Origin: a virus
Virus record (IMG/VR): IMGVR_UViG_3300027793_000063
Location: 62,001-126,000 of that record
Length of the DNA stretch: 64,000 nucleotides
Reading direction: 5' to 3' (one strand)
Notes under the pieces: generated by a model
Seen by the model: only the letters and a program-made list of their open reading frames with translations
Told to the model about the DNA's origin: nothing
Databases searched by the model: none
Shown here: in pieces, positions 1 to 64,000 of the stretch
Numbering within the stretch: the first letter of the stretch is position 1
Layout: each line of letters begins with the position of its first letter
Translations under genes and position numbers: made by a program

Positions 1-454
1 TCCCTTTCCCGGCGACGATACAGACCTGCTTGCCGCTTTCGATGGCGTGGATGACGCCTTCGATTTCCGCCTTCGCCTCTTCGGTCCCCATCAGCGAGCC
101 GATGCTCTTGAACAGCGACGCACGAGCCGGCGTGGACAACCGCAGCGCCGGGACTGCCGGAACTTCCGGAACTTCCGATCGTAGATGCTCAACGGTGGCG
201 CTCGTCACCGCGGCGAGATCAGCGTCAGTCACCGCGGATGGGGTAACGACAACGGACAGGTCGCTCGCGGCGGTTGGCTGAGTCGGAATGGCGATGTCGA
301 TATGCGCATCCAAGCAGTCCACGATCCGCCTGGAAATCTCGGCTCGCGTGCCTTCCGTATCGAGTCCCATGGATTCCGCGATGGCAATCACATCCGTTTT
401 GCGGGGCAGTTCGGCAAGTGATTCGATGGTGTGAGGCGTAGCGGATTCGTTCAT
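1..454 (-). CDS. partial protein with SAP-like N terminus
   Basis: The reading frame starts at the ATG at 454 and runs without a stop off the left edge (151 residues visible). Residues about 12-47 resemble a SAP-type helix-extended-loop-helix (short helices, a central Gly-Leu, then an Arg-rich helix), a fold often used for DNA binding. A Thr/Ser/Val-rich linker follows. The last visible residues, VCIVAGKG, look like a beta strand entering a glycine-rich loop, possibly the start of a P-loop, but the window ends there. It is the last visible gene of the virion-region operon. Function is unknown; DNA binding is inferred from a weak fold resemblance only. Confidence 0.6.
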   Translation of the reverse strand, partial: MNESATPHTIESLAELPRKTDVIAIAESMGLDTEGTRAEISRRIVDCLDAHIDIAIPTQPTAASDLSVVVTPSAVTDADLAAVTSATVEHLRSEVPEVPAVPALRLSTPARASLFKSIGSLMGTEEAKAEIEGVIHAIESGKQVCIVAGKG

Positions 455-467
455 GGTGTCGGGTTGG

Positions 468-1244
468 TTATCGGATTTTGACGTTGAGACCATCTTGGAA
501 GTCGGTCACTTTCTGGAGCATGACATCCTGGTCCATGCAGGTAAAGGCGAAAGGATACTCCGGGTCGCCTGCGCACCTGTTCTTCCGCTTGCGCACGTCC
601 CTCCAGTGCGCGTCGAACGTCGAGTCGGAGATCGGCTCCGCTACCACGCCGTCGTCCACCTTCGGATAAACCTCCCGCAGGTCCTCGAACACGAACTCAG
701 GACGCGGTGGGCGCTCCCATCGTTGCCACAAGCGCAGGGCCAGTTCCGCGGCTTTCTGCACCTCCATGGGCGCGTAGACGAAATACTCACGATGCGTCGG
801 CGCGATATCGAACTTGCTGTGGTAGACCAGCAGTGTCACGATGTAAGGCACCTGCGCGCGCACAAGCGACTCGCGGATCGGATCTCCGGACTGTCCGCGA
901 TCGTCGAACTTGCCGACGCGAGCCATCCCCTGGATGTAGTAGGTCCGCATCTGCTTGGCGGACAGCACCGCGCCGTGCTTCGGATTATCCACGGGACGCC
1001 CGAGATGATCCCGCAACTGCACATTCTTGAAAATCTGCGCGTGTCTGGCTGTGTTTTCCATACCCCAGTAATGCGTCGCCGCCCGGATTCCGTCAACCCG
1101 TTTCTCTCTAAGCAAAATACGTTTCGCGCCGGGTATCATGGGTCGGTGCAGTGTATTTGACAATCCGTGATACCCTGGTCTCGTGCGCGGCGCCCCCGAA
1201 CGCGTTGAGCTGCCGCGTCTTACAGATTTCACTTCGAGTATCAT
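468..1244 (-). CDS. hypothetical protein
   Basis: 258 residues from the ATG at 1244, which has AGAGG five bases upstream. Internal Met codons at 1139 and 1061 are alternatives, and the first 35 residues are low-complexity and basic. The C-terminal half is rich in aromatic, Arg and Asp residues (for example RLWQRWERPPRPEFVF) and looks globular. No signal peptide, membrane segment or recognised domain. The start region lies inside a cluster of TGATAC/GTATCA repeats, so expression may be regulated there. Not recognised. Confidence 0.6.
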   Translation of the reverse strand: MILEVKSVRRGSSTRSGAPRTRPGYHGLSNTLHRPMIPGAKRILLREKRVDGIRAATHYWGMENTARHAQIFKNVQLRDHLGRPVDNPKHGAVLSAKQMRTYYIQGMARVGKFDDRGQSGDPIRESLVRAQVPYIVTLLVYHSKFDIAPTHREYFVYAPMEVQKAAELALRLWQRWERPPRPEFVFEDLREVYPKVDDGVVAEPISDSTFDAHWRDVRKRKNRCAGDPEYPFAFTCMDQDVMLQKVTDFQDGLNVKIR

Positions 1245-1284
1245 TTTGCCTCTTTTGAACTTCCCGCTCGAGTATCATTTAGCC
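1234..1284. repeat. 17-bp direct repeat pair with GTATCAT motifs
   Basis: Two copies of TCGAGTATCATTT(T/A)GCC lie at 1234-1250 and 1268-1284, 34 bp apart. Further GTATCA/TGATAC hexamers occur at 1133, 1168 and 1292. The array covers the 5' end of the gene starting at 1244 and the gap to the next gene upstream. It could be an operator or a small start-region duplication: both copies place an ATG in the same context. Confidence 0.5.
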
Positions 1285-1311
1285 GTTTGCATGATACCTT
1301 TCTTCTGGGTC

Positions 1312-1887
1312 CTATAATGCTGGCGGCAAAACCACCTCGCGCGTGATGCGCAGAGTCTCGAACTTTCCAGACTCCAATTTCAGCGTGTGGATGTAGTATC
1401 GGGTCGGCAGATTCAGCCATCGCGTCAGTTCCTGTTTCGCCCGTGGAACACTGCCCTTGGCCGGCTTCGGCATGCCTGGCTCTTGCAGGGATTTCAACCG
1501 CATCAGGTAGAGTGCGGTGTCTGACGTCGGCAGCGTGGCGAGGTTCGGCGTCAGCATGTGATACTCTGCGCCCCTGGAGCCGCCGCTGCCCTCTTCGCGC
1601 GTCTGCGTGGACTTCTCGCGAGACTCGATCAGCTGCGCTCGTGCCGCGATCAGATCGACCGTCTGCAGGTCGCCGCGATCGGACGCCGGCCAGTCCTGCA
1701 CGCTCACTTTCCCTTCCCGCAGCCGCTTCAGATCTTCGGCTTGCATCGCGGCGTATGCTTCCAAGGACAGAAGCTCCACCTGGATGTCTTTTGCGACGCC
1801 TTCGGAATCGCGGTAGTTGAGGATCTCGATCGTGGTGCCTGGCGCTGCGCTCAGTAGCGCGGCTTTGATTTGTGTGATGTCGTTCAT
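1312..1887 (-). CDS. hypothetical protein
   Basis: 191 residues from the ATG at 1887. A longer frame begins with GTG at 1926, but that codon lies inside the preceding intrinsic terminator, so 1887 is preferred. No Shine-Dalgarno sequence. The N-terminal half is mixed alpha/beta; the centre (about residues 95-125) is a polar Ser/Gly/Glu linker; the C-terminal part has alternating hydrophobic residues (YYIHTLKLESGKFETLRI) suggesting beta structure. It is the first gene after a terminator, so it probably begins a transcription unit. Not recognised. Confidence 0.65.
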   Translation of the reverse strand: MNDITQIKAALLSAAPGTTIEILNYRDSEGVAKDIQVELLSLEAYAAMQAEDLKRLREGKVSVQDWPASDRGDLQTVDLIAARAQLIESREKSTQTREEGSGGSRGAEYHMLTPNLATLPTSDTALYLMRLKSLQEPGMPKPAKGSVPRAKQELTRWLNLPTRYYIHTLKLESGKFETLRITREVVLPPAL

Positions 1888-1916
1888 GATGTGATGGTTG
1901 TTGATGTACGCAAAAA

Positions 1917-1947
1917 GCCCGGTCACCGCACTGGGCGATGACCGGGC
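1917..1947 (-). terminator. Rho-independent terminator
   Basis: A 9-bp stem GCCCGGTCA/TGACCGGGC (1917-1925 with 1939-1947) is followed on the minus strand by five T (1912-1916). It ends the virion-protein operon whose last gene stops at 1968. Confidence 0.85.
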
Positions 1948-1967
1948 AGATGAACCGCAAAGAAATT

Positions 1968-3389
1968 CTACATTTTGTCCGGCGCGCTGGCCACGGCGTC
2001 CGACGCAACCGCCGGCTCGAGAATCGGAGACTGCTCCTGCTTCCTCGCCATGAACCGATCGACAGGGTCCGGGTTGTTCGGCTGCAACCGTTCGCCCTGC
2101 TCCTGCATCATGTCGCCGCCCTCGGCATCCTCGCTCATGCCGCCTGCAGAGTCGGACGTGAGTTCCTCCTGCATGGCGTCGCTGATTGCCGGGTCTGCTG
2201 CCATCATCTGTTCGAGCTCTGCCGCGAGCCGCGTGTCCGCCGCGGTCTTTTCCAGAATCTGCGGGCGGAAATAAGTCAGCTGCAGCAGGGTGGCAATTCC
2301 GGCGAATTTTTCGATCTGCTCTTCGCCGTGCGACAGGACCTCGTCGTACAGACTCGGCACGAGATCGGCGAACTCCGCAGCGGCCAGCGCTGCGACAACG
2401 GGCCGGAGCCTGGCGGACTTGCAGATCGCGACCGCCGCAAGCGCGCGCTCTGGTAGCGGCAGCGGCTCATCCGATGCGCCGCGGGCGAACTCCACCAACG
2501 CTTCCATTCCGCCGTCGCGCTGGGTCTGCACCATCCCGGCGATACCATCCCGGGCTGCCTTGTGCAGCAAGTCCGAGGTGACACACACCGACGCCGATTT
2601 TTCGTGGGCCATCTGATCCACAGCCAGCATCAGGAATTCCTGGGCCGCAGCTTCACAGTCCGCCTCCGCCCACAACGTCGCGGCCGACTTCAGCTGCTCT
2701 TCCTCGCCGACTGCCGGTTCGCTCAGGTGACCGTCAGCAGCCACCTGGCGCACGCGCTTCGGGTATCTGGACTTCGGTGTCTGGACCGCCGGAAAGGCTT
2801 TGCGCAGCGTTGCGAAAGTGACCCCGCCGGCCGCGAGCGCGGCCAGCAGCGGCAGCGCCACAGGCGTCGCCGAGATCAGGTCATACAGATTCATCTTGGC
2901 ATCCACTGCCGGAGCCGCCGCAGCACGTTTCGACACCTCGAGGTCCGCGGCGAGAAGCGCCTCGCCCTGCGCTTCGTCCAGCAGCTTCTGCTTGTGCTTT
3001 TTCTGCAGGTAATTGTAGACGGCCTGGGTCAGCGCGTAAGCGCCGCCGGCGCCCAGAATGCCGCCCGTGACAGCCAACCCGGGCGCGATCCACCGATTCA
3101 CGTCTGACGCCGACTTCTGCTGCGGGTGCGGGGATGAGATGTAGAGCGTGTCGTCGTTCAGGCGCGATTTGTCCGCGAGCTCGTTCTCCTCGCGCAGCGA
3201 CTTCAGATAGTTCAGCAGCGCCACGACCGCGCTGGCGCCGGCCCCCAGGGCCATGCCGCCGACGGCCATGTTGCGTACGAGACTTGTTCCGCGCGCGTCT
3301 TGCGCGGCGGCTACATCCGGCGAGTTGACCGTGCCGGTGAGTTTACCGGCGGCTCCTCTTGCTACAGTTTCGATCAGGTTGGTTGGCAT
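1968..3389 (-). CDS. glycine-rich membrane-type virion protein candidate
   Basis: 473 residues. Several Gly/Ala-rich hydrophobic segments are visible: residues about 42-62 (VGGMALGAGASAVVALL), 103-125 and a third near 172-192, separated by charged helices. Small-residue spacing of this kind is typical of glycine-zipper membrane helices. The C-terminal 300 residues are helical, Ala/Glu-rich, with an acidic Met/Gln-rich tail. It is the most distal of a run of genes behind the portal and precedes a terminator. From context it may be an internal virion or ejection protein that crosses the host membrane. That is inference; no family was recognised. Confidence 0.6.
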   Translation of the reverse strand: MPTNLIETVARGAAGKLTGTVNSPDVAAAQDARGTSLVRNMAVGGMALGAGASAVVALLNYLKSLREENELADKSRLNDDTLYISSPHPQQKSASDVNRWIAPGLAVTGGILGAGGAYALTQAVYNYLQKKHKQKLLDEAQGEALLAADLEVSKRAAAAPAVDAKMNLYDLISATPVALPLLAALAAGGVTFATLRKAFPAVQTPKSRYPKRVRQVAADGHLSEPAVGEEEQLKSAATLWAEADCEAAAQEFLMLAVDQMAHEKSASVCVTSDLLHKAARDGIAGMVQTQRDGGMEALVEFARGASDEPLPLPERALAAVAICKSARLRPVVAALAAAEFADLVPSLYDEVLSHGEEQIEKFAGIATLLQLTYFRPQILEKTAADTRLAAELEQMMAADPAISDAMQEELTSDSAGGMSEDAEGGDMMQEQGERLQPNNPDPVDRFMARKQEQSPILEPAVASDAVASAPDKM

Positions 3390-3393
3390 GGTG

Positions 3394-3873
3394 TCAGAAC
3401 TGCATGTATTGGACTTCTTGGTAAGTGATGAACACGACCCAGGAGCCTTCGTAGGGTTGCTTTTCCAGCACGGAGATCGCCAGCGTCGGCGCCTCCGGGT
3501 CTGCGGATGCTTTCAGCAGGCGGTTGTACTCGGCCAGGTCCGCCGGTTTCGATAGTGTGAGTATTTTGGTCTCGGGGTTGACGAGTCGCACGGATGACGG
3601 CTGCTCCGCCATCTGCCCGCGGATGGACGGTTTGCTTCCCCACCTGGTATCGGTCGGTCGCGTCGGCGTTTCGTCGTCATCCTTGGTTGCGTCCTTGTCG
3701 TCCGGACCCGCGGGCGGACGGTCTTCAAACCGATCCGCATCGACTTTCACGAACTTCTCCTGGTCCTCCGCCGAAAGCGCGGAGGCGGATTTTTCAAACG
3801 TCTCTTCAGCGCTATCCATCAGCGCGGCTTCCTGCTCTGCGGGCGTTGAGCGTTTTGTTTTCGCGTCAGACAT
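3394..3873 (-). CDS. hypothetical protein, charged N terminus
   Basis: 159 residues. The first 80 or so are charged and probably disordered (KSASALSAEDQEKF, then a run of Asp/Lys/Thr). The C-terminal 70 residues look folded, ending in a beta-rich stretch (GSWVVFITYQEVQYMQF). The start overlaps the end of the upstream gene by 8 bp, so translation is probably coupled. It sits between two membrane-type proteins in the portal operon. Function unknown; a small virion component is plausible. Confidence 0.6.
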   Translation of the reverse strand: MSDAKTKRSTPAEQEAALMDSAEETFEKSASALSAEDQEKFVKVDADRFEDRPPAGPDDKDATKDDDETPTRPTDTRWGSKPSIRGQMAEQPSSVRLVNPETKILTLSKPADLAEYNRLLKASADPEAPTLAISVLEKQPYEGSWVVFITYQEVQYMQF

Positions 3874-4450
3874 TGTAGCGCGAGCGTGTTATTTTTGCGG
3901 CGGGTTGAACTTCGTTCGCCATGTCCTCCTCGATGTCGTTCTTCAGCTTTCGATACGCCTTGACCTTCTCCATAATGATCGCGTTCTCCGCCGATGACTG
4001 CTCGGCGTTGCGTGACAGCAGAAACGCGAGCGAACCCAGTGCAGTTCCGGTGAGCGCACCGCCGGCTGTGAGTGTCTTGAGGATGTTCCCGCCGATGCTG
4101 TCATGCAACGCCGCGGCGGCCGGCAGCAAGGCAGCCCCAGCCTCCTTGCGCAGATCCTCCTGGTTTGCGAGCGCGCGACGGACACTGTCCGTGAAGCGTC
4201 GGTAAGAGGCGTGCCACGTCGCAGTTTTTTCGAGGTTGCGGAAGAGAATGCATACCGGCGAATGCGCGTCGCCGAGCCCTTCGAAGAGATCTGCGGCCAG
4301 CTTGCACAACTGGCGCTCGAAGGGGATACCTTCTTCGCTGGTCATGACGCGCTGTCTGCCCTGCCGACGCAGCATCTCGTTGCGTCCGATTCCGAACGTG
4401 GAAGCGGCCAGTCCTTGTCCAAACGCGAATCCCGCAGCGGTTGCATTCAT
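3866..4450 (-). CDS. membrane-type protein in portal operon
   Basis: 194 residues. A Gly/Ala-rich hydrophobic stretch occurs near residues 125-148 (LTAGGALTGTALGSLAFLL) and a weaker one at the N terminus (AAGFAFGQGLAASTFG). The rest is helical and charged. It overlaps the downstream gene by 8 bp and follows the upstream gene after 5 bp. With its two glycine-rich neighbours it forms a set that may act together in DNA or protein ejection. No family recognised. Confidence 0.6.
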   Translation of the reverse strand: MNATAAGFAFGQGLAASTFGIGRNEMLRRQGRQRVMTSEEGIPFERQLCKLAADLFEGLGDAHSPVCILFRNLEKTATWHASYRRFTDSVRRALANQEDLRKEAGAALLPAAAALHDSIGGNILKTLTAGGALTGTALGSLAFLLSRNAEQSSAENAIIMEKVKAYRKLKNDIEEDMANEVQPAAKITRSRYNV

Positions 4451-4455
4451 AAATG

Positions 4456-5319
4456 TTACAGATAGTCGGTGATTAAAACTTGTCCCAGAATATTGCGGCG
4501 CGGACCGGCGTCGTAGCCGTGTCCCAGCGCGCCGCCCAATATACCACCCGCGATCATGGGTAGCAAGCCTTTGGAACCCAGAAAGCGCACCGCGAGGGCG
4601 CCGATGCCCGCACCAGTCGCAGTGCGTAGCAGGCGATAGAGATCCTCCTGATCAGAAGATCTGGCACTTGCGAGGGCGCGCAAGATCAGCGCGCGCTGTC
4701 CGGAGTTGATCGACGGATCGCTGTTCAACAGTTGAATGACGAGGGGCAGCCAGTCCGTCGCTGCCTGCTTTGAAAGCCACGCCTCGCGGCGGTTGTGCTT
4801 GCTCTGCGCCCATGCAGTGCCGGCCGCGCCAACACCGCCGGCAAGCAGCGCAGCCAGGAGCGCGCGCTTGATCGGACTCCCGCCCTCCCGCCTACTGGGT
4901 CCCCACAGATAACCACCCACTCCGCCGGCCAACGCCGACAGCAGCCCGGCCGTGCCGACGGCCTTGCCCTGCGACGAACCCCCCCAGTCGAGCGCTTTGC
5001 CGATGCCGCTGGCAATCGAATCGTTCCACTGTCGCGCGGGGGTTTTCGGAATGCGCTGCAGCGGCGCATACCCGTTGTTGGCCGCTTCTTGCAGATGCAT
5101 CATCCGGTAGGCCGGATCGAAACTCAGCTTGTACTCGTCGGGAGTCATATACACCCGGGAGTCGTCCGGTGAGAGCCCAATGGAAGCCTTCGGATGTTGG
5201 AACGAAATTTTACCGTCAGGTTCGTTCCGAAAATCCCACACCTCGCCCTGTAGGTGGTGCGGAATGGACTTCGGAACCGCGCCGTGCGGCGTGAGCGGAT
5301 TGGTGATCTCCTCGGTCAT
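4456..5319 (-). CDS. glycine-zipper membrane-type protein
   Basis: 287 residues. Three Gly/Ala-rich segments are clear: about residues 120-138 (GLLSALAGGVGGYLW), 150-172 (LLAALLAGGVGAAGTAW) and 238-272 (IAGGILGGALGHGYDAG). The N-terminal 100 residues are soluble and Tyr/Pro-rich. The start codon overlaps the stop of the upstream small gene (ATGA). Short zipper helices like these are known in phage internal proteins that form membrane channels; its place just after the portal supports a virion role. Exact function is inferred only. Confidence 0.6.
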   Translation of the reverse strand: MTEEITNPLTPHGAVPKSIPHHLQGEVWDFRNEPDGKISFQHPKASIGLSPDDSRVYMTPDEYKLSFDPAYRMMHLQEAANNGYAPLQRIPKTPARQWNDSIASGIGKALDWGGSSQGKAVGTAGLLSALAGGVGGYLWGPSRREGGSPIKRALLAALLAGGVGAAGTAWAQSKHNRREAWLSKQAATDWLPLVIQLLNSDPSINSGQRALILRALASARSSDQEDLYRLLRTATGAGIGALAVRFLGSKGLLPMIAGGILGGALGHGYDAGPRRNILGQVLITDYL

Positions 5320-5555
5320 CGTAGTCCTCCGCTTCCGTTCCCGACGTGCGGGGAGTTCTGTCCTGGATACTTTGCCACCCAGTTCTCCGAGTCAAACCGG
5401 TCCGCTGCGTCTGTCGCACTTCCACGCGGAGTCGCCGCGTGATCGTGGTCGAAACTCAGTTCGCCTTCCGTCAACTTCTTGGACGCGGCTGCGGCAACTT
5501 CCTGCACCGCCGCCTCGCGGAGTTTTCGTGGGTATTGGGATTTCTGGTGAGACAT
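5316..5555 (-). CDS. small charged hypothetical protein
   Basis: 79 residues, rich in Lys, His and Ala, with no hydrophobic core (HQKSQYPRKLREAAVQEV at the start). It fills the gap between the portal (stop 5574) and the next gene and shares an ATGA overlap with it, which supports real translation. Not recognised. Confidence 0.5.
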   Translation of the reverse strand: MSHQKSQYPRKLREAAVQEVAAAASKKLTEGELSFDHDHAATPRGSATDAADRFDSENWVAKYPGQNSPHVGNGSGGLR

Positions 5556-5573
5556 CGCATCGAGACTATACGA

Positions 5574-7436
5574 TTATTGCTGCTGTCCGGCAAGCATTTG
5601 CCCGACTTGGGCACGCCCTTGCGAACCAGCCTGCGCGCGCATCTTTTCCATGGCGTCTTTCGCCGCGGCATAAAGCGTCGGATTGATTGCCTCGGCCCGC
5701 TGCATCTCCTTGCGGTGCGAATTCGGCTGCTGCGTGTGCATCTGGATCCACTGCTGGGCGATCTCCTGCGCGCGCTGCTGCACCATGGTCGGGTCGGCAT
5801 TTGTATCGACGGCGTAATCCAACGGAGCAGCGGGGGCGCCGGCCGCCGCACCAGCCCCGCCCTGGGCGGCCTGCTGCATGGACTGCTCGGCCGCTGCCAT
5901 TGCAAGATCGGCCATGGAACCCTGCGTGCGTTCCTTCTCGTAATTCTTCGCAAGCTCTTCGGCTCCACGCTGAATCTCCTGATCCTCCTCGATGGCCCGA
6001 ATGTTCGCGGCCTCCGGGTCGGTGACCCCGATGTCCGGGTAGACATCCTTTCGGGGAATCTCGCGGTTTGCGGCGAGCTGCATACGCAGTTGCATCCACT
6101 CGGCGTTGTATGCCATGACCGGACGCTTGAGTCGCACCTCCATCTCCTTCGATTCGAAGGCTCGCTGCACCGTGCGCGCGATAAATTTGAGCAGCCCGTC
6201 GAGTTCTGCGTAGAGCCACTCATACTGCCGCTCGAACATGCGAATGGCATTCGGCAGCTGCTCCGGATTCAACGTGCCACGGAATAATTCACGCGGGAAT
6301 CCAAGCCCGTCGAACAGCTGGTCGGTGTATGCCTCCACGACGTCATACAGCACCATGGCCTTGCCTCCGCCGTCGAAGGTCTGCATCTCGATCGGGAACG
6401 GCACCGCGTGGATCGATGTGGCGTCCCTCCGGCGCGCGGCGATCATGTTCTGCATCTCCGAGCGCCAGCGCGACATCAGTGTGGTGAGCACGGCGTCGCC
6501 GATGTTTCCACCGAAGTTCGGACTCAGCACTCTCGTCGGATGCAGGAACTCCTGCGCGACGGCGAAATCCGCCTTCCGGTAAATCGCCAGTTGGTAGAGC
6601 GCATCGTAGTGCATCAGCACTTCCGGCACTGCCCATCCGGAATCGGAGACTCCGCACGGCGTCGGCGATCGAAAATGATGCACCTCGCCCTTGCGGAATC
6701 GATAGTCCTTGTTCTTCGAGATCGCCTCCAGCAGACCGCGCGGCGTGTTGTTGATCTCGTGCAGCTTGTTGTGCTTGACCCTGGCCTCCATGTCCGGAGG
6801 AATCCGGTAGATGTATTCCGTCGTGTCCGCGTGGTGCGGCGAGTCCAGATCCACGTAGCGCGGGTCCAGGAAGATGATGGAGAAGCGGTCAGGCGCAGCA
6901 GACGGCTTGTCGCGGAATTCCAACCTCACAGTCGGCAGATCGGCCATCTTGCGCTTTTGTTTCGGCAGCTTCGCCGCCGCTGCCATGTCCGGCACCTCGT
7001 AAACCATATCGGCCCAGTGATACTTCACCAAATGTTCCGGAAATATGTCCAACGAAATGGCGCGCTGGAGTCCGTCGCGGTTGTCGATGAGCCAGCGATC
7101 GAACGGCTCGACGCAGCGGACGAACGCCTGTCCGTAGATGGCCCACTCTGCGCCGGCCTTCTGCATCTTCGAGAAGACGCGCAGCGTTTCCAACAGCAGC
7201 CGCTCCAGCTTCTTCTGTTCGTCCTTGTCGCCCGCGTCGACGAATTCGATCCCGGTGATGAAGTAGGAAATTACCCGGTTGCATACTGCTCCATACAGAC
7301 GGTTGGTCCGGTAGAGATAGAGACACAAGTCGAACGTGGACTTGATGTCGCTCGGGAATGAATCTGTCGACGGAAGCAGGAATGGATCTCCAAACTTTTT
7401 GGAACCGTTCAGAAAGGAGTTGGAGATGACGGCCAT
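5574..7436 (-). CDS. portal protein
   Basis: 620 residues, a usual size for phage portals. The portal forms the dodecameric ring at one capsid vertex through which the terminase packages DNA and to which the tail attaches. The central part has a portal-like layout: receptor-like N-terminal domain, an Arg/Asp-rich wing, then a helix leading to FDGLGFPRELFRGT and a long C-terminal helix (about residues 400-470). The last 110 residues are Gln/Ala/Met-rich, typical of a disordered portal tail. It heads the virion operon that includes the glycine-rich proteins at lower coordinates. TerL lies far away at 53,455-56,915. The call rests on general architecture; a profile search would settle it. Confidence 0.7.
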   Translation of the reverse strand: MAVISNSFLNGSKKFGDPFLLPSTDSFPSDIKSTFDLCLYLYRTNRLYGAVCNRVISYFITGIEFVDAGDKDEQKKLERLLLETLRVFSKMQKAGAEWAIYGQAFVRCVEPFDRWLIDNRDGLQRAISLDIFPEHLVKYHWADMVYEVPDMAAAAKLPKQKRKMADLPTVRLEFRDKPSAAPDRFSIIFLDPRYVDLDSPHHADTTEYIYRIPPDMEARVKHNKLHEINNTPRGLLEAISKNKDYRFRKGEVHHFRSPTPCGVSDSGWAVPEVLMHYDALYQLAIYRKADFAVAQEFLHPTRVLSPNFGGNIGDAVLTTLMSRWRSEMQNMIAARRRDATSIHAVPFPIEMQTFDGGGKAMVLYDVVEAYTDQLFDGLGFPRELFRGTLNPEQLPNAIRMFERQYEWLYAELDGLLKFIARTVQRAFESKEMEVRLKRPVMAYNAEWMQLRMQLAANREIPRKDVYPDIGVTDPEAANIRAIEEDQEIQRGAEELAKNYEKERTQGSMADLAMAAAEQSMQQAAQGGAGAAAGAPAAPLDYAVDTNADPTMVQQRAQEIAQQWIQMHTQQPNSHRKEMQRAEAINPTLYAAAKDAMEKMRAQAGSQGRAQVGQMLAGQQQ

Positions 7437-7449
7437 CGGTTAAAGCGTG

Positions 7450-8256
7450 TCAGTTTTCGCGCGGACGATCGAAGTCCAGCCTGGCGACCCCGGCGACATT
7501 AGCGACGGACTTGCCGACCTCCGGGAACCGCGCGCTGGCGCTCTTCTCGCCGTCCACAATGGGCTCGCCGGTTTCGTCGTCAACGCGATCGCTCGGTCGT
7601 CCGGAAACGACCGAAGGAACTCCGTCATGTAATACGCCTTGTTTTTCCACGCTGGCAGACTGAGGCAAAAAGCAGAGCAAGTCAATCCCAACCCCAGGAT
7701 AAAGCTGCATCGGCGGCGCCAGGCACAGCACGCGCACGCGCGGGGAATCGCGGTGCTCCAGAAAGCTGATCTCCAGTTCTGATCCCGGGTGTGGCGCAAA
7801 CATTGACTCCGAAGATCTCACCATGATCAGCAGCAGGTGCTTGACGCGGTGCAGATGCATCGGCTCGGCGCTGCTCCACGCGACCGGTGATTTGACGTCA
7901 CCGATCGGCGTGTGGAACACCAGCGTGAGTTTCTTCCTGGTGCGGTCGCTCAGGCATTTGGCCACGGCCAGCAACTCACTCTCTGCCTCGGTGCCGAGCA
8001 ATTGCACAAGCACCGGTGGTATGCGTAATCCCGCTTCGTGAACCGCGACGATGGGCGAGTCCGGAATGTCATACTTCGGCGCCGGGACCGCAGGAATGCG
8101 AATTGTGGCCTGCTCGATTTCGTCCGCTTCGATGACCTCGCTCAGGTCTCCGCTGCGCATTCTCGCCACCAGCGCGTCGGTGGCGTCACCTGGGTTCGGG
8201 GGTCTGGATCCGGACTTCGCGCTCGAGTCCGGCGGCATGGTGGGTTGTGAGTGCAT
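7450..8256 (-). CDS. hypothetical protein in virion region
   Basis: Up to 268 residues from the ATG at 8256. That start overlaps the upstream gene by 71 bp; an ATG at 8160, with GGTGG just upstream, would remove the overlap and give 236 residues. The middle (about residues 70-200) is rich in beta-forming residues (KLTLVFHTPIGDV, HLLLIMVRSSESM) and may be a compact beta domain; the C terminus is polar. It ends 14 bp before the portal start. Not recognised. Confidence 0.55.
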   Translation of the reverse strand: MHSQPTMPPDSSAKSGSRPPNPGDATDALVARMRSGDLSEVIEADEIEQATIRIPAVPAPKYDIPDSPIVAVHEAGLRIPPVLVQLLGTEAESELLAVAKCLSDRTRKKLTLVFHTPIGDVKSPVAWSSAEPMHLHRVKHLLLIMVRSSESMFAPHPGSELEISFLEHRDSPRVRVLCLAPPMQLYPGVGIDLLCFLPQSASVEKQGVLHDGVPSVVSGRPSDRVDDETGEPIVDGEKSASARFPEVGKSVANVAGVARLDFDRPREN

Positions 8257-8902
8257 TGATTCTGGTAATGTGACGTTCGACTAGGTCGTAGGTCATGGGT
8301 TGCTTGTCGATTCTGCCGTCTATTTTGTGGTGCCGGCTGACGAACATACGGCGCTGTCCATCTGCGCACCGCTCCATCGTCACGACGATTCGGTGCGGTG
8401 CGAATTTGTCAGCCAGCGGTATCAGCTCCGGGTGCTGCGTCAGGGAGACGTCCACGCTCGTCGGCCAGCCGGCGTCGTAGCGCAGCGTGAACCATCCGCG
8501 CAGCCCGAACGCGTTGAACGCGAGGACGCAGATCGACAGCGCGCAATCGGTGGCCAGCTGCATCGCTTCTGAGAAAGTTGCCGCCGACGCCCATCCCACC
8601 ATGGCCTCCACGCAGGTGCGCGTTACCCTCGCGGGTGCCACGCTGCTCAGCGGCTGGCCGACGACGTCGCAGATGCGCGCAGCCCGCCCGGTTCGCATCC
8701 GTCCGCGATACGGCTTGCTTTTGGAAAGCAGCCGCTTGGCAGTAATCTGCGAGCAGTTCAGCAGCTTCGCAACCGCAGCGCAGCGGTTCGGGAAGCCGTC
8801 GGCATACGAGGACAGGTATTGCATCAGCAGCGGAGTCGACTCCGCTGGCAGCAGACGGTTCTCCGCCCTGCCGATGACACCACCGGCCGGTCCCGCTGAC
8901 AT
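8186..8902 (-). CDS. hypothetical protein with helix-turn-helix-like N terminus
   Basis: 238 residues. Residues about 35-62 (CAAVAKLLNCSQITAKRLL) have the spacing of a helix-turn-helix, followed by a basic stretch (KSKPYRGRMRTGRAAR). The C-terminal half is beta-rich with many Arg/His residues. Its start abuts the stop of the 60-residue gene upstream. It may bind nucleic acid, and it lies directly after the RNA polymerase genes, so a transcription role is possible. That is inference. Confidence 0.55.
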   Translation of the reverse strand: MSAGPAGGVIGRAENRLLPAESTPLLMQYLSSYADGFPNRCAAVAKLLNCSQITAKRLLSKSKPYRGRMRTGRAARICDVVGQPLSSVAPARVTRTCVEAMVGWASAATFSEAMQLATDCALSICVLAFNAFGLRGWFTLRYDAGWPTSVDVSLTQHPELIPLADKFAPHRIVVTMERCADGQRRMFVSRHHKIDGRIDKQPMTYDLVERHITRINALTTHHAAGLEREVRIQTPEPR

Positions 8903-9085
8903 TTACTTCGCGCCCATGACCGTCTTGAAGAATCCGGACACGTTGCGCTCGCGCCGCGTGTCCTGCTTCACATAACTCGCATTCAGCGCGCTGCGGCGGG
9001 GCTCCGCAATGATCGCTGTGCTGTGGTCGAAACCTTGACGGCGGGCGTTGCGGATCTGCTCTTGTGTGGGTTGGGATTGGCTCAT
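8903..9085 (-). CDS. small basic hypothetical protein
   Basis: 60 residues from the ATG at 9085, just downstream of the beta-subunit gene (stop at 9090). Gln/Arg/Ser-rich, with a basic centre (KQDTRRERNVSGFFKTVMG). The frame extends further upstream but that part overlaps the polymerase gene and is rejected. Co-transcribed with the polymerase pieces. No recognised domain. Confidence 0.5.
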   Translation of the reverse strand: MSQSQPTQEQIRNARRQGFDHSTAIIAEPRRSALNASYVKQDTRRERNVSGFFKTVMGAK

Positions 9086-9089
9086 GGAA

Positions 9090-11927
9090 TTAGTCGGGTA
9101 GTTTGAGGGTCTTCCCCCGCAGGTTGCTGGGGCTGACCCACTCCTTCTTACCCGTGCGCCGGTTGACGAGCAACTGATAAATTCGACCGTCAGATCCGAC
9201 ACGGGCGCCGTGCGCCAGTCGGACGTCGATGCCGGCTTTTTCAGAATTGCCAGTCCAGTAGCCAGAAGTCCCTTTTTTGCCGCGCACATGCAACTGACCG
9301 CCCGGGACAGTGGCGCAGTAGACCAGCCCGCTGTGCGGCTGTCGGGACCAGTGCGCCTTTGAAATCTTCCGATCTTCGCGGCGCCAGATTCTCACATTGA
9401 AATATGGACGTCCGGCTGTTGTCTCGCCAACCTGCTTCGTGTAGGCCGAGTATCCCAATCCCATCGCCAACCGCTCTACGGATGCTGCAAGTCGCGCAGA
9501 GACAGTGCAGTATTTGAAACACTTGCTGGTATCAGTTCCGTCGCCGCGGATCAACGCATCAAGCATGCGCTGACGCGCTAGCAACGGCGCGGAGAATAGC
9601 GCATCCGGGATGTGTTTGTCGAAGCAGCCGCAGTCCCACTGTCGAAAATAATCGACGAACTGCAGGCCGGTGACGACGAGCGATGTCCCAGTCCCCGCAG
9701 CTCCCGGCAGTCCCATACGCCTGAACAGCGTAGAAATGCGCCGACGATTATCTGGATTTGCGACAGGACATTGGGTGATCGCCACTCGCTGTGTGCGGTG
9801 TCCATTTTTTCTTACGCCGTCAAACAGCGATCCTTCAGAAAGCCACCACCCCATGAATTCGCACCAGTCGCCGATGGTAAACGGCCCATAATGCTTCTGC
9901 GCGCTATACTTGCTCAACTTCTCGACCTCTGGCAGCTCAAAGTGCGTCATACTGGGATCCCCGATTTCCGGCTCGTGACGCGCTGGAATCCATAATGACG
10001 CGCCTTCTACTTCGTCCGCAGTCGCTACGCTGAAATCCCTGGTGTAGAAGTCGCGCTTGTGGATCACCCTGTGCTGCGGTGTCAGTGCCATACGCAATGT
10101 CTTGTGCTCTGCCACGATGAGATCCCCCTCGTAGTGTTCACGCACAATTCGCTCCGCGGGATGCCACTCGAGTCGACCGTCTATTTTACAGGCAAAAACC
10201 TCGTCGTCCGTGACCGCATCCCAACGCACCCATCCGCGGCGTGTATAAACCTCGTGATCGGCGGGAATGCATTCCGGCCCCGCGATCGGATCCACGAAGC
10301 CGAACTGCGTGGCGCTGACTGCCGTCATGTCGTCCGTGATGGCATTCGGGTCGCCGATGCCGCCGGGTCCCATTTTGGTGATGCGACGCTTCTGCTCGAG
10401 GATGTGCATCGGGTTGATCTCCTCCAGCGCTGTGACCAGCGGATTGGACTTGAGGTAGCCCATCGTGTATCCGCCGAACGCGTCCGGGCCCACAGGGTCC
10501 AGTGTACGTATGCGGCTCAGCCGTCCCATCATCGCGCGCAGGGTATGTCCGTGGTCGAGCTTGACACGCTCGGCCATCAGGCGGTCCACCGTGTGGACGC
10601 GGTCGTTCGGCAGGCTGTCGCGGTCGTCCGTCTCAGCCAGGCCGCGGTTCACGGCCAGCAGCTTCTCGGTGGCAGCCAGCAGGCCGTCGATACCCACCGG
10701 CGCATACTTCTCGTGCTCGTCGTCGTCCGCCAGGTAGCGGTGATGCGCCATGGGCGACTTCATCGGTGCTTTCGGCATCGGCTTCGGAACTCCGATCGGG
10801 ACGTAGGTCGATGCCGCCTTCGCAAACGCAGTCGGGCCATAATCCTGCGGATTGGCAAGCTGGTCCTCGTAAATGGGCACCTCACCCATCAATTGCCGAA
10901 GAGCGCGCGCCGTCACATTGCCGTGCAGCGCGTTATCCCGATGGGTCAGGTTGAACCGATCCGCCACCCACTTCCGACGATCGTCAGGCGTCTTGTCGAA
11001 ATTCCTGATGAAGCCCTGCCGGGTGTTGAACGTCATGACGTCATCATCCACCAGCTCCACCCGATGCAGCGGCTCATCCTCCTCTGGCTCGATCTCGGGA
11101 TGTTCCAGCCCCTGCGCGACGAGGTAGGCGCGCAATTTCTCCAGTGCGACATCAGCGTGCTTGTCCTCCACCGAGGCATGCACATCCCCGGTGTGAGCGT
11201 CATTCACGGCCAGGCCCGAAGCTTGCAGCTCCTTGAGGATCGCGTGCCAGTTCTTCCGCAGCCCCACGCCCTGCAGCTTGTCGCCGGACAGCCGGAAAGT
11301 CTTCGCCATCTTTTCCATCGGAAACTCCAGATACTTCGGATCGATCTTCCCCGTCGGATGGATGATCTGGACGTGCGGCACATCGCCGGCATACCGGCCG
11401 TGCCCGGGCTCGAAGTGCTTCCACAGTTCCTTCGGATTCTTCGCGCGCTCGATGAGCTGCTTGATCTCATCGATCTTCAGGTCGTGATGACGCTGGGCGA
11501 GGATCGGCTCTTTCTCTTCGTCCGACATGGCGTCCCACTCCTCGTCGCTCAGATGTCCCCACAGTTCCTTCCCTGGGGCCAGCTCGACGCCGTGGAGGCG
11601 CGTGTCCGGTGCGTCCCGCAGCAGGGCTTCGAGATCGATCTGCAGCGGCACAGACTTCCGCTGGTTCATCGGGTGTGTCGCGTCACCCTTGATGCGGTCC
11701 GTGTCGGGCTGCCCGAAGAATGCGGACGGGCCGGCGAACGACGCCTTCCACGGCTCGTCCTTCAGCTTCTGCTCCCGGAATGCCAGCCACTCGTCGGCCG
11801 CCTTGCCGGGGCGTGCGAGTTCCAGCAGGTGCCGGTTCTCGGGCTGCGCCAGGACGTCGCCGGACAGCAGCCCGTGCTCGCGGACTGAGTCCAGCGTTTC
11901 TTCAGGGATGTAGGACAGGAGCTTCAT
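9090..11927 (-). CDS. RNA polymerase beta subunit, central piece, with intein
   Basis: 945 residues before splicing, about 603 after. Residues about 410-552 match the RpoB core: DDRDSLPNDRVHTVDRLM corresponds to the conserved region before fork loop 2, and NPMHILEQKRRI then KMGPGGI to the rifampicin-pocket motifs NPLxxxTHKRR and LGPGG. The intein (residues 553-894) splits the segment equal to PIETPEGPN; after splicing the protein reads VDPIAGPE-SEKAGIDVRL. The N-terminal 330 residues are not RpoB-like; they begin YIPEETLDSVREHGLLS and may be a separate domain. The protein ends about 50 residues after the intein, so the catalytic C-terminal half of beta must be encoded elsewhere, as in jumbo-phage split polymerases. 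It lies two genes after the first beta piece. Confidence 0.85.
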   Translation of the reverse strand: MKLLSYIPEETLDSVREHGLLSGDVLAQPENRHLLELARPGKAADEWLAFREQKLKDEPWKASFAGPSAFFGQPDTDRIKGDATHPMNQRKSVPLQIDLEALLRDAPDTRLHGVELAPGKELWGHLSDEEWDAMSDEEKEPILAQRHHDLKIDEIKQLIERAKNPKELWKHFEPGHGRYAGDVPHVQIIHPTGKIDPKYLEFPMEKMAKTFRLSGDKLQGVGLRKNWHAILKELQASGLAVNDAHTGDVHASVEDKHADVALEKLRAYLVAQGLEHPEIEPEEDEPLHRVELVDDDVMTFNTRQGFIRNFDKTPDDRRKWVADRFNLTHRDNALHGNVTARALRQLMGEVPIYEDQLANPQDYGPTAFAKAASTYVPIGVPKPMPKAPMKSPMAHHRYLADDDEHEKYAPVGIDGLLAATEKLLAVNRGLAETDDRDSLPNDRVHTVDRLMAERVKLDHGHTLRAMMGRLSRIRTLDPVGPDAFGGYTMGYLKSNPLVTALEEINPMHILEQKRRITKMGPGGIGDPNAITDDMTAVSATQFGFVDPIAGPECIPADHEVYTRRGWVRWDAVTDDEVFACKIDGRLEWHPAERIVREHYEGDLIVAEHKTLRMALTPQHRVIHKRDFYTRDFSVATADEVEGASLWIPARHEPEIGDPSMTHFELPEVEKLSKYSAQKHYGPFTIGDWCEFMGWWLSEGSLFDGVRKNGHRTQRVAITQCPVANPDNRRRISTLFRRMGLPGAAGTGTSLVVTGLQFVDYFRQWDCGCFDKHIPDALFSAPLLARQRMLDALIRGDGTDTSKCFKYCTVSARLAASVERLAMGLGYSAYTKQVGETTAGRPYFNVRIWRREDRKISKAHWSRQPHSGLVYCATVPGGQLHVRGKKGTSGYWTGNSEKAGIDVRLAHGARVGSDGRIYQLLVNRRTGKKEWVSPSNLRGKTLKLPD
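9246..10271 (-). mobile_element. LAGLIDADG intein in RNA polymerase beta
   Basis: In-frame intein of 342 residues. It begins with Cys in CIPADHEVYT (block A), has block B with TPQH, two LAGLIDADG-like helices (EFMGWWLSEGS and MLDALIRGDGT), and ends TGN followed by Ser as the +1 residue. Cys1, the block B His, the terminal Asn and Ser+1 are present, but the residue before the Asn is Gly rather than the usual His. The dodecapeptides keep acidic residues, so homing activity is possible. Confidence 0.9.
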
Positions 11928-12226
11928 AACGTCGCGCAGGTTGGTTGCGGCATGCTGCGTATCCAGACTGCCTCCACCCCGTGCTCGATCCCGCTCATGC
12001 CCAAAGGAGGGCGATGAGTAGTGACGTATTCAAGCGTTCCGCGCATGAGATCAGTCACCGCCTTGATTTGAGCATCGCACGTGTCTGACAATTCTTGCGT
12101 CAGAGTCCCGTCGCCGGGCAGAGAGATTACCATGAACCACATGTCTTCGTCCGCCGCCTTGCGTATCTCGAAAGGCAGAGCGAAAACTCCCAGCGCCTCA
12201 TAGCCTCCACGTTGTGATTGTGTCAT
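11924..12226 (-). CDS. small hypothetical protein between polymerase pieces
   Basis: 100 residues. The stop overlaps the ATG of the central beta piece (ATGA), and the start lies 2 bp after the N-terminal piece, so the three genes form one coupled operon. The sequence has alternating hydrophobic residues (EDMWFMVISLPGD) followed by helices. Not recognised; it may be an accessory subunit of the polymerase, inferred from position only. Confidence 0.6.
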   Translation of the reverse strand: MTQSQRGGYEALGVFALPFEIRKAADEDMWFMVISLPGDGTLTQELSDTCDAQIKAVTDLMRGTLEYVTTHRPPLGMSGIEHGVEAVWIRSMPQPTCATL

Positions 12227-12227
12227 T

Positions 12228-13715
12228 TTATTGTAGATCCTCCGGTTTGATGTGTCCCTCCAGCGCCAGCGTCATCAGCTCCCCAGGTCCGGGAGCGTCG
12301 TCGGTCTTGGCACCGCGGCCGCGCGCCAGCTTGGCTAGGCGTTCGCGCTCGGAGTCGTCGAAGTCGTGCCGCTGCATGTAGTGGCGGACATACTCCTTAC
12401 GGCGGTAGCCTTCCATCTCCTCCTTGAAGTCTTCCCGCTGCTTAGCGGGCAGCAGCTTCAGCGGGTCGATGCCCCAGTTGACCAGGGCGAACGCGCGGCG
12501 TGGTGTCGGCTTGGCCTCGAACTGCGCGCCGGTCCGAGCCTTGAAACTTTTCCACCTGGCGATCTGCTTCTCGTCTGTCTCGCCGCGGCGACCGGTGTGG
12601 TAGTTCTCATACCACTGCAGCCAGCCCTGCTTGTCGGTGTCGTCCAGCCAGTGCTCCGGCCACGCGCGCATGGACGCAAGGCGCGGACCTTTGCCGCCGT
12701 AGATCGCGTTGTAGGACTCCTTGAGTTCGTCCGGCGTGAAGTCCGGGGAGAACGCCGCGCGCTTGGTCAGCGGCACGTCGAACGATTCCCACTGTCCCCA
12801 TATCTGTTCGGGCGTGAAGTCAGGATCGAACGGGACGGCTGCCGCCTTGGTCATGCGGTCGGCTGCGTCGATCGCGGCCCCCGCCATCCTCCAGCTTGCC
12901 GCCTTCTCGTGGCTGTAAAGGTTCGGCAGGTTCTGCTTGAGAATCGACTCCGCCACCTGGGCGCGGTCCAGCGCCGCCCGGATGTCCTTCACGCGGTCCT
13001 CCGGCGCGCGCGCTGGGTCGCGCTCCCACTTCGGGATCACCTTGTTGTACACGCGGTCCAGCGTGTGCCTCGAATACTTCGCCCGGTTGGCTTCGAGAAT
13101 CTCCGGCCCCCACCGGCGCGCGAGCTCCTCGTCCGTCACCCCGAGGTCCTTGAACACCGAGTAGGCGTGCAGGTCCGACGATCCCACCTTGAGACGATAC
13201 TGCGCCGTGCGCGGGTCGAACGACACCCGCATGGCCGAGCCGGTGCCGGGGCGCACGTTCAGATGCGTCTCGAGTTCGCCATTGTCCCGGCGTCGCGTGT
13301 AGGCCCCAGGCAGCAGGCGCGACTGCATGGCTGGGGCATACTCGGATCCGTTCTCGATGAACGTCCCGCGCTCCGTCAGGTAAGGCACTCGGGCCAGCGT
13401 CACATTCTTGCGCTCGTCGAGCACCTCGTTGGTCACGTCGTCCACGAGCCGCATCGTTCCGCGCAGCCGGCGCACGAGCGACTTGTCGTCCAGCAGCGCC
13501 TCGCGTTGCTCGGCTTTGGTGAACCTCGCCGGACCGACATACTTCATGTCTTTCAGCTCCAGCCGGACTCCGCCGTAGGCGTAGCCGTTGACGTAGCGCT
13601 GCATGGACTGCATCACAGAGGTATCGATCGCCTCCCGCGTGGCGTCGGAATCTTCCGGGTCGCGAAGCGTGACGCCTTCTGGCGGCTCAGGGATGTCGGA
13701 GGATGGGTTCGGCAC
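12228..13715 (-). CDS. RNA polymerase beta subunit, N-terminal piece
   Basis: 495 residues. Residues about 100-170 match the RpoB protrusion: ARVPYLTERGTFIENGSEY corresponds to the bacterial motif GEIPLMTxxGTFIINGxER, then ARGxPG-like LLPGAYTRRRDNG corresponds to the SPGVYF region. Residues 190-250 contain YSVFKDLGVTDEELARRWG. The C-terminal 200 residues look unlike RpoB and contain a repeated DFTPEQ/DFTPDEL motif. With the central piece at 9090-11927 it would rebuild the N-terminal half of beta. Multisubunit phage polymerases split like this are known from phiKZ- and AR9-like phages. No beta prime active-site motif is present in the window. Confidence 0.8.
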   Translation of the reverse strand: MPNPSSDIPEPPEGVTLRDPEDSDATREAIDTSVMQSMQRYVNGYAYGGVRLELKDMKYVGPARFTKAEQREALLDDKSLVRRLRGTMRLVDDVTNEVLDERKNVTLARVPYLTERGTFIENGSEYAPAMQSRLLPGAYTRRRDNGELETHLNVRPGTGSAMRVSFDPRTAQYRLKVGSSDLHAYSVFKDLGVTDEELARRWGPEILEANRAKYSRHTLDRVYNKVIPKWERDPARAPEDRVKDIRAALDRAQVAESILKQNLPNLYSHEKAASWRMAGAAIDAADRMTKAAAVPFDPDFTPEQIWGQWESFDVPLTKRAAFSPDFTPDELKESYNAIYGGKGPRLASMRAWPEHWLDDTDKQGWLQWYENYHTGRRGETDEKQIARWKSFKARTGAQFEAKPTPRRAFALVNWGIDPLKLLPAKQREDFKEEMEGYRRKEYVRHYMQRHDFDDSERERLAKLARGRGAKTDDAPGPGELMTLALEGHIKPEDLQ

Positions 13716-13751
13716 GTTGTGGTTCTACCCTGTTTGTGCGCCCGATGCAAT

Positions 13752-14396
13752 CTACGGATTTATCCGATCTCGCGCATCTTCGCCAATTGTTGCGGACGCG
13801 GGCGCTCTCACGAGCGGGGACCTGTTCGCCTCGTCCTGTTTTCGCTTCTTCTCGAGTGACAGATACGCCGCCACTTGGTGCGCGTTCTCATCCATCCACT
13901 CGATGCACTTCATCGCCGGCGCGTGCCAGCACTTGCAGTCGATCACGTATTCCACGCCGCCGAAGATCACGGTGCCGATCGACCACTGGCGCGCGACGGC
14001 GTCCGGATCCGCTTCCAGCGCTTCGAGCTCTCCCTCGTTCCAGTCGTAGCCGGTGTCCGGGGCGTAGAACTGCCGACCGCACGCGCACTCACGGCGACAG
14101 CCGGCGGTGCGACTGGTGAATGCCTGCTCGAAGTTCTGAAGCTTCGGAGGCAGCTCGTCCCACGTGGCGACGCCGCTCCATTTTTTGACTTCAGACGCCG
14201 TCGCGCTGTCGGAACGACCCATTTTGTCGAGCCACAGCACAGTGATGCGTCCACCGCCGGATGAACCAACGGACCCGATCACGACGTCTGACTTGAACAG
14301 GAATCCCTTATCCAACGTCAGGCTCAACGATTCGGCGTCGTCGCAACTCTCCATCGCTTTACGCAGATCGCCTACGGTATGAATTTTAGCACTCAT
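13752..14396 (-). CDS. cysteine-rich hypothetical protein
   Basis: 214 residues. Two cysteine pairs are visible, CRRECACGRQFYAPD near residue 100 and DCKCWHAPAMKC near 155, which could form a zinc site. The C-terminal 45 residues are Lys/Arg/Ala-rich and probably disordered. It lies between the polymerase operon and a RecQ-like helicase. Not recognised; a zinc-binding role is inferred from the Cys spacing. Confidence 0.6.
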   Translation of the reverse strand: MSAKIHTVGDLRKAMESCDDAESLSLTLDKGFLFKSDVVIGSVGSSGGGRITVLWLDKMGRSDSATASEVKKWSGVATWDELPPKLQNFEQAFTSRTAGCRRECACGRQFYAPDTGYDWNEGELEALEADPDAVARQWSIGTVIFGGVEYVIDCKCWHAPAMKCIEWMDENAHQVAAYLSLEKKRKQDEANRSPLVRAPASATIGEDARDRINP

Positions 14397-14402
14397 CGGT
14401 TA

Positions 14403-14615
14403 TCAGACGCTCCCTTCTGTCCCCAGTTCGGCTCCCAGTTCAGCTGCTCTGCGCGCGACAGCAACCCACGAGTCGCTCTGCTTTTGCTTCCGCGGGTCTG
14501 CGCGGAACTCTGTCCATTTCGGAAGCGGCTCGCCGTTGTAGGCGACTCCTCCAACATGCAGACAAAGCTCTTCGTAGAGGATGCCTGCGAGCGTTTCGAT
14601 TTCGGTATCTTTCAT
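14403..14615 (-). CDS. small phage hypothetical protein
   Basis: 70 residues, helical (ETLAGILYEELCLHVGG), with a conserved-looking W-x-E-F and SDSWVAVARRAAEL ending. Small proteins with this pattern of a W/F-containing middle and an amphipathic C-terminal helix are common in phages, but the function is unknown. It sits 8 bp downstream of the helicase gene and is likely co-transcribed. Confidence 0.6.
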   Translation of the reverse strand: MKDTEIETLAGILYEELCLHVGGVAYNGEPLPKWTEFRADPRKQKQSDSWVAVARRAAELGAELGTEGSV

Positions 14616-14623
14616 GTTTGTGT

Positions 14624-16351
14624 TTATCGGTTCAGGTGTTTCTCCAGGAAGTCATGCTTCGCATCGTCCGCCTCGTTCGTGTAGTCCAGCACCAGCTCCA
14701 GGTCCGCATTCGCGCGCGCAGACTTCTCGTGCAGTCGGTCGAACGACTCCTTCGGAATTTCGTCAGGACGCCGCAAGATCTGCAGCGGCTTGCGCGTGGT
14801 GGACCGCACCCATTCCAGGATGTTCTTGTCGTGCATCTTTCGCATGCGCGACATCACCGTGACCGGCTCGGCGCCGCACTGCTCCGCCAGCGCATCCACG
14901 TCGAACTGCCACCAGCCGTCCTTCTCCACGCCGACGTCGAAGATCGCGTCGCGCGTTTCCGATTCCTTCTTCGTCATGGTCGGAATGACTTCCTCAAACC
15001 GGATGCGATGCTGCCGCGCGGCGTCTGCGTCGTGCGCGAAGATTCGCTCACCCAGGCAGAACGACATGATGGCCTGGGTCGCGAACGGATCGATCGAAGC
15101 CCGCTTGCATATCTCATCGCGCGACGCCGTGATCGCCCCGTTGGCGCCCTCACGCATCTGACTTGCCGCCTTGAAGAACGCCTTGATGTCCTCCGGCGTT
15201 GGATTGCCGCAGCGGATGAAGTGCTTCCGCGTGCGAATGCCCTCAGGAGTCGGAATGATCGTGCAGTAGGAGTCGAGACCGTCTCTGCCTGCGCGACCCA
15301 CTTCTTGCGCCAAAGCCACCAGAGTGCCCGGGATGTCGAAGTGCACCACGTGTCTGATATTGCCTTTATCCACGCCCATGCCGAACGCGTTCGTGGCCAC
15401 GATGACTGCCTCGGGGTCCGCCATGAACTTGTCCTGGTTGAACCGACGATCCGGCTGCAGCATTCCGCCGTGGTAGAAGTAGACCGGGCGGTTGGTGTAG
15501 CGGCTGATGGCCGCCGCGTATTCCTCCACCCTCTTACGCGTGGAAGCGTAGACGATGGTCGGCCCCTCGCAGTTCGCAGCCACCCAGGGTGCGGCCTCCG
15601 ACATGCGGTCCAGGAACAGGGACGCCAGATGCAGATTCGTGCGGCGCGGGTAGTGGTAGATCAGCTTGGCCTTGAGGATGCCCAGACCGCTCCGCACCTC
15701 CGCCTCAGCCTCCTCGGACAGCGTCGCAGAGAACGCCGCCACCACTTTCGGCTGCACCTTCTGGATGAACTCCCCGGCGAACTTGTAGCCGGGACGGAAG
15801 GTGTCCGCCCAGTCATGGAACGTATGTGCTTCGTCCATCGCCACAAAATCAGGCGGGAACTGCGACACCACGTTCGACCACTCCGGATTCGAGAAGCGCT
15901 CCGGGCTGACCAGCATGAACTGCAGCGTGCCTGACGCCCAGTCCCGCAGCACCGAGGCGTTGTGTCCGTCTGTCTCCTGGCTGGAGATGGACGCCGCAGC
16001 AAGCCCCTTGCGCTGCATGGACGTGGCCTGGTCACGCATGAGCGCGATCAGCGGGTAGATGACGATGGTGCGCCAGCCCATGCACAGCGTCGGCACAACG
16101 AAGCATGCACTTTTCCCAGACCCGGTTGGCAGGATCGTGATCGTGTCCCGCTGCGCCATGATGGACTTCACCGATCGGTCCTGCCCCTCCCGGAGCGTGC
16201 TGAACCCCAGGCTGTTCAGGACCGCCGGCATCTTCTTCATTCCCTGCATCAGCGCCTGTATTTCGGCGGTGGTTGTTACGGCTTTCCGCGCTTCGATCGG
16301 AGGACTTTCAGTTTCGGATTCTTCGGGTTTCGGTTTGGTCAGAGTCGACAT
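14624..16351 (-). CDS. RecQ-like superfamily 2 helicase
   Basis: 575 residues. ATP-dependent 3'-5' DNA helicase of the RecQ type. Visible motifs: Walker A TGSGKS at 76-81, DEAH at 173-176, SAT at 208-210, and the RecQ-type motif VI QEVGRAGRDG at 349-358. The region after about residue 380 is less conserved; a WFDVDALAEQC-like stretch may be a winged-helix-like region. It probably unwinds recombination or replication intermediates. It lies next to the RecA-like gene at 16785, which fits a recombination module. Confidence 0.9.
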   Translation of the reverse strand: MSTLTKPKPEESETESPPIEARKAVTTTAEIQALMQGMKKMPAVLNSLGFSTLREGQDRSVKSIMAQRDTITILPTGSGKSACFVVPTLCMGWRTIVIYPLIALMRDQATSMQRKGLAAASISSQETDGHNASVLRDWASGTLQFMLVSPERFSNPEWSNVVSQFPPDFVAMDEAHTFHDWADTFRPGYKFAGEFIQKVQPKVVAAFSATLSEEAEAEVRSGLGILKAKLIYHYPRRTNLHLASLFLDRMSEAAPWVAANCEGPTIVYASTRKRVEEYAAAISRYTNRPVYFYHGGMLQPDRRFNQDKFMADPEAVIVATNAFGMGVDKGNIRHVVHFDIPGTLVALAQEVGRAGRDGLDSYCTIIPTPEGIRTRKHFIRCGNPTPEDIKAFFKAASQMREGANGAITASRDEICKRASIDPFATQAIMSFCLGERIFAHDADAARQHRIRFEEVIPTMTKKESETRDAIFDVGVEKDGWWQFDVDALAEQCGAEPVTVMSRMRKMHDKNILEWVRSTTRKPLQILRRPDEIPKESFDRLHEKSARANADLELVLDYTNEADDAKHDFLEKHLNR

Positions 16352-16788
16352 GATGATAGTTGCACGGCGATGATCATGGAGAGGTCATCGCCGACTTTGA
16401 ATGTGTGGAATAAACCTCGACATCTCATGCGTTGCAGCGCCGCCAGCATGTCCGCCCACGGATCGGCGACAGCCAGCCATAACGACTCCGGGCCGGATGC
16501 GGTCGTGTCCTTCACCACATACATCGACCCCGGCGTCGACAGCAGATGTTCCGCAAGCGGCGTCGACTCCTCGTTCATGATGTCCGCCGCGACGGCCGCC
16601 ACCCACGGATACAACCCGTGGGTGGCGACGATCAACAGCCGCAAGGGTGAGTCGGCCGGCAGGCTGTCCACTGCCGCGGTCTTGACATCGTCGAGAGCGT
16701 CAGACGCCGGCACTCCCAGCAGCTTCGCCAGCATGCGGCTGACGACCGAGTCCGATGCCTTCACCGGCGACGGTGCGTGACGCTTCAC
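16339..16788 (-). CDS. hypothetical protein
   Basis: 149 residues, overlapping the RecA-like gene by 4 bp and the helicase gene by 13 bp, so coupled to both. The N terminus is basic and Ser-rich; a hydrophobic central stretch (LRLLIVATHGLYPWVAAVAA) may be a buried core. No motif recognised. Confidence 0.6.
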   Translation of the reverse strand: MKRHAPSPVKASDSVVSRMLAKLLGVPASDALDDVKTAAVDSLPADSPLRLLIVATHGLYPWVAAVAADIMNEESTPLAEHLLSTPGSMYVVKDTTASGPESLWLAVADPWADMLAALQRMRCRGLFHTFKVGDDLSMIIAVQLSSCRL

Positions 16789-18224
16789 GGCACCACCTCC
16801 GGCTCGGCGCCGTCATCCTCGTCCTCGTCATCAGCGGCGTCGTTCTCGGCGGGTATGATATGTTTGATCGCCCGCGCGTAACCTTCGATGTCCAGCTGAC
16901 CGCCGATATACTCGATGTGCTCAGGGTGCGTATGCAGCGCGCGCATCAGCTCCTCGGGCTTCACAGCCACGCAGCCCAGCGCATCGCAGGTGTAGAGGTC
17001 CTTCTCGACAGTCGTACCGAGGAACTTGTTGGTCACCATCCAGGTAGCGGTCCGGTCTGCGTAGGTGAACGCGGGTGCCTGATAATCCTCAGTGTCCTCA
17101 TGGCGGTCGAAGAACAGCGTCATGTCGCATGTCCTGCCCCTTGGTCCATAGGAGTTTTTCAGCAGCATCATACGCAGGACTTGCCCGTAAACCTCCTTGT
17201 TGCCGTCCTTCGCGCGAATGTCCGTCGTCGACATCATGGTCATCCGATAGGCGCACAGGCGCTTCATCGCCCGACCGCCGACACGCGTGTCGTTCTTCAG
17301 CGGGCTCGGCGCCATATAGGACGGCAAGGGCTTGGCGGCCATGTCGACCTTGTCGTTCTGCTTGTTGATGAACACCACCGTGGTGTTGTTCTTCTCCATG
17401 AACGCCGGCAACCAGCGCGCCATTCCCTGCGCATGCTTCGAGTGTCCGAAGTTGGATCCGTCCACCGTGTCCTTGGGCGCTTCCTTCTTCGCGTTGGCGG
17501 CCAGACCCCAGTCCGTATTGCCTACGGCCTCGCTCTTCGACATCAACCCGCTCCACGGATCTGCGAAGAAGAAGATCGGATTGCCTTTCGTTTCGGGATC
17601 GCTGTCGCACCTCTTGCGCAGATCTTCGACCGTCTTCCGGAGCGTGTCGTCGAACTGCGGCAGCGACCTGGCTTCAGTGTATTCGATCGAGTTGACCTTG
17701 ATGACCGCCAGCTTCGGGTCGCGGTCCATGATGCGCTTGATGCGCTTGTCGGACATCTGCTTGCCCTCGCACTCGCAGTAGATGGCGTAACAGCCCATAT
17801 CCAGCAACCTGCTGATCCAGTCGAACACGAACGTCGTGCTGCCGACGCCCTCCTGTGCGATGATCTCGATGGCCAACGGGTAGCGGAAACCGATCGAACC
17901 CAGCATGTTCTGGAACTGCAGTTCGCCGTATGGAATCATGTTTCTGCGCAGCATGGCCGGGGTGAACAGGCGGATGGGTCGCTGCTTCGATCGCTCATGC
18001 AAGACGTCGATGCTCTTGCGGATGTTCTCGGTCATCTTACTGAGGACCTTCACCCTATTACCGGCGTCGACACGCGGCTTGAGCAGCAGCGGCTGGAACT
18101 TGTCCGGGTCTTCGATCTGGAGCTCGGCGGGCGTTTTGGTTGGTCTCCGCGCGACTTTCTTGGGGGCGGGTTTTGCAGCCGGCACAACGGGCTGCTTCTT
18201 GGGTGTGCGTTTTTTAGCGGGCAT
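16785..18224 (-). CDS. RecA-like recombinase with degenerate P-loop
   Basis: 479 residues from the ATG at 18224; an upstream GTG at 18248 falls in a terminator hairpin. The core follows RecA in order: IEIIAQEGVGSTTFVFDWI (Walker A region), YCECEGKQMSDKRI (RecA IDAEHALD), PIFFFADPWSGL (Walker B), NTTVVFINKQNDKV (RecA NTLLIFINQI) and an AMKRLCAYRM stretch like RecA LKFYASVRL. The P-loop Lys is replaced by Ser (GVGST instead of SSGKT), which is unusual. The N terminus is a Lys/Pro/Ala-rich basic tail and the C terminus is acidic. Likely strand-exchange or filament protein (UvsX role), but ATP use is doubtful. It follows a terminator, so it starts a transcription unit with the RecQ-like helicase. 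Confidence 0.75.
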   Translation of the reverse strand: MPAKKRTPKKQPVVPAAKPAPKKVARRPTKTPAELQIEDPDKFQPLLLKPRVDAGNRVKVLSKMTENIRKSIDVLHERSKQRPIRLFTPAMLRRNMIPYGELQFQNMLGSIGFRYPLAIEIIAQEGVGSTTFVFDWISRLLDMGCYAIYCECEGKQMSDKRIKRIMDRDPKLAVIKVNSIEYTEARSLPQFDDTLRKTVEDLRKRCDSDPETKGNPIFFFADPWSGLMSKSEAVGNTDWGLAANAKKEAPKDTVDGSNFGHSKHAQGMARWLPAFMEKNNTTVVFINKQNDKVDMAAKPLPSYMAPSPLKNDTRVGGRAMKRLCAYRMTMMSTTDIRAKDGNKEVYGQVLRMMLLKNSYGPRGRTCDMTLFFDRHEDTEDYQAPAFTYADRTATWMVTNKFLGTTVEKDLYTCDALGCVAVKPEELMRALHTHPEHIEYIGGQLDIEGYARAIKHIIPAENDAADDEDEDDGAEPEVVP

Positions 18225-18245
18225 AAATAGGTAAAGGAACAGAGA

Positions 18246-18271
18246 CACCGGGGAGGACGACCTCCCCGGTG
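18246..18271 (-). terminator. hairpin terminator with TTCCTTTACCT tail
   Basis: Perfect 11-bp stem CACCGGGGAGG/CCTCCCCGGTG (18246-18256 with 18261-18271) with a 4-base loop, followed on the minus strand by TCTCTGTTCCTTTACCT. It ends the gene at 18300-20012. It is one of six hairpins sharing the tail motif. Confidence 0.75.
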
Positions 18272-18299
18272 CTCAAGTTACTGTTGGTGTGGGTGTCGT

Positions 18300-20012
18300 T
18301 TAGTCGAGCAGTTCCATCAAGCCGGAGACCACGTCATCCGGCAGTTCCGTGCCGCGGCCTTTGTCGGTGGCGTGCCACGCGCGTTCGACCAAGACTTTGG
18401 CCTTCTTCTGCTTGTCGGCAGGGAGCCGCTTGAAGCTTTCGGCGTCAGGAAACAGACGCGCATGCATGTCCTCCAGTGTCACCTCGCCCGCTGCTGAACC
18501 AGCGGGCACCGTGGGCGGTTCCTCGTCGGCCGGCACCGTGGGCGGTTCCTCGTCGGCCGGCACCGTGGGCGGTTCCTCGTCGGCCGGCAGAGTGACCAAC
18601 CCGGACTCCGCCAGGCTGACCCACGTGTTCGGCCTGATCATGACTTTGACGCCTTCGATCTGTCCGGCGTCTGTCATCGCCTGGAGTTCCGCCAGCGTTT
18701 TCTTCGCCGGTTTAACGCCTGACGCGCCCGCCCAGAACGGCGAGGCGAGGTCGCCCGCCTTCGCGATCGGTGCGTCAGCAGGCGCGCGCTCCTTCGGAGG
18801 GGCCGTGCGTTCTGGCATCGGCGGCTTCGCGTTGGTCGGAGCGAGACGCGAAGCAGCAGGGCCTCCGCCGGTCACAGCGGCGACTGGATCGCCGTCGTCC
18901 GGCGCGGCTTCGCGCGACGTACGGCTCGCGCGCGGCGCGTGAGTCTCGGCGCGATCCGGCGACTCTCCGTCCGGCGTGCGCGAGGCGGCTCCCGCTGTGA
19001 GGCGGACATACTCAGGACGGTCTGCGGGCAGTTCCCCGCTGTAGCGCTGCGCGCAGGCGCCGCGAATCATTTCCATCGTGACGGCCGCGTCGTAGGTCTT
19101 GATCATGTGATCCACCTGCTCCTCGTAGGTGGGGATGTTCCAGTTCGCCGGGTCCGGCAGCAGGAAGCGGCTGGCCAGCACCTCCGCGCTGATCTTGTGG
19201 ATCTTCGGCTTTTCGTCGAGGATCTCGGCCTGGTCCGTGAAGCAGATCACGTTGGTGTCATACGGGTCCTTCGGGTCCAGATTGACCTTGTCAACGTACC
19301 ATTCCAGCGCACCGGCCGGGTCGGTCGGATCGCCCAGCAGGTAGTGCGGCCAGTTGGGATCGCGCGCCGGCCCTTCATCCGAGCGGTGCGCCCATCGCAT
19401 CTGCTCGATGCAGTAGGAATACGCCGCCTGTGTGATGGCGACGACAGCGTTGTGCCAGCCGTGTTCCTTGTCCGCGCAGCGCGCCAGCGCGAAGAAACGC
19501 AGCGAGCGTCCGGGCACCAGGGCGTCTTCCTTCATGGACGGGGCCTTCAGGTAGAAGTCCTTCTTGGAATCGCTGAACGCCTTGTTCCGGCGAATCCAGC
19601 GATTGAGGTCATCGAACGCGTCCGCGACATCATCGTTGCTGAGGGTCTCGCCTCCGATCATGTTGCGACGATTCGACGGTGAGAGCCAGTGCTCCTTCTT
19701 CTCGCCGAGGAACGGGTAGCACGTCAGCGGCAGCGCAAACGCGTTCGGCGTGAAGTGCCGCGGCAGACGCTTGTCGGGCGTGTCGCTCCAGCATGGTGCG
19801 ACCGAGGCGGCGAACGCCTTGTCGTCGAAGGAGAGCGTCCAGTCGTAGGACGGCAGCAGGAAGCCGCGGAGTTTGGCGTCGATCGACTGCTTGCCGATCA
19901 TGTAGAGCTTGAATGCGTCTCCGCTGCGCGGCGCAGCGCCCAGCAGTGGGCGCCAATCGCCCTCTCCGTAAGCGGCATCGGCATCGACAACAGGTGTGAA
20001 TTTCTTGGGCAT
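18300..20012 (-). CDS. large hypothetical protein with proline-rich repeats
   Basis: 570 residues from the ATG at 20012; the longer frame runs back through a terminator and is rejected. Residues 1-340 look globular, with many aromatic residues (GDWRPLLGAAPRSGD, LPSYDWTLSFDD). Residues about 370-530 are Ala/Pro/Glu-rich and include three tandem TVPADEEPP repeats. The last 45 residues form an acidic/basic helix. It is flanked by terminators on both sides, so it has its own transcript and is probably abundant. An ssDNA-binding or other replication role is possible from position beside the RecA-like gene, but nothing confirms it. Confidence 0.6.
   Translation of the reverse strand: MPKKFTPVVDADAAYGEGDWRPLLGAAPRSGDAFKLYMIGKQSIDAKLRGFLLPSYDWTLSFDDKAFAASVAPCWSDTPDKRLPRHFTPNAFALPLTCYPFLGEKKEHWLSPSNRRNMIGGETLSNDDVADAFDDLNRWIRRNKAFSDSKKDFYLKAPSMKEDALVPGRSLRFFALARCADKEHGWHNAVVAITQAAYSYCIEQMRWAHRSDEGPARDPNWPHYLLGDPTDPAGALEWYVDKVNLDPKDPYDTNVICFTDQAEILDEKPKIHKISAEVLASRFLLPDPANWNIPTYEEQVDHMIKTYDAAVTMEMIRGACAQRYSGELPADRPEYVRLTAGAASRTPDGESPDRAETHAPRASRTSREAAPDDGDPVAAVTGGGPAASRLAPTNAKPPMPERTAPPKERAPADAPIAKAGDLASPFWAGASGVKPAKKTLAELQAMTDAGQIEGVKVMIRPNTWVSLAESGLVTLPADEEPPTVPADEEPPTVPADEEPPTVPAGSAAGEVTLEDMHARLFPDAESFKRLPADKQKKAKVLVERAWHATDKGRGTELPDDVVSGLMELLD
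18505..18585. repeat. 27-bp tandem repeat, three copies
   Basis: Three copies of a 27-bp unit beginning GGCACCGTGGGCGG encode the in-frame TVPADEEPP repeat near the C terminus of the gene at 18300-20012. Copies are identical at the DNA level, so the expansion is recent. Confidence 0.85.
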
Positions 20013-20045
20013 AGGTATTTTGGTTTCTGCGTAGTTTCTGAGTGC

Positions 20046-20075
20046 GCAAAGGCGGACCGAATGGTCCGCCTTTGC
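20046..20075 (-). terminator. perfect 13-bp hairpin terminator
   Basis: Stem GCAAAGGCGGACC/GGTCCGCCTTTGC (20046-20058 with 20063-20075), loop GAAT. It follows the stop of the gene at 20107-20754 on the minus strand. No long T run follows, so efficiency is uncertain. Confidence 0.65.
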
Positions 20076-20106
20076 AGTGATTGATCCTCGTGTGTGTGTC
20101 GGTGAG

Positions 20107-20754
20107 TTAAGCGCTCTGAACTTCGGTCGCTTCCTCTTCGCCTTCCTCATCAATGGCGTCGGGGTCCATCTTGCTGTCGGACGGCTTCGTCGCTTCGCGG
20201 CGGCTCGCCGCGTTCAGCTTGATCTCGACTGAGTTTTCCGTCGTGTTGACGACCCGCCCGAGATTGCCAAGCCGCGTCGATGTCTCAACCGGCTTGCCAG
20301 ACGCGAACAGCCTGTCCAGCTCGAGGATGATCGCGGCTGACTGCTCGAAGCGCACGTTGAACGGACGCTGGGTCACCCGGGCGACCGCTCCGTCCAGATC
20401 GTATTGCACGATCATGGTGGTGACGCCGTCCTGCGACTTGGGCACGACTCCCGACCGGTAGAGCCGGTTCGGGATGATGTCGAGCCCGACTGCCTTGCCG
20501 GCGTCGTTGGTGTGCACGATGAACTGGTGGTTCTGCAGTCTGTCCAGTCCATCCGGGACCTCGCCAACTTCGTTGGTGCCTGCTGCGTAGAGGAACAGTG
20601 CTTTCGTGGTCGGGCTGTGCTGCTGGTAGCTGCTGCCGTCAATGTAGGAGAGAAGGACGATGTTCTTCCCTGTGTTCGGGTCGAGCCGCGTTTCAGGTGC
20701 GGTGATCCGTTTGGCGATGGTTCTGGTGGCGGTTGCGCGTGATTTGATTTTCAT
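20107..20754 (-). CDS. hypothetical protein with acidic tail
   Basis: 215 residues. The N terminus is basic (KIKSRATATRTIAKRI), the middle is beta-rich (NIVLLSYIDGSSYQQHS, MIVQYDLDGAVARV), and the last 20 residues are strongly acidic (DAIDEEGEEEATEVQ). A beta-rich core with an acidic C-terminal tail is the layout of phage single-stranded DNA-binding proteins, and the polymerase gene lies nearby, so an SSB role is plausible. No OB-fold motif is certain. Flanked by a hairpin terminator. Confidence 0.6.
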   Translation of the reverse strand: MKIKSRATATRTIAKRITAPETRLDPNTGKNIVLLSYIDGSSYQQHSPTTKALFLYAAGTNEVGEVPDGLDRLQNHQFIVHTNDAGKAVGLDIIPNRLYRSGVVPKSQDGVTTMIVQYDLDGAVARVTQRPFNVRFEQSAAIILELDRLFASGKPVETSTRLGNLGRVVNTTENSVEIKLNAASRREATKPSDSKMDPDAIDEEGEEEATEVQSA

Positions 20755-21296
20755 GTTTTAGCGGAGCGTTCATACTCCGTGCGCAATTTAGCCGCCTCGT
20801 TCTCCGCCTGCAAGGTTTTTTGTTCAATCTCTTGAAGCAAGTCCGGATTGGTCGTCGTCTGAATCCGGCGCTGCTGACAGAACTGCTCGTGCTCGATCAC
20901 CGGCGTGCTGAAGGATGCCGGCTTGCACTTCGGGCAGGACGCGATGTGGTAGTGCCGCCCGTTCTCAAACACGAAACCCGTTGCCTGCTTGCCAGGCTTG
21001 TAGAACCCCATCAGCGACCGGCACCCCAGACAGACGATGCGCGGCCAGTTCTTGAACTCCTTCCGGCAATCCTCACACAGCAGGTCCGTGTAGTTGATGC
21101 CGGGCGCGATCATCACGCCCTTGCAGAACCGTCCGCTGTGCCACTTCACTTCCCACGCGATCACGTCCAGCAGCTTGCCGCAGAGGCACGGCTCGTAGCG
21201 CGTCAGCTTCAGATCTGATGCCGACTGAGTCGAGACGCCTCGCAGCATCTCCAGCATCGCGGGCGTGAGCTTGAAATCGTCAGGCTGGTCAGTCAT
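20751..21296 (-). CDS. zinc-finger hypothetical protein
   Basis: 181 residues from the ATG at 21296 (an ATG at 21332 is an alternative). Four cysteine pairs are visible: CLCG near residue 36, CEDC near 73, CLGC near 87 and CPKC near 125, consistent with two zinc sites. The C-terminal 40 residues form a charged helix. It overlaps the next gene by 4 bp (ATGA). It could bind DNA or act in recombination mediation; this is inference. Confidence 0.6.
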   Translation of the reverse strand: MTDQPDDFKLTPAMLEMLRGVSTQSASDLKLTRYEPCLCGKLLDVIAWEVKWHSGRFCKGVMIAPGINYTDLLCEDCRKEFKNWPRIVCLGCRSLMGFYKPGKQATGFVFENGRHYHIASCPKCKPASFSTPVIEHEQFCQQRRIQTTTNPDLLQEIEQKTLQAENEAAKLRTEYERSAKT

Positions 21297-21361
21297 GGCG
21301 GCAGTCGAGCAGCACACGCCGATGCAGTCCATCGGAATTTCGTCAGCCAGGTAAAGAAGAT

Positions 21362-21392
21362 GAAGAGCCGGGGACCATGTCCCCGGCTCTTC
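21362..21392 (-). terminator. 14-bp hairpin terminator with TTCTTTACCT tail
   Basis: Stem GAAGAGCCGGGGAC/GTCCCCGGCTCTTC (21362-21375 with 21379-21392), 3-base loop, followed on the minus strand by ATCTTCTTTACCT. It ends the short transcript of the gene at 21435-21641. Part of the shared-tail family. Confidence 0.8.
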
Positions 21393-21434
21393 CCTCTTAA
21401 CGTCGTTCCACGCTTATGCCCCGCGGCTCAGGTG

Positions 21435-21641
21435 TTACCCTTTGCCGTATCCTATGCGGGAGGCGGCATAAGCCGCGCCTCCCAAGCAGGCGAGTGCCGG
21501 TATCGCCAAGACGATACCGTTACCAAGACCTTTCAGCACCGCCACGACGGCGGCAGCTGAGAAGCCTATGCCTGCCAGGATCGCCACCGCGCAAGCGGCA
21601 GCACCCAGAGCACCGATGATCATTTTTAGGAGTTCATTCAT
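21435..21641 (-). CDS. small two-helix membrane protein, near-leaderless
   Basis: 68 residues from the ATG at 21641. Almost entirely hydrophobic: two Gly/Ala-rich helices (about residues 7-30 and 42-60), with only a few charges at the ends. The ATG lies 9 bases after the -10 box of a strong promoter (P4), leaving a leader of only a few bases. Flanked by its own promoter and terminator, it is a monocistronic unit. It might be a holin-like or membrane-remodelling protein; no lysis genes are near it, so this is only a suggestion. Confidence 0.7.
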   Translation of the reverse strand: MNELLKMIIGALGAAACAVAILAGIGFSAAAVVAVLKGLGNGIVLAIPALACLGGAAYAASRIGYGKG

Positions 21642-21644
21642 GTG

Positions 21645-21680
21645 CAATATATTATGACACGGCAGGCTGCGCTTTTGCAA
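21645..21680 (-). promoter_or_regulatory. promoter P4 (TTGCAA / CATAAT)
   Basis: On the minus strand TTGCAA is followed after 18 bases by CATAAT (21651-21656) and then ATATTGCAC-ATG. The same layout occurs at 57,313, 57,781 and 58,267. The promoter overlaps the last codons and TAA stop of the upstream gene at 21652. Confidence 0.75.
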
Positions 21681-21828
21681 GGAGCGTGCCGTCGCCGCGG
21701 ATGTCGCCGAACTGGAGGGCATACACGCCCACGAAATATGGGTCCGTGGTGCCGTAGCTGCTCTGGCACGCCTCGGCCCCTGCCTCGCGCAGCATGATGT
21801 TGCCGAGCTCGATCAAGGTCTTGTTCAT
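21652..21828 (-). CDS. small hypothetical protein
   Basis: 58 residues from the ATG at 21828, which overlaps the polymerase stop codon (ATGA). Starts NKTLIELGNIMLREAGAEAC and has a short Tyr/Gly-rich centre. It is the last gene of the polymerase operon. Its 3' end carries promoter P4. Not recognised. Confidence 0.6.
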   Translation of the reverse strand: MNKTLIELGNIMLREAGAEACQSSYGTTDPYFVGVYALQFGDIRGDGTLLAKAQPAVS

Positions 21829-24800
21829 GGGTTCTTCGGTTGATGCAGTCCAGCGAGCGTCAGCAACTGCGGATGCGTCTCCAGGAAACTCCACTTGGAT
21901 GTCGCCGGGTGCCACGTGCGATCGTCCAACTGCTTTTGCTCGTCCCTGCTCGGACGCGTGGACCAGCGGTAGTTGAACTCGTTGTCGATGGAGTATTTCA
22001 ACGTCCGCTTGCCCTGCTCGTCATCGTAGTCCCAGGTGTTGATCTCCGACATGCAGAGCGTGTGCAGTCGAGCTGCGAGGAACCGCTCTTCCAGCGGCGC
22101 CAGCGTCACCACCGAGTCGTAGAGACAGATCATCGGTCGGGACCTCATGCCGAGCCGGCGGTAGGCCTTCAGCAGCCAGTTGCACGCTCGCGCCGAGGTG
22201 CTTCCGACGGATTCTTGCATCGGAAAGTTCTTTAATTCACGTCCCAGGGCGCTGTCGATCGAGTTGCGCGTGCGCCAGCCTACGCCGCTGCCGGCCGAGT
22301 GCGTGAGGCAATGACGGATGCGCCCGGACGCCGCCCGATACATCCCGCGCTCCTTCGGCACCCTGGCCATCTCTTCCAGGAACTCCGTCGCCCGCGGTTG
22401 ACGCTCACGGATTGCCTCCAGTCCGCGCTCACCGGTGCCAGGCTCCGGCTTGACGCCGGTGACGGCCTCGATCTGTCGCTCCAGGGAATTTTCAGAGGCG
22501 CCGTATGCGCTGCTGAAATTTATGACTTTTCCAGCATTTCTATGAATTTTAGCTTTCATAGTTTCCCGGTAACGCCCGTAGGTGCTCTCGACCAGCGACC
22601 AGTGGATGTCGTAGCGCGTGTGAACTACGGCGCCGCTCTCGTCCCGCAGCAGATCGCTCTCTTCGACCTTGCCGAGACACACACCATCGGCCCACGCGCG
22701 CATCAGAAAGTCCGGGTTCTGTGCGCTCTCCGGAATGCCGGAGGTCTTTGCGTCAGTGAACGCCACGCGCACCACAGTCGCTCCGTGCATCTTGCTCTTC
22801 AGCTTCGCCCACTCTGGATCCGGATCGAACAGGATGCGCATCAGATCCTTGTCCCCGGAGATCATCGCCAGCGCGACCATCTCGGCCGTGACGTAATCGC
22901 TCTCGACCAGTATGTAGCCTTCCGGAGCCCGCACGCACGACCGTATCGACGGCAAGTCGTCTGCGTCCTTGTCGACCCATCGCAGCAGATTCTCCGGCAG
23001 GTCGCCTTCCTCGTGGGTTTCTTTCACGCATCGCGCCACGGACACCGCGATGCGCTTGTTCACGAAGCTCGGCCAGTTGAGGACGTTTGGGAAAAACGTA
23101 CGCGGCCGGCCTGTCTCCGTCGATGAGGTCTGCGGATGGATGCAGCCGTCGCTCTGCAGCCACAGGTGCAAGCCGTTCTCCTCGATGACTTCCTCCCCGG
23201 TGTCCTCGTCGATCTCGATGGTCGGCTCCTTCAGGAACGCCTTCGACAAGTTGCCGACGGCGTTCAGGTTCAGAAGCTCGTCGATGGCGGGCAGCCGCTC
23301 CGAGAGAATCGCGAGCGTCTGCTTGTCCACCGCGGGCTTGTAAAGCGACTGGCGGTCCTCAGGCAGCTCCAGCACTTTCTCCCACGCCATGGACGGCAGG
23401 CCCTTGGCCTTCTGGTTGGTGGACTTGATCGGGACGAGCTCCTCGAAGTCGAACAACCAGCGCACCATCTGGTCGGGAGACCGGATGTTGAACGCCGGGG
23501 AATCCTCCCAGTGGGCGATCCATTTGTTCCACTTCGGCACCTCTGCGAGCTTGCCGGCGTCGAGCAGCATCTGCTTCACCTGCGTGCGCAGCAGCTCGCC
23601 GTCACGCGCCACGATCGCCGGCAGGCACAGCTTGGTCGCCGCGACACCGAACGCCTTAATGAGCTTCGACTTGAGCTTTGACTCCGCCTCCGCAGCCACC
23701 CGTCGCTTGAACGTCTTGTCCAGACGCAGCTTCGCAAAGGTGAACAGGTGACGCAGGTCGTCCATCATCGAGATGTCCATCGGCAGCCCGGTCATGCAGA
23801 ACTCGACGAACACGTCCGAGGAGAACGGACCGAACATGTCGCGGTAGTAGGCCCACAGCCGCTGCGCCTCCAGCTGCCGCTTGATCAGCGGGTAGGCACG
23901 ATACGGCGTGATGACGTCAGCCGCAGCGTAGGGATGCAGGATGGCGCTCGGGATGAAGCCGTAGCCGCCCTTGCAGAGATCCTTATTCTCGCGCTTCCAC
24001 ATGACGAGCTCTTGGTCGTATCGACCCAGGCTCGTGTATTGCATCGCGATGCGCTCCAACCCGAGGTCCGAGCTTTCGTCGGAAACCTGCTGCGCGAACT
24101 CCGTGTCCATCTCCAGCTTCCCGTAGGTCTCCATCCCGAGCCAGTGCTGCATCCACGGAGCATCCGCCGGGAAGTGGTGGCCGATGTAGCGGACGCCGAT
24201 CTTCGTGAAGGTGCTCTCGATCGGTCTGCCGACGGCAGCGTAGCGGGACCTGTCGAAACAAGCGACGAGGAGATCGTCCTTAATCTTGTGCTGCAGCGCG
24301 GGAGTGCACGCCTGTCCGATATATTTCTTCAGCGTTGCCTTCATCGCGTCGGGATCGAATGAATCACCGTTGCGGTTGGTGCCGAGATGCTCACACCGAT
24401 CTTTTCCGCATATGACGCACGGGTCTGTCCTGAGCCTGAACATTAGCGACACGGCGTCGCGAGCACCTCCCGGCGTGCCTGGGTCGTATCCGATCAGCTC
24501 TGGCGCACCAGTCTCGAAGCTCCACTCACCCTTCTCGTCCCGGAACTCGATCACCACGGCTTCGGTTTCCGACCAGGCGAACTGGATGGTGCGCAGCTTG
24601 CCGTCGATGTGCGTCTTGCCGTGCCACTCCGCGTCCACCGACACGAGCGGGTTGCCGTGCTCGTCCTTGAGTCCCGGCCAGCGGTCCTCCTCGACAAGCG
24701 TCTCCAGGTGGCTGAGCCAGTCCTCCAGTTCGTCCATGTTGCGAATCACCTGATGCGTGAAGGTCTGGCCGACGATGTTACCGCCGTTGTCCAGGATCTC

Positions 24801-25442
24801 CTTGCGCCGGGCCACCTCCTTGAAGTCGATGCGGAACATCTCGTAATACTCCGGCTTGCCGACCAGAAGCGACGGCGCATACATCACGTAGAGGTGCGCC
24901 TGGTGATCCTCTGACCAGAACCAGCAGCCGTGGGCGTCATCGAAGCTGATCTTCTGCGGGCTGAGCATGTCGAACACGTGCTTGCCCAGGCAGACGATGA
25001 TCTTCGGTTTCACGCGGGCGATCTCGTCCTCGAGGATCGGCATCCCCCACTTCATGATCTTCTTCGCCGGCTTCGACCGCTGCGCGCGCGGCAGCAGCCA
25101 CTTGCAGCACGCGGTGTAGTAGCACCGCTCCATGTCGATTCCGGCCCGCAGCGCCACGTCCTTGATGATGCCCGTGGACCCTTTCAGATACTCGGCCGGC
25201 TGCGGGATTCGCATGCCGAACACCGAGGTGGCCGCGGTCGCCGCCTCGTCCTCCTCAAGGGAGGACGTGACGAACATGATGTCGTATTCCTCCTGCTTGT
25301 CCACCAGTGCCCGGCCTGCGACGTAGAGCACGCCGTCGATGTGCCGAGTCTTGGTCAGTGTCCGTGGGCACTTCGCAGCTTCGTCGTAGGGAGGCTGCAG
25401 CTCCTCCAGTGTCCGCCCGCGGCGGGATGGTGTGTCGCTCAT
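21825..25442 (-). CDS. polA: family A DNA polymerase with UDG-like N terminus
   Basis: 1205 residues from the ATG at 25442, which overlaps the upstream stop (ATGA). Domains in order: residues about 40-200 resemble a family 4 uracil-DNA glycosylase fold (IIVCLGKHVFDML near its end), but the GEAPG active-site motif is not seen; 3'-5' exonuclease with VSVDAEW (exo I) and HPYAAADV (exo III); polymerase domain with motif A SDYVTAEMVALAMISGD, motif B around HRNAGKVINFSSAYG, and motif C ICLYDSVV. The usual motif C HDE is YDS, so the second catalytic acidic residue is replaced by Ser. A UDG-like domain fused to PolA is known from SPO1-type phages. It is the replicative polymerase of this phage. Confidence 0.92.
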   Translation of the reverse strand: MSDTPSRRGRTLEELQPPYDEAAKCPRTLTKTRHIDGVLYVAGRALVDKQEEYDIMFVTSSLEEDEAATAATSVFGMRIPQPAEYLKGSTGIIKDVALRAGIDMERCYYTACCKWLLPRAQRSKPAKKIMKWGMPILEDEIARVKPKIIVCLGKHVFDMLSPQKISFDDAHGCWFWSEDHQAHLYVMYAPSLLVGKPEYYEMFRIDFKEVARRKEILDNGGNIVGQTFTHQVIRNMDELEDWLSHLETLVEEDRWPGLKDEHGNPLVSVDAEWHGKTHIDGKLRTIQFAWSETEAVVIEFRDEKGEWSFETGAPELIGYDPGTPGGARDAVSLMFRLRTDPCVICGKDRCEHLGTNRNGDSFDPDAMKATLKKYIGQACTPALQHKIKDDLLVACFDRSRYAAVGRPIESTFTKIGVRYIGHHFPADAPWMQHWLGMETYGKLEMDTEFAQQVSDESSDLGLERIAMQYTSLGRYDQELVMWKRENKDLCKGGYGFIPSAILHPYAAADVITPYRAYPLIKRQLEAQRLWAYYRDMFGPFSSDVFVEFCMTGLPMDISMMDDLRHLFTFAKLRLDKTFKRRVAAEAESKLKSKLIKAFGVAATKLCLPAIVARDGELLRTQVKQMLLDAGKLAEVPKWNKWIAHWEDSPAFNIRSPDQMVRWLFDFEELVPIKSTNQKAKGLPSMAWEKVLELPEDRQSLYKPAVDKQTLAILSERLPAIDELLNLNAVGNLSKAFLKEPTIEIDEDTGEEVIEENGLHLWLQSDGCIHPQTSSTETGRPRTFFPNVLNWPSFVNKRIAVSVARCVKETHEEGDLPENLLRWVDKDADDLPSIRSCVRAPEGYILVESDYVTAEMVALAMISGDKDLMRILFDPDPEWAKLKSKMHGATVVRVAFTDAKTSGIPESAQNPDFLMRAWADGVCLGKVEESDLLRDESGAVVHTRYDIHWSLVESTYGRYRETMKAKIHRNAGKVINFSSAYGASENSLERQIEAVTGVKPEPGTGERGLEAIRERQPRATEFLEEMARVPKERGMYRAASGRIRHCLTHSAGSGVGWRTRNSIDSALGRELKNFPMQESVGSTSARACNWLLKAYRRLGMRSRPMICLYDSVVTLAPLEERFLAARLHTLCMSEINTWDYDDEQGKRTLKYSIDNEFNYRWSTRPSRDEQKQLDDRTWHPATSKWSFLETHPQLLTLAGLHQPKNP

Positions 25443-25744
25443 ACTGGTTTGATCTCCGGCTGGCTCGCCTGGAACTGGCGCCTGGCTTCGAGCAGCGTGT
25501 CCAAGGATTTCCGATCCCATGCGCCGTGCGTGGCCTCGATCTCGTTTTCGTGCCACTGAATAGCATCGTCGATATGCAGATACATCGTCTCGGATTTCCC
25601 GAACAACGCGATCGGGATGCCGTCAACCAGGAGACTGAGAATGTGCATCCCCGCATACTTAGCCTTCACGTAGAGTTTTCCCTCGCATTGCGTGTATGGT
25701 GTTCTTCTTGATCTGGATTTTGTATTCGTAGGTCGGTTACTCAT
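25439..25744 (-). CDS. hypothetical protein upstream of polymerase
   Basis: 101 residues. The first 25 are basic and polar; the rest (KLYVKAKYAGMHILSLL onward) is a mixed fold with His/Glu-rich helix. It shares ATGA overlaps with the genes on both sides, so it is part of the polymerase operon. Not recognised. Confidence 0.6.
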   Translation of the reverse strand: MSNRPTNTKSRSRRTPYTQCEGKLYVKAKYAGMHILSLLVDGIPIALFGKSETMYLHIDDAIQWHENEIEATHGAWDRKSLDTLLEARRQFQASQPEIKPV

Positions 25745-25977
25745 GGTTTTTGGTGTTTCGCGTTAGCCTCCAGCCACGCCTTGCCTTCGTCGGCGGTGAT
25801 TCTCTTGGCGTGCCTGTATTCTCGGAAGTCGCTCCACGTTCCGTCCTGCTCTCCGATGATGTAGGATTCGCCGCGTTTGTCCGTGATGATTCGCGCAACG
25901 AATCCGACGCGCCATGGGTCTTGCGGATCACGGTCGGAGTATTTGGTTGCCAGCACGTAGTCGCCGAGGTTCATGCT
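25741..25977 (-). CDS. small hypothetical protein
   Basis: 78 residues from the ATG at 25977. Beta-rich start (GDYVLATKYSDRDPQDPW, then VGFVARIITDKRG) resembling a small SH3-like or Tudor-like barrel, followed by a helix. It overlaps its downstream gene by 4 bp. Not recognised. Confidence 0.6.
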   Translation of the reverse strand, partial: SMNLGDYVLATKYSDRDPQDPWRVGFVARIITDKRGESYIIGEQDGTWSDFREYRHAKRITADEGKAWLEANAKHQKP

Positions 25978-25985
25978 CATCTGGT

Positions 25986-26180
25986 TCAGTAGGTAGGCGG
26001 CCCGGCTTCGAGCCGCAGCAGTCGCCTGTGGATGTCCAGCAGCTTCTCGTCGGTGGTCTTCGCCATCCAAGCAGCCATCACTTCGCGGCGCTCCCGCTCG
26101 CTGCAGTGGTCACACTTGCCGTTGGTGTGCTGCATGAACCGCGCGCACTCGTTGCAGTATTGAGTTATTACGAGGGCCAT
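25986..26180 (-). CDS. small zinc-ribbon-like protein
   Basis: 64 residues. Residues 9-26 (CNECARFMQHTNGKCDHC) form a two-CxxC zinc-binding knuckle, followed by a charged helix. Proteins of this size with one zinc ribbon are common in phages and often bind nucleic acid or a polymerase. Function unknown. Confidence 0.65.
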   Translation of the reverse strand: MALVITQYCNECARFMQHTNGKCDHCSERERREVMAAWMAKTTDEKLLDIHRRLLRLEAGPPTY

Positions 26181-26183
26181 AGT

Positions 26184-26711
26184 TCAGGGTTCCTTGCTGC
26201 TTGCGGCGATGTCCTCCGGTGTTGTTCTGTTCAGCGCGTCGCACCCATCGGCCGGTGTCGTGTGCGGCGTTCTGCCCAACGCGTCGCAGGCCGCCAGATA
26301 GACGTCCGCCAGGTCCATCCAATCCGGATCGCCGACGCAGCCGGAGATTGTCCCGCTGCTTTCCTCGATGACTCCTCCTGTGCTTTCGATGACCTGCGTC
26401 AGTCGCTTCAGCACCGCCTTGTAGGCGAACTCTGTTTCGCTCGGCAGCCGGTAGTCAGGATTCCACTCGTCGTAGACGCATTCTCCGTCCTCCCCGCCGA
26501 GATGCACGCTGGCATACACCAGCCGCTCGCTCATCTCGCCGGCAACGCGGAAGAGCTCACTCAGGACGTGCTTCACCTGCTGTTTGGCAGACAGATAGTT
26601 CGGCGCGCGCCGGTCTGCCGACCATCCGGTAATGTGCTGCGTCTTGCCTCTGCATTTCTCGACGGCCATCCGGTCGTAGCCGAGGATTGTGTATTTGGAG
26701 TCTGAGTTCAT
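26184..26711 (-). CDS. hypothetical protein
   Basis: 175 residues from the ATG at 26711; an upstream Met at 26723 is possible. Mostly helical in the middle with an acidic Asp/Glu-rich segment near residue 85. The first 14 codons (MNSDSKYTILGYDR) are duplicated exactly in the remnant at 27022-27064. Overlaps the next upstream gene by 4 bp. Not recognised. Confidence 0.6.
   Translation of the reverse strand: MNSDSKYTILGYDRMAVEKCRGKTQHITGWSADRRAPNYLSAKQQVKHVLSELFRVAGEMSERLVYASVHLGGEDGECVYDEWNPDYRLPSETEFAYKAVLKRLTQVIESTGGVIEESSGTISGCVGDPDWMDLADVYLAACDALGRTPHTTPADGCDALNRTTPEDIAASSKEP
26669..26711. repeat. 43-bp direct repeat, copy A
   Basis: Identical to 27022-27064. It covers the first 14 codons of the gene starting at 26711. 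The second copy lies in the scar upstream. Confidence 0.85.
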
Positions 26712-26974
26712 ACGATTGCGCACGGCGTCGGGACTCTTCGGCGGATGATCCGGAATGATGACATCGTCGAGTCGGTACCGCAGGCGACGTAAATCGGATC
26801 TTTGACACCCAACAATTCTGCGGCGGTGTGCAGCAGCGCGACGATCTTCCCTTCGTCGATGTCATCCGGCAGGTGCATGTCGATTTGCGCAACTTTCACG
26901 AACTCGCGGTCGTTGCTGATGATGATAAGCTGACTGCCTTTGTTAGCGGCTTCTTGTATGCTATTGAGGTTCAT
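26708..26974 (-). CDS. small hypothetical protein
   Basis: 88 residues, starting MNLNSIQEAANKGSQLIIIS. It occupies the same relative place behind a 3'-end remnant as the gene at 27069-27332 does behind the PAPS-reductase-like gene, so the two may be distant duplicates. Start has no SD but an A/C-rich leader. Not recognised. Confidence 0.55.
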   Translation of the reverse strand: MNLNSIQEAANKGSQLIIISNDREFVKVAQIDMHLPDDIDEGKIVALLHTAAELLGVKDPIYVACGTDSTMSSFRIIRRRVPTPCAIV

Positions 26975-27064
26975 ATGGTTTCAGTCGTTGTTATTCGTAG
27001 GGGATTCCTAACTCATCGAGCTCCGGTCGTAGCCGAGGATTGTGTATTTGGAGTCTGAGTTCAT
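26975..27064 (-). pseudogene. gene-duplication scar
   Basis: This 90-bp gap holds fragments of two neighbours. 27022-27064 is an exact 43-bp copy of the start of the gene at 26711 (copy at 26669-26711). It is joined to a sequence similar to the last codons and downstream spacer of the gene at 27353-28387: ELDELGIPYE then stop, against VLDELRIPY then stop, with the shared spacer AATAACAAC. The two fragments are in different frames. It looks like what is left after a tandem duplication and deletion. Confidence 0.7.
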
Positions 27065-27068
27065 GTGA

Positions 27069-27332
27069 TTACTGGCCGGAGACAACCGGCGCGCTGAAGA
27101 CTTCGATCGTCAGCGAAGCAGCGTGCTTGTGCACGTGCGCCGCTGCTTCGCGTCCGCCGACCGCCAAGGCCAGCGCACGTATAGAGTTACCCAGCGCAGA
27201 AGGGTCTACGCTCGATGCATTGTTAATTAGAATATCCGCGAGCTTGGTCCGCCCACGCATATCTATCTTGTTGATTCGCAGTCCTTCATTGGCCGCTCTT
27301 TCGACAGCGGCGTGAACAGATGTTTGATTCAT
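27069..27332 (-). CDS. small hypothetical protein
   Basis: 87 residues, helical with an Ala-rich C-terminal half (LGNSIRALALAVGGREAAA). Start lacks an SD but follows a leader containing AATAACAACAACTG. Possible distant paralogue of the gene at 26708. Not recognised. Confidence 0.55.
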   Translation of the reverse strand: MNQTSVHAAVERAANEGLRINKIDMRGRTKLADILINNASSVDPSALGNSIRALALAVGGREAAAHVHKHAASLTIEVFSAPVVSGQ

Positions 27333-27352
27333 ATGATTTTCAGTTGTTGTTA

Positions 27353-28387
27353 TTAGTAAGGTATCCTCAGCTCGTCGAGCACTGCGCGGTATCCCCAGTC
27401 ATCAAGCGCCGCTGCGTGCATTTTCGGGTTCCGGGTCTTCAGGTCCTGCATGGTGTTCAGCGTTCCTTCCTGTGCGCGTGACCTATTTCCGAACATACAA
27501 GTCACGCAGCCCGAGCCGCCGCTGAGGGTGTCGGGCCGGATGACGTCGATGCCGCGGGTCTTCAGATAGGTCGCGACGTCGTCGTCAGTCCAGAAGGCCA
27601 GCGGATTGGAAATCCACAAGCCGCCGAGCTTCGACGCCTGGTAGAGCGCGCCGCACGTGATCCACGCCAGGCGGCGCGCGCGGGACTCTGCGCAGCGCAC
27701 GCCGGTGAAGTGACCGTGCACGCCGACCTCCTCGTCCCACTTCTTCATCGGCTTCTTCTTGAGGTAGTCGCAGCACTTCTCGGTGATCTTCAACCCCTTC
27801 TCCTTGGCGCGTCGGAACTGCTCATGCAGATCTTCCGGGACGTGCGCGGGTATCTTGTCGCTCTTGGACGCTGCGAACTTCCGATACTTGTAGGCGAGCA
27901 GCTTGCTCCAGAGCGGTACGCCGATCTTCGGCCACAGGTCCTTCGGTCGGATGTCGGGGAACACCTGGTGACACTCGACGCCGCGCTCCGCCAGCCACTC
28001 CTTCCACTTCTTGAACATCTGCAGCGTCTCCGGATACTCCATGCGCGTGTTGCTCATGACGTGCGGGATGTGCCGGATACCCATGTCCTCGACCATCAAG
28101 TGTGACAGCGCCGTGCTGTCCCGCCCGGCGGAATAGCTGACGGCCCACTTGAGATCGGGGTGATTGGCCAAGGACAGCTTGATAACCTTGCGGGCGTGCA
28201 TCAGCTTGTCCTTGAAGGGCCGGTTGATGCCGGCCTGCAGTGTCTGGGCGCGATCGATGATGTGCGCCTTCTGCTCAGGCGTCTTGCTGGAGTTGTTCCA
28301 GAACGCCATCCTGGGCAGCGTCACCAGTTCGCAGTCCGTGGCGTCGCGCACCTTGAGCAGGACTTCGATCAGTTCGTTATCGATCAT
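27353..28387 (-). CDS. PAPS-reductase-like PP-loop protein
   Basis: 344 residues. The PP-loop motif SYSAGRDSTA near residue 85 marks an N-type ATP pyrophosphatase of the phosphoadenosine-phosphosulfate reductase family, whose members activate a substrate by adenylation. Cys residues occur at KCCDYL near 204, a VRCAESRARR stretch near 231 and GCVTCMFG near 297, which could hold an iron-sulfur cluster. Phage members of this family are common; some link to DNA phosphorothioation or sulfur-modified bases, but no dnd genes are visible here. The last codons are similar to a remnant at 26,975-27,021. Confidence 0.8.
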   Translation of the reverse strand: MIDNELIEVLLKVRDATDCELVTLPRMAFWNNSSKTPEQKAHIIDRAQTLQAGINRPFKDKLMHARKVIKLSLANHPDLKWAVSYSAGRDSTALSHLMVEDMGIRHIPHVMSNTRMEYPETLQMFKKWKEWLAERGVECHQVFPDIRPKDLWPKIGVPLWSKLLAYKYRKFAASKSDKIPAHVPEDLHEQFRRAKEKGLKITEKCCDYLKKKPMKKWDEEVGVHGHFTGVRCAESRARRLAWITCGALYQASKLGGLWISNPLAFWTDDDVATYLKTRGIDVIRPDTLSGGSGCVTCMFGNRSRAQEGTLNTMQDLKTRNPKMHAAALDDWGYRAVLDELRIPY

Positions 28388-28390
28388 GCG

Positions 28391-30112
28391 TCACGGTACG
28401 ATGTTCGGCGGTTCGGCGTCAGCATTGCCCTCGCGGATGCTGCGGTAATACCGCATAACGTGCGGGTCCACCTTCGCCACGAAGTCGTCCTCGGCGAGTA
28501 TCAAACCCTCCGGCGACCGCAAGCGGGACAGTCCCACGTAAACGTGTCCGGATGCAAACGTGCGGGAAAGCGCCAGGATCGCGCTGTCCATCGAAAGGCC
28601 TTGCGATTTGTGGATTGTGATCGAGGTAGCCGGGATGAGCGGGAACTGCCGTGCCGTCGGATACAGGCTAATCTCCGGCGGCAGCTTCGGGTTGTCGGGG
28701 TTCGCATACCATTCAGGCGGGACAACAACTGATTCCTTCGGGTCCTGCTCGCGCGTCCGTGTGTAGCGGTGACGATATAGCGTCACAAGCCGTTCCTCGT
28801 CCTCCGGTTTGCGGCCTGGGACGCCGATGACTACATTGTCCGCGTCGTAACTCCCTTCGCTGCGCTGAAAGATGTTGATCTCGCGTACAAAGCCGCGTGT
28901 GCCATTCACGAATCTGCCGTCGGGGTCGTTGACTGTGAACATTACAGGATACCCGACGCGCACAAACGTCCGCTTGTCCAGCAGGCGTCGCTGCAACGCT
29001 TTAGTCAATTCATCCTTCACGCCTTCGATGTTCTTGGTCTCCCAGTCCTTCATCTGTTGCACCCCGGGCACGATGCAGAACTCTGCGTCGAGTGGTTGCG
29101 TGGGGGCCGGATAGTGTTCCAGCGCCTGCGCGTTGATCGCTTTCGCCTGTTTGTTGGTCGGCACCAGAAACGTGTAGAACCGCGTCTCCTCCAGCGTCAT
29201 GCCCTTGCGTACAAACCTTCGCGCGTATTCCCGGTCGTCCTGCGTCGTGATACCCACGCGAATGTTATTAAGGAACCCGACAAACCGATGGTCGCCCTGC
29301 CGAAACACCTTCGTCAGCTCAATCGGCTTTACACGTGCGTCGTCCCATGCGCGCGCCAGGAATGCCCAGTCGGGACGATCGTCGTTCATGCCCTCCTCGA
29401 CCGGAGGCAACTGCGCGAAGTCGCCGATGAATACCATCTGCAGCCCGCCGAACGGCTGCTCGTTGCCGCGGATACGCTTCAGCATGAAGTCCAGGTAGCC
29501 GAGCATGGCAGCGCCGGAGAGCATGGAGACTTCGTCGAGCAGCAGCACCTCGTGAGCGCGCAGCCGCGCCAGCACGCCGTGGCGCATGAACGGCTTGATC
29601 TTCGGATCAGTCATCCAGCGCTCGTAGAACATCTCATACCACGCGTCCAACTCCTCCTTGCTCATGTCCGCCGCCCGCGGCACATCGGCGCCTGGCCGCA
29701 CGTCCGCCAGGAACTCGCACATTTTCTTCGGGTAGCACGGCGGCCAGTCCGGCCCCAGGCCAATCCCAAAGAACGAGTGCATGGTCTTGCCGTCCAGATG
29801 GCTGCCGGCGATGCCGGTCGTAGCTGTGACTGACCAATGCATGTTGCGATAATCCAGCTCAGGCATCACCACAGCCTTCACGAACGTCGTCTTGCCGACG
29901 CCAGCACCTCCGGTGATCAGAACGTGCCGGTGCTCGGTGAAGATGGACACGAGAGCATCCAGATGTTCTTCCGTGCCCTCGAACCCCGGAGTGTTCTTCT
30001 CGTAGTATTTCAACCGGGCTGCGAGTTCGGCGCGCTCGACGCGTTTGCGACGATTCGGCGCCTCGGCGAACGGGTCTTCCGCCGTCTGTTTCAGGAATAC
30101 GTTCAGGTCCAT
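28391..30112 (-). CDS. Pif1/Dda-like superfamily 1B helicase
   Basis: 573 residues with a clear SD (AAGGAGG) nine bases before the ATG. Walker A GGAGVGKT at 68-75, then TATTGIAG, Walker B LLLDEVSML, QMVFIGDFAQLPPV (motif III), and the C-terminal motif HKSQGLSMDSAI followed by YVGLSRLRSPEGL. These are the diagnostic blocks of the Pif1/RecD2/Dda group, which moves 5'-3' on single-stranded DNA. In T4, Dda supports replication start and recombination. It lies 1 bp before the MazG-like gene's stop side in one operon. Confidence 0.92.
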   Translation of the reverse strand: MDLNVFLKQTAEDPFAEAPNRRKRVERAELAARLKYYEKNTPGFEGTEEHLDALVSIFTEHRHVLITGGAGVGKTTFVKAVVMPELDYRNMHWSVTATTGIAGSHLDGKTMHSFFGIGLGPDWPPCYPKKMCEFLADVRPGADVPRAADMSKEELDAWYEMFYERWMTDPKIKPFMRHGVLARLRAHEVLLLDEVSMLSGAAMLGYLDFMLKRIRGNEQPFGGLQMVFIGDFAQLPPVEEGMNDDRPDWAFLARAWDDARVKPIELTKVFRQGDHRFVGFLNNIRVGITTQDDREYARRFVRKGMTLEETRFYTFLVPTNKQAKAINAQALEHYPAPTQPLDAEFCIVPGVQQMKDWETKNIEGVKDELTKALQRRLLDKRTFVRVGYPVMFTVNDPDGRFVNGTRGFVREINIFQRSEGSYDADNVVIGVPGRKPEDEERLVTLYRHRYTRTREQDPKESVVVPPEWYANPDNPKLPPEISLYPTARQFPLIPATSITIHKSQGLSMDSAILALSRTFASGHVYVGLSRLRSPEGLILAEDDFVAKVDPHVMRYYRSIREGNADAEPPNIVP

Positions 30113-30772
30113 TTACTCGCCCTCCTTTTTGTCGGCGCGCGCCTGCGCTGCGGCGTCGGAATACGTCCCAGTCTTGTAGCGGGCGTTCGGTCCTCGCTCA
30201 AGCTTCACGATGTTGAGTTCGCGCAAGCGGTCTTCGTCGATTTCCAGCAGCCCCGCCATCTCACGCACGACCCAGCAATCCTGCAGCAGCAGATCCCTGA
30301 GTTTGTCCCGGTCCAAATCTTTGCGATAGAACACGTGCTTCTTGATGACGTCCAGGATGTGACCCGCCAATACGGAGTGCATGCTGATGAGGTTGCAGAG
30401 AGCTTCACTCGGATACGGGCAGTATGAAGGACTCCACGGCATCGCCCACGACGCCGGCATTGACAACTCGGCCTCGTCTAGCTGCACAAGACCCGTGACG
30501 ATTCGCAACGCGCCCTCGTAGAACAGATGGTCGCCCAGCTCCTCGATGATATTTTCGACATCCAACTTCGGATGCAAGCCAAACCACTTGAGGTCGGACA
30601 TTCTGATTCCGATCACTGCCATTTCAAGTTCCGCCGCCTCGGTGGCGATGCCTACGGCGGCGTGCAGCATCGAGAGTGCGTCTGTGGTGATCCCCATGAT
30701 GATCTGATCGCCGCCCTTGAAGAGGCGCGCGATCAGGTCGCGGTGTGCGGGTGGAATAGTGAGTGGGTTCAT
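30113..30772 (-). CDS. MazG-like nucleotide pyrophosphohydrolase
   Basis: 219 residues. The EExxE...EExxD signature of MazG-type all-alpha NTP pyrophosphohydrolases is visible: TEAAELEMAVIG near residues 44-55 and NIIEELGDHLFY near 73-84. These enzymes hydrolyse (d)NTPs to monophosphates; phage versions are thought to shift nucleotide or alarmone pools during infection. The C-terminal half is extra helical sequence of unknown role. Its ATG overlaps the neighbour's stop. Confidence 0.75.
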   Translation of the reverse strand: MNPLTIPPAHRDLIARLFKGGDQIIMGITTDALSMLHAAVGIATEAAELEMAVIGIRMSDLKWFGLHPKLDVENIIEELGDHLFYEGALRIVTGLVQLDEAELSMPASWAMPWSPSYCPYPSEALCNLISMHSVLAGHILDVIKKHVFYRKDLDRDKLRDLLLQDCWVVREMAGLLEIDEDRLRELNIVKLERGPNARYKTGTYSDAAAQARADKKEGE

Positions 30773-31557
30773 CGTTTGAGTGTAATGGATTTGTTCTTGT
30801 TGTAGGAGAACTGGACGTTCTCCCGCTTGAGCCGTTTGATCGCGTCCGAGCCTGTCGAGCCAGCTTTCTGCGCGCCGTGAAGAAGTAACGCGAAGTCATG
30901 TCCGTCGTCCGCCCTCGCGTGACTGTCGTCGTGGTCAATCTCCAGCCCGAGCCGCTCGGCCTCATCCGGGTGGAAGACTATCCGGGCGCTGCGCAGCTTG
31001 TTCGGTTCGATCAGGCTGTCCCACTTTCCTCCCCATGAAGCAGTCAGCACGAAGTTCTTCGGTACCTTCTTGCGGTGGGCGATCCAGATCGGAAGGCTTT
31101 TGGTGTAGGCATAGAACCACCGGTTCGGGTTGCTGCGCGCCGCCGCCATCCAGGCCAGAAAATAATCCTGGTGGTAGAAATCCCCGTCCACGTGCACCCG
31201 CACGTTGTGCAGCCATGCCGCGGGCAGGGACAGGTCGATGATGTTCGTCATCCGTTCCGTGGTGCGCGCCTCCTGCAGGATGGCCAGATTGCGATCCACA
31301 GACGCGCGCAGCGACGGTGTGTAAGCCTCCATCGAGGCGGCGAAGCAGCGGTGCTCTGACTTCGGCCCGTCGACGAGTCGTTTTTCCTTGCGGTCGAACC
31401 ACGCCAGACACTTCTCGGCGCCGGGGCATGTGTAGCCGGCCGGCAGCGAGAAGGTGGCAGTGCCTTCGATTTTTGCATTGCCTATACCGAAGAAGAGCGT
31501 GCGGCGCTCTTCAGGATACGGAGGCTTGAGTTTATTGAATGGTGAGTAGGTAGGCAT
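30769..31557 (-). CDS. GP88-like phage protein
   Basis: 262 residues. The N terminus matches the phage GP88 family: a segment ending GTATFSLPAGYTCPGAEKC, a CFAASMEA stretch, and VDRNL after it. This family occurs in many unrelated phages and its biochemical role is unknown. Conserved Cys residues suggest a metal or iron-sulfur site. It overlaps both neighbours by a few bases in the primase operon. Confidence 0.75.
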   Translation of the reverse strand: MPTYSPFNKLKPPYPEERRTLFFGIGNAKIEGTATFSLPAGYTCPGAEKCLAWFDRKEKRLVDGPKSEHRCFAASMEAYTPSLRASVDRNLAILQEARTTERMTNIIDLSLPAAWLHNVRVHVDGDFYHQDYFLAWMAAARSNPNRWFYAYTKSLPIWIAHRKKVPKNFVLTASWGGKWDSLIEPNKLRSARIVFHPDEAERLGLEIDHDDSHARADDGHDFALLLHGAQKAGSTGSDAIKRLKRENVQFSYNKNKSITLKR

Positions 31558-33026
31558 TAAAGGCTGCGTTTTAAGCGCTTGAGCGCTCGGTTAAAGATCC
31601 TCTGGTATTCTTCTGGCGTCAGGTCGCCCAGGTCCTTCCCTGCTGGGAGTTCCAGTTTGGCGAGCGCCAACATGATCTGCTCCTTGTGCTGCGTGGACCC
31701 CAACAGCTTGGCAATCTTCTCCGTCGCCTCGCGGCCAGCGACGTCGTCGTCGAACGCCAAGAACACCAGGTGAAAGTGTCTTACCACCTTTGCGGCGTTC
31801 TCCAGGCTGATGGACGAGCCGGTGACGGGGAGGACACCGGGGCCTCCGCGCCCGCCGTCCAGTGGTCCTTCGGTGAGCACCACCCACTTGAGATCGTCCG
31901 GATCGCTCTTCGCGCGCGCGATCGCCGCGTCCCACCCCATCAGCTGCCGCTGTGAGTATTTCGCGGTGCGATACTTCGACGGTCGGAACTTGAGCACGCC
32001 GTCCTTGACTTCGTCGTAAGGCGGTATCGGCTGCCACGCCGCCTTGGGGTTCGCTCGGGTGTGCGTGTGGCTCCAGACGCACAGCCAGTAGCCGCCTCGC
32101 TGCTCGTCTCGCACCATCCGCATCTGGTCTCCCGGTCCGCCCGACTTGAACGATGCCCTGTGCGATCTGGCGATCGTCGATAAGTCGAACCCGCGGTAGA
32201 AGCCGCCGCCGTATGGATGCAGCATGTAGCGGTTGAGGCCATCCTCGGACTCCCTCTCGATGACACGCGCCTGCCAGCCCAGTGGCACTCCGTCCACCGT
32301 CGCCTTGAAGATGATGCGGTGCTGCGGCGTGTCCTTCCAGCCGCCTGGCATCTTCCGGTAGAATATCTGCTTCTCGCCGTAGGGATATTCCTTCACGCAA
32401 AACCCAACGTCGAACTGCCGCACGAGTGCCGCGATGTCGTAGCGCCGGTTGACCAGATACCGGACGGCCGGATGCTCAGCGGGCAGCGTGTCCAGCCCCA
32501 CCACCTCGCCAGGCGGTGGTGGGGCCATCTCGCCGCTCTTCGGGTCCATCTCCCACATCTCCTTGATGTCGTCCGCGGCGGCCCCGCCGCGCATGTCCGC
32601 GCGGGTGGCGATGTCGGGGAACCGCTCGGAGACGGTCCCCATGTTCAGCAGATCGTCCAGCGGGATCATGTGCGGCTGCCGGGACGACCTCGTGCGCATG
32701 CAGATGCCGGCGCCGTATTCCTGCTTCTTGCGCAGCTCCTCCCGCTCCTCGAACATGCCCGGTCGCCAGGCTTGCCCCGCGGTGGTATCGCGGTAATCGC
32801 CGAGCCCGGCCAGCACGCTCAGGTTGATCGCGTATTTCGGATCGTCCAGCTCGCGGCGACCGTGATCCTCCAGACACTTCGGACATGGGATGTAGAGGTG
32901 GTAGCCGCTGACCTCGCGCGCGAGCACCGTGGGGCACCCTTGCACCTCCGTGATCCTCTGCGCCCATTTTCGAACCTCCTCGGGCGCGTGGGCCGCGCTG
33001 TCGTTTGTGTGGATGTCGTTGCTCAT
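31557..33026 (-). CDS. DnaG-type primase with Toprim domain
   Basis: 489 residues. Near the N terminus a CPKC pair (YIPCPKCLEDHG) could be half of a zinc site. The Toprim domain is in the C-terminal third: VVLTEGPLDG holds the catalytic Glu, followed by LPVTGSSIS and then VFLAFDDDVAGREATEKI with the DxD metal site. It would make RNA primers for lagging-strand synthesis together with the DnaB-like helicase at 39642-41090. No SD at the start (leader ACGACAA). No helicase domain is fused. Confidence 0.85.
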   Translation of the reverse strand: MSNDIHTNDSAAHAPEEVRKWAQRITEVQGCPTVLAREVSGYHLYIPCPKCLEDHGRRELDDPKYAINLSVLAGLGDYRDTTAGQAWRPGMFEEREELRKKQEYGAGICMRTRSSRQPHMIPLDDLLNMGTVSERFPDIATRADMRGGAAADDIKEMWEMDPKSGEMAPPPPGEVVGLDTLPAEHPAVRYLVNRRYDIAALVRQFDVGFCVKEYPYGEKQIFYRKMPGGWKDTPQHRIIFKATVDGVPLGWQARVIERESEDGLNRYMLHPYGGGFYRGFDLSTIARSHRASFKSGGPGDQMRMVRDEQRGGYWLCVWSHTHTRANPKAAWQPIPPYDEVKDGVLKFRPSKYRTAKYSQRQLMGWDAAIARAKSDPDDLKWVVLTEGPLDGGRGGPGVLPVTGSSISLENAAKVVRHFHLVFLAFDDDVAGREATEKIAKLLGSTQHKEQIMLALAKLELPAGKDLGDLTPEEYQRIFNRALKRLKRSL

Positions 33027-33032
33027 TTGTCG

Positions 33033-33632
33033 TCATTGTCTGTGTTCGTCTGCTGTCATGGCATCGAGTTTCGCAAACAGCGGATGAGTTGGATTCTTGC
33101 CGCGCTTGCGGTTATAGAAGCATTCGAGGTTTTCTGGTTGGCACTGATTCGGAATCGTCGTCACCGCATGCCCGTCGCGTCTGCACGTCCCTCGGAATTT
33201 CTTATATCCCGACTGCTCCTCCATCGCGCCGCGCTCGAAATAGAGACAGTCATTGCAGGCCGTATCCGCCTCCTGCCAGAAGATCGTTTCACACATCTCA
33301 CCGTCTGCCCTGCAAGCTTTGTGCGATGGATACCAGTCGCCAGCCGGGCTGCCGAGATGGTAACCGTATGTGATCGTAATTTGTTCTCTCTCGATCGGCT
33401 GCGAGCAGTAACGGCATTTATCTGATGGGTGCCAAACTCCGCGTCGCATCAACCCATGAAACGTCTCGCGTAGTGTTGCTACAGGCGCAACAATCTCACT
33501 ATCGGCAGCGGCGCGACCGTCGCTAATTCCTTGTCGATAATCGGCGAGTCTGTGTCGCGCGACAGCGGCAGCGATATAAGTCCACGGATCCGCTTCCAGA
33601 CAGGCGGCTAGAAATATCTCCTGGTCAGACAT
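33033..33632 (-). CDS. multi-cysteine zinc-binding protein
   Basis: 199 residues with two cysteine-rich parts: CRYCSQP near 74-80 with HKACRADGEMC near 104-114, and CNDCLYF with GTCRRDGHAV and NQCQPENLEC near 126-168. The second block looks like a small phage zinc-knuckle domain. Function unknown. It overlaps the next upstream gene by 8 bp. Confidence 0.65.
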   Translation of the reverse strand: MSDQEIFLAACLEADPWTYIAAAVARHRLADYRQGISDGRAAADSEIVAPVATLRETFHGLMRRGVWHPSDKCRYCSQPIEREQITITYGYHLGSPAGDWYPSHKACRADGEMCETIFWQEADTACNDCLYFERGAMEEQSGYKKFRGTCRRDGHAVTTIPNQCQPENLECFYNRKRGKNPTHPLFAKLDAMTADEHRQ

Positions 33633-33867
33633 ACGTTATCCTTTCGCGAGCGAGTGTCTGCGCGTTTAGTGCCGCGGTAGCTGCCTCCTCCAACGTGTCG
33701 CCGAACCCCAATGCGTCGCCGGTCATCCCATCCTTGAAAATGTATTGCCGCTTGTCGATCACTGCGCTCTTGCCCGGGAGTCGGACGAGCCACTTATTGA
33801 CGCAGTTCGGCGAGTATTCCACGCAGAAGGTTTTCTCCAGCAACCAGTCCGGTATGCGCATGCTCAT
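33625..33867 (-). CDS. small hypothetical protein
   Basis: 80 residues. Begins MSMRIPDWLLEKTFCVEY, with a beta-rich centre (KWLVRLPGKSAVIDKRQYIF) and a helix at the end. Overlaps neighbours at both ends, so translation is coupled. Not recognised. Confidence 0.6.
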   Translation of the reverse strand: MSMRIPDWLLEKTFCVEYSPNCVNKWLVRLPGKSAVIDKRQYIFKDGMTGDALGFGDTLEEAATAALNAQTLARERITYV

Positions 33868-34124
33868 GCGCAGGCCTCCAGTGCGCGCATGGCGTCCTCA
33901 GCAAGCAACTTCATCCATCCGCGTCCGCTGTATTTTCCGCGCTGATTGACCTGACCAACACCCAGCCTGAAGCTTCTCATCACAGGATCCACAGTCACGT
34001 AGCCCAGCACCGGCGCGACAAAAAGAAGCGCACCGAGCGTCGTGTCTTCCACGGTCCAGCCTGTCTTGTTGCTGGTTGTCAAAAGCGCCGTCATCACCTT
34101 GCGCAGTTCTTCTGTCTCCTTCAT
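33864..34124 (-). CDS. small hypothetical protein
   Basis: 86 residues, with hydrophobic LGALLFVAPVLGYVTV near residue 30 and a C-terminal helix. ATGA overlaps on both sides. Possible membrane association from that stretch, but it is short. Not recognised. Confidence 0.6.
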   Translation of the reverse strand: MKETEELRKVMTALLTTSNKTGWTVEDTTLGALLFVAPVLGYVTVDPVMRSFRLGVGQVNQRGKYSGRGWMKLLAEDAMRALEACA

Positions 34125-34384
34125 GCGACCTCCTCTTCGTTCGGATCGTTGACCTCATCGTCGATGTCGGGAATGCTGTAGATCCAGCAGTGGGCCAGCT
34201 CCGGCGCGTCGTAGATGCCCGCTGCGTAAGCGGCAATCTCGCGACGGCATTCGGCCAGCGCTACCTCCTCGATTTTGTCCTCAGGTGTGTCGATCGGGAT
34301 GTCGTAATACGCCGTGTCCCACTCTCCGCTGTCGCCTTCGGAACCGCACCAGGCGCGGGCTACTTCAATTGCTCTTGTTTTCAT
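34121..34384 (-). CDS. small acidic hypothetical protein
   Basis: 87 residues, strongly acidic at the C terminus (PDIDDEVNDPNEEEVA). The pattern of an N-terminal AIEVARAWC helix, GEWDTAYYDIP and a helix with AECRREIAAY is seen in small phage proteins of unknown role. ATGA overlaps on both sides. Confidence 0.6.
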   Translation of the reverse strand: MKTRAIEVARAWCGSEGDSGEWDTAYYDIPIDTPEDKIEEVALAECRREIAAYAAGIYDAPELAHCWIYSIPDIDDEVNDPNEEEVA

Positions 34385-34638
34385 TGGTCACTGTTGTCTG
34401 TGTAAGTTTTCCCTGATGGTGCCATGATGGCGATCCCACCGCCGCGCGGACTTAGTTTCGCAACTCGCATGTTCACTGCCTTGTTGATGTTCTCCACGGT
34501 CTGCGCGACTGTCCGAGCGATTTGAATATCGTTCGGGAGTTTTGCAGCATTCCGAAACGTGTAAGTCCCGCAGTGGAACGTGAGGCTGTCACCATCTTCC
34601 ACCGCTGGTCGCTTCTGCTTTTTACTTTTAGTTGCCAT
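34381..34638 (-). CDS. small basic hypothetical protein
   Basis: 85 residues from the ATG at 34638; the longer upstream frame overlaps the next gene and is rejected. Starts ATKSKKQKRPAVEDGD, then a beta-rich segment (LTFHCGTYTFRNAAKLP) and a helix. ATGA overlap downstream. Not recognised. Confidence 0.6.
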   Translation of the reverse strand: MATKSKKQKRPAVEDGDSLTFHCGTYTFRNAAKLPNDIQIARTVAQTVENINKAVNMRVAKLSPRGGGIAIMAPSGKTYTDNSDQ

Positions 34639-34649
34639 TGTCCTGATGA

Positions 34650-36434
34650 TTAAGCCGGCACGACGGCCGGCACGTCTTGTAGGTGTCCCCAGTAGGCGGC
34701 GAGCTTCAGCTTGCCGGCCTTGTTCCAGTCGCAGAAATCCTCGCCGTTCGGCTTGTGCTTGACCCATAGATTGATGCCGTCCTTATCGATCGGAGCGTCC
34801 TCATCATCGGCAATAATCGGCGGCTCGGGAATGCCCACCGCCCCGCCGCGCAGCAGGAGCGAGTCTGGAAACATGTCGAGCAGCTTCGGCAGCACCCTGC
34901 GCTCCAGCTTCGACATGCGGGTGAGCGACACGACCGGCAGGAAATGCACCGCGTAAATCGCGGCCGCCTTGTGCCCCAGCGTAACCATCATCCGCAAGGC
35001 TTCGCTGTCGTGGAACGCCTCGGGGTGCTCCGCGAAGTCAGCCCGGGCCTCCTCGAACTCGTCGAGCGCGTCCTGCAGATCGATCGCCGGCGCCCGGTTC
35101 GGCAGCGTGTAGGCCCGCGTCGTCCTGCCCATCTGGCATTCCTCGGTGCCGCACAGCTCCGCCAGGTCGCCGCGAGCCACCAGCTCGTCCAGCAGCGCCA
35201 GCGTGACGCCGGGGATGTCCCTGCGGACCTGTGTGCGCGGTATGCGCCTGTGCGTGGATTTCTCAATCGCTTCCTCCATCGCCCGCTTGGCCACGGCGAG
35301 CCGGGGTGCTGTCACGAAGATGTCCCGCGGATGCCTGAGGTTGAGCATCCGCTTCTCGAACCCTGCCTGCCCGCTGGCCATACGGTAAATGTAGCGAGCC
35401 ATCCCCTGTGCAAACTCCAGCGACTTCGCGTCCAGCTCCACTTCGCGCAGCGGGCCGTCCCGGTTGGTCTGTGCGGCCTCCAGGAATGAATTGACCATGG
35501 CCGCGCGCGCGGCGAACAGGATGGCGTTCTCCGGCGACGTCGGCGAAGTTTCCGCCAGCTTCACCTGCCACGCCGGCACCTCGGGAACGTCCAGCAGATG
35601 CGACAGCTGCCAGTTGAGAAACTTGCGCCAACCCGCATCAGCGTCGGCCGCGAAGCGAACCTTCACCCGCTTCTCCTCCGGCTTGTCGCCGAGCGCGAAC
35701 ACCCGACGTGCCAGCGAATACAGCACGTCCGCGCTGGTGCCGCTGAAGATGCCTGGGCGTCCGGGAATGACGATGGTCGTGCCGATACCAACCTGTCCGG
35801 ATGCGGTGTTCTTCACCCGCTCCAGCAATGTCGTCAGATGCTGCTCCTTGCAGCTGCAGAAGAAGTTGAACGCCGGACAGACGCCGGTCAGCGAGTGGAT
35901 GAGCGCGCCGCCGGTCGCACCGGCCCGGATGAATGTCTCGTCGGTCGTGCCTTCCATCAGCGTCGTCCATCCGAGGTCACCGGCCAGATTCCGCGGATTG
36001 CTGAGATGCGCGCCGAGCCGGGCGCCGACTGGATCGACGTAAGTGAACGCTCCGTAGTAATGCGTCTTGAGCAGCTCGATGATCGTCGACTTCTGCGTCT
36101 GATCCTCCTTCCACGCGATGTGCGCACGCATCGCAATTTTGTCCTTCAACTCCCTGAGCTTTGCCTTGTTCATGCCGGTCGCACTCGCGAGTTGTTCCGG
36201 CTGCTGTTCTGCTGCCTCGACTGCGCGCCGGTCTGCGGCTGTGGCGTCGTCGTGGAAGCGCTTGAACATGACCTCTGCGCTCGCCAGATTGACCAGCGCC
36301 ATGCTGGGCAGCGCTGAAGTGAACACCATCCCCCGGGTCAGCGGAAATGGCGAGATGTAGCCGCGCCCCAGCGTCGCATGGTAGAGCAGCAGCTCTGCGA
36401 GCATGGAAGCCCGGGGTTCAGTGGTGGATTGCAT
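34650..36434 (-). CDS. large protein beside the origin-like repeat
   Basis: 594 residues from the ATG at 36434 (no SD). No known domain could be assigned. Visible parts: a helical N terminus, a charged coiled segment (residues 60-110), a mixed central region with LGWTTLMEGTTDETFIRA and GIGTTIVIPGRPGIFSG, and residues about 395-460 resembling a winged-helix arrangement (RRIPRTQVRRDIPGVTLALL). It is the first gene transcribed away from the nested inverted repeat, which suggests a replication or packaging initiation role. That role is inferred from position only. Confidence 0.6.
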   Translation of the reverse strand: MQSTTEPRASMLAELLLYHATLGRGYISPFPLTRGMVFTSALPSMALVNLASAEVMFKRFHDDATAADRRAVEAAEQQPEQLASATGMNKAKLRELKDKIAMRAHIAWKEDQTQKSTIIELLKTHYYGAFTYVDPVGARLGAHLSNPRNLAGDLGWTTLMEGTTDETFIRAGATGGALIHSLTGVCPAFNFFCSCKEQHLTTLLERVKNTASGQVGIGTTIVIPGRPGIFSGTSADVLYSLARRVFALGDKPEEKRVKVRFAADADAGWRKFLNWQLSHLLDVPEVPAWQVKLAETSPTSPENAILFAARAAMVNSFLEAAQTNRDGPLREVELDAKSLEFAQGMARYIYRMASGQAGFEKRMLNLRHPRDIFVTAPRLAVAKRAMEEAIEKSTHRRIPRTQVRRDIPGVTLALLDELVARGDLAELCGTEECQMGRTTRAYTLPNRAPAIDLQDALDEFEEARADFAEHPEAFHDSEALRMMVTLGHKAAAIYAVHFLPVVSLTRMSKLERRVLPKLLDMFPDSLLLRGGAVGIPEPPIIADDEDAPIDKDGINLWVKHKPNGEDFCDWNKAGKLKLAAYWGHLQDVPAVVPA

Positions 36435-36592
36435 AGTGTCGCATTGTGTTGATTCGTGATCGCCCCGCAGCAGCCAAGCCGGGAGCGACGTTGTATGGTT
36501 AGACTCTCCGCGGAAGCTCGTCAACTGCTTATTTCAAAGTCTTGAACGAATTTTTATTGACCGGGAAGTGTGCGCAACGCTGCAGCATCGTA

Positions 36593-36850
36593 CAAAGCCA
36601 AAGCCAATCTCGAGATTGCTCGTGCTTTGCTCGTGCTTTGATTTGATAATCACCCGGGTGTCAACGACTTACGTCAAATCCAATCTGGAAAAGGCCTTTC
36701 CTATATAACGCGCGCGCGTTTTATTCCGGACCTCTTATATAAGAAGCGTCTTTTCCAGATTGGATTTGACGTAAGTGCCTGCTGTTGTTTGTTTAATCAA
36801 ATCAAAGCACGAGCAAAGCACGAGCAATCTCGAGATTGGCTTTGGCTTTG
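36593..36850. repeat. nested perfect inverted repeat, candidate replication origin
   Basis: Outer arms of 55 bp (36593-36647 with 36796-36850) are perfect inverted copies. Each arm contains AAAGCC twice, the 12-bp palindrome AATCTCGAGATT, and GCTCGTGCTTT twice. Inner arms of 27 bp (36667-36693 with 36750-36776) are also perfect. The centre has inverted TATATAA boxes and the alternating palindrome ACGCGCGCGCGT. The 36,435-36,941 gap holds no gene. Iterated arms, symmetry and AT-rich boxes fit an origin of replication or a large cruciform regulatory site. Confidence 0.75.
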
Positions 36851-36941
36851 ATTTCGAGATGGGCTTTGCATTCTACCCGGTTTTTCCAGATGTGCTATTT
36901 CATTAGACTAAACTATCGGGACACCTCGACGATTACGGCAT

Positions 36942-37397
36942 CTACATCAAAATTCGCTCACGCCGTTCCATGTACACGACGCCGATGACGTGGTTGCTGC
37001 CTTCCTCGATTGCGATACGCCACCCCTCACCGGGATTCCCGGGAATGCCTTGCTCTTGCAGCAACGCGGACGCCTCCTCGTAGGTGCAGACTCTCAGCTC
37101 GAGTCGTCGGTATCGCTTGAAGATTCGGTAGTAGAGGCTTTTCAACGCGCGGAGTAGCAGCTGAAAACCAGACGCCGGCCTGGTTTTCAGCCTCCGGATG
37201 TAGATCATCTGAAACTCCCTCGGGGTGCGCAGCGACGTTCTTCCCGGATGATAATGCTCACACCAACGCCCGGACGGCGGATAGAAGAAGCGGTCTCCAG
37301 CTATCACCTCCTCATCGTCTCCGAGCCTGCGCCAGCCGTCTGGGATCTCCAGCGTCGAGTTGAGCGCGTCATGCTGTGGTGTTGTGCTGTTTGTCAT
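36942..37397 (-). CDS. hypothetical protein
   Basis: 151 residues. A His/Tyr/Trp-rich first half (GDRFFYPPSGRWCEHYHPG) is followed by a hydrophobic basic helix (GFQLLLRALKSLYYRIF) and a mixed C-terminal part. It is transcribed toward the origin-like repeat. Start lacks an SD. Not recognised. Confidence 0.6.
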   Translation of the reverse strand: MTNSTTPQHDALNSTLEIPDGWRRLGDDEEVIAGDRFFYPPSGRWCEHYHPGRTSLRTPREFQMIYIRRLKTRPASGFQLLLRALKSLYYRIFKRYRRLELRVCTYEEASALLQEQGIPGNPGEGWRIAIEEGSNHVIGVVYMERRERILM

Positions 37398-37415
37398 AGG
37401 TGATGGTGATTGTGT

Positions 37416-37443
37416 TTGACACTGCGCGTTGTTGCGCTATTTT
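37416..37443 (+). promoter_or_regulatory. plus-strand promoter candidate
   Basis: TTGACA (37416-37421), 16-base spacer, TATTTT (37438-37443). Predicted start near 37,450. A terminator hairpin follows at 37,489, so it would make a short RNA or an attenuated leader for the gene at 37619. Confidence 0.5.
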
Positions 37444-37449
37444 TCCCGC

Positions 37450-37520
37450 GTCGAGATGCTCGTCGCATTGTATCTCAACAGCCAGCGGAACGCCGGCCCT
37501 CACGGGCCGGCGTTTTCGTT
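37450..37520 (+). ncRNA. possible short leader RNA or attenuator
   Basis: The interval between the TTGACA promoter and the T-tailed hairpin is about 70 bases and has no start codon in a useful frame. Either a free small RNA or a leader whose terminator is bypassed to express the gene at 37619. Confidence 0.35.
37489..37520 (+). terminator. plus-strand hairpin with T-rich tail
   Basis: 11-bp stem AACGCCGGCCC/GGGCCGGCGTT (37489-37499 with 37504-37514), loop TCAC, followed by TTCGTTTTG. The tail is on the plus strand, although no plus-strand gene ends here. Confidence 0.75.
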
Positions 37521-37540
37521 TTGTGCGCCAGAGATGAGTC

Positions 37541-37569
37541 TTGCACCCCGGAGAGTTTTCGCCTACATT
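37541..37569 (+). promoter_or_regulatory. promoter candidate for the gene at 37619
   Basis: TTGCAC (37541-37546), 17-base spacer, TACATT (37564-37569). The predicted leader of about 40 bases is A/C-rich (CAACAAAACCCATC) and has no SD. Confidence 0.5.
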
Positions 37570-37618
37570 CGCGCCTCTGTAAATCCCACGCAACAAAACC
37601 CATCAACTACACACTACC

Positions 37619-38761
37619 ATGACTGTCCGAGTTCCCACTACCAATCTCAGCGGCAACGACGGCCGCGCCGGCTTCCGCGACGTCGACTTCAAAACGGCGC
37701 AGGACCTCTCGGTCACGTTCCCGAAAGTCGGCAAACGCTACCGCATCAAATCCATCTCGATCATCTCCAAGACGGTCTCAGTGCTGACCAACGGCGCGAC
37801 CGTAGTGGCGAACGAAGCGACCACCAGCGCCGACACGGACGCGCAAGTCACGCTGACCAGCAGCGGCACCCCGCCGACGAACGGCGAGACAGTCACGCTG
37901 GGCAACAAGACCTACACCCTGAAGGATTTCGTGAAAGCATCCGGGACGCTGACGTCGGACGGCACAGCCCCTTCGGACGGCGACACCGTCACCATCGGGA
38001 ACAAGACCTACACGTTCAAGACGGCCCTGACGCCCACGGAAGGCCAGGTGTTGATCGGGGCCGATGCCGCTGCGGCCTTGGACAACCTCAAGTCGGCAGT
38101 CAACCACACCGGGACTCCTGACACGGACTACAAGTGCGCAGCCGCCCACACGCAAGTCGAAGCGACCACGAACACGGATACGACCCAGCTGTTCGTGGCT
38201 CTGGATGCCGGCACCGCTGGTAACGCTCTCGTCACCACGGAGGCGGGCACGCATACGTCCTTCGGCGCGGCCACGCTCACCGGCGGCACTGACCCGACCG
38301 TCGAGGGCGAAGTGAAGATCGGCGTCTCTGCTGCTACCTGCCTCGACAACCTCAAGGCCGCGGTCAACAAGGACGCCGGCCACGGCACCCTCTACTTCGC
38401 TGCGGCGGCCCACACGCAGTTCACGGCGACGACCAACTCGGACACCACGCAGCTGTTCGTGGCCAGCGTGGGTGCATACACCGGCGCAGGCGGCAACGGT
38501 CTCACCGTGTCGGACACCTCGTCCACCCTGACCTGGAGCGTGGCGACACTCGCTGGAGGTCTGGACGGCGTCCTCGTCAACGAGATGGTCGACAGCACCA
38601 ACCTCGCGGACACCGACGAAGACGGACTCGTTCAGCACCTCACCCTTCGCTCCGACGCAGAGGTCATCACCGGCGGCAACGCCCTGATCCTCTCCATCCG
38701 CGCCGGGGCATCGGCCAACACGGACGTGAAGGACGTGGACATCGAATACAGCGTCATCTAG
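37619..38761 (+). CDS. repeat-containing putative structural protein
   Basis: 380 residues, almost all beta-forming, Thr/Ser/Ala/Gly-rich and poor in Trp and Met. Internal repeats: a TVTLGNKTYTLKD / TVTIGNKTYTFKT pair near residues 90 and 125, and a longer unit with DNLKSAVN...ATTNTDTTQLFVA near 150-215 repeated as DNLKAAVN...ATTNSDTTQLFVA near 240-295. Proteins with this repeat type occur in many phage virions, as decoration or fibre proteins. It is a monocistronic plus-strand gene with its own promoters and a strong terminator, fitting high late expression. Exact virion position is unknown. Confidence 0.75.
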   Translation: MTVRVPTTNLSGNDGRAGFRDVDFKTAQDLSVTFPKVGKRYRIKSISIISKTVSVLTNGATVVANEATTSADTDAQVTLTSSGTPPTNGETVTLGNKTYTLKDFVKASGTLTSDGTAPSDGDTVTIGNKTYTFKTALTPTEGQVLIGADAAAALDNLKSAVNHTGTPDTDYKCAAAHTQVEATTNTDTTQLFVALDAGTAGNALVTTEAGTHTSFGAATLTGGTDPTVEGEVKIGVSAATCLDNLKAAVNKDAGHGTLYFAAAAHTQFTATTNSDTTQLFVASVGAYTGAGGNGLTVSDTSSTLTWSVATLAGGLDGVLVNEMVDSTNLADTDEDGLVQHLTLRSDAEVITGGNALILSIRAGASANTDVKDVDIEYSVI

Positions 38762-38787
38762 TCCGCCCGGTAACGCTGCAACACTTC

Positions 38788-38820
38788 AAGGCGCCGGTCT
38801 GTGAAGACCGGCGCCTTTTT
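38788..38820 (+). terminator. Rho-independent terminator of the structural gene
   Basis: 13-bp perfect stem AAGGCGCCGGTCT/AGACCGGCGCCTT (38788-38800 with 38805-38817), loop GTGA, with T run through 38820. It follows the stop at 38761. Confidence 0.9.
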
Positions 38821-38843
38821 GCTGGCTTGGTGATGTCAGTATT

Positions 38844-38969
38844 TCAATCGGACTTCTTTCGAATGTATTGCACGATCTGTCCGGCACAGAGACCGCGCAG
38901 GCTGAGCCATTGGTATTTGAGGAACAGGCCGATCCTGCCCCATCTGCCCTTTGACGTCACCAAACGCAT
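38844..38969 (-). CDS. possible small basic protein
   Basis: 41 residues from the ATG at 38969: basic and hydrophobic (RIGLFLKYQWLSLRGLC). A 23-codon frame just upstream ends at its start. It is the last open frame before the convergent terminator. Weak support; may be spurious. Confidence 0.3.
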   Translation of the reverse strand: MRLVTSKGRWGRIGLFLKYQWLSLRGLCAGQIVQYIRKKSD

Positions 38970-39024
38970 GACGGGCTGTTCTGTGTCGGGAGGAGGGAGC
39001 GGTGGCGCGGTGGCGCTTTTTTGT

Positions 39025-39645
39025 TCATTGGATTTTTTTGATGACTTCGCGTGCGATGACTCCGCACGCTTCTCGGTCGCGGTTGTGCGTACCATCCGGA
39101 CGCATCGGCGACGCAATCAGATCCAGCGCCGCGAAGCACGCAGATAACTTGGCGCGAAGTAGAGCCTCAGTCTCCTGCGCGCACCCAAGCGCCGCCCACG
39201 GCTCATCTCCGGCGCGGAATAGTTGCTCCTGCGCAAGCTTGAGGTCGGCGGTGAGTCTCTCTTTCTCCGCAAACCACCCGTTCAGCTTTTCCTCCAGTTC
39301 CGCGATACGCTTGACCTGCGCGGCGATTGTCTCGTCCGCGAACTGCGACGAGTAAGGGCGCTTGCCCTTGAGCGCGACGGAGAGCTGCCGGTTGAGTTCA
39401 TCGAGCGCAACATCGCCCACACGTTCAGCGGCCTGCACGTAATCCAGCATCCCGTCCACCTGCGGCAGGATTGCCAAGATCAGCTTGTCCCGGATGCGCC
39501 AGTCGCCCGGATCCATTCCGAGCGCAAGCATCGCAGTGACGGCGATCGCGCGCGAGGCAGAGACGCCTTCTTCGTTGTCGAGTCGCCACACGCTACCTGA
39601 CTTGACTCGCCGAACTGCGAAGGGATTGGTTTTTGGTTTGCTCAT
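39025..39645 (-). CDS. helical hypothetical protein
   Basis: 206 residues from the ATG at 39645, which overlaps the helicase stop (ATGA). Residues about 110-160 are a heptad-like coiled region (VKRIAELEEKLNGWFAEKE). The last part contains PMRPDGTHNRDREACGVI, a short pattern common in small phage proteins. Placed directly after the DnaB-like helicase. Role unknown. Confidence 0.6.
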   Translation of the reverse strand: MSKPKTNPFAVRRVKSGSVWRLDNEEGVSASRAIAVTAMLALGMDPGDWRIRDKLILAILPQVDGMLDYVQAAERVGDVALDELNRQLSVALKGKRPYSSQFADETIAAQVKRIAELEEKLNGWFAEKERLTADLKLAQEQLFRAGDEPWAALGCAQETEALLRAKLSACFAALDLIASPMRPDGTHNRDREACGVIAREVIKKIQ

Positions 39646-41090
39646 GCTGTCTTTGCTGTGAATCGCTGGAACCGGAACTCCCGGCGCACAGGGATGTTGT
39701 TTCCCTCGCCCTTTCTGGCCTTGCACGCACAGAACAGCTGATCCTCCAGAAACATGCTGCGTGGCATATCAGCCTTGCCGCGCTCCGCAGCCAAGATACC
39801 AGCCTTGTCGATCGTGTTGGTGATGCCGATGACCGCGACCATGTTCTTGCCGAGCCCCTTGCTGATGCCGATGTCGTTGATCGTCAGTACGCGCTTGAGC
39901 TGCGCGTCGTTGACCCCCTGCGCGAGGAGCAGCGTCGGGATCCCGGACCGGTCCGCGAACTTCACGCCGCTGTTGGCCGACTGCTCCCAGAGCATCGCCC
40001 GCTCCGAGGTGCCGCCTTGCCGCCCGCCCGACGAGACGTCCGCTACCGAGCCCAGCCAGTCGAGACACACCCAGGTCGGGTCGTGCCCCATCCTGGTCTT
40101 GTAGATCATGCACTCCCGTTCGAGCAGCATCTGCAGATTCATCCCGTCATCCGGGGAGACTTTGTGGATGCGCGTACGCTCCAGAAACTTGGCCAGCACC
40201 TCGTCCACCTTCTTGATGCGATACATGGACGCGGGGTTGCTCATGACCGCCTGCCGGATCTGCGCCACGTTCTCGCAGTCCTGCACGATGTTGATCGGGA
40301 TGCCGGCCGCATTGGACACCGTCCGTGCGGCATACTCGCGAGGTTGCAACTCCGTGGTCACGATCAGCGGCCAGCCGTGGTTGTGGCTGGCCTCCCACCA
40401 CGCGCACTGCCCGGCAGCGATCGATTTCCCAGACCCGGTGCCGCCAAACATCAGGTAGCACTCGTTGGGCCCCCATCCGCCGTTCAGGCACTCGTCCAGC
40501 CCTGTGATGCCTGTGGGGCGCCTCAGCGTACGTTCGAGGATCTGACTGCCGGCGAACGCCTGCATGGGGTCCTCCGCGCCTTCTGCGACCGCCTGGGCCG
40601 CGGCGGAGAGGGACCGCTGCATCTCGACGATCTGCCCGGGCACGTCGGGAATCACGTCCCGCCGGAGCACCAGCGCGGCTTTCTTCGCGCGGATGCTGCC
40701 ATACCAGGCCTCGAAGTAGGGCCGGATGCAGTAGTGCTGCGCGCAGAACGACGGGTTCTGCATCTCCTTGATCAGATTCACCGCGCGCGCAATGATCTCG
40801 TCATCGGAGCTTTCCGTCTTCGCGGCGACCTCCAGGTAGGTGCGCAGGAACTCGTAGGTCGGCGGGCACGGCACCTGGTGCCCGATGACGTGCATGATCT
40901 TCACGGCGCTGGTCAGGGCCGCCACGATCAGCGAGTGCTCTTCCCGCTCGAAGTCATCATCCGTCACCGGGACGCTGAGCATCGCTGCGCGCATCAGCGG
41001 ATCGTGCATCATCGCGTGCAGCAGGTAGAACGCGTAGGTGTCGCGGTTGTCCGCGAGCCACTGCTTCATCTCATCTGTGATCTGGGCCAT
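39642..41090 (-). CDS. DnaB-like replicative helicase
   Basis: 482 residues. N-terminal helical domain, linker, then a RecA-fold ATPase: TGITGLDECLNGGWGPNE just before Walker A GGTGSGKS (216-223), Walker B near WVCLDWLGSV, and a later LLLAQGVND segment like DnaB motif 3. This is the superfamily 4 layout of hexameric 5'-3' replicative helicases. With the Toprim primase at 31557 and polymerase at 21825 it forms the phage replisome. The gene upstream at 41290 might serve as a loader (position only). Confidence 0.88.
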   Translation of the reverse strand: MAQITDEMKQWLADNRDTYAFYLLHAMMHDPLMRAAMLSVPVTDDDFEREEHSLIVAALTSAVKIMHVIGHQVPCPPTYEFLRTYLEVAAKTESSDDEIIARAVNLIKEMQNPSFCAQHYCIRPYFEAWYGSIRAKKAALVLRRDVIPDVPGQIVEMQRSLSAAAQAVAEGAEDPMQAFAGSQILERTLRRPTGITGLDECLNGGWGPNECYLMFGGTGSGKSIAAGQCAWWEASHNHGWPLIVTTELQPREYAARTVSNAAGIPINIVQDCENVAQIRQAVMSNPASMYRIKKVDEVLAKFLERTRIHKVSPDDGMNLQMLLERECMIYKTRMGHDPTWVCLDWLGSVADVSSGGRQGGTSERAMLWEQSANSGVKFADRSGIPTLLLAQGVNDAQLKRVLTINDIGISKGLGKNMVAVIGITNTIDKAGILAAERGKADMPRSMFLEDQLFCACKARKGEGNNIPVRREFRFQRFTAKTA

Positions 41091-41092
41091 GT

Positions 41093-41293
41093 TTACGCAG
41101 CCTCCTTGATGTAGTCCGAGGCCATCTTCTCACTCACTCCGCAGAGGACGGGCGTTTGATACGCTGGCGAGCCGACGGTCTCATACACCGTGTATGTTTT
41201 GAGCAGCACGACTTTGGTGTTCGACCATTTCTTCGTGACGGGACACTGCTCCGCTTCGTAGGTTCTGTCCCGCTCGTAGGTGAGCCTCCTCAT
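41093..41293 (-). CDS. small hypothetical protein
   Basis: 66 residues from the ATG at 41293, overlapping the upstream stop (ATGA). Beta-rich (VVLLKTYTVYETVGSPAY), ending in a short helix. Two Cys residues. Lies just before the replicative helicase. Not recognised. Confidence 0.6.
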   Translation of the reverse strand: MRRLTYERDRTYEAEQCPVTKKWSNTKVVLLKTYTVYETVGSPAYQTPVLCGVSEKMASDYIKEAA

Positions 41294-41907
41294 TTGGGTT
41301 GGTTCTTTCGTTTGTTGAATTGTGCAGCCACACGTTCGTAGAGCACCCCGCGGTGCGCCAGCCACTTGGTCACGCGGCGGTCGGCCGACATCATCGCCAG
41401 GAGTTCCTGGGCCATGTAGAACATGGCCTCCGTATCCATCCGGTTGACCGCGATGAGGTAGCGCACCTCGACCGGGTAGGACGTGGCGGTGGTGACGTCG
41501 GTCACGCCGGCCCGCTCCAGCTCCTGCCGCATCCGGGTGAACTCGAAGTCGCGACGCTCCAGGAACAGCTTGGCGCTGCGCTTGTCCACCACGACCTCGT
41601 AGGGCACCTGCAGGTAGTTGCTGAGCGCCTTGGTGAGATACTTCGACGAGAACAGCATGTTCGGCATGGGGCCGTCCGGATGCTTGTTGAACTTGGCCCA
41701 GTCGAAGATTGCCTCCATCAGGATGTCCGGGGCGACATCCCAGTCGTGCACGACGCTCGCCATCTTCTCGATGCGCGGCAGCATCAGCGAGCGCAGGCGC
41801 CGCTCGTCCAGCTTGCCGTGGTGCCCGGCGTCCTCGAGCAGCTTGGCCTTCTGGTAGATGTAGTTGTCGAGGAGCCGCGTGACGAGGGTTGGGTCAATGT
41901 CCGGCAT
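41290..41907 (-). CDS. helical protein upstream of DnaB-like helicase
   Basis: 205 residues, all alpha by eye, with LDERRLRSLMLPRIEKM near the start and EAMFYMAQELLAMMSADRR near the end. Size, helical content and place one gene before the helicase resemble helicase-loader or helicase-partner genes of other phages, but no motif confirms that. Overlaps neighbours on both sides. Confidence 0.6.
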   Translation of the reverse strand: MPDIDPTLVTRLLDNYIYQKAKLLEDAGHHGKLDERRLRSLMLPRIEKMASVVHDWDVAPDILMEAIFDWAKFNKHPDGPMPNMLFSSKYLTKALSNYLQVPYEVVVDKRSAKLFLERRDFEFTRMRQELERAGVTDVTTATSYPVEVRYLIAVNRMDTEAMFYMAQELLAMMSADRRVTKWLAHRGVLYERVAAQFNKRKNQPK

Positions 41908-42118
41908 CCTTGGTATTCTGTTTGGACCTGGTGACTTGTCCGATGTTTGCGCGGTCGAACTTTATGCGACGTTTGGCGCCGTTCGGAAACACTCCGTGGA
42001 CTTCGAAGCGCTCGATGCGCCACGCTGGATCGTCGAAAGTTTCACGAATTCTGTCCAATGTCCGTTCGATGGTCCTGCAGTCTTTTTGTGGATCGTCTTT
42101 CATGGTGGGTGTGTTCAT
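41894..42118 (-). CDS. small hypothetical protein
   Basis: 74 residues from the ATG at 42118, which overlaps the stop of the small membrane protein (ATGA). Sequence is charged and mixed (TIERTLDRIRETFDDPAW, then FEVHGVFPNGAKRRIKF). Overlaps the downstream gene by 14 bp. Not recognised. Confidence 0.6.
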   Translation of the reverse strand: MNTPTMKDDPQKDCRTIERTLDRIRETFDDPAWRIERFEVHGVFPNGAKRRIKFDRANIGQVTRSKQNTKDAGH

Positions 42119-42222
42119 CTGCGATCCAAGAGAAGTCTGATCAGCGCTAGAAGTATCAGACACAGCAGCACGACGCCCCATATGGCCAGCTCGTAGATCT
42201 GATGATATTGTTGGTCGCTCAT
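42115..42222 (-). CDS. 35-residue single-pass membrane protein
   Basis: From the ATG at 42222. Residues 11-31 (ELAIWGVVLLCLILLALI) are one clear transmembrane helix, ending in LLLDRR. The ATGA overlap with the next gene supports translation. Function unknown; small phage membrane peptides can be lysis or host-interaction factors. Confidence 0.6.
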   Translation of the reverse strand: MSDQQYHQIYELAIWGVVLLCLILLALIRLLLDRR

Positions 42223-42233
42223 GGGCAGTGTGA

Positions 42234-42443
42234 TTATTTGACTCCCGCAGCGAAGTGATCGCACACGCCGGATTCCTCGACTGGCAGATCGAACGCCGGC
42301 GACAACGTGCAGTGCGCACCATTGGCTCCCGGCTCCCCGGAGCAGTCGACTCCCACGAAGTGCCGGCATACTTTACAGCACTGCATACCGTCTCGGTAGT
42401 TCATCTGCCGCAGAATTAGGTCGTTTGTTGTTTGATCGAGCAT
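42234..42443 (-). CDS. small cysteine-rich protein
   Basis: 69 residues from the ATG at 42443, after an A/C-rich leader (CAACCAACCAACC) without SD. Six Cys and three His in CCKVCRHF, CSGEP, HCTLSP and CDHF could bind zinc or a cluster. Not recognised. Confidence 0.6.
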   Translation of the reverse strand: MLDQTTNDLILRQMNYRDGMQCCKVCRHFVGVDCSGEPGANGAHCTLSPAFDLPVEESGVCDHFAAGVK

Positions 42444-42463
42444 GATTTGGTTGGTTGGTTGAG

Positions 42464-42658
42464 TTACTTCCAAGGCACAAGGAATCGCGCCACGGCTCCT
42501 CGAGTCCTCGCGTCATTTTGACATTCGCGTTTGGTCAGCCACGGGAAAATCGCATGTCCGTCTGCGGTGGACTCGCTGTAGCCGTTGTGCCATCGGTAGC
42601 CTGGGCCGCCGGTGCCGCGTTCGACTCCTCCGCGGTAGGTGTAGATGATCTCGTTCAT
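42464..42658 (-). CDS. small hypothetical protein
   Basis: 64 residues from the ATG at 42658, overlapping the upstream stop (ATGA). Tyr/Gly/Trp-rich (GTGGPGYRWHNGYS), then LTKRECQNDARTRG. Looks like a compact beta protein. Not recognised. Confidence 0.55.
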   Translation of the reverse strand: MNEIIYTYRGGVERGTGGPGYRWHNGYSESTADGHAIFPWLTKRECQNDARTRGAVARFLVPWK

Positions 42659-43473
42659 GCTGCGCCGACCAGACCCAGCAGGTCCGGCCGGAGTTTGTTG
42701 GCCCTCGGCGGAATATGCCACTTGACTGGAATTCCCAGCTCCTGCGCCAGCTGCCTGGTCAACCCGGGGAATTCGGTGTCCTTCTCCTTGCATTCAGCGA
42801 ACTGCGCCCATCCCGCGGCCCATCCGCCAGCGCCATCAAGTATCGGCATGGCCACCGTGAACGCAGGCTCGTAGAACGTGCGACCCAGGCGCGCGTTGAA
42901 GTGAATCAGCACGTAGCAGTCCACGTTGAACCGGCTGCGCTTGAGCATGTGTCGCAACTGCTTCTGCTTGATCTTGTCGTTCTGGATGCGGAAGGACGGC
43001 TGGCTGCAGACCTTGGCCTCGATGATGAACTGCCGGCCGTTGGCGCGCGCACCTTCGAAGTCCGGCAGGCTCGGCACCGGCAGCCAGGCGTCGTCCACCA
43101 TGCTGACCATCGTGCCGTAGCGGCCCATCGTCAGCACGCCATCCTTCTCGAGCCGCTTAGCCTCGTTCATCAGCAGCTCCTCCAGCTCCTTGCCGTTCCC
43201 GCCCAGGGTGTCGGGCGGAGAGCATGGGTCCAGCGAGGCAACGCGCTTGTGGATGAACTGCAGTATGTCGCCGAGGTCGGTCGTATCCGCGATCGGCAGC
43301 GACCGATCGTCCTCCCCGGACAGGCTGCAGACAACGACGCTGTTCAGACCCCTGAACGCTAAGGCGCCGAGGCGCAGGACGTCGCTCTCGTAGCGGAACC
43401 GCGTGTCGGACCTGAACAGGATGTCTGCGGCCTTTTCGAACAGGCTTTTCTTGGGAGCCGCAGGCTTAGCCAC
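42655..43473 (-). CDS. PD-(D/E)XK nuclease, RecU-like
   Basis: 272 residues from a GTG at 43473, which has a strong SD (AGGAGGAGG) and overlaps the upstream stop by 8 bp. The core DFEGARANGRQFIIEAKV has the Asp and E-x-K of the PD-(D/E)XK fold, followed by QLRHMLKRSRFNVDCYVLIH as in RecU-type Holliday junction resolvases. It would cut recombination junctions before packaging. Next to the UvsW-like helicase, which also acts on branched DNA. Confidence 0.65.
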   Translation of the reverse strand: MAKPAAPKKSLFEKAADILFRSDTRFRYESDVLRLGALAFRGLNSVVVCSLSGEDDRSLPIADTTDLGDILQFIHKRVASLDPCSPPDTLGGNGKELEELLMNEAKRLEKDGVLTMGRYGTMVSMVDDAWLPVPSLPDFEGARANGRQFIIEAKVCSQPSFRIQNDKIKQKQLRHMLKRSRFNVDCYVLIHFNARLGRTFYEPAFTVAMPILDGAGGWAAGWAQFAECKEKDTEFPGLTRQLAQELGIPVKWHIPPRANKLRPDLLGLVGAA

Positions 43474-43951
43474 GGGGCGCCTCCTCCTGCGTGAACGCTG
43501 CAATGCGCTCACCGAGCACGACCGAATACTGGTCCATGATCTTCGACTGCCGTATGAGGCGTTCCTGTTCTTCCTCTGGCAGCGTCGGAAAGACGTCTCC
43601 ACGTCCGAACGCATTCAGCTTTTCGAGCTTTTCATCCAGCTCTTGTTTTTCCGCTACGACTCTCTGTTGGTAATCGGGCAGCCTCGGCCTGCGCAGCTCG
43701 TCCTCGCGCTTCACGATGTCCGCAGCCATTTCCGGCGACAGTCCGTAACCGATCGCGGCCATCGGTGCGATGCTCAGCGGCCTGAGATACGGCGGGAGCT
43801 CTGCCGGACAATTCTCGCAGTTCCAGAACCACCACTGTTCATACAAGCTCTGAGGGGTGGCGTGCTGGTAGGTGATTCCCAAGCTTTTCATCACCTCTTG
43901 CGGGTGAGCGGCAGGACCGTCCTGCATGATGAAGCGTAGATGTTGTGTCAT
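43466..43951 (-). CDS. phage protein with crAss001_48-like C terminus
   Basis: 161 residues. The C-terminal 60 residues (RVVAEKQELDEKLEKLNAF, PEEEQERLIRQSKIMDQY) match the small conserved phage family often named crAss001_48-related, whose function is unknown. The N-terminal 100 residues are different and Pro/Trp-rich. Overlaps the nuclease gene by 8 bp. Confidence 0.7.
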   Translation of the reverse strand: MTQHLRFIMQDGPAAHPQEVMKSLGITYQHATPQSLYEQWWFWNCENCPAELPPYLRPLSIAPMAAIGYGLSPEMAADIVKREDELRRPRLPDYQQRVVAEKQELDEKLEKLNAFGRGDVFPTLPEEEQERLIRQSKIMDQYSVVLGERIAAFTQEEAPRG

Positions 43952-43970
43952 GTTTTTATAGATGTGCCGT

Positions 43971-45482
43971 CTATCCGACGGCGGGTGTTGTAGCCGCAGT
44001 TTGTTCGTAAGCCCCCAGCACGATTTCTCGCGCGCGCTCAGACGTCGCCACGAACTCGATGTCGTAGCCGATCTCCTCGTATGCTTTGTGCCGCGCCCAG
44101 CACTCCCCGATGATGCCGGAGTATGGAGGGTTGCTGCGCGTCTCCTGCTCCGCGTCGCGGCACTCGAACATGAAGTCGACCATCACGCCGTAATTCTTGC
44201 CGGGGCGGCACTGCAGCAGCCGGCCCGGCTTCTGAATCGCCGTCGTGTTCGCCCCGCCGCCGGCCAGATTCACCACCACCTTCAGGTCCGGAAAAGTCAG
44301 CCCCTGCACGTAGATGTTGCTCGCGAGCACGCGGATGATTTTGCCCGAGGCGATCCCCGCGGTGACGATGTCGCGCTCTTTGTCCGTCATGCGTTTGGCC
44401 ATGGCGATGGTGCCCCACGGCGGCATGGCGTGCTCGAGGTAGAACTCGGCTTGCTTCTCGTCGCGGATGAACGCCATGGTCTGCCAGTCCTGCGGAATCA
44501 CCTCGTCCACGATCTTCTTCACCAGCGCCGCGGTGCGGGAGGATTCAGTCAGCAGCCGCTGATACACCACCGCGCGGTCCACCATGCGCCCCGGCACAGT
44601 GTCCTTGCTGAACGGGATCTTCACGAAGATGACCTTCAGCGGCGAGATGGCACCCCAGGCGACGGCCTCGCGGTAGGTGACGTTCGAGATCACCGGCCCG
44701 ATGATCCCCTCGATCAGACGGTCCTTCTTGTCGAACCGGCCTTTCAGCGTGGCGCCGAACCCATACTTCCGGGCACGGACGAACGCGGTCACCTTGGGCA
44801 TGCGCTCATCCGACACCACTGCGTGCGGCTCGTCGATGATCAGCAGCTCGGTCGCGTCCGGATCCATCTTGTCCAGCGAGTCGACGGAGCAGATCGTGAT
44901 GTCGTCCGACTGCTTGGAGTTGCGGCTGCCGGTGTAGACTCCTTTGATCTCGCGCCCAGGAATGGCATCCTTGAAGTGCGCGAAGAGCTGCTTGCACAAG
45001 TCCACGCCGGGGGCGGTGATCACCGTCATCGCCTTCGGGAACGCTTTGCAGATGGCGGACATTCCAAAACTTTTCCCAAATCTGGTTGGAGCGCCGATCA
45101 AGCCGGAGTCGCCGCACATCAGAGCGTCCATGATCCAGCGCTTCTGGAACCCGCGCAGCCCTGGCAGGGCTGTCAGGAAGTTCGGATGGTCCAGCACCTT
45201 TGGGCGCACATCCTGCACGACCACCGTGTGTCCCAGCTCGACGAGATGCTGCCGTAAAACTTTCCAGAAGCCCTGATGGCTGAGCAGCGCCGCCCGCCCA
45301 TCCACGGAGGTCATGTTGAACATCGGCTCCGTGATTGTCTCGAACCTCGTGCGACCGCGATCGAAAATCATCTCGCGGTATTGCAGGGTCAGGAATTCCC
45401 GCACGAGCGGATGGTCTGGCAGCACAGTCAGGCCGCCTTCGTCCCTGGCTATGACGAAATGGGTAGATTCATTCTTCTTCAC
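43971..45482 (-). CDS. UvsW-like superfamily 2 helicase
   Basis: 503 residues. Walker A APTRFGKS at 131-138, DEPH box at 217-220, GFGATLKGR motif III, then a helicase C domain with VQGLTFPDLKVVVNLAGG and QKPGRLLQCRPG (motif VI region). The domain order and short N-terminal extension fit T4 UvsW-type helicases, which rewind and branch-migrate recombination intermediates and help switch from origin- to recombination-dependent replication. Overlaps the upstream gene by 14 bp. Confidence 0.85.
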   Translation of the reverse strand: MKKNESTHFVIARDEGGLTVLPDHPLVREFLTLQYREMIFDRGRTRFETITEPMFNMTSVDGRAALLSHQGFWKVLRQHLVELGHTVVVQDVRPKVLDHPNFLTALPGLRGFQKRWIMDALMCGDSGLIGAPTRFGKSFGMSAICKAFPKAMTVITAPGVDLCKQLFAHFKDAIPGREIKGVYTGSRNSKQSDDITICSVDSLDKMDPDATELLIIDEPHAVVSDERMPKVTAFVRARKYGFGATLKGRFDKKDRLIEGIIGPVISNVTYREAVAWGAISPLKVIFVKIPFSKDTVPGRMVDRAVVYQRLLTESSRTAALVKKIVDEVIPQDWQTMAFIRDEKQAEFYLEHAMPPWGTIAMAKRMTDKERDIVTAGIASGKIIRVLASNIYVQGLTFPDLKVVVNLAGGGANTTAIQKPGRLLQCRPGKNYGVMVDFMFECRDAEQETRSNPPYSGIIGECWARHKAYEEIGYDIEFVATSERAREIVLGAYEQTAATTPAVG

Positions 45483-46068
45483 TTAGGTTTGCAAATTGTT
45501 CATCGGCCTGCGCCGGCGACTCCAGCAGCAGATCGCCGCTGGGTTCTTTTTCGTCCACAGAGCGCAGCTCGAACCGTCCGTAATCACGCGCGTGTCCCCA
45601 CTCGGATATCCCGAGATGCGCGCCGATATGCAGCAGCATCTCGTCGAACTCTTGCTCATCGGGCGCCCGGGTGAATCGTCCTCCGCCGTCAGTGTTCGGA
45701 GGGATGTGCTTGGACAGAGTGAACTGCACGTCGAGCGTCTGCCCGGCGGACAGCGCCTCGAACTTTTCCGTCAGCATCTGTCCCGCGCGCTTGAACTTTC
45801 GGTTGTAGGCCGACGTGCGCTTCACTGAATACCAGCGGCAGGGGATGATGGCACTCACAGCCACGTCACTCAGGTGCAGCGCGTCGCGGGCCTCCAGGAA
45901 CGCCCACTCCCATCGCGGCATGTCCATGTAGATGTAGCAGCGATCTGGATCGCACCCCTGCGGAGGCTTCAGCACGCGGTTGAACACCCGCTTCGGGTCT
46001 TTGCGGTCGTTGTTGTGTTTCGCCGCGAGCAGCGGAGTGAGGAGACGAAGACGTCGGTTAATCAGCAT
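45469..46068 (-). CDS. hypothetical protein, first gene of helicase operon
   Basis: 199 residues from the ATG at 46068. Basic, Arg/Lys-rich first half with PRWEWAFLEARDALHLSD and RKFKRAGQMLTEKFEALS, acidic C terminus. It is the first large gene after the operator-like repeats, so regulation there affects it and the UvsW-DnaB genes downstream. Not recognised. Confidence 0.6.
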   Translation of the reverse strand: MLINRRLRLLTPLLAAKHNNDRKDPKRVFNRVLKPPQGCDPDRCYIYMDMPRWEWAFLEARDALHLSDVAVSAIIPCRWYSVKRTSAYNRKFKRAGQMLTEKFEALSAGQTLDVQFTLSKHIPPNTDGGGRFTRAPDEQEFDEMLLHIGAHLGISEWGHARDYGRFELRSVDEKEPSGDLLLESPAQADEQFANLSEEE

Positions 46069-46110
46069 GGTGGCAATCGTTGAGCAACTGGCGCAATCTG
46101 GCAAGGCCCA

Positions 46111-46172
46111 TGTAGGCGTTCTGTAGGCGTAACATTTTAACCGCCTGGACTTTGTGGGCGTCCTGTAGGCGT
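46111..46172 (-). promoter_or_regulatory. operator-like array of ACGCC(T/C)ACA repeats
   Basis: Four copies of ACGCC(T/C)ACA in two pairs, each pair with 11-base spacing (46111-46130 and 46153-46172 in plus coordinates), 42 bases apart. A TAAAAT box (46134-46139) sits between them on the minus strand. Pairs one helical turn apart flanking a -10-like box look like regulator sites for the operon starting at 46068. Confidence 0.55.
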
Positions 46173-46190
46173 GCTAGGTAAACAACGAGA

Positions 46191-46218
46191 AGCGGCGGCC
46201 CCTTTCGGAGCCGCCGCT
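46191..46218 (-). terminator. hairpin terminator with TTGTTTACCT tail
   Basis: 9-bp stem AGCGGCGGC/GCCGCCGCT (46191-46199 with 46210-46218), followed on the minus strand by TCTCGTTGTTTACCT. Ends the operon at 46221. Shares its tail with five other hairpins. Confidence 0.75.
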
Positions 46219-46220
46219 GG

Positions 46221-46529
46221 CTAGTTCTGAATTCGTTCTGCGTCCCACATCCGCTGCTGAGCGCAACGCTTGTCCCACGCGACGCGGTCGTAATAGACAT
46301 CGATCATGTCGACGGACAAACGCTGGTCCACTATGAATGACAGACCACACAGAGCATTGAAGAACCTGTCGGTGCGCGACGGCAGGTGGTGCTCCAACCT
46401 CAGAATGTCTTCCGCCTGCGAGCTGATCGCTGTCCCGACCGGCGATGCCGCGGGACGCTCAGCCGCAAGCATCGCGGCGAGCGCGCCACCAAAGTCAGAC
46501 CCGGGACTCGTGGTGAATGTCCCTGTCAT
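46221..46529 (-). CDS. hypothetical protein
   Basis: 102 residues from the ATG at 46529 (ATGA overlap upstream). N-terminal Ser/Ala/Pro-rich part, then a helical region ending KRCAQQRMWDAERIQN. Last gene before the terminator. Not recognised. Confidence 0.55.
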   Translation of the reverse strand: MTGTFTTSPGSDFGGALAAMLAAERPAASPVGTAISSQAEDILRLEHHLPSRTDRFFNALCGLSFIVDQRLSVDMIDVYYDRVAWDKRCAQQRMWDAERIQN

Positions 46530-46978
46530 GGTAGCGCCTTCGTGGTCGACTGCGCCGGAAGCGCCAGTCCGGCAAATCCGCGTTCCTTCAGCGTCTCGTA
46601 GAGCGTCGCTCCCGACGCATCCTGCGCATACGGCAAGAAGACCTGCTCGAGTTCCGCCAGCCCGGCGCTCACCAGCGCCAACTGCGCGGCGAGCCAGTCT
46701 TTCACGATGCGCCACGCAACGCGCGATGCCTGCTCGCGTGTCTTCAGTTTGGGAGTGACGTTCTGCCGCACAAGCACCTGATATATCCTCGTCGCGTTTG
46801 CTGGCAAACGAAAACTCATCAGTCCCGCCGCCGTCTGAATCCGGAAGCTCAGAGCGACCAGCACGCCGTCGGCATACTCGGTCATCACAGCCTGCGCCTT
46901 GGCCTCCACGAGCATGGCCTGGATCTCCGTCGCCGTCTTCGCCGCAGCAATCTGCGTAGTATAATTCAGGATGGGCAT
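46526..46978 (-). CDS. conserved small phage protein
   Basis: 150 residues from the ATG at 46978. Begins MPILNYTTQIAAAKTATEIQ and has VALSFRIQTAAGLMSFRLP, a pattern (short start, EIQ helix, GxxxxFxLP) shared by a small protein found in many phages, without known function. It ends with helices. Downstream gene overlaps its stop. Confidence 0.65.
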   Translation of the reverse strand: MPILNYTTQIAAAKTATEIQAMLVEAKAQAVMTEYADGVLVALSFRIQTAAGLMSFRLPANATRIYQVLVRQNVTPKLKTREQASRVAWRIVKDWLAAQLALVSAGLAELEQVFLPYAQDASGATLYETLKERGFAGLALPAQSTTKALP

Positions 46979-47081
46979 ACGTCTCCTTCGCCGTTCGCCG
47001 CTCGCCGCGTCGAATTTTTCCTGCTCATCGTCGTCCCGCACCCCACCGCCGCCGCCACCGACTGCTTTGGCTGTCCTTCGA

Positions 47082-47339
47082 TCATAGTTTTTCCTCCCCG
47101 TGTCGTTGAGCTACGTCGTCAGCCGACAACTCGCGTTTCTTTTTCTGCACCCATTTACACCCAGAGAAGTGCCCGCTGAGGGTGCCGTTGATTTGCGGGT
47201 CGCTCGCGCCACAAGAGCAGCAACGATAATACGGATTGCCGCCGCCTATTGGCTCGTTCGGGTAGTCGTGATATGGTCCGTAGTCGGCTAACCCGTCAGT
47301 GCAGCCGACGATGCCTTCGGTTTTAATTCGGTCGCTCAT
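47082..47339 (-). CDS. small zinc-binding protein
   Basis: 85 residues, Gly/Tyr-rich, with YRCCSCGASDP near residue 38 and a later Cys/His (GHFSGCKWV) consistent with one zinc site. The C terminus is charged. Overlaps the next gene by 4 bp. Function unknown. Confidence 0.6.
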   Translation of the reverse strand: MSDRIKTEGIVGCTDGLADYGPYHDYPNEPIGGGNPYYRCCSCGASDPQINGTLSGHFSGCKWVQKKKRELSADDVAQRHGEEKL

Positions 47340-47701
47340 GGTAGTTTGTTCCCTTCGGTTGCAGCAGCCGACGCGCCGCTTCCGGCATCGCGGCTGACTT
47401 CTGCGATATGCGGCTGATCCAGTTCAGGATCGTCCACGGCGGGCGACTCCATCATCGCCACCACTTCTTTCAGGAACGCCAGCAGTTCGCCCGGAGTCTC
47501 TAGTGGGCTGGACGTTGATACTCCGAGCAGCAGCCTGCCGCTCACTCGCATTTCCACGCGCCGCATATCCAGGGCATGGAGCGAAGCGGCTTCCTGTGTG
47601 TCGTTTTCGGTTTCAGTTTTCATAAAGTTAGTGCTGCGATTCACGGTCTCGCCGCGCGCGACCAGGAACGCCGTCGCCAGATTTGGAATCTCCGTGTCCA
47701 T
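47336..47701 (-). CDS. hypothetical protein
   Basis: 121 residues from the ATG at 47701 (a GTG at 47704 is also possible). The start overlaps the SbcC-like stop codon. Mixed sequence with a Glu/Ser/Ala-rich tail. Not recognised. Confidence 0.55.
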   Translation of the reverse strand: MDTEIPNLATAFLVARGETVNRSTNFMKTETENDTQEAASLHALDMRRVEMRVSGRLLLGVSTSSPLETPGELLAFLKEVVAMMESPAVDDPELDQPHIAEVSRDAGSGASAAATEGNKLP

Positions 47702-50223
47702 CACGCAGGAAGCTCAATCCGGTCGCTGAACGCCTCGATGAGCGTCGGGGAGTGGTCGCAGACGATCATCTGCAGCGTGCCCTCTTCGCCGATCTTCCGG
47801 AGCATGTCCGCCATAGCGCGTTTGGCTTCTTCGTCCAGATGCGTGGTCGGCTCGTCCAGCGACAGGAGTCCCACGTTTGGCATGATCATCGCGTGCAGCG
47901 CGCGCAGCGTAGCCACGGCCAGGCGCACCTTCTGACCGCCTGACATGCGGCTTTGCGGCATCCAGGCCTCGTCCGCGCGGTCGGTGCGGAGGAAGTCATA
48001 GGACAGCGGCAGATCCTCGCTCGCCGAGACCATGAAGTCTGCGCCGCTCTCCGCCAGATAATCCCCGGCCAGTTGTGCGATCTGCCCGAACTTGTAGTTC
48101 AGGAATTCGAGGCTGGCGCCGTTCGGTCGGAACGTGTCGCGCAGCATCTCCAGATCCTTGGCGAGCGCCAGGCGCGTCTTCTGTTCCGCGGTCCGAAGGT
48201 CGAGCTCGTCGATCTTGCGGCTCGCCGCCTTCATCGACTCGTTGGCGGCGTCATGCCGTCCGCGGGCCTCGTCGAGGGTCTGCTGCGCCTTCTCGAGTTC
48301 GGTCAGTTTGCTCTGCACCATCTGCTGCGTCAGCACCGGGGCACCGTCGCTCGGGAAGAATCCCAGCGGCACATCAGCAAGCAATTTGCGCAGGCTGTCG
48401 TGCGCGGCTTCCATGCTGCGCTGCGCGGCGTCGACTTCCGCGATCTGCTTCTGTACAGTCTCCACTGCGTCGCTGGTGCTCTTGGCTTCCTCGGCGGCGT
48501 CGTGAAGCATTGCACCATCGATCAGCGCGCGCCACGGCGCGTCTTTCAGCGCTTGCGCCTGGCTCGCCTCTTGCGCGACCAGATTGTCGATCTCGTGCTG
48601 CGTCGGCTCCGTCTTGCCTTTGACAGCGACCCTGTAGCGGTCCACGACCTGCGTGAGACGCGCGTGCTCGTGCGCCTTGGCGTGCCACGCCTGCAGCTTT
48701 GCCGTCGCTTCATTCAGCCCCTGCTGTGTCGTCTCCCTGGTAGTCAGCGACGTTTCAATCTGCAGCCGCCTCTGGTCGTTCAGGTGCTTTGCCAGCGCGT
48801 CAGCCAGCGTCGCGTGCGCGCGTTGCAACGCGCCCGCATCCTTCTGCTTGGCGCGAAGAGCGTCGCCGCTGACCACCCCCTTGTCCTCGGCCTTTTTCAA
48901 CTGCCCCTCGAGGTCTGTGATTTCCTTGCGCAGATGCTCTGGGTCAGGAGGCGTCGTGCCGCCACAAAGCGGACAGTGATCCGAGTGTCCCCCGCCGACT
49001 TCGAGTCCACGCAGAAGATCACGCCGCATCTGCAGAGCATTGCGAATCAGAACGTATGACTCCCGGTTGGCGTCATACGCAGTCTGCAAGGCCGCGACGA
49101 CTTCTGTGCCCGCGGTCACCTTCTCCTCTGCCTCTCTCTCGCTCGCAGTCGCGCCGGGGATGGATGTCGTCAGCGTGTCCAGGTCGTCGAACTTCTTCAG
49201 CATCGCCTCGGCGCGTTTGACGGACGACTCGGGACTGTCGCCCAGCTCTCCGGCCTCTTTCAGCTTCGCTTCCGCGTCTGCGAGTTCCGCGAACTGTTGC
49301 TTGAGCCCGCGCGCGCTGAGCAGAGCCAGGTCCGTCTTGGACTGGTCTGCGCTGGCTTGCAGATTCGCCTGCTTGCGCTGCGTCAAACTGGTCAGCTTCT
49401 TCTGCCACTCTTGTTGCTGCTGGCGCGCGTTGACGAGCCACAGGGCAGCGTCCTCGCCCGCTGGGACGTGCTGCTGCAGCTGCGTCTTGGCCGCTGTCGC
49501 GGCATCCTCCGCTGCCGCAACCGCGCTGTATTGGGACGAAACATTGCGGACCAGCGCCAGATACTCGGCAGGCGAAGGCAACCCTTTCATCTCCGACTCG
49601 CATGTCTCGAAGAAACGGCGGGCCTCTTCGTAGGACGCCTGGGCGGCGTCGCGCACTGCGCCGAGATCCTGCACGCTGCTCGCGACGGTTTCCCGATGCG
49701 TCTCGATCACGTTGGCAATCTTCGCGAGGTGCCCCAACATGAGCAGTTTGGTGTAGAACTCCCGGCGGTCAGTCTCGAGCCCGAACATGCTGGCCATCTC
49801 GCCCTGCCGGATGAACACCGTGGAGTTGATGGCCTTTTTGTCGACGCCGAGGATGTCTAACATGATGCTGCTGACCTCTGCGTCGGACGTGATGGGCTTC
49901 TCGGCCCCGTCCCACCACAGCTTCCTGGTCACTGTCGTGCGCGTGATGCGCCGCTGGATCTTGCCGACCTTGCCGTCCGCCACGAACTCCAGCGTCACCT
50001 CGGCCGCGGCCGGCGGATTTTCGCCGCTCGACCGGCGGATGAATGCGCGCAGTGGGTCCGGGTGGTCGATGGTGCCGGTGAGTCCGAACTGAATGGCCTG
50101 CAGCACAGTCGATTTGCCGCGCCCGTTGGGGCCAGCCAAGCCGACGACGCAGCCCTGCAGTTTGCTTTTGATCGAGTGATGCCGACCGAAGTCGGTGATT
50201 TCGATGGATGTGATTTTGATCAT
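47701..50223 (-). CDS. sbcC: SbcC/Rad50-like SMC-type ATPase
   Basis: 840 residues from the ATG at 50223. Walker A GPNGRGKS at 31-38, long charged coiled coils on both sides of a zinc hook CPLCGG near residue 418, then signature MSGGQKVRLAVATLRAL and Walker B LSLDEPTTHLDEE. This is the standard SbcC/Rad50 layout; the T4 equivalent is gp46. With the SbcD-like nuclease at 50804 it resects DNA ends for recombination and replication. The HNH-like gene lies between the two. Confidence 0.93.
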   Translation of the reverse strand: MIKITSIEITDFGRHHSIKSKLQGCVVGLAGPNGRGKSTVLQAIQFGLTGTIDHPDPLRAFIRRSSGENPPAAAEVTLEFVADGKVGKIQRRITRTTVTRKLWWDGAEKPITSDAEVSSIMLDILGVDKKAINSTVFIRQGEMASMFGLETDRREFYTKLLMLGHLAKIANVIETHRETVASSVQDLGAVRDAAQASYEEARRFFETCESEMKGLPSPAEYLALVRNVSSQYSAVAAAEDAATAAKTQLQQHVPAGEDAALWLVNARQQQQEWQKKLTSLTQRKQANLQASADQSKTDLALLSARGLKQQFAELADAEAKLKEAGELGDSPESSVKRAEAMLKKFDDLDTLTTSIPGATASEREAEEKVTAGTEVVAALQTAYDANRESYVLIRNALQMRRDLLRGLEVGGGHSDHCPLCGGTTPPDPEHLRKEITDLEGQLKKAEDKGVVSGDALRAKQKDAGALQRAHATLADALAKHLNDQRRLQIETSLTTRETTQQGLNEATAKLQAWHAKAHEHARLTQVVDRYRVAVKGKTEPTQHEIDNLVAQEASQAQALKDAPWRALIDGAMLHDAAEEAKSTSDAVETVQKQIAEVDAAQRSMEAAHDSLRKLLADVPLGFFPSDGAPVLTQQMVQSKLTELEKAQQTLDEARGRHDAANESMKAASRKIDELDLRTAEQKTRLALAKDLEMLRDTFRPNGASLEFLNYKFGQIAQLAGDYLAESGADFMVSASEDLPLSYDFLRTDRADEAWMPQSRMSGGQKVRLAVATLRALHAMIMPNVGLLSLDEPTTHLDEEAKRAMADMLRKIGEEGTLQMIVCDHSPTLIEAFSDRIELPA

Positions 50224-50236
50224 GTAATGAGTGTGG

Positions 50237-50797
50237 CTAGAATGGACAGTTTGGGTCGTCCGGGATGGTGTATTCGCCGCTGTCCTCTTCATCTAAGACG
50301 TCGGACTCCTCTCGGTTGTCCATCGCCAGGTATTTCGCATTCCTCTCCTGGATGTCGTCGCGTTTGCGTTCCAGCATGTGCTGCACGTGCTCTGGCAGGT
50401 AGCGCTCCTGATGCGATTTCCATGCGTTCAGCTCCACCGTCACCACGCGCATGTTGCCCTCCTCGTAGCCGAGCGTCGGATTCACGCGGTCGATCGTCAG
50501 CACCGAATCGTCGCCCTCCTTTTTGGAATACAGACCGAAGGCGTCCACCAACCCTCGCCAGTAGTCCAGCGTGATCCTGAACGGTATTTTCCGCTCGGCC
50601 GCGTGGTCACGCAGCGTGCAGTAGTCCGCGGTTTTCTTCTGCTGCGCGCGCCAACGCCGCATCTCGTGCATGTGACACAGACACCGATCGTCCCGCGACG
50701 CGCGCCGGCAGCCTTTTACCCAGCACAGTCCGTCGCCGGAATTCCCCTTGAACTCGAAGAATCCTTCGGCAAGCAGAGCTGCGCTGGGTTTCGGCAT
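50237..50797 (-). CDS. HNH-like endonuclease
   Basis: 186 residues. Cys/His-rich N-terminal part (CWVKGCRRASRDDRCLCHMH), then a helix, then LTIDRVNPTLGYEEGNMRVV, which matches the C-terminal part of HNH nucleases of phages (TIDRIDPxxGYxxxNxR). It sits between sbcC and sbcD, a place where mobile nucleases often insert, but could also be a host-directed enzyme. The classical HNH His is not certain. Confidence 0.65.
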   Translation of the reverse strand: MPKPSAALLAEGFFEFKGNSGDGLCWVKGCRRASRDDRCLCHMHEMRRWRAQQKKTADYCTLRDHAAERKIPFRITLDYWRGLVDAFGLYSKKEGDDSVLTIDRVNPTLGYEEGNMRVVTVELNAWKSHQERYLPEHVQHMLERKRDDIQERNAKYLAMDNREESDVLDEEDSGEYTIPDDPNCPF

Positions 50798-50803
50798 GTC
50801 AGC

Positions 50804-52012
50804 CTATTCTTCATTTTCCCTGACGGCTGCTGCGACCAGGCGAGCCTCGATCAGCTCTGCCACGATATTGCTAGCGTCGCTCTCGCCGCGGTGCAGGAGA
50901 TCCAGCGCCGTCTTCTGCAGGTCTTCCCGGTCCTTGAATCGCTGACTCACGAAGTATTCCATCGTGAACTCCTTCTCGGAGTCCGGTGAATCTTTGACTC
51001 TCGCCGGATGCGCCTGCGTGTTGGGCAGCGGGTAGCACCGTATGACCGCGCGCTGGGCGTCCAGCATCGAGTGCAGCCGGTTGATCGTCTGCGGAAACTG
51101 CCGGTCGAACTGCACGACCGCCACAGGATGCTGCGCGGCCACCGGCTCGATACGCAGCATGAGCGCGTCGAGGTCATCGGCGGTGCGCACCTCCGCGTTG
51201 ATGAACGGACGTGTGTGAATCGGAATCGTCTCCTTCAGGATAGCGCCCTCGGCAGTCAGCCGGATGATCGGCACAGACTTGCCGATCGGCTCGCCAGCGT
51301 TGCACATCTCGGTCGACCCCGGGTAACCAATCAGGCACTTGCCTCCGCCGGGACGGTCCAGCTGCTGGAACCCCTGCAGGTGGATGTCGCCGAGCAGCCA
51401 GGCCTTGTTGTGCTTCGAGATCGGCAGCTCGGACACGTGCAGCGGGTCCGGTGTGTGTATCGGGAACTTCACCACACCGTCGATGAGTCCGTGGAACAGC
51501 ACGACGTCTGCCTGCCGCACCCGCACGGTGATGTTCGCCAAGTCGCCGCGGAAGCTGGCTGCGGTGTGCGGCGTGAGCCCCACGATGCGATAGCCACGGA
51601 AGACGACGCTGGAGTCGTCCAACGGCACGATGCCTGTCTCACCTTCAAATAGCGTCTCGGTGTCGTCGTCCGTCAGATTTAACGTGCGCCCCGGAAACAG
51701 CGTCTGCAGCCACGTGGGCGTGCTCCAGTCGTGGTTGCCGGTGATGGTGAATGCCACCTTCCCGGCGCTCCGGATCATCTGGTCGATGTGCATCAGCTGT
51801 CCGATCACCTGCGGGCTCGGCCGAGGGCGGTCGAAGATGTCGCCGGTGATGCAGATGATGTCCGCGTGCTTCAGCGCCGTCTCGACTGCATTACGGAAGC
51901 CGTCGTAGAAGTCCTGGCCCCGACGGGCAGCCGCGTATTGTGAGTCTCGCAGGTGGGTGTCACCGATAAGTGCGATCAGAAGATCGCTGTTTGGGGTCGC
52001 ATTTTTTGCCAT
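50804..52012 (-). CDS. sbcD: SbcD/Mre11-like nuclease
   Basis: 402 residues. Metallophosphoesterase motifs in order: GDTH at 17-20, GDIFD near 57, GNHD near 92, later VLFHGLIDG and GDIHLQGF, which supply the metal-binding residues. This is the nuclease partner of the SbcC-like protein (T4 gp47). The start overlaps the upstream RNase H gene by 37 bp in another frame. No SD. Confidence 0.9.
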   Translation of the reverse strand: MAKNATPNSDLLIALIGDTHLRDSQYAAARRGQDFYDGFRNAVETALKHADIICITGDIFDRPRPSPQVIGQLMHIDQMIRSAGKVAFTITGNHDWSTPTWLQTLFPGRTLNLTDDDTETLFEGETGIVPLDDSSVVFRGYRIVGLTPHTAASFRGDLANITVRVRQADVVLFHGLIDGVVKFPIHTPDPLHVSELPISKHNKAWLLGDIHLQGFQQLDRPGGGKCLIGYPGSTEMCNAGEPIGKSVPIIRLTAEGAILKETIPIHTRPFINAEVRTADDLDALMLRIEPVAAQHPVAVVQFDRQFPQTINRLHSMLDAQRAVIRCYPLPNTQAHPARVKDSPDSEKEFTMEYFVSQRFKDREDLQKTALDLLHRGESDASNIVAELIEARLVAAAVRENEE

Positions 52013-52743
52013 TTTTCAGTAGGGTAAATTTTGGAAGCCGCTTCAGCCAATTCTTCGCGAGCCCCCTTGAGGAGAGCGCGCGCCGCGCCTGCGAGTGCAT
52101 CACAAATCGCCTGCCCGTCCACGACATTACGCGGGCGGCACATGGGCGTGATGCAAACGTGCTTGGCCATGAACGACCAACGCATCCACAGATCACGCTC
52201 CTTCAGCCGGGACATCAGCGGGTCGCCATCCTCGTTGTAGAGGAACGCGTGGGCGAGACTGCTGCGATCGGTGTACCAGAGAATCGAGACCCGGTCAGGT
52301 CCCGTGAATTGGTTCAGGATTCCCTCAGTGCCGATCTTGTAAAGCTCCGCGGAGTCAGTCGTCTGCTCCTGAAGCTCCCGCCCGCGCTCTGTCAGGATGG
52401 AGTGCACGCCATCCAGCAGGGCGCTGAACTCCGATCGGCTGACCGTGGACCCATAGGTGCCAGCGACGTAGCAGCCGCGCGACACCGGCGCCCTGATCTC
52501 GCCGATCAGATCGATACGCTCCCAGACGGCCGCGTAGCCGCCCCATCCATCGGCGCAGCCGGAGCCGTCGGTGTAGAGGACGCAGTCGTGCTCGTAAGGA
52601 TCCGGGGCGACCTCTTCGAGCCACTCGAACACGTCGGCGTAGCGCTCCTTGATCAGCTCACCGTCGACGGTCAGGTTATCCCACCAGGACGTCTCTTTTC
52701 GCCACTTGTGTTTGTTCCAGGTGTCACGGTTGTGGTGAGTCAT
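51976..52743 (-). CDS. ribonuclease H-like protein
   Basis: 255 residues. RNase HI pattern: VLYTDGSGCADGWGGYAAVW (first Asp), SRSEFSALLDG (Glu), ILWYTDRSSLAHAF (second Asp) and a final Asp region near CRPRNVVDGQA. RNase H removes RNA primers of Okazaki fragments; a phage copy beside the resection genes fits lagging-strand processing. Overlaps the next gene upstream by 20 bp and the SbcD gene by 37 bp. Confidence 0.8.
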   Translation of the reverse strand: MTHHNRDTWNKHKWRKETSWWDNLTVDGELIKERYADVFEWLEEVAPDPYEHDCVLYTDGSGCADGWGGYAAVWERIDLIGEIRAPVSRGCYVAGTYGSTVSRSEFSALLDGVHSILTERGRELQEQTTDSAELYKIGTEGILNQFTGPDRVSILWYTDRSSLAHAFLYNEDGDPLMSRLKERDLWMRWSFMAKHVCITPMCRPRNVVDGQAICDALAGAARALLKGAREELAEAASKIYPTEKWQKMRPQTAIF

Positions 52744-53332
52744 CGTCGTCCGCTTCTGGAGTCCTCACGCTTCCGGCCGTCTCCTTTTCGTGCTGCTGCG
52801 CCACGTCCAGAACGCTGCCGTTCGCGTCCTCTCCTTGTGGTAATTTCGGCGCGGCGGGTGCGGTGGTCTCGACCGCCGTGATCAGGCGCCGGCTGGCAAT
52901 TCGCTTCAGAGAGCCGACGTTCTGATGTTCCGCTTCTTCCATGAACGCAGCGATGAGAGGGCCGGCCATCTTGTCCGCCACCTCCTGCTGAATCTGCGCT
53001 TGAGCATGCGGTCGCATCTTGTCGCTCAGCATACCGGGCATGGATGATGTGCCAGTGACCTGCGTGAACGGCTGGTCGGCCCCGCGCACAATGCGGATGT
53101 CCCAGTAGATGCGGATGTCGCTGTCGTTGACCCCGACGACGCCCGAGTGGAAATCGATCAGCGGACGTTCGCGGTCCAGCAGCCTGGCGTTGAGTTCGTT
53201 GGCCTCCTGGATGACCTTGATCGCGCTCTGCAGCGCGGCCAAGGCATCGACGGACGGCGCGTCAGGCGTTGAATTTCGCCCGGATTTCTTCTGCTTCGCT
53301 TTCGACTGGTTCGGTGGGTGGTGATTGCTCAT
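52724..53332 (-). CDS. hypothetical protein with acidic tail
   Basis: 202 residues from the ATG at 53332. N-terminal basic part (KAKQKKSGRNS), a helical middle, and an acidic C terminus (EADDDDSPQP). Overlaps its upstream neighbour by 71 bp. Possibly a nucleic-acid or nuclease accessory factor. Not recognised. Confidence 0.55.
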   Translation of the reverse strand: MSNHHPPNQSKAKQKKSGRNSTPDAPSVDALAALQSAIKVIQEANELNARLLDRERPLIDFHSGVVGVNDSDIRIYWDIRIVRGADQPFTQVTGTSSMPGMLSDKMRPHAQAQIQQEVADKMAGPLIAAFMEEAEHQNVGSLKRIASRRLITAVETTAPAAPKLPQGEDANGSVLDVAQQHEKETAGSVRTPEADDDDSPQP

Positions 53333-53456
53333 TTTGAATATCGCGTAGTTTCTCGCCTTGCTCACGCGTCCAGATCAAATAGAGTGACGTGCGTGCCTTT
53401 CCGAACCTGTCCGCACGTTCGTTTTCCAACAACACCGTCGATTTTGATTGAGCCAT
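53262..53456 (-). CDS. small protein divergent from TerL
   Basis: 64 residues. Helical and charged (AQSKSTVLLENERADRF). The ATG lies on the opposite strand over the TerL ATG: the two share CATG at 53454-53457, leaving no promoter space between them. Overlaps the next gene by 71 bp. Not recognised. Confidence 0.5.
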   Translation of the reverse strand: MAQSKSTVLLENERADRFGKARTSLYLIWTREQGEKLRDIQNEQSPPTEPVESEAEEIRAKFNA

Positions 53457-53889
53457 GTTAGCGCAAGGTGAATTTATTTATGATTTGATGAACGCCTTGA
53501 GGAGAGACCCTCAGCGGGCGGCAAAGGTGTCCGCCGCTCTGCAGCGCATGGACACGGTAACGGCGGCCGTGGCGGATGGCAAGGCCACACGCAGCGACAT
53601 CGCCAAGATCGAGGCTGAGATCGTCCCGCTGTGCGGTTTCAACTTCGGCCTTCTCATTCCTCGATTCTTCCCGCGTTACCCATTCGAGAAGCCGCTCGAC
53701 CTGAGCGCGCGCCCGTTCATGTATGCCATGACCGCGCTGGCGCCGGGCAGCGTCGTCACCCTAAAGGCTGGACGTCAGGTCGGGAAATGCGCCGACGGCG
53801 ACACCACGGTCGTCACCGACCGCGGCGTCGCCACGTTGTGCGACATCTTCGCGGAGGGGATTCCAGTTCAGGCCAGCAGCGTGCGGTAG
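53455..53889 (+). CDS. terL: TerL N-terminal fragment with split intein N part
   Basis: 144 residues. Residues 1-111 are the N-extein of the large terminase subunit, ending in Walker A VTLKAGRQVGK. Residue 112 is Cys of the intein: CADGDTTVVTDRG begins block A. The fragment stops after 33 intein residues (IntN). The C-terminal fragment (55035-56915) starts on its own, and its extein begins STGLGAAELF, completing GRQVGK-ST of the P-loop. TerL powers DNA packaging and cuts the genome. A short IntN with a long IntC is the layout of atypical split inteins such as AceL-TerL. Confidence 0.88.
   Translation: MLAQGEFIYDLMNALRRDPQRAAKVSAALQRMDTVTAAVADGKATRSDIAKIEAEIVPLCGFNFGLLIPRFFPRYPFEKPLDLSARPFMYAMTALAPGSVVTLKAGRQVGKCADGDTTVVTDRGVATLCDIFAEGIPVQASSVR
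53788..53886 (+). other. split intein N fragment (IntN)
   Basis: 33 residues, Cys1 to the stop at 53887. CADGDTTVV is the block A start. The last 8 or so residues overlap, in antisense, the end of the gene at 53868. Confidence 0.85.
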
Positions 53890-54830
53890 CTGCGAATGGC
53901 TTCTGCTCCGTGGATCTCGACGTATGACGGGTCGAACACTTCCGCCTCCGCAGGCGTGTAGATCAGACCGTCCTTCAGCTTGTCGATCAGGTGCTGCGAG
54001 AACCGGTAGCGGACGCCGGGCGAAGCGAGCATCCATTTCGACTGCAGCGTGAGGATCATCTCCCCGGACATCCCGGCTGCGAATCCGCAGTCCCGCAGCA
54101 GATCGGTGATGTAGTTTTCCCGGATGCGTGCGAAACGATCCGCCAGCGTCTCGAAGTGGTGTCTGGCGCTCAGCGGCCAGCTTTTCTTCAACCACTTGTG
54201 GCGCTCGAGGTAGATGTCCTGCATGCTCGACGACAGGGCACTCACGTCGGCGTAGATGCAGGACACTCCGCAGGTCCACATCTTGTGCTCGCCGATGTAG
54301 AACTGATCAAGGTCCGCCTTGCCCGATTCCATGATCATGCGGCGGCAGAGCATGCCGAAGTTGGAATGATCCGCGGCGCTGGCTCCGGCGTGATCCTCCG
54401 CGCACGCCAGCAGCGACAGCTGCGGTTGACGCAGCGCGGTCCGCATCTGCTGCAGCAGGATGCTACGGTCAATCTGCAGCGCCGTTGCGTCCGGGCCCGT
54501 ATATGGGTATGCCGGCTTCGGCAACTTCTTGATCAGCTTTCCGGCTGCGTCATACATCTCGACGATCCGCTCGTCGCGACGCAGGAAGAACGCATCGCTC
54601 TCGTCTCTCCTCGCAGCCTTGCGCATCCATATTTCGGCGTCTTCGACGTCGATTCGGTAGATGGTGATGTCCGGCCTGCCCGGGTCGTTGCTGGCGGCCT
54701 GGACGCTGACGAGTCCTGCGAGGAACGGGGATGGACGCGGAGTCCATTGCTGCTTTTTTGGTAGTTTCTGAGTGGTGTTCAAATGGTTGAGTTGTGGACG
54801 ACCATACAGCGTGGAGACGGCGGACGACAA
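53868..54830 (-). CDS. unrecognised protein encoded inside split TerL locus
   Basis: Up to 320 residues; the first start codon is TTG at 54830, and a later TTG after an A/C-rich leader is possible, so the start is uncertain. Composition: helix-rich with Arg/Asp (EIWMRKAARRDESDAFFLRRD), two CRR/CG-like Cys, and a C-terminal part with FDPSYVEIHGAEAIRSY. No homing-endonuclease motif (LAGLIDADG, GIY-YIG, HNH, vsr-like) was seen, unlike known inserts between split intein halves. It runs against the TerL fragments and overlaps IntN by 22 bp. Function unknown. Confidence 0.6.
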   Translation of the reverse strand: MSSAVSTLYGRPQLNHLNTTQKLPKKQQWTPRPSPFLAGLVSVQAASNDPGRPDITIYRIDVEDAEIWMRKAARRDESDAFFLRRDERIVEMYDAAGKLIKKLPKPAYPYTGPDATALQIDRSILLQQMRTALRQPQLSLLACAEDHAGASAADHSNFGMLCRRMIMESGKADLDQFYIGEHKMWTCGVSCIYADVSALSSSMQDIYLERHKWLKKSWPLSARHHFETLADRFARIRENYITDLLRDCGFAAGMSGEMILTLQSKWMLASPGVRYRFSQHLIDKLKDGLIYTPAEAEVFDPSYVEIHGAEAIRSYRTLLA

Positions 54831-54958
54831 GTCCGTGGATGTCTTCGCTGCCCCTTCGTCCGTAATGGGGAATAATGCGCGCGGTCGTTCCGTGCCGACC
54901 GTGTTCCTGCGCCTGTTCAGGTGAGCCCCCGCCGCTTGCGCTTGCGGGGATCTTCATC

Positions 54959-54986
54959 TTGACGCTATTTGCGGTGCGCCTACGAT
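54959..54986 (+). promoter_or_regulatory. promoter candidate for TerL C fragment
   Basis: TTGACG (54959-54964), 16-base spacer, TACGAT (54981-54986), start expected near 54,993. A GTG with SD GAGGAAAG follows at 55035. It would express the C half independently of the N half. Confidence 0.45.
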
Positions 54987-55034
54987 GCCAAACATCGCGT
55001 GCTGTTGGAAACCGAAATAGCTGAGGAAAGATCC

Positions 55035-55355
55035 GTGGAGCATCTCGACTTAAAAGTCGCTGCTCCGGGTGGTGCTTTTGTGCGTGTCACCCACGTCTGC
55101 CGAACCGTGCCGATGCCGGTGTGGCGAATCCTGACGCGAGATTTCGCGTTGGAGTGCGCCGGCAAGCATTTGGTAAGGAGACTCAGTGGATATGGGCAGG
55201 TGGATCAATGCCTGCCCGGTGACTTCATACTGACTCAAGACGGCTGGCAGCCCGTCACTGCATGTGCGCCGGTGGGTGAGGAACGCGAGATGTTCGACCT
55301 CCGTGTGGAGGGCGAGGATCACGCATACTTCACCTCCGGGATTGCCAGCCACAAT
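55035..55355 (+). other. split intein C fragment (IntC)
   Basis: 107 residues ending in SHN, with Ser at 55356. The block B-like stretch near residue 44 has a His (ECAGKH) but Cys in place of the usual Thr. IntC is close to the 104 residues of AceL-TerL IntC. Confidence 0.85.
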
Positions 55356-56915
55356 TCCACGGGCCTCGGGGCCGCTGAGCTGTTCAAGCTCAGCGTGGTT
55401 CCAAATTACCGCTCCATCTACCTGACCCCGCTGAGGGAGCAGAGCAAGACGATGGCGGACAAGCTGCTCAACATGCAGCGCGGCTCGATCTGTCCCCCGG
55501 CGTATTTCACCTCCCGCGGCTACCGCAACAACATGTATTACAAGGAGTCTCCACAGGGAGGCTCGCTGAAGCTGATGCACATCCTGACGGACCCGACAAA
55601 GATCCGCGGCGAAAGCGTGCCCACCATCATCATCGATGAGAGCCAGGATTTCGACGCCGAGCATCTGCCGGAAATCGAGCAGGTTCAAAAAGCCTTTCCC
55701 GACGATCGTCTGACCGTGTTCGCCGGCACGTCAAAGACTCTCGATACCTGCCTGGAGGCTCAATACAACCTGGGCAGTCGCGGCGTGTGGCACGTGTATT
55801 GTCCGTGTCCGAAGAAGTTCCACTCGCTTGGCGACGCAGAGCTCGTGCCGAAAATGATGGTCTCCGTGGAAGGCCTGCGCTGCCCGGACAACAAGCACAT
55901 CAAGCTCAACCCCCTGATGGGGGAGTTCGTCCACGAAGACCGGTCTCGGCTGCGCGTCAACATGCCCAGCTTCCATCTGCCGCAGGTGATCGTGCCGGAG
56001 TATGCCCTCGGAAAGGGCTTCATGGACATCTGGAAGGACTACAAAAAGTATCCTCTCAAGAAGTTCCTGCAGGAGGTCTGGGGTATCGCAGTCGAGTCCG
56101 GGCTGACCGAACTCAACGAGGAAGATTTGAAGCGGTGCTGCACCACCAAGACGTTCGCGCAGACGCAGGAGGACTGCCTCGCCGGACGTTCGCGCTACAT
56201 GTATCTGTTCTCCGGCGTGGACTGGGGCGGCTCGGACTGGGAGCCGGCGTATCGCAGCAAACTCTCCTACACGGTGCATACGATTTACGGGATGCGCGGC
56301 GACGGGAAGATGGACCTGGTCTACGCCTTCCGCTACTCCGGCATGAACTACCGCGAGATCGCACAGAACATCGTCGAGCAGCACAACAAGTACAAGAGCT
56401 TCGCGATGGGCACCGACAACGGCGGCGGCGCTTACTACAACGCCTACATGCGGGACTGCGGACGCATCCGGACGGAATCGATCATTCACTTTCAGTATAC
56501 CGACACCAAGCTGATGCTGGACCGCATCAAGCACCCGGAGGCGCACATCATGTCGCTGCACCGGTCGGACTCCCTCTCGGCTCTGCTTGCCGACATCAAG
56601 GACCAGAACATCTCATGGCCACGCTGGGACGAGTCCAGCCCGTTCGTGTTGGACTGCCTGAACATCCGGAGAAACATAGCCGAAGCGCCGTCCGGTCGCA
56701 CCATCATGCGCTACATCAAGGCCGGCGCGCGGTCGGACGACTTCCTGCAGTCTACCAACTACGCGTGCATGATGAAGCGCATCGTGCGCAACGAATCGCT
56801 CATCCCGAACAAGCAGATCATGGACGAGCTGCGGACGCTGTTCGGTCTGTCCATCCCGAACGATCTGGCGTCGCGGATGGGCGACATGTTCGAGGGCGGC
56901 TACGTCGGCGGGTAA
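55035..56915 (+). CDS. terL: TerL C-terminal fragment with split intein C part
   Basis: 626 residues from a GTG at 55035 with GAGGAAAG seven bases upstream; an in-frame TTG at 54969 is an alternative. Residues 1-107 are IntC, ending YFTSGIASHN with the penultimate His and terminal Asn, followed by Ser+1. The C-extein (519 residues) begins STGLGAAELFKLSVV, has Walker B TIIIDESQDFD, and then an RNase H-fold nuclease domain with FSGVDWGG and FAMGTDNGGG. Mature TerL would be about 630 residues. Two separately expressed proteins must splice to make an active packaging motor. Confidence 0.9.
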   Translation: MEHLDLKVAAPGGAFVRVTHVCRTVPMPVWRILTRDFALECAGKHLVRRLSGYGQVDQCLPGDFILTQDGWQPVTACAPVGEEREMFDLRVEGEDHAYFTSGIASHNSTGLGAAELFKLSVVPNYRSIYLTPLREQSKTMADKLLNMQRGSICPPAYFTSRGYRNNMYYKESPQGGSLKLMHILTDPTKIRGESVPTIIIDESQDFDAEHLPEIEQVQKAFPDDRLTVFAGTSKTLDTCLEAQYNLGSRGVWHVYCPCPKKFHSLGDAELVPKMMVSVEGLRCPDNKHIKLNPLMGEFVHEDRSRLRVNMPSFHLPQVIVPEYALGKGFMDIWKDYKKYPLKKFLQEVWGIAVESGLTELNEEDLKRCCTTKTFAQTQEDCLAGRSRYMYLFSGVDWGGSDWEPAYRSKLSYTVHTIYGMRGDGKMDLVYAFRYSGMNYREIAQNIVEQHNKYKSFAMGTDNGGGAYYNAYMRDCGRIRTESIIHFQYTDTKLMLDRIKHPEAHIMSLHRSDSLSALLADIKDQNISWPRWDESSPFVLDCLNIRRNIAEAPSGRTIMRYIKAGARSDDFLQSTNYACMMKRIVRNESLIPNKQIMDELRTLFGLSIPNDLASRMGDMFEGGYVGG

Positions 56916-56937
56916 TTTCTGTGCTACGTAAAGAAGA

Positions 56938-56971
56938 CGCCAGCGCGGCCCCCGAAGGAGCCGCGCTGGCG
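56938..56971 (-). terminator. hairpin with TCTTCTTTACG tail
   Basis: 12-bp stem CGCCAGCGCGGC/GCCGCGCTGGCG (56938-56949 with 56960-56971). On the minus strand TCTTCTTTACG follows. It may terminate minus-strand transcripts from P1 and lies just beyond the TerL stop at 56915. Confidence 0.75.
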
Positions 56972-57159
56972 CTGACAGGTGCGAGTGACTATTGTTTCGG
57001 GCGGGTATTCGTATGCCGTCACTCACGGCTGCAGTTGCCCTAGCCGTCACCGACCCTTTCAGGTCACGGCGTTTCGAAAGTGCTGCAGCGCATGGTATCC
57101 CACCATGTTGACTTCTGTGCAGTCTTGCTACACATGGCCACGTCCTTGTAAATCTTACT

Positions 57160-57303
57160 TCACCAAGCTGCGTGGCGCTGTGAAGTCCATTCCGCTAATC
57201 TTCGTCGGTCCATGGTAGACGTACGGAGATACTGGTTTCGTTCGCGCACGAAGCCAGCAAAGAGCACATACGCAGCCCCCAGACGAATCTGGTAAGTGTG
57301 CAT
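57160..57303 (-). CDS. 47-residue protein, near-leaderless
   Basis: From the ATG at 57303, 9 bases after the -10 box of promoter P1, leaving a leader of about two bases. The sequence has a hydrophobic N-terminal helix (IRLGAAYVLFAGFV) and a basic C-terminal part (TMDRRRLAEWTSQRHAA). Between its stop and the hairpin at 56,938 lie about 190 bases without a clear gene but with local hairpin potential. Function unknown. Confidence 0.6.
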   Translation of the reverse strand: MHTYQIRLGAAYVLFAGFVRERNQYLRTSTMDRRRLAEWTSQRHAAW

Positions 57304-57306
57304 ATG

Positions 57307-57342
57307 CAAAGTATTATGACGCAGAACGGTCTGGAATTGCAC
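57307..57342 (-). promoter_or_regulatory. promoter P1
   Basis: Minus strand: GTGCAATT, then 16 bases ending TGCGT, then CATAATACTTTGC-ATATG. -10 at 57313-57318. The block has the same 24-base spacing as P2, P3 and P4. Confidence 0.8.
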
Positions 57343-57364
57343 GGGGTCCGGGGAGGTAAAGGAA

Positions 57365-57401
57365 GTGCCGCCGCGGCCCCGTGAGGGGGCCGCGGCGGCA
57401 C
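57365..57401 (-). terminator. 16-bp perfect hairpin with TTCCTTTACCT tail
   Basis: GTGCCGCCGCGGCCCC/GGGGCCGCGGCGGCAC (57365-57380 with 57386-57401), 5-base loop. Ends the gene at 57408-57773. Strongest of the six shared-tail hairpins. Confidence 0.85.
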
Positions 57402-57407
57402 GTTGCG

Positions 57408-57773
57408 TTACATGACTGGATCGGCACCCCTCAGCAGGGTGCCGGTTTTGCTCAGGCGCTCGATGAGCTCCTGCAGGCGGGCGAACACGCCCGCCACGAA
57501 CGGGATCTCGTAGTCGACGTCCTCCGGCCCGCTGAGGACCGCCGGCAGCCACCCGCCGTCCTCTGGCTCGGTCGGCTTCGCGGCCGCCTCGAGCCAGAGG
57601 ACGTCCGCGAGGTTCTTCGGAGTGAACCCCGCGAGGAGTTCCTTCCGATGTTTTTCCAGCGCAGCGATGACGGACCAGCCCTTGCGGGCGGCGTCGTCGC
57701 TGGCCATGGTTCCGAGCTGGCGGACCAGCTCACATAGTTCAGCCGCTTTTGGCGGCATGGTGTTGGTGCTCAT
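57408..57773 (-). CDS. 121-residue protein, leaderless
   Basis: From the ATG at 57773, seven bases after the P2 -10 box, so the transcript starts at or next to the AUG. Helical, charged, with KAAELCELVRQLGTMASDD and FARLQELIERLSKTGT; a Glu/Pro-rich central linker. It has its own promoter and terminator. Not recognised; short monocistronic genes like this often act early against the host. Confidence 0.65.
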   Translation of the reverse strand: MSTNTMPPKAAELCELVRQLGTMASDDAARKGWSVIAALEKHRKELLAGFTPKNLADVLWLEAAAKPTEPEDGGWLPAVLSGPEDVDYEIPFVAGVFARLQELIERLSKTGTLLRGADPVM

Positions 57774-57776
57774 ACA

Positions 57777-57810
57777 AAGTCTTATGACACCGCGCGGTCT
57801 CGAATTGCGG
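57777..57810 (-). promoter_or_regulatory. promoter P2
   Basis: Minus strand: GCAATT, 17 bases, TCATAAGACTTTGT-ATG. -10 at 57781-57786 is CATAAG. Spacing to the -35 element equals that of P1, P3 and P4. Confidence 0.75.
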
Positions 57811-57830
57811 CAGGTAAAGAAGACGAGCCA

Positions 57831-57855
57831 GCGCGGCCCCTTCACGGGGCCGCGC
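57831..57855 (-). terminator. 10-bp hairpin with TCTTCTTTACCT tail
   Basis: GCGCGGCCCC/GGGGCCGCGC (57831-57840 with 57846-57855). Same tail as the others. It ends the second structured RNA below. Confidence 0.8.
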
Positions 57856-57856
57856 G

Positions 57857-57968
57857 CAGAAGAATGGGAACCCGACAGCGCAGGATTTGTCCTGCTTGCA
57901 ATCATCCGCTGAACGCGCTGATATGCCGTCGTCACAGCCGTCGCGCCCTGGGCGCCGTCGGGTTCCAC
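57857..57968 (-). ncRNA. possible second structured RNA
   Basis: A closing helix GGAACCCGAC/GTCGGGTTCC (57867-57876 with 57957-57966) encloses about 80 bases with hairpins GCAGGA-TTTG-TCCTGC and GCGCC-CTG-GGCGC. No coding frame of note. It may be the 3' part of the unit starting at P3, or a separate product; it ends at the hairpin at 57831. Confidence 0.45.
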
Positions 57969-57976
57969 GTTTGTCT

Positions 57977-58258
57977 AAAAAATGAACCGGACGAGGACCT
58001 CAGCCCCCGCCCGGTGTATCGAGGCGATACGGTATCGCAGCACGACGCTGCGATTGATGAACACCAACCGCTCGAAGAGGCGCAGGACTCGCCTGCGGCT
58101 TTTCGAGCGGGGCGCGAAACGAAAAAGAACGGACACCGTATCCGTCAGCCAGCGGCGCATCTGTTGCTGTAGATGATCCCGCGCATGACGCAGGATGAAC
58201 TTCACAACAGATGCGCGGGCTGACGCGGCGCGAGTGTATCAGACGGCGAACACCACTC
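57977..58258 (-). ncRNA. highly structured non-coding RNA from promoter P3
   Basis: P3 is followed by no ATG at the leaderless position. The 282 bases hold at least five strong hairpins: GTCAGCC and GCGCATCTGTTG pairing with CAACAGATGCGC and GGCTGAC (58144-58224); CCGCTCGAA/TTCGAGCGG with an inner CGCAGG/CCTGCG (58068-58110); ATCGCAGC/GCTGCGAT (58034-58054); GTATCG/CGATAC (58016-58030). An 11-bp GU-tolerant terminator stem (57986-57996 with 58005-58015) and six T (57977-57982) end it. A 76-codon frame ends inside this terminator and is considered spurious. Confidence 0.7.
57986..58015 (-). terminator. intrinsic terminator with T6
   Basis: Stem ACCGGACGAGG with CCCCGCCCGGT in plus sense (57986-57996 with 58005-58015), then TCATTTTTTAG on the minus strand. 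Ends the structured RNA. Confidence 0.85.
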
Positions 58259-58260
58259 AG

Positions 58261-58296
58261 CAAAGTATTATGACGCAACAGGCTGCGGAATTGCAT
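58261..58296 (-). promoter_or_regulatory. promoter P3
   Basis: Minus strand: TGCAATTCC, then TGCGTCATAATACTTTGCTGAG. -10 CATAAT at 58267-58272. Same spacing as P1. It abuts the stop codon of the gene at 58296. Confidence 0.8.
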
Positions 58297-58925
58297 CAAG
58301 CATCCGAGTCGTCTTTGAACTCGGCCGCGACCGCTGCATACTCCTCATCCATCGCGCGCAGCATGTCGGTTGGGACTCCCAGCGCACGCATCTGGTCGAG
58401 CACCGTCAGGTATACCCGCTCGACCTCTCTCGCATTCTGATCCTGATCCTCTTGCTCGTATTCGAGCGCATCCTGGATGTATCGCTGCACCGCATTCGAG
58501 AATACCGGCGGATCAACGGAGTCGCTCGCCATCCCCATTTCGAGCACCGCCCACATGATCTCCGTGGCGTCCAGGTCATCGAAGATCAGCGTGTCGCCGA
58601 GGTCACCGTCGAACAAAGCGGTAGCGACCGCCACGAACACATCCGCGTCATACCAGAATTGTCCGTTCGTCAACCCGGTGATGATCGCGTTGAGTTTGTT
58701 CTCTCCCTCCTCGGTCACCCAGGTTCCATACCGGGTAAACAGGTCCGACCACATCTCAGACGGATCCATCTGTTCCACGCCTGCCTCCGCATCCCCCATG
58801 ACTGCCGGACCGAAGGCGTGGAGCGCAATGACAAACAGGACGATACCAGACGTGTCAGCATCTCCGAGGGCCTTCCTTATCTCGCCCTCGTCCAGGTTGA
58901 CAGATGCCGTCATCAAGCTGCTCAT
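58296..58925 (-). CDS. acidic hypothetical protein
   Basis: 209 residues, rich in Asp, Glu and Met, mostly helical (GIVLFVIALHAFGPAVMGD, then DVFVAVATALFDGDLGD). Strongly acidic, so possibly DNA-mimic-like, but that is only composition. Located before P3. Not recognised. Confidence 0.55.
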   Translation of the reverse strand: MSSLMTASVNLDEGEIRKALGDADTSGIVLFVIALHAFGPAVMGDAEAGVEQMDPSEMWSDLFTRYGTWVTEEGENKLNAIITGLTNGQFWYDADVFVAVATALFDGDLGDTLIFDDLDATEIMWAVLEMGMASDSVDPPVFSNAVQRYIQDALEYEQEDQDQNAREVERVYLTVLDQMRALGVPTDMLRAMDEEYAAVAAEFKDDSDA

Positions 58926-58944
58926 AGTGCGTCAGATGTCGTCT

Positions 58945-60012
58945 TCAGGCGGCGGCAGCGACGGTCAAACGTAGTAGAGTTTTTTGGTCGCTCTCCGACC
59001 ACTGCTCGACAGCGAGACTGAGGTCACGCGCATCCCCGGTGTCCCGCAGACGTCTGAATGTATCCGCGGCAGATTTGCTGAGCCGATACTCTGCGTCCAT
59101 CGCATCGATTGCGCGGACTTCTTGCAGCGGCAGTAAAACGTCACGAACCAGGACGTGCTCCTTCGCCGCCTTTTCCGCATCCGAGGCGAGCGCGCCGCAG
59201 AACACGATGTCGAACGGCGTCGGCACCAGCGATGAGTGACGGTAGCTGTTGGAGACGCCAGCGACAAAATCAATGGCTGCGATTTTTTCCATGGCTGCGT
59301 CCGGCTCGTTCTCCAAGTCGACTAGGGCCGCCTGGTAGTCCGCCTCCACCTGCTCCCGGATTGTCGCGTCCTTGCAAAACTGCGACCGTCCCTGAATTCT
59401 TCGTGCGGCCTCCTCTGCGTCCGGGAAGCGCTCTACGCCGTGCCGCATGATGAGATCCGGCAGTTCGTGCGACACGTTATGGTCGTGCGCGGCTTTCACG
59501 ATCTCTCTGGCTGCAGCCACGAACATCGGAAGCATGATGCGATTCTCCGCTGCCATCTTCGACAGCTCGAACGATGAATCGCGAACGTCGACCGCGTCGT
59601 TCAGCGGCAGCAGCTTGAAAACTTCGCCGCCGAATTCGTCATCGATGGCGTAGCGGCCCTCCGTCAATTCGTCGAGCGAGGCGCTCTTCTCGAACTCGCT
59701 CGCGAACAGTTCAGCGTAGGGTAGGATGTCCTGCTCGATGCCATAGTAGGCGCACGCTGACTTGACGCGTTCCAGCGCGGCGTCGTCGTAATCATCCAGA
59801 TGCGCGAATACGTTGAGTGCCGAGTGAAAGGCTGCAGACTTTGTGCAGATTGGCAGCAGCCGGCGCTTCGTGTCGGCGAAGGCTGCCGATGCTTTCTGCT
59901 CAAATTCCGCTGCCTCCGGCATGGGCTCGCGCGTGACCCAATCGGGAAACGGATGATGCATCTCGGCCCGATACAAAAACTTGGGATTGTTGAGGGTGTT
60001 GAAGTCTTGCAT
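58945..60012 (-). CDS. hypothetical protein with EKSAS motif
   Basis: 355 residues from the ATG at 60012. Helical, charged, with EFEKSASLDELTEGRYAID and several Lys/Asp-rich helices. The EKSAS motif also appears in the portal-region proteins at 1968 and 3394, hinting at a virion protein. Divergent from the plus-strand gene at 60131. Not recognised. Confidence 0.55.
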   Translation of the reverse strand: MQDFNTLNNPKFLYRAEMHHPFPDWVTREPMPEAAEFEQKASAAFADTKRRLLPICTKSAAFHSALNVFAHLDDYDDAALERVKSACAYYGIEQDILPYAELFASEFEKSASLDELTEGRYAIDDEFGGEVFKLLPLNDAVDVRDSSFELSKMAAENRIMLPMFVAAAREIVKAAHDHNVSHELPDLIMRHGVERFPDAEEAARRIQGRSQFCKDATIREQVEADYQAALVDLENEPDAAMEKIAAIDFVAGVSNSYRHSSLVPTPFDIVFCGALASDAEKAAKEHVLVRDVLLPLQEVRAIDAMDAEYRLSKSAADTFRRLRDTGDARDLSLAVEQWSESDQKTLLRLTVAAAA

Positions 60013-60090
60013 GTTCGTGTCGTAGAGGTGGCTGTGGGTATGGAGACAGCATAGCCGAATTTTTGCAACTGTGGAAGTGCAAATCCTGAC

Positions 60091-60119
60091 GTGGACTTCC
60101 GGCAGAGGATCGCGATAAT
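60091..60119 (+). promoter_or_regulatory. promoter candidate for the gene at 60131
   Basis: GTGGAC (60091-60096), 17-base spacer, GATAAT (60114-60119). The GTG start lies 11 bases after the -10 box, again a very short leader. Confidence 0.45.
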
Positions 60120-60130
60120 GCCAAACACCT

Positions 60131-62596
60131 GTGCGAATCATTACGGCAATCGACTTTCTGGGCATCCCAGTCACTCCACTGGATACGTGGTCACATCAGC
60201 TGGTGTGTCCGTGGTGTCATGAGGATGCCTGGGCCGTCTCGGACTACCTCCAGTGCTACAATCCCACATGCACAACGCAGGCGGCGACAGCGGAGGATCT
60301 GCTTGCGCATCAGTTCGGCAGCTACGAGCAGGCCGCTCAAATCATGGCTCAAAAATATAAGCACGAGCCGGACTTTCAGAGGGCGAAAAGCCGCGAGGCG
60401 GAGCGCCTGGTGCTGGACACGTGGTTGCGGTTCTGCGTCACGCCGCCGACGAACGAAGCGCTGCAGGCAGCGGGCCGGCTGCAAGCCAGTGGTTACGGCA
60501 TACGCAGCAGCCGCTTCGGCGCCATCGTGTTGGACTCCAATCAGATCAAGCAGCTCGTCGACGTAGCCATGTCCACCGGGGCGGAAGTTCCCGAGGCGTG
60601 GCAAAAAACACCACCATCGGTCGTCCGAGCGTTCTGTGTGCAGACGCGCCCGCACACCGTGGACCGCATCATCATCATGCACCACAGCGGACGCACCGAT
60701 GAGATTATCTGGTACTCGCACGCCGCGGGGTTCTGTTCGCTGCTGGGGTTGCGCCCGAACCAGCCGCGCCTTCTGGCTGCCGACATCGAGACGGCGCTGA
60801 AGCTTCAGCACGATCTGACCGCGGTTGGCAAATCGGAGGAGGTAGCCTGCATCCACCTGGACCTGCACCGCGGAGACCCGTGCCCGCGATGGGAAGTGCA
60901 GGAGCATCTGCTGACGGCGGTGCCACGTCACTGCGCGACGAGTTCGAACGCGAAGTTTTTCGGACCCAACGACATCGTGCGGATACAGAACGCGATGGAC
61001 CACTTCCCGGGCGCGGAGGGTAGCGTGCGAGGTCTGCCGATCGACCATGTCATCAATCTGCGTCCGCGCGAGCAAGCGGTGGCTTGGTCATCGCTGCGCT
61101 TCGCCATGATCGCCAGCATGGTGCCGTCGACGGTCGCGCAGATGCCGCCGGCCGCCGCCAGCATCTTCGAGCAGACTGGCACCAAGGCCGAGGACGCAGC
61201 GGCACTCATCGACTGTTACGCCAAGCAGGGACGTCAGCGCCTGGTGGAGGACGTGGAGATGCTGGCAATGACGCGCGTGATCCAGCGCGACAGGTCAATG
61301 ACCGTAAAGGAGACGGCAAACGACTACCGCATCATTCGCGGGGCTGACACAGCCCTGCTGACCAACTTCAGCCTGCGCATCACCTCGAACGTCACGTTCC
61401 GCAACCACAAGGCCGACCGTTACTGCCAGGCCACGATGCGCTGCGGCAAGGCCGTCGTGGACGTCATCTTTCCGCAGACGCTGCTCAACGACCGCGTGCA
61501 AAGCCTGGAGGGAGAACTGCAGCGTCAGATCACCGTGGCCGACATGGTGACTCAGGCCGGCAGAATGCCGACAGTCATCGAGATCAACAAGTTCAGGCAG
61601 TTCGTCGTCCCGCATCTGCGCACACAGGCGGCCAAGGCCAAGCCGATCCGGGGCGTCGACATGCTCGGGTGGAGCGACAACCGCAAGTCGTTCATGTTCC
61701 CCGGCTTCGTCGTGACGGCGAACGGGACGGAAGCTGCCAGCCAGATTCTCTGTCCGTCCGTGCCTGTGCTGTCCCGATACAAGGCCATCCCGCTTGCGGG
61801 CTGGTCCGAGAGCTGCCCGGCGAATCTGGACTCTGCCTGTCACGACATCATCGCCATGATGGTGGCATCCAGTGTCCGATATTTCCGCCGGTGCATCACG
61901 CAGCCGATCATGATCGCGCAGAACTCAGCTGCGATGACCTTGCTGGACCGCCTGAGCACCGCGATGGGGCAGCACGAAATTCATACGCTGAACAGCAACG
62001 CCAGAGAGGGCAGCCGCATCGAGGGAATCTACGGTTACCCGCTGCTGGCCGCGGGCGCCCGCAACGCAGGCCTGGCAGATTCGCAGACGCCGTTCCTGCA
62101 TCTGACCGACAGCGGATACAGCATGTCCACTCCTACCGAGCCGCAGCAGGCGGCCGCCGCGGGCCGCGCGGCGCAGTTCTGTCTGAAGAAGGTGGTGGAG
62201 TGGTGCCTGGCGACCGGCGGCGACGCGTTCCAGGAGGTGCCGTCGCTGATCCATTACCGCTCCCTGCTGCGCGAGGGTCACTGGCTGATCGAGAATGTGT
62301 GCGGACTCAAGGGCTGGACGGTTTCGCATCGCGAAGCGACTGCGCTGGAAAAGCTGCTTGCGCAGATACCGTATGCCGAGGCCGGACGCCGCATCACACT
62401 CATCGACGGACAGGATCTCAGCATCGACATCCGCGGACTCGATCATGACCACGACGGTATTCTTCGGGAGGCGCGCGACATGGGCACCATCATCGCCATC
62501 AACGAGGATCAGCTGGCATCGTCCGCGGTCCGGTTACTGCCGGCCATCGCGACCTACTACGGGCAGGAGCCGGATGTTACTGTCGTGGTGTCGTGA
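60131..62596 (+). CDS. large zinc-finger protein, possibly primase/helicase-like
   Basis: 821 residues from a GTG at 60131. Zinc-finger-like start with CPWCHEDAW and CYNPTC (residues about 25-47). A later RGVDMLGWSDNRKSFMFPG resembles the DUF927-type helicase region, and IAQNSAAMTLLDRLSTAMG could be a degenerate P-loop, lacking the usual GKS/T. So it may be a primase/helicase-type protein that lost ATPase motifs. The family is not certain. It is one of the few plus-strand genes. Confidence 0.6.
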   Translation: MRIITAIDFLGIPVTPLDTWSHQLVCPWCHEDAWAVSDYLQCYNPTCTTQAATAEDLLAHQFGSYEQAAQIMAQKYKHEPDFQRAKSREAERLVLDTWLRFCVTPPTNEALQAAGRLQASGYGIRSSRFGAIVLDSNQIKQLVDVAMSTGAEVPEAWQKTPPSVVRAFCVQTRPHTVDRIIIMHHSGRTDEIIWYSHAAGFCSLLGLRPNQPRLLAADIETALKLQHDLTAVGKSEEVACIHLDLHRGDPCPRWEVQEHLLTAVPRHCATSSNAKFFGPNDIVRIQNAMDHFPGAEGSVRGLPIDHVINLRPREQAVAWSSLRFAMIASMVPSTVAQMPPAAASIFEQTGTKAEDAAALIDCYAKQGRQRLVEDVEMLAMTRVIQRDRSMTVKETANDYRIIRGADTALLTNFSLRITSNVTFRNHKADRYCQATMRCGKAVVDVIFPQTLLNDRVQSLEGELQRQITVADMVTQAGRMPTVIEINKFRQFVVPHLRTQAAKAKPIRGVDMLGWSDNRKSFMFPGFVVTANGTEAASQILCPSVPVLSRYKAIPLAGWSESCPANLDSACHDIIAMMVASSVRYFRRCITQPIMIAQNSAAMTLLDRLSTAMGQHEIHTLNSNAREGSRIEGIYGYPLLAAGARNAGLADSQTPFLHLTDSGYSMSTPTEPQQAAAAGRAAQFCLKKVVEWCLATGGDAFQEVPSLIHYRSLLREGHWLIENVCGLKGWTVSHREATALEKLLAQIPYAEAGRRITLIDGQDLSIDIRGLDHDHDGILREARDMGTIIAINEDQLASSAVRLLPAIATYYGQEPDVTVVVS

Positions 62597-62645
62597 CCGC
62601 GAGGTAGCAGTCGTAACACCACACCCCAGCCAGCATGAGCCATCG

Positions 62646-62858
62646 CTACGATGACGCGATAGTAAAGCCCAGCGGCAGTCCGCTGATGCTCAGGATCACA
62701 TCATCGACCGCCAGCTGATTCGTCAGCAGCGTTCCGCCAGTCAGCGTCATCGGCCCCTTCAGTGCGAAGTCGCGCCGCATGGGAGGCGCGACCGAAGATC
62801 CGTCCTGTCGCCGGCTGTCGATGGTCATCAGATCCTCGATGGCGAGATGCTCGTTCAT
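62646..62858 (-). CDS. small hypothetical protein
   Basis: 70 residues. Ends VDDVILSISGLPLGFTIAS, similar to the end of the gene at 63268 (YIFTISGQPLAVAG), so the two may share a C-terminal motif. Overlaps its upstream neighbour by 4 bp. Not recognised. Confidence 0.55.
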   Translation of the reverse strand: MNEHLAIEDLMTIDSRRQDGSSVAPPMRRDFALKGPMTLTGGTLLTNQLAVDDVILSISGLPLGFTIASS

Positions 62859-63247
62859 ACCTCCTCGGGTTCGATAATGATCTGCTCCGTGATGGAAAGC
62901 GATTCCGCCGCCTGCAAATTGTTGGCCAGATCTTGCACCATCATCTCGACCTTCTCCACAAACTCCTCCGCGGCCTTCGCGCTGCGGCAGAGTTTCGTCA
63001 CCGTGGACACCCGGTAATACGGGCTTCCCTCCGCGGGCTCCGACTCCGGCAGATCAGTCATCTGGATGGCGCTGGCGACGCAGGACAGGCTGTCCGCGGA
63101 CACGTCCGGCTGTGGCGATGCCTGCATCACGAAGATGAACGCAGGCTCGTCGTCCCGTGTGTAGAGCGCGGTGTAGCGCACCGGCCAGTGGTGCCGGTTA
63201 TTGATCACATCCTCAGTGCTTATTTCTTCTCTCGTCAGTTTGAACAT
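62855..63247 (-). CDS. hypothetical protein
   Basis: 130 residues. Beta-rich N terminus (VRYTALYTRDDEPAFIFVM), then a long helix (AKAAEEFVEKVEMMVQDL). ATGA overlap with the next gene. Not recognised. Confidence 0.55.
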   Translation of the reverse strand: MFKLTREEISTEDVINNRHHWPVRYTALYTRDDEPAFIFVMQASPQPDVSADSLSCVASAIQMTDLPESEPAEGSPYYRVSTVTKLCRSAKAAEEFVEKVEMMVQDLANNLQAAESLSITEQIIIEPEEV

Positions 63248-63267
63248 GTGGCGGGTGGGTTGCGGTC

Positions 63268-63462
63268 CTAGTCGCCAGCGACGGCAAGAGGCTGACCGGA
63301 GATCGTGAAGATGTAGTTCGGACCGCCTGGCGTAGTGGGAGAGACGGCAAAAATGAGATTATCAGCGCCAGGGTCGCATATCAACGCTCTCACGTATTGG
63401 CCGCGCTCATCCAACAGCGGCGCTCCGAATGAGTCTTCAGGTGGTGTCAGCAGCAGATTCAT
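63268..63462 (-). CDS. small hypothetical protein
   Basis: 64 residues, beta-rich, ending TISGQPLAVAGD (compare 62646). Overlaps the upstream gene by 4 bp. Not recognised. Confidence 0.55.
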   Translation of the reverse strand: MNLLLTPPEDSFGAPLLDERGQYVRALICDPGADNLIFAVSPTTPGGPNYIFTISGQPLAVAGD

Positions 63463-64000
63463 AGCGGCAGCGGTTTGATGCTGACGAGAATGTTACACGA
63501 CTTCGGTCGGTGTTCGAACAAAAACCGCCACAGCCGGCTGTTGATTGCGGGTCCGTGATCGGCAGCCACAGCCAGCGCAAGCCGGCTGCCGTAGAACGTG
63601 TGCAGCATCTCCCAGAAATCCACGCTGTGTGGAAACGACGGAGCGCCCAGCTCCTCATGCAGGAAGACTCCGGTCGCGCGCTCGTGCAAGGCCGAGAATT
63701 CCCAGTAGCGCTCCTGCACCGCAGTGTCGCCGTCGAACATCAAGCGGGCATGCGTCTTACCATTGTGGGGCCCGGGTTCTGGGTTGGTGCCGCCGTCAGT
63801 CAGCATGACTTCGCTGACGCCGTCCCAGGTCAGCCCGTTTACAGGCAGGATGCCGTCGAGCGTGATCGGGTGGTCCCATCCGGAAAACATCTGCTTTCGA
63901 AGATCCTCGGTGCTGGCGTGCCTGGTGTTCACCAGCTCGAACTTCTGACAGACGATGTAGCCCGGCTCCACGGTTTGGCCCGGCGTGAGATGGACGTGCG
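63459..64000 (-). CDS. partial hypothetical protein, open at right edge
   Basis: At least 180 residues. The frame stays open to base 64000 (HVHLTPGQTVEPGYIVCQK at the visible start), so the true start is beyond the window; a GTG at 63971 would be an unlikely internal start. Beta-rich with a GGTNPEPGPHNGKTHARLM stretch. May be a virion or enzyme protein; not recognised. Confidence 0.55.
   Translation of the reverse strand, partial: HVHLTPGQTVEPGYIVCQKFELVNTRHASTEDLRKQMFSGWDHPITLDGILPVNGLTWDGVSEVMLTDGGTNPEPGPHNGKTHARLMFDGDTAVQERYWEFSALHERATGVFLHEELGAPSFPHSVDFWEMLHTFYGSRLALAVAADHGPAINSRLWRFLFEHRPKSCNILVSIKPLPL

What the first reader, a model, noticed from the sequence alone, without database searches (positions are those of the whole stretch)
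53455..56915. Naturally split TerL intein interrupted by an antisense gene
The N half of TerL ends at Walker A GRQVGK then intein Cys; the C half starts with IntC ending SHN then Ser, restoring GKST. IntN is 33 residues and IntC about 107, as in the atypical AceL-TerL type. Between the halves lies a gene of unknown function on the opposite strand with no endonuclease motif. Splicing in trans would be needed for the packaging ATPase itself.
Basis: partly seen in the sequence, partly recalled or inferred. Interest (0 to 1): 0.92.

Follow-up and report, generated by a model that had tools for sequence, protein, structure and literature searches.

The report
Split packaging-motor intein around reversed gene
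In this large phage the DNA-packaging motor gene is broken in two by a split self-splicing protein segment, and the gap, where related phages usually carry a homing endonuclease gene, holds an unrelated gene facing the other way.

Summary
TerL is encoded as two + strand ORFs. Joined at Walker A (GRQVGK^STG), they align through the junction with an intein-free TerL. A profile of contiguous TerL inteins finds the C part at E = 5e-16, the only significant hit in the window. IntN has 33 residues. IntC has 107 from GTG 55035, more likely 119 from GTG 54999. The layout recurs in three phage lineages, the window's own included, so it is no assembly error.

The class is known: AceL-, GOS- and Cat-TerL are atypical split inteins. 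New is the gap. Of 31 other gapped split loci classed (from the best 80 of 277 relatives), 29 carry an EDxHD/Vsr-like endonuclease on the same strand, one a PHROG-called homing endonuclease on the same strand, one a borderline same-strand hit. Only this group (6 loci) has a whole gene on the minus strand, though one other gap holds a minus-strand endonuclease scrap. The gene is under purifying selection, is unlike those endonucleases and has no family or fold match. A conserved hairpin and a weak promoter-like element precede the C half. Splicing is untested.

The parts
53455..53787 (+). TerL N-extein, 111 codons, ends at Walker A GRQVGK
   Evidence: residues 79-111 align with residues 19-50 of the intein-free TerL of Salmonella phage Arash (E = 0.001 alone)
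53788..53886 (+). IntN, 33 residues (core C112-V138 = 53788-53868, tail QASSVR in the overlap with the antisense gene); stop 53887-53889
   Evidence: Cys1 and C..GDT block at the same place in the three lineages; no hit of its own in the profile search
53868..54830 (-). antisense gene of unknown family, 320 aa from TTG 54830 or 304 aa from TTG 54782; its 3' end overlaps the N-half ORF by 22 nt
   Evidence: homologues at 51% and 32% identity in the same place; dN/dS 0.24 to 0.44
54927..54949 (+). hairpin; the stem is kept in three lineages, one pair as C-G, A-U and U-A
   Evidence: (z -2.1, -3.0, -2.2); 7 of 8 pairs never vary, 88 of 500 shuffles do as well, and the terminator scan does not list it: suggestive only
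54959..54986 (+). promoter-like TTGACG-16-TACGAT (17-nt spacer in the other two lineages)
   Evidence: searches (1 such site in 52700-58000, shuffles mean 1.2; 63 of 1000 shuffles of the window's stretch score as high), 115: weak
54999..55355 (+). IntC, 119 residues from GTG 54999 (107 from GTG 55035), ends SHN
   Evidence: (profile of 6 contiguous inteins, E = 5.4e-16)
55356..56915 (+). TerL C-extein, 519 residues, begins STGLG (rest of Walker A), with stop
   Evidence: (phrog_675, E = 1.3e-11)

Best explanation
TerL is made as two proteins from two genes. IntN (27-33 residues) on the first and IntC (107-119 residues) on the second fold together into one HINT domain and splice in trans, joining GRQVGK to STG and so restoring Walker A and a TerL of 630 residues. 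The layout derives from the common 'fractured gene' cassette, IntN - homing endonuclease - IntC, all on one strand and often overlapping end to end. In this phage group the endonuclease slot is now held by an unrelated gene in reverse orientation. That breaks the co-directional row, so the C half is probably transcribed on its own, from just behind the hairpin, and translated from GTG 54999. Shown by sequence: the two halves, the junction, the intein homology, conservation in three lineages, coding constraint on the reversed gene, the contrast with related loci. Inferred: that splicing happens, that the endonuclease was replaced, that the C half has its own promoter. What the reversed gene does is unknown; I think a passenger or regulatory gene somewhat more likely than a nuclease.
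For: Joined exteins align with an intein-free TerL without a gap at the junction. Cis-intein profile E = 5.4e-16. Cys1, SHN and Ser+1 kept in all three lineages. IntC dN/dS 0.21 against L006. One TerL C part in each of the 6 records searched with the group's own alignment. 29 of 31 other gapped split loci have an endonuclease-profile hit on the same strand (12 of the 29 are in the model, 17 are not); L111 has a PHROG homing endonuclease on the same strand. 6 of 6 loci of this group carry the minus-strand gene (the profile was built from this group). Hairpin, TTGACG and GTG start at matching places in three lineages.
Against: No splicing, expression or protein data exist here. IntN alone has no profile hit. 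No group member without the gene, and none with the endonuclease, was found, so replacement is inferred from outgroups. The promoter-like element is weak, and the hairpin has one covarying pair. The search would miss a distant second TerL.
Confidence: 0.8

Rival explanations
1. The reversed gene is a homing endonuclease of an unknown family, working from the opposite strand and moving the split-intein cassette.
For: It sits in the slot that relatives give to a homing endonuclease, in a gap of the same size (1036-1074 nt; 23 of 31 other gapped loci have 930-1293 nt). It evolves faster than TerL (dN 0.41 against 0.145, window against L006).
Against: No endonuclease family, profile or fold match. 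Three lineages are too few to compare trees of cassette and phage; not tried.
Confidence: 0.3
2. The reversed gene is the old EDxHD endonuclease, inverted in place and diverged beyond recognition.
For: Same slot, similar size. A precedent for reversal: in L111 a 24-residue piece resembling the C-terminal end of these endonucleases (31.3 bits, E = 6.6e-8) lies on the minus strand at 3056-3127, with its 3' end next to the IntN stop (3038), as in this group.
Against: Profile-profile probability 0.2%; the endonuclease profile finds nothing in the gaps of the three lineages in six frames (best E = 3.1), while in 27 loci outside the model it hits the + strand in 21 (five had no hit, L111 only the minus scrap).
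Confidence: 0.08
3. TerL works as two unspliced proteins; the intein is a relic.
For: No direct proof of splicing.
Against: The break lies inside Walker A, the intein ends are intact, and IntC is under purifying selection.
Confidence: 0.04
4. Assembly or binning error, or a dying gene.
For: The records of this group are IMG/VR contigs named after metagenomes or of unknown source; none is an isolate that I know of.
Against: Same layout in the window and 6 other contigs, three lineages, with overlaps of 22, 20 and 41 nt at the same end.
Confidence: 0.01
5. The gap is removed from RNA by a group I or II intron.
For: Phage TerL genes can carry introns (recalled).
Against: No Rfam match at gathering score in the window; the halves carry intein ends, which RNA splicing would not need.
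Confidence: 0.01

Closest known systems
AceL-TerL, GOS-TerL, Cat-TerL atypical split inteins (PMC11766414, passages seen)
   Same: TerL-type host, short IntN (25, 37, 30 residues), long IntC (104, 115, 104 residues)
   Different: Here Cys1/Ser+1 rather than Cys1/Cys+1 or Ser1/Cys+1; their sequences were not fetched, so not compared directly. Cat-TerL is a designed consensus.
Fractured genes with split inteins and EDxHD/Vsr-like homing endonucleases (Dassa et al. 2009, doi 10.1093/nar/gkp095; not held; seen only as cited)
   Same: Split intein halves flanking an ORF of about 1 kb
   Different: In the related loci classed here the ORF is an endonuclease on the same strand; here an unrelated gene on the other strand
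Split PolB intein of Pseudomonas phage MIJ3 with an HNH endonuclease gene between the halves (PMC6892783, passages seen)
   Same: Phage gene in two pieces with a gene between
   Different: Other host gene, known endonuclease family
Contiguous TerL inteins of Ackermannviridae and of Vibrio phage VPALA
   Same: Same insertion point in Walker A, homologous HINT domain (159-179 residues in the 6 used)
   Different: Contiguous, no gap
Delftia phage PhiW-14 TerL
   Same: Split at the same site, IntN 43 residues, IntC on the next ORF
   Different: Short gap, no gene between
VidaL intein, PDB 6vgv
   Same: IntC alignment over residues 52-132
   Different: E = 0.036, so only weak by sequence; that it is a split intein is recalled

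Membership tests
Atypical split TerL intein | Split inside TerL with nucleophile at residue 1, terminal HN and C/S/T at +1 | tested here: met
   K|C112 ... SHN|S in the window, L006 and L007
Atypical split TerL intein | IntN of about 25-37 residues and IntC of about 104-115 | tested here: met
   33 (core 27) and 107; or 119 from the likelier start, just above the range; yardsticks from PMC11766414
Atypical split TerL intein | HINT homology | tested here: met
   cis-intein profile E = 5.4e-16 on IntC; IntN alone gives no hit
Atypical split TerL intein | Splicing in trans | not testable with these tools
   needs expression
Fractured-gene cassette with homing endonuclease | EDxHD/Vsr-like endonuclease gene between the halves | tested here: not met
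   endonuclease profile best E = 3.1 in the gap of three lineages, six frames; hhalign 0.2%
Fractured-gene cassette with homing endonuclease | Intervening gene on the same strand | tested here: not met
   minus strand in 6 of 6 group loci; plus strand in 29 of the 31 other gapped split loci by profile, in L111 by PHROGs, borderline plus in L053 (E = 0.0011)
Homing endonuclease of another family | Known nuclease domain in the reversed gene | tested here: inconclusive
   no match in Pfam, NCBIfam, PHROGs, PDB sequences or fold searches of two models; model confidence moderate (pLDDT 71.6 and 69.0)

The most novel reading that the evidence does not exclude
The reversed gene is a new kind of partner for a split intein: either a homing endonuclease of an undescribed family or a regulator of TerL joining. 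By facing the other way it forces separate transcription of the two TerL halves, so that assembly of the packaging motor depends on two transcripts meeting late in infection.
Probability: 0.3. Interest if true: 0.75.

Novelty: new variant of a known kind. Interest (0 to 1): 0.5.

Why it matters
It suggests that the endonuclease slot of a fractured gene can be taken by an unrelated gene in reverse while the split intein stays under selection, so that the split outlives its presumed maker. It breaks the co-directional layout that the halves share in relatives and predicts separate expression of the two halves of an essential motor protein, which can be tested. If they splice, these Cys1/Ser+1 split inteins could also serve as tools.

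Tried and rejected
Antisense protein: Pfam, NCBIfam, PHROGs (best E 0.049, chance level), PDB sequences (none at E <= 10), phage records by tblastn (no match in 50,697 records at E <= 1), genome contigs by pattern (62 stretches, none confirmed; a pattern scan misses distant relatives), viral contigs three times (only this group). Two AlphaFold2 models (pLDDT 71.6 and 69.0, 4 sequences each): Foldseek gave nothing at E <= 0.001 (best 0.15, 0.088 and 0.30). VIA-align gave best Z 4.9 (4ney, 69 residues, 3.2 A) and 4.1 (6o80, an eIF4E, 105 residues, 4.2 A). eIF4E rows recur for both models but lie in the noise range, so no fold is claimed; the C-terminal helical part was barely tested.

RNA elements: no Rfam match at gathering score in the window, no tRNA. 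Promoter: sites scoring as high turn up in 63, 436 and 488 of 1000 shuffles of the 200-nt stretches of the three lineages, and in 52700-58000 one site was found against a shuffled mean of 1.2. In L007 another site ties with TTGACG-17-TACGAG. What is shared is TTGACG at -76, -72 and -72; it occurs anywhere in 45, 61 and 25 of 1000 shuffles. Hairpin: 88 of 500 shuffles do as well, and the terminator scan does not list it.

TerL: family phrog_675 searched in six records found only one of them, so the group's own alignment A2 was used. Relatives of TerL in genome contigs by pattern: 148 stretches, none confirmed. Inverted repeat 53418-53435 with 54999-55016: not better than other pairs listed, dropped.

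Count limits: one search found 277 relatives and kept the best 80; only these 80 were classed, by a rough script: gapped split 37 (29 endonuclease +, 2 without profile hit at E <= 0.001, 6 this group), split without ORF between 6 (1 endonuclease +), contiguous by rule 13 (2 endonuclease +), IntN not recognised 10 (3 endonuclease +), upstream DNA too short 14 (12 endonuclease +). The endonuclease profile was built from 12 of the 29; 17 were outside it. Rows are not deduplicated: L080/L083/L084/L085, L089-L091 and L102/L104/L109 look like copies. L061 was called contiguous on a doubtful match; L051 has an IntN by the looser rule but not by that. Against my reading: in L046 and L047 the largest ORF just before IntC (276 and 264 aa) is on the minus strand, but no IntN was found there, and in the record of L047 one lies about 15 kb away, so they were not counted as gapped; in L111 a minus-strand endonuclease scrap lies in the gap. 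Not all 80 have a TerL extein. Of 256 phage records, ten regions were fetched.
Full report
What is there. The window is G000:C1:62001-126000 of a viral record of 126,971 bases. On the + strand, 53455-53889 encodes 144 residues ending ...GRQVGK|CADGDTTVVTDRGVATLCDIFAEGIPVQASSVR, and a frame open from 54963 to 56915 encodes ...GIASHN|STGLGAAELFK.... On the - strand, 53868-54830 is an ORF of 320 residues.

It is TerL, broken inside Walker A. The C part matches terminase large subunit families (phrog_675, E = 1.3e-11). Joined exteins (630 residues) align with the intein-free TerL of Salmonella phage Arash through the junction: GRQVGK-STGLG against GRQIGK-SVSLG, E = 4e-28. The N part alone ends at Arash residue 50 (E = 0.001) and the C part alone begins at 51. 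Each of six records searched with the TerL C alignment of this group has one such part; a distant second TerL would be missed.

It is an intein. A profile of six contiguous TerL inteins, five from Ackermannviridae and one from Vibrio phage VPALA (159-179 residues, same insertion point), finds the C-half ORF at E = 5.4e-16, up to the final SHN. The next hit in six frames of the window has E = 4.2, and 20 shuffled sets reach only 5.9 bits against 55.5. IntN gives no hit alone; it rests on Cys1, the C..GDT block and its position. The intein VidaL is the best PDB sequence match, weakly (E = 0.036).

Sizes. IntN has 33 residues, of which 27 are shared by the three lineages. For IntC two starts compete. 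GTG 55035 follows GAGGAAAG and gives 107 residues. But the 12 codons before it are conserved as protein (VLLETEIAEERS / VLLENEIAEERS / VLKESEIAEERS): against L007, 7 synonymous and 2 non-synonymous codon changes in frame, 0 and 8 or 0 and 9 in the other frames; against L006, 2 and 1 in frame, 1 and 2 or 0 and 3 in the others. GTG 54999, present in all three lineages, is therefore the likelier start and gives 119 residues. Reported values for AceL-TerL, GOS-TerL and Cat-TerL are 25/104, 37/115 and 30/104 (PMC11766414, passages seen).

It is conserved. Six other IMG/VR contigs have the same layout. With the window they make three lineages: three contigs near-identical to the window, L006 (TerL C part 79%, antisense protein 51%) and L007/L008 (65% and 32%). 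The antisense frame is under purifying selection: window against L009 dN 0.011, dS 0.046; against L006 0.41 and 1.15; against L007 0.79 and 1.80, where dS is near saturation. IntC is tighter (0.22 and 1.03 against L006), the TerL C part tighter still (0.145 and 1.05). The 3' ends of the antisense gene and the N half overlap by 22, 20 and 41 nt in the three lineages.

The comparison that decides novelty. Scanning viral contigs with an IntC alignment gave 277 relatives; the best 80 were kept and classed by script. Of 37 split loci with a gap, 6 (this group) have the antisense gene on the other strand, and 29 have an endonuclease-profile hit on the same strand; 12 of these 29 are in the model and 17 are not. 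Two have no hit at E <= 0.001: L111, whose gap ORF PHROGs calls a homing endonuclease on the same strand (E = 2.6e-100), and L053, with a 395-nt gap and borderline same-strand hits (E = 0.0011 and 0.0027). L111 also has, on the minus strand beside IntN, a 24-residue piece like the C-terminal end of these endonucleases (E = 6.6e-8). So an endonuclease of this family seems to have once lain reversed in that gap, in the same geometry as here.

Ten intervening ORFs were run against Pfam and PHROGs, nine from gapped loci and L051. Nuclease families of the Vsr-like kind (MTES_1575, DUF559, once Vsr) match 7 of 10 at E <= 0.1, 3 of them above the curated cut-off of DUF559. PHROGs at E <= 0.001 gives endonuclease families for 5 of 10 and phrog_22677 of unknown function for 7 of 10. 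A motif of the form IE[FY]xGxxxH is on the + strand in 19 of 31. The name EDxHD/Vsr-like for these ORFs rests on this, on PMC12350094 (passages seen) and on recall of Dassa et al. 2009, which is not held. In several of those loci (for example L057, L058, L064, L074, L080, L117) the endonuclease ORF overlaps the IntN ORF at its start and the IntC frame at its end, so all three could sit on one transcript and be translated in a row. In this group they cannot.

The reversed gene. No relative outside the group was found in viral contigs, phage records or, by pattern, genome contigs, nor in six frames of the loci L045 and up. It has no family match and no resemblance to the endonucleases by profile (best E = 3.1 in the gaps; hhalign probability 0.2%). 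Two models of moderate confidence gave no fold match. Its function is open.

Expression. Just upstream of IntC lie a hairpin kept in three lineages (8 pairs, one seen as C-G, A-U and U-A) and TTGACG-16/17-TACGnn ending 12, 7 and 7 nt before GTG 54999 or its counterpart. This fits a terminator or attenuator followed by a promoter and a nearly leaderless start. But by score the promoter is weak, the hairpin is not in the terminator list, and the covariation rests on three sequences. I treat it as a lead.

Mechanism. Both halves are made, IntN and IntC fold together, and splicing joins K111 to the following Ser. Without it the packaging ATPase has no Walker A. The likely history is a contiguous intein, split by an endonuclease gene as in relatives, then the slot taken by the present gene. 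The last step is inferred from outgroups only.

Literature. Nine searches on split inteins with terminase, opposite strand, antisense, fractured genes, Ackermannviridae and PhiW-14 listed no paper that I recognised as describing a reversed gene between split-intein halves. I saw listings, and passages of five papers (PMC8228797, PMC6892783, PMC11766414, PMC12350094, PMC3229294). The library holds only open-licence papers, and the two papers most likely to bear on this (Dassa 2009; Thiel 2014, recalled) were not read.

Noticed in passing
L015 (Delftia phage PhiW-14, NC_013697.1), about 4401-5321: TerL is split at the same site without a gene between the halves; the N half with a 43-residue IntN is not annotated in the record shown.
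   Followed up: partly
L111 3038-3127: A 24-residue scrap resembling the C-terminal end of the gap endonucleases lies on the minus strand next to the IntN stop, beside a plus-strand homing endonuclease of another PHROG family: a possible trace of a reversed or replaced endonuclease.
   Followed up: partly
L047 (G007) and L120; L068 (G009), L119 and L122: In two records of about 306 kb no IntN was recognised within about 4.7 kb before IntC; an IntN-bearing TerL N part lies about 15 kb away in G007 and candidate N pieces about 14 kb away in G009.
   Followed up: partly
L046/L047 4896-5648; L052 4911-6350: The ORF with IntC and part of the host protein ends in what looks like a second IntN, so the protein may be in three pieces.
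   Followed up: no
L053, L074, L096, L100, L106: Inteins of this family sit after GK of Walker A in proteins whose flanks do not look like TerL to me, so the family seems to favour the Walker A motif of several P-loop proteins.
   Followed up: no
L017 (LR756500.1): An IntC of this type, preceded by an endonuclease-like frame, sits before a P-loop protein that looks like PhoH (name recalled).
   Followed up: no
L020 (Vibrio phage VP-1) 4470-7812: TerL is interrupted after DQEYDC by a stretch encoding a GIY-YIG-like protein (motif recalled), with a second terminase-like CDS annotated behind it: perhaps a group I intron.
   Followed up: no
53454-53457: The start codons of TerL-N (+) and of a divergent small ORF (53262-53456, -) overlap, so any leader of either lies inside the other gene; a similar small ORF sits beside TerL-N in L007.
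   Followed up: partly
47701-52012 and 28391-30112: The phage carries SbcC-like, SbcD-like and Dda-like helicase genes.
   Followed up: no
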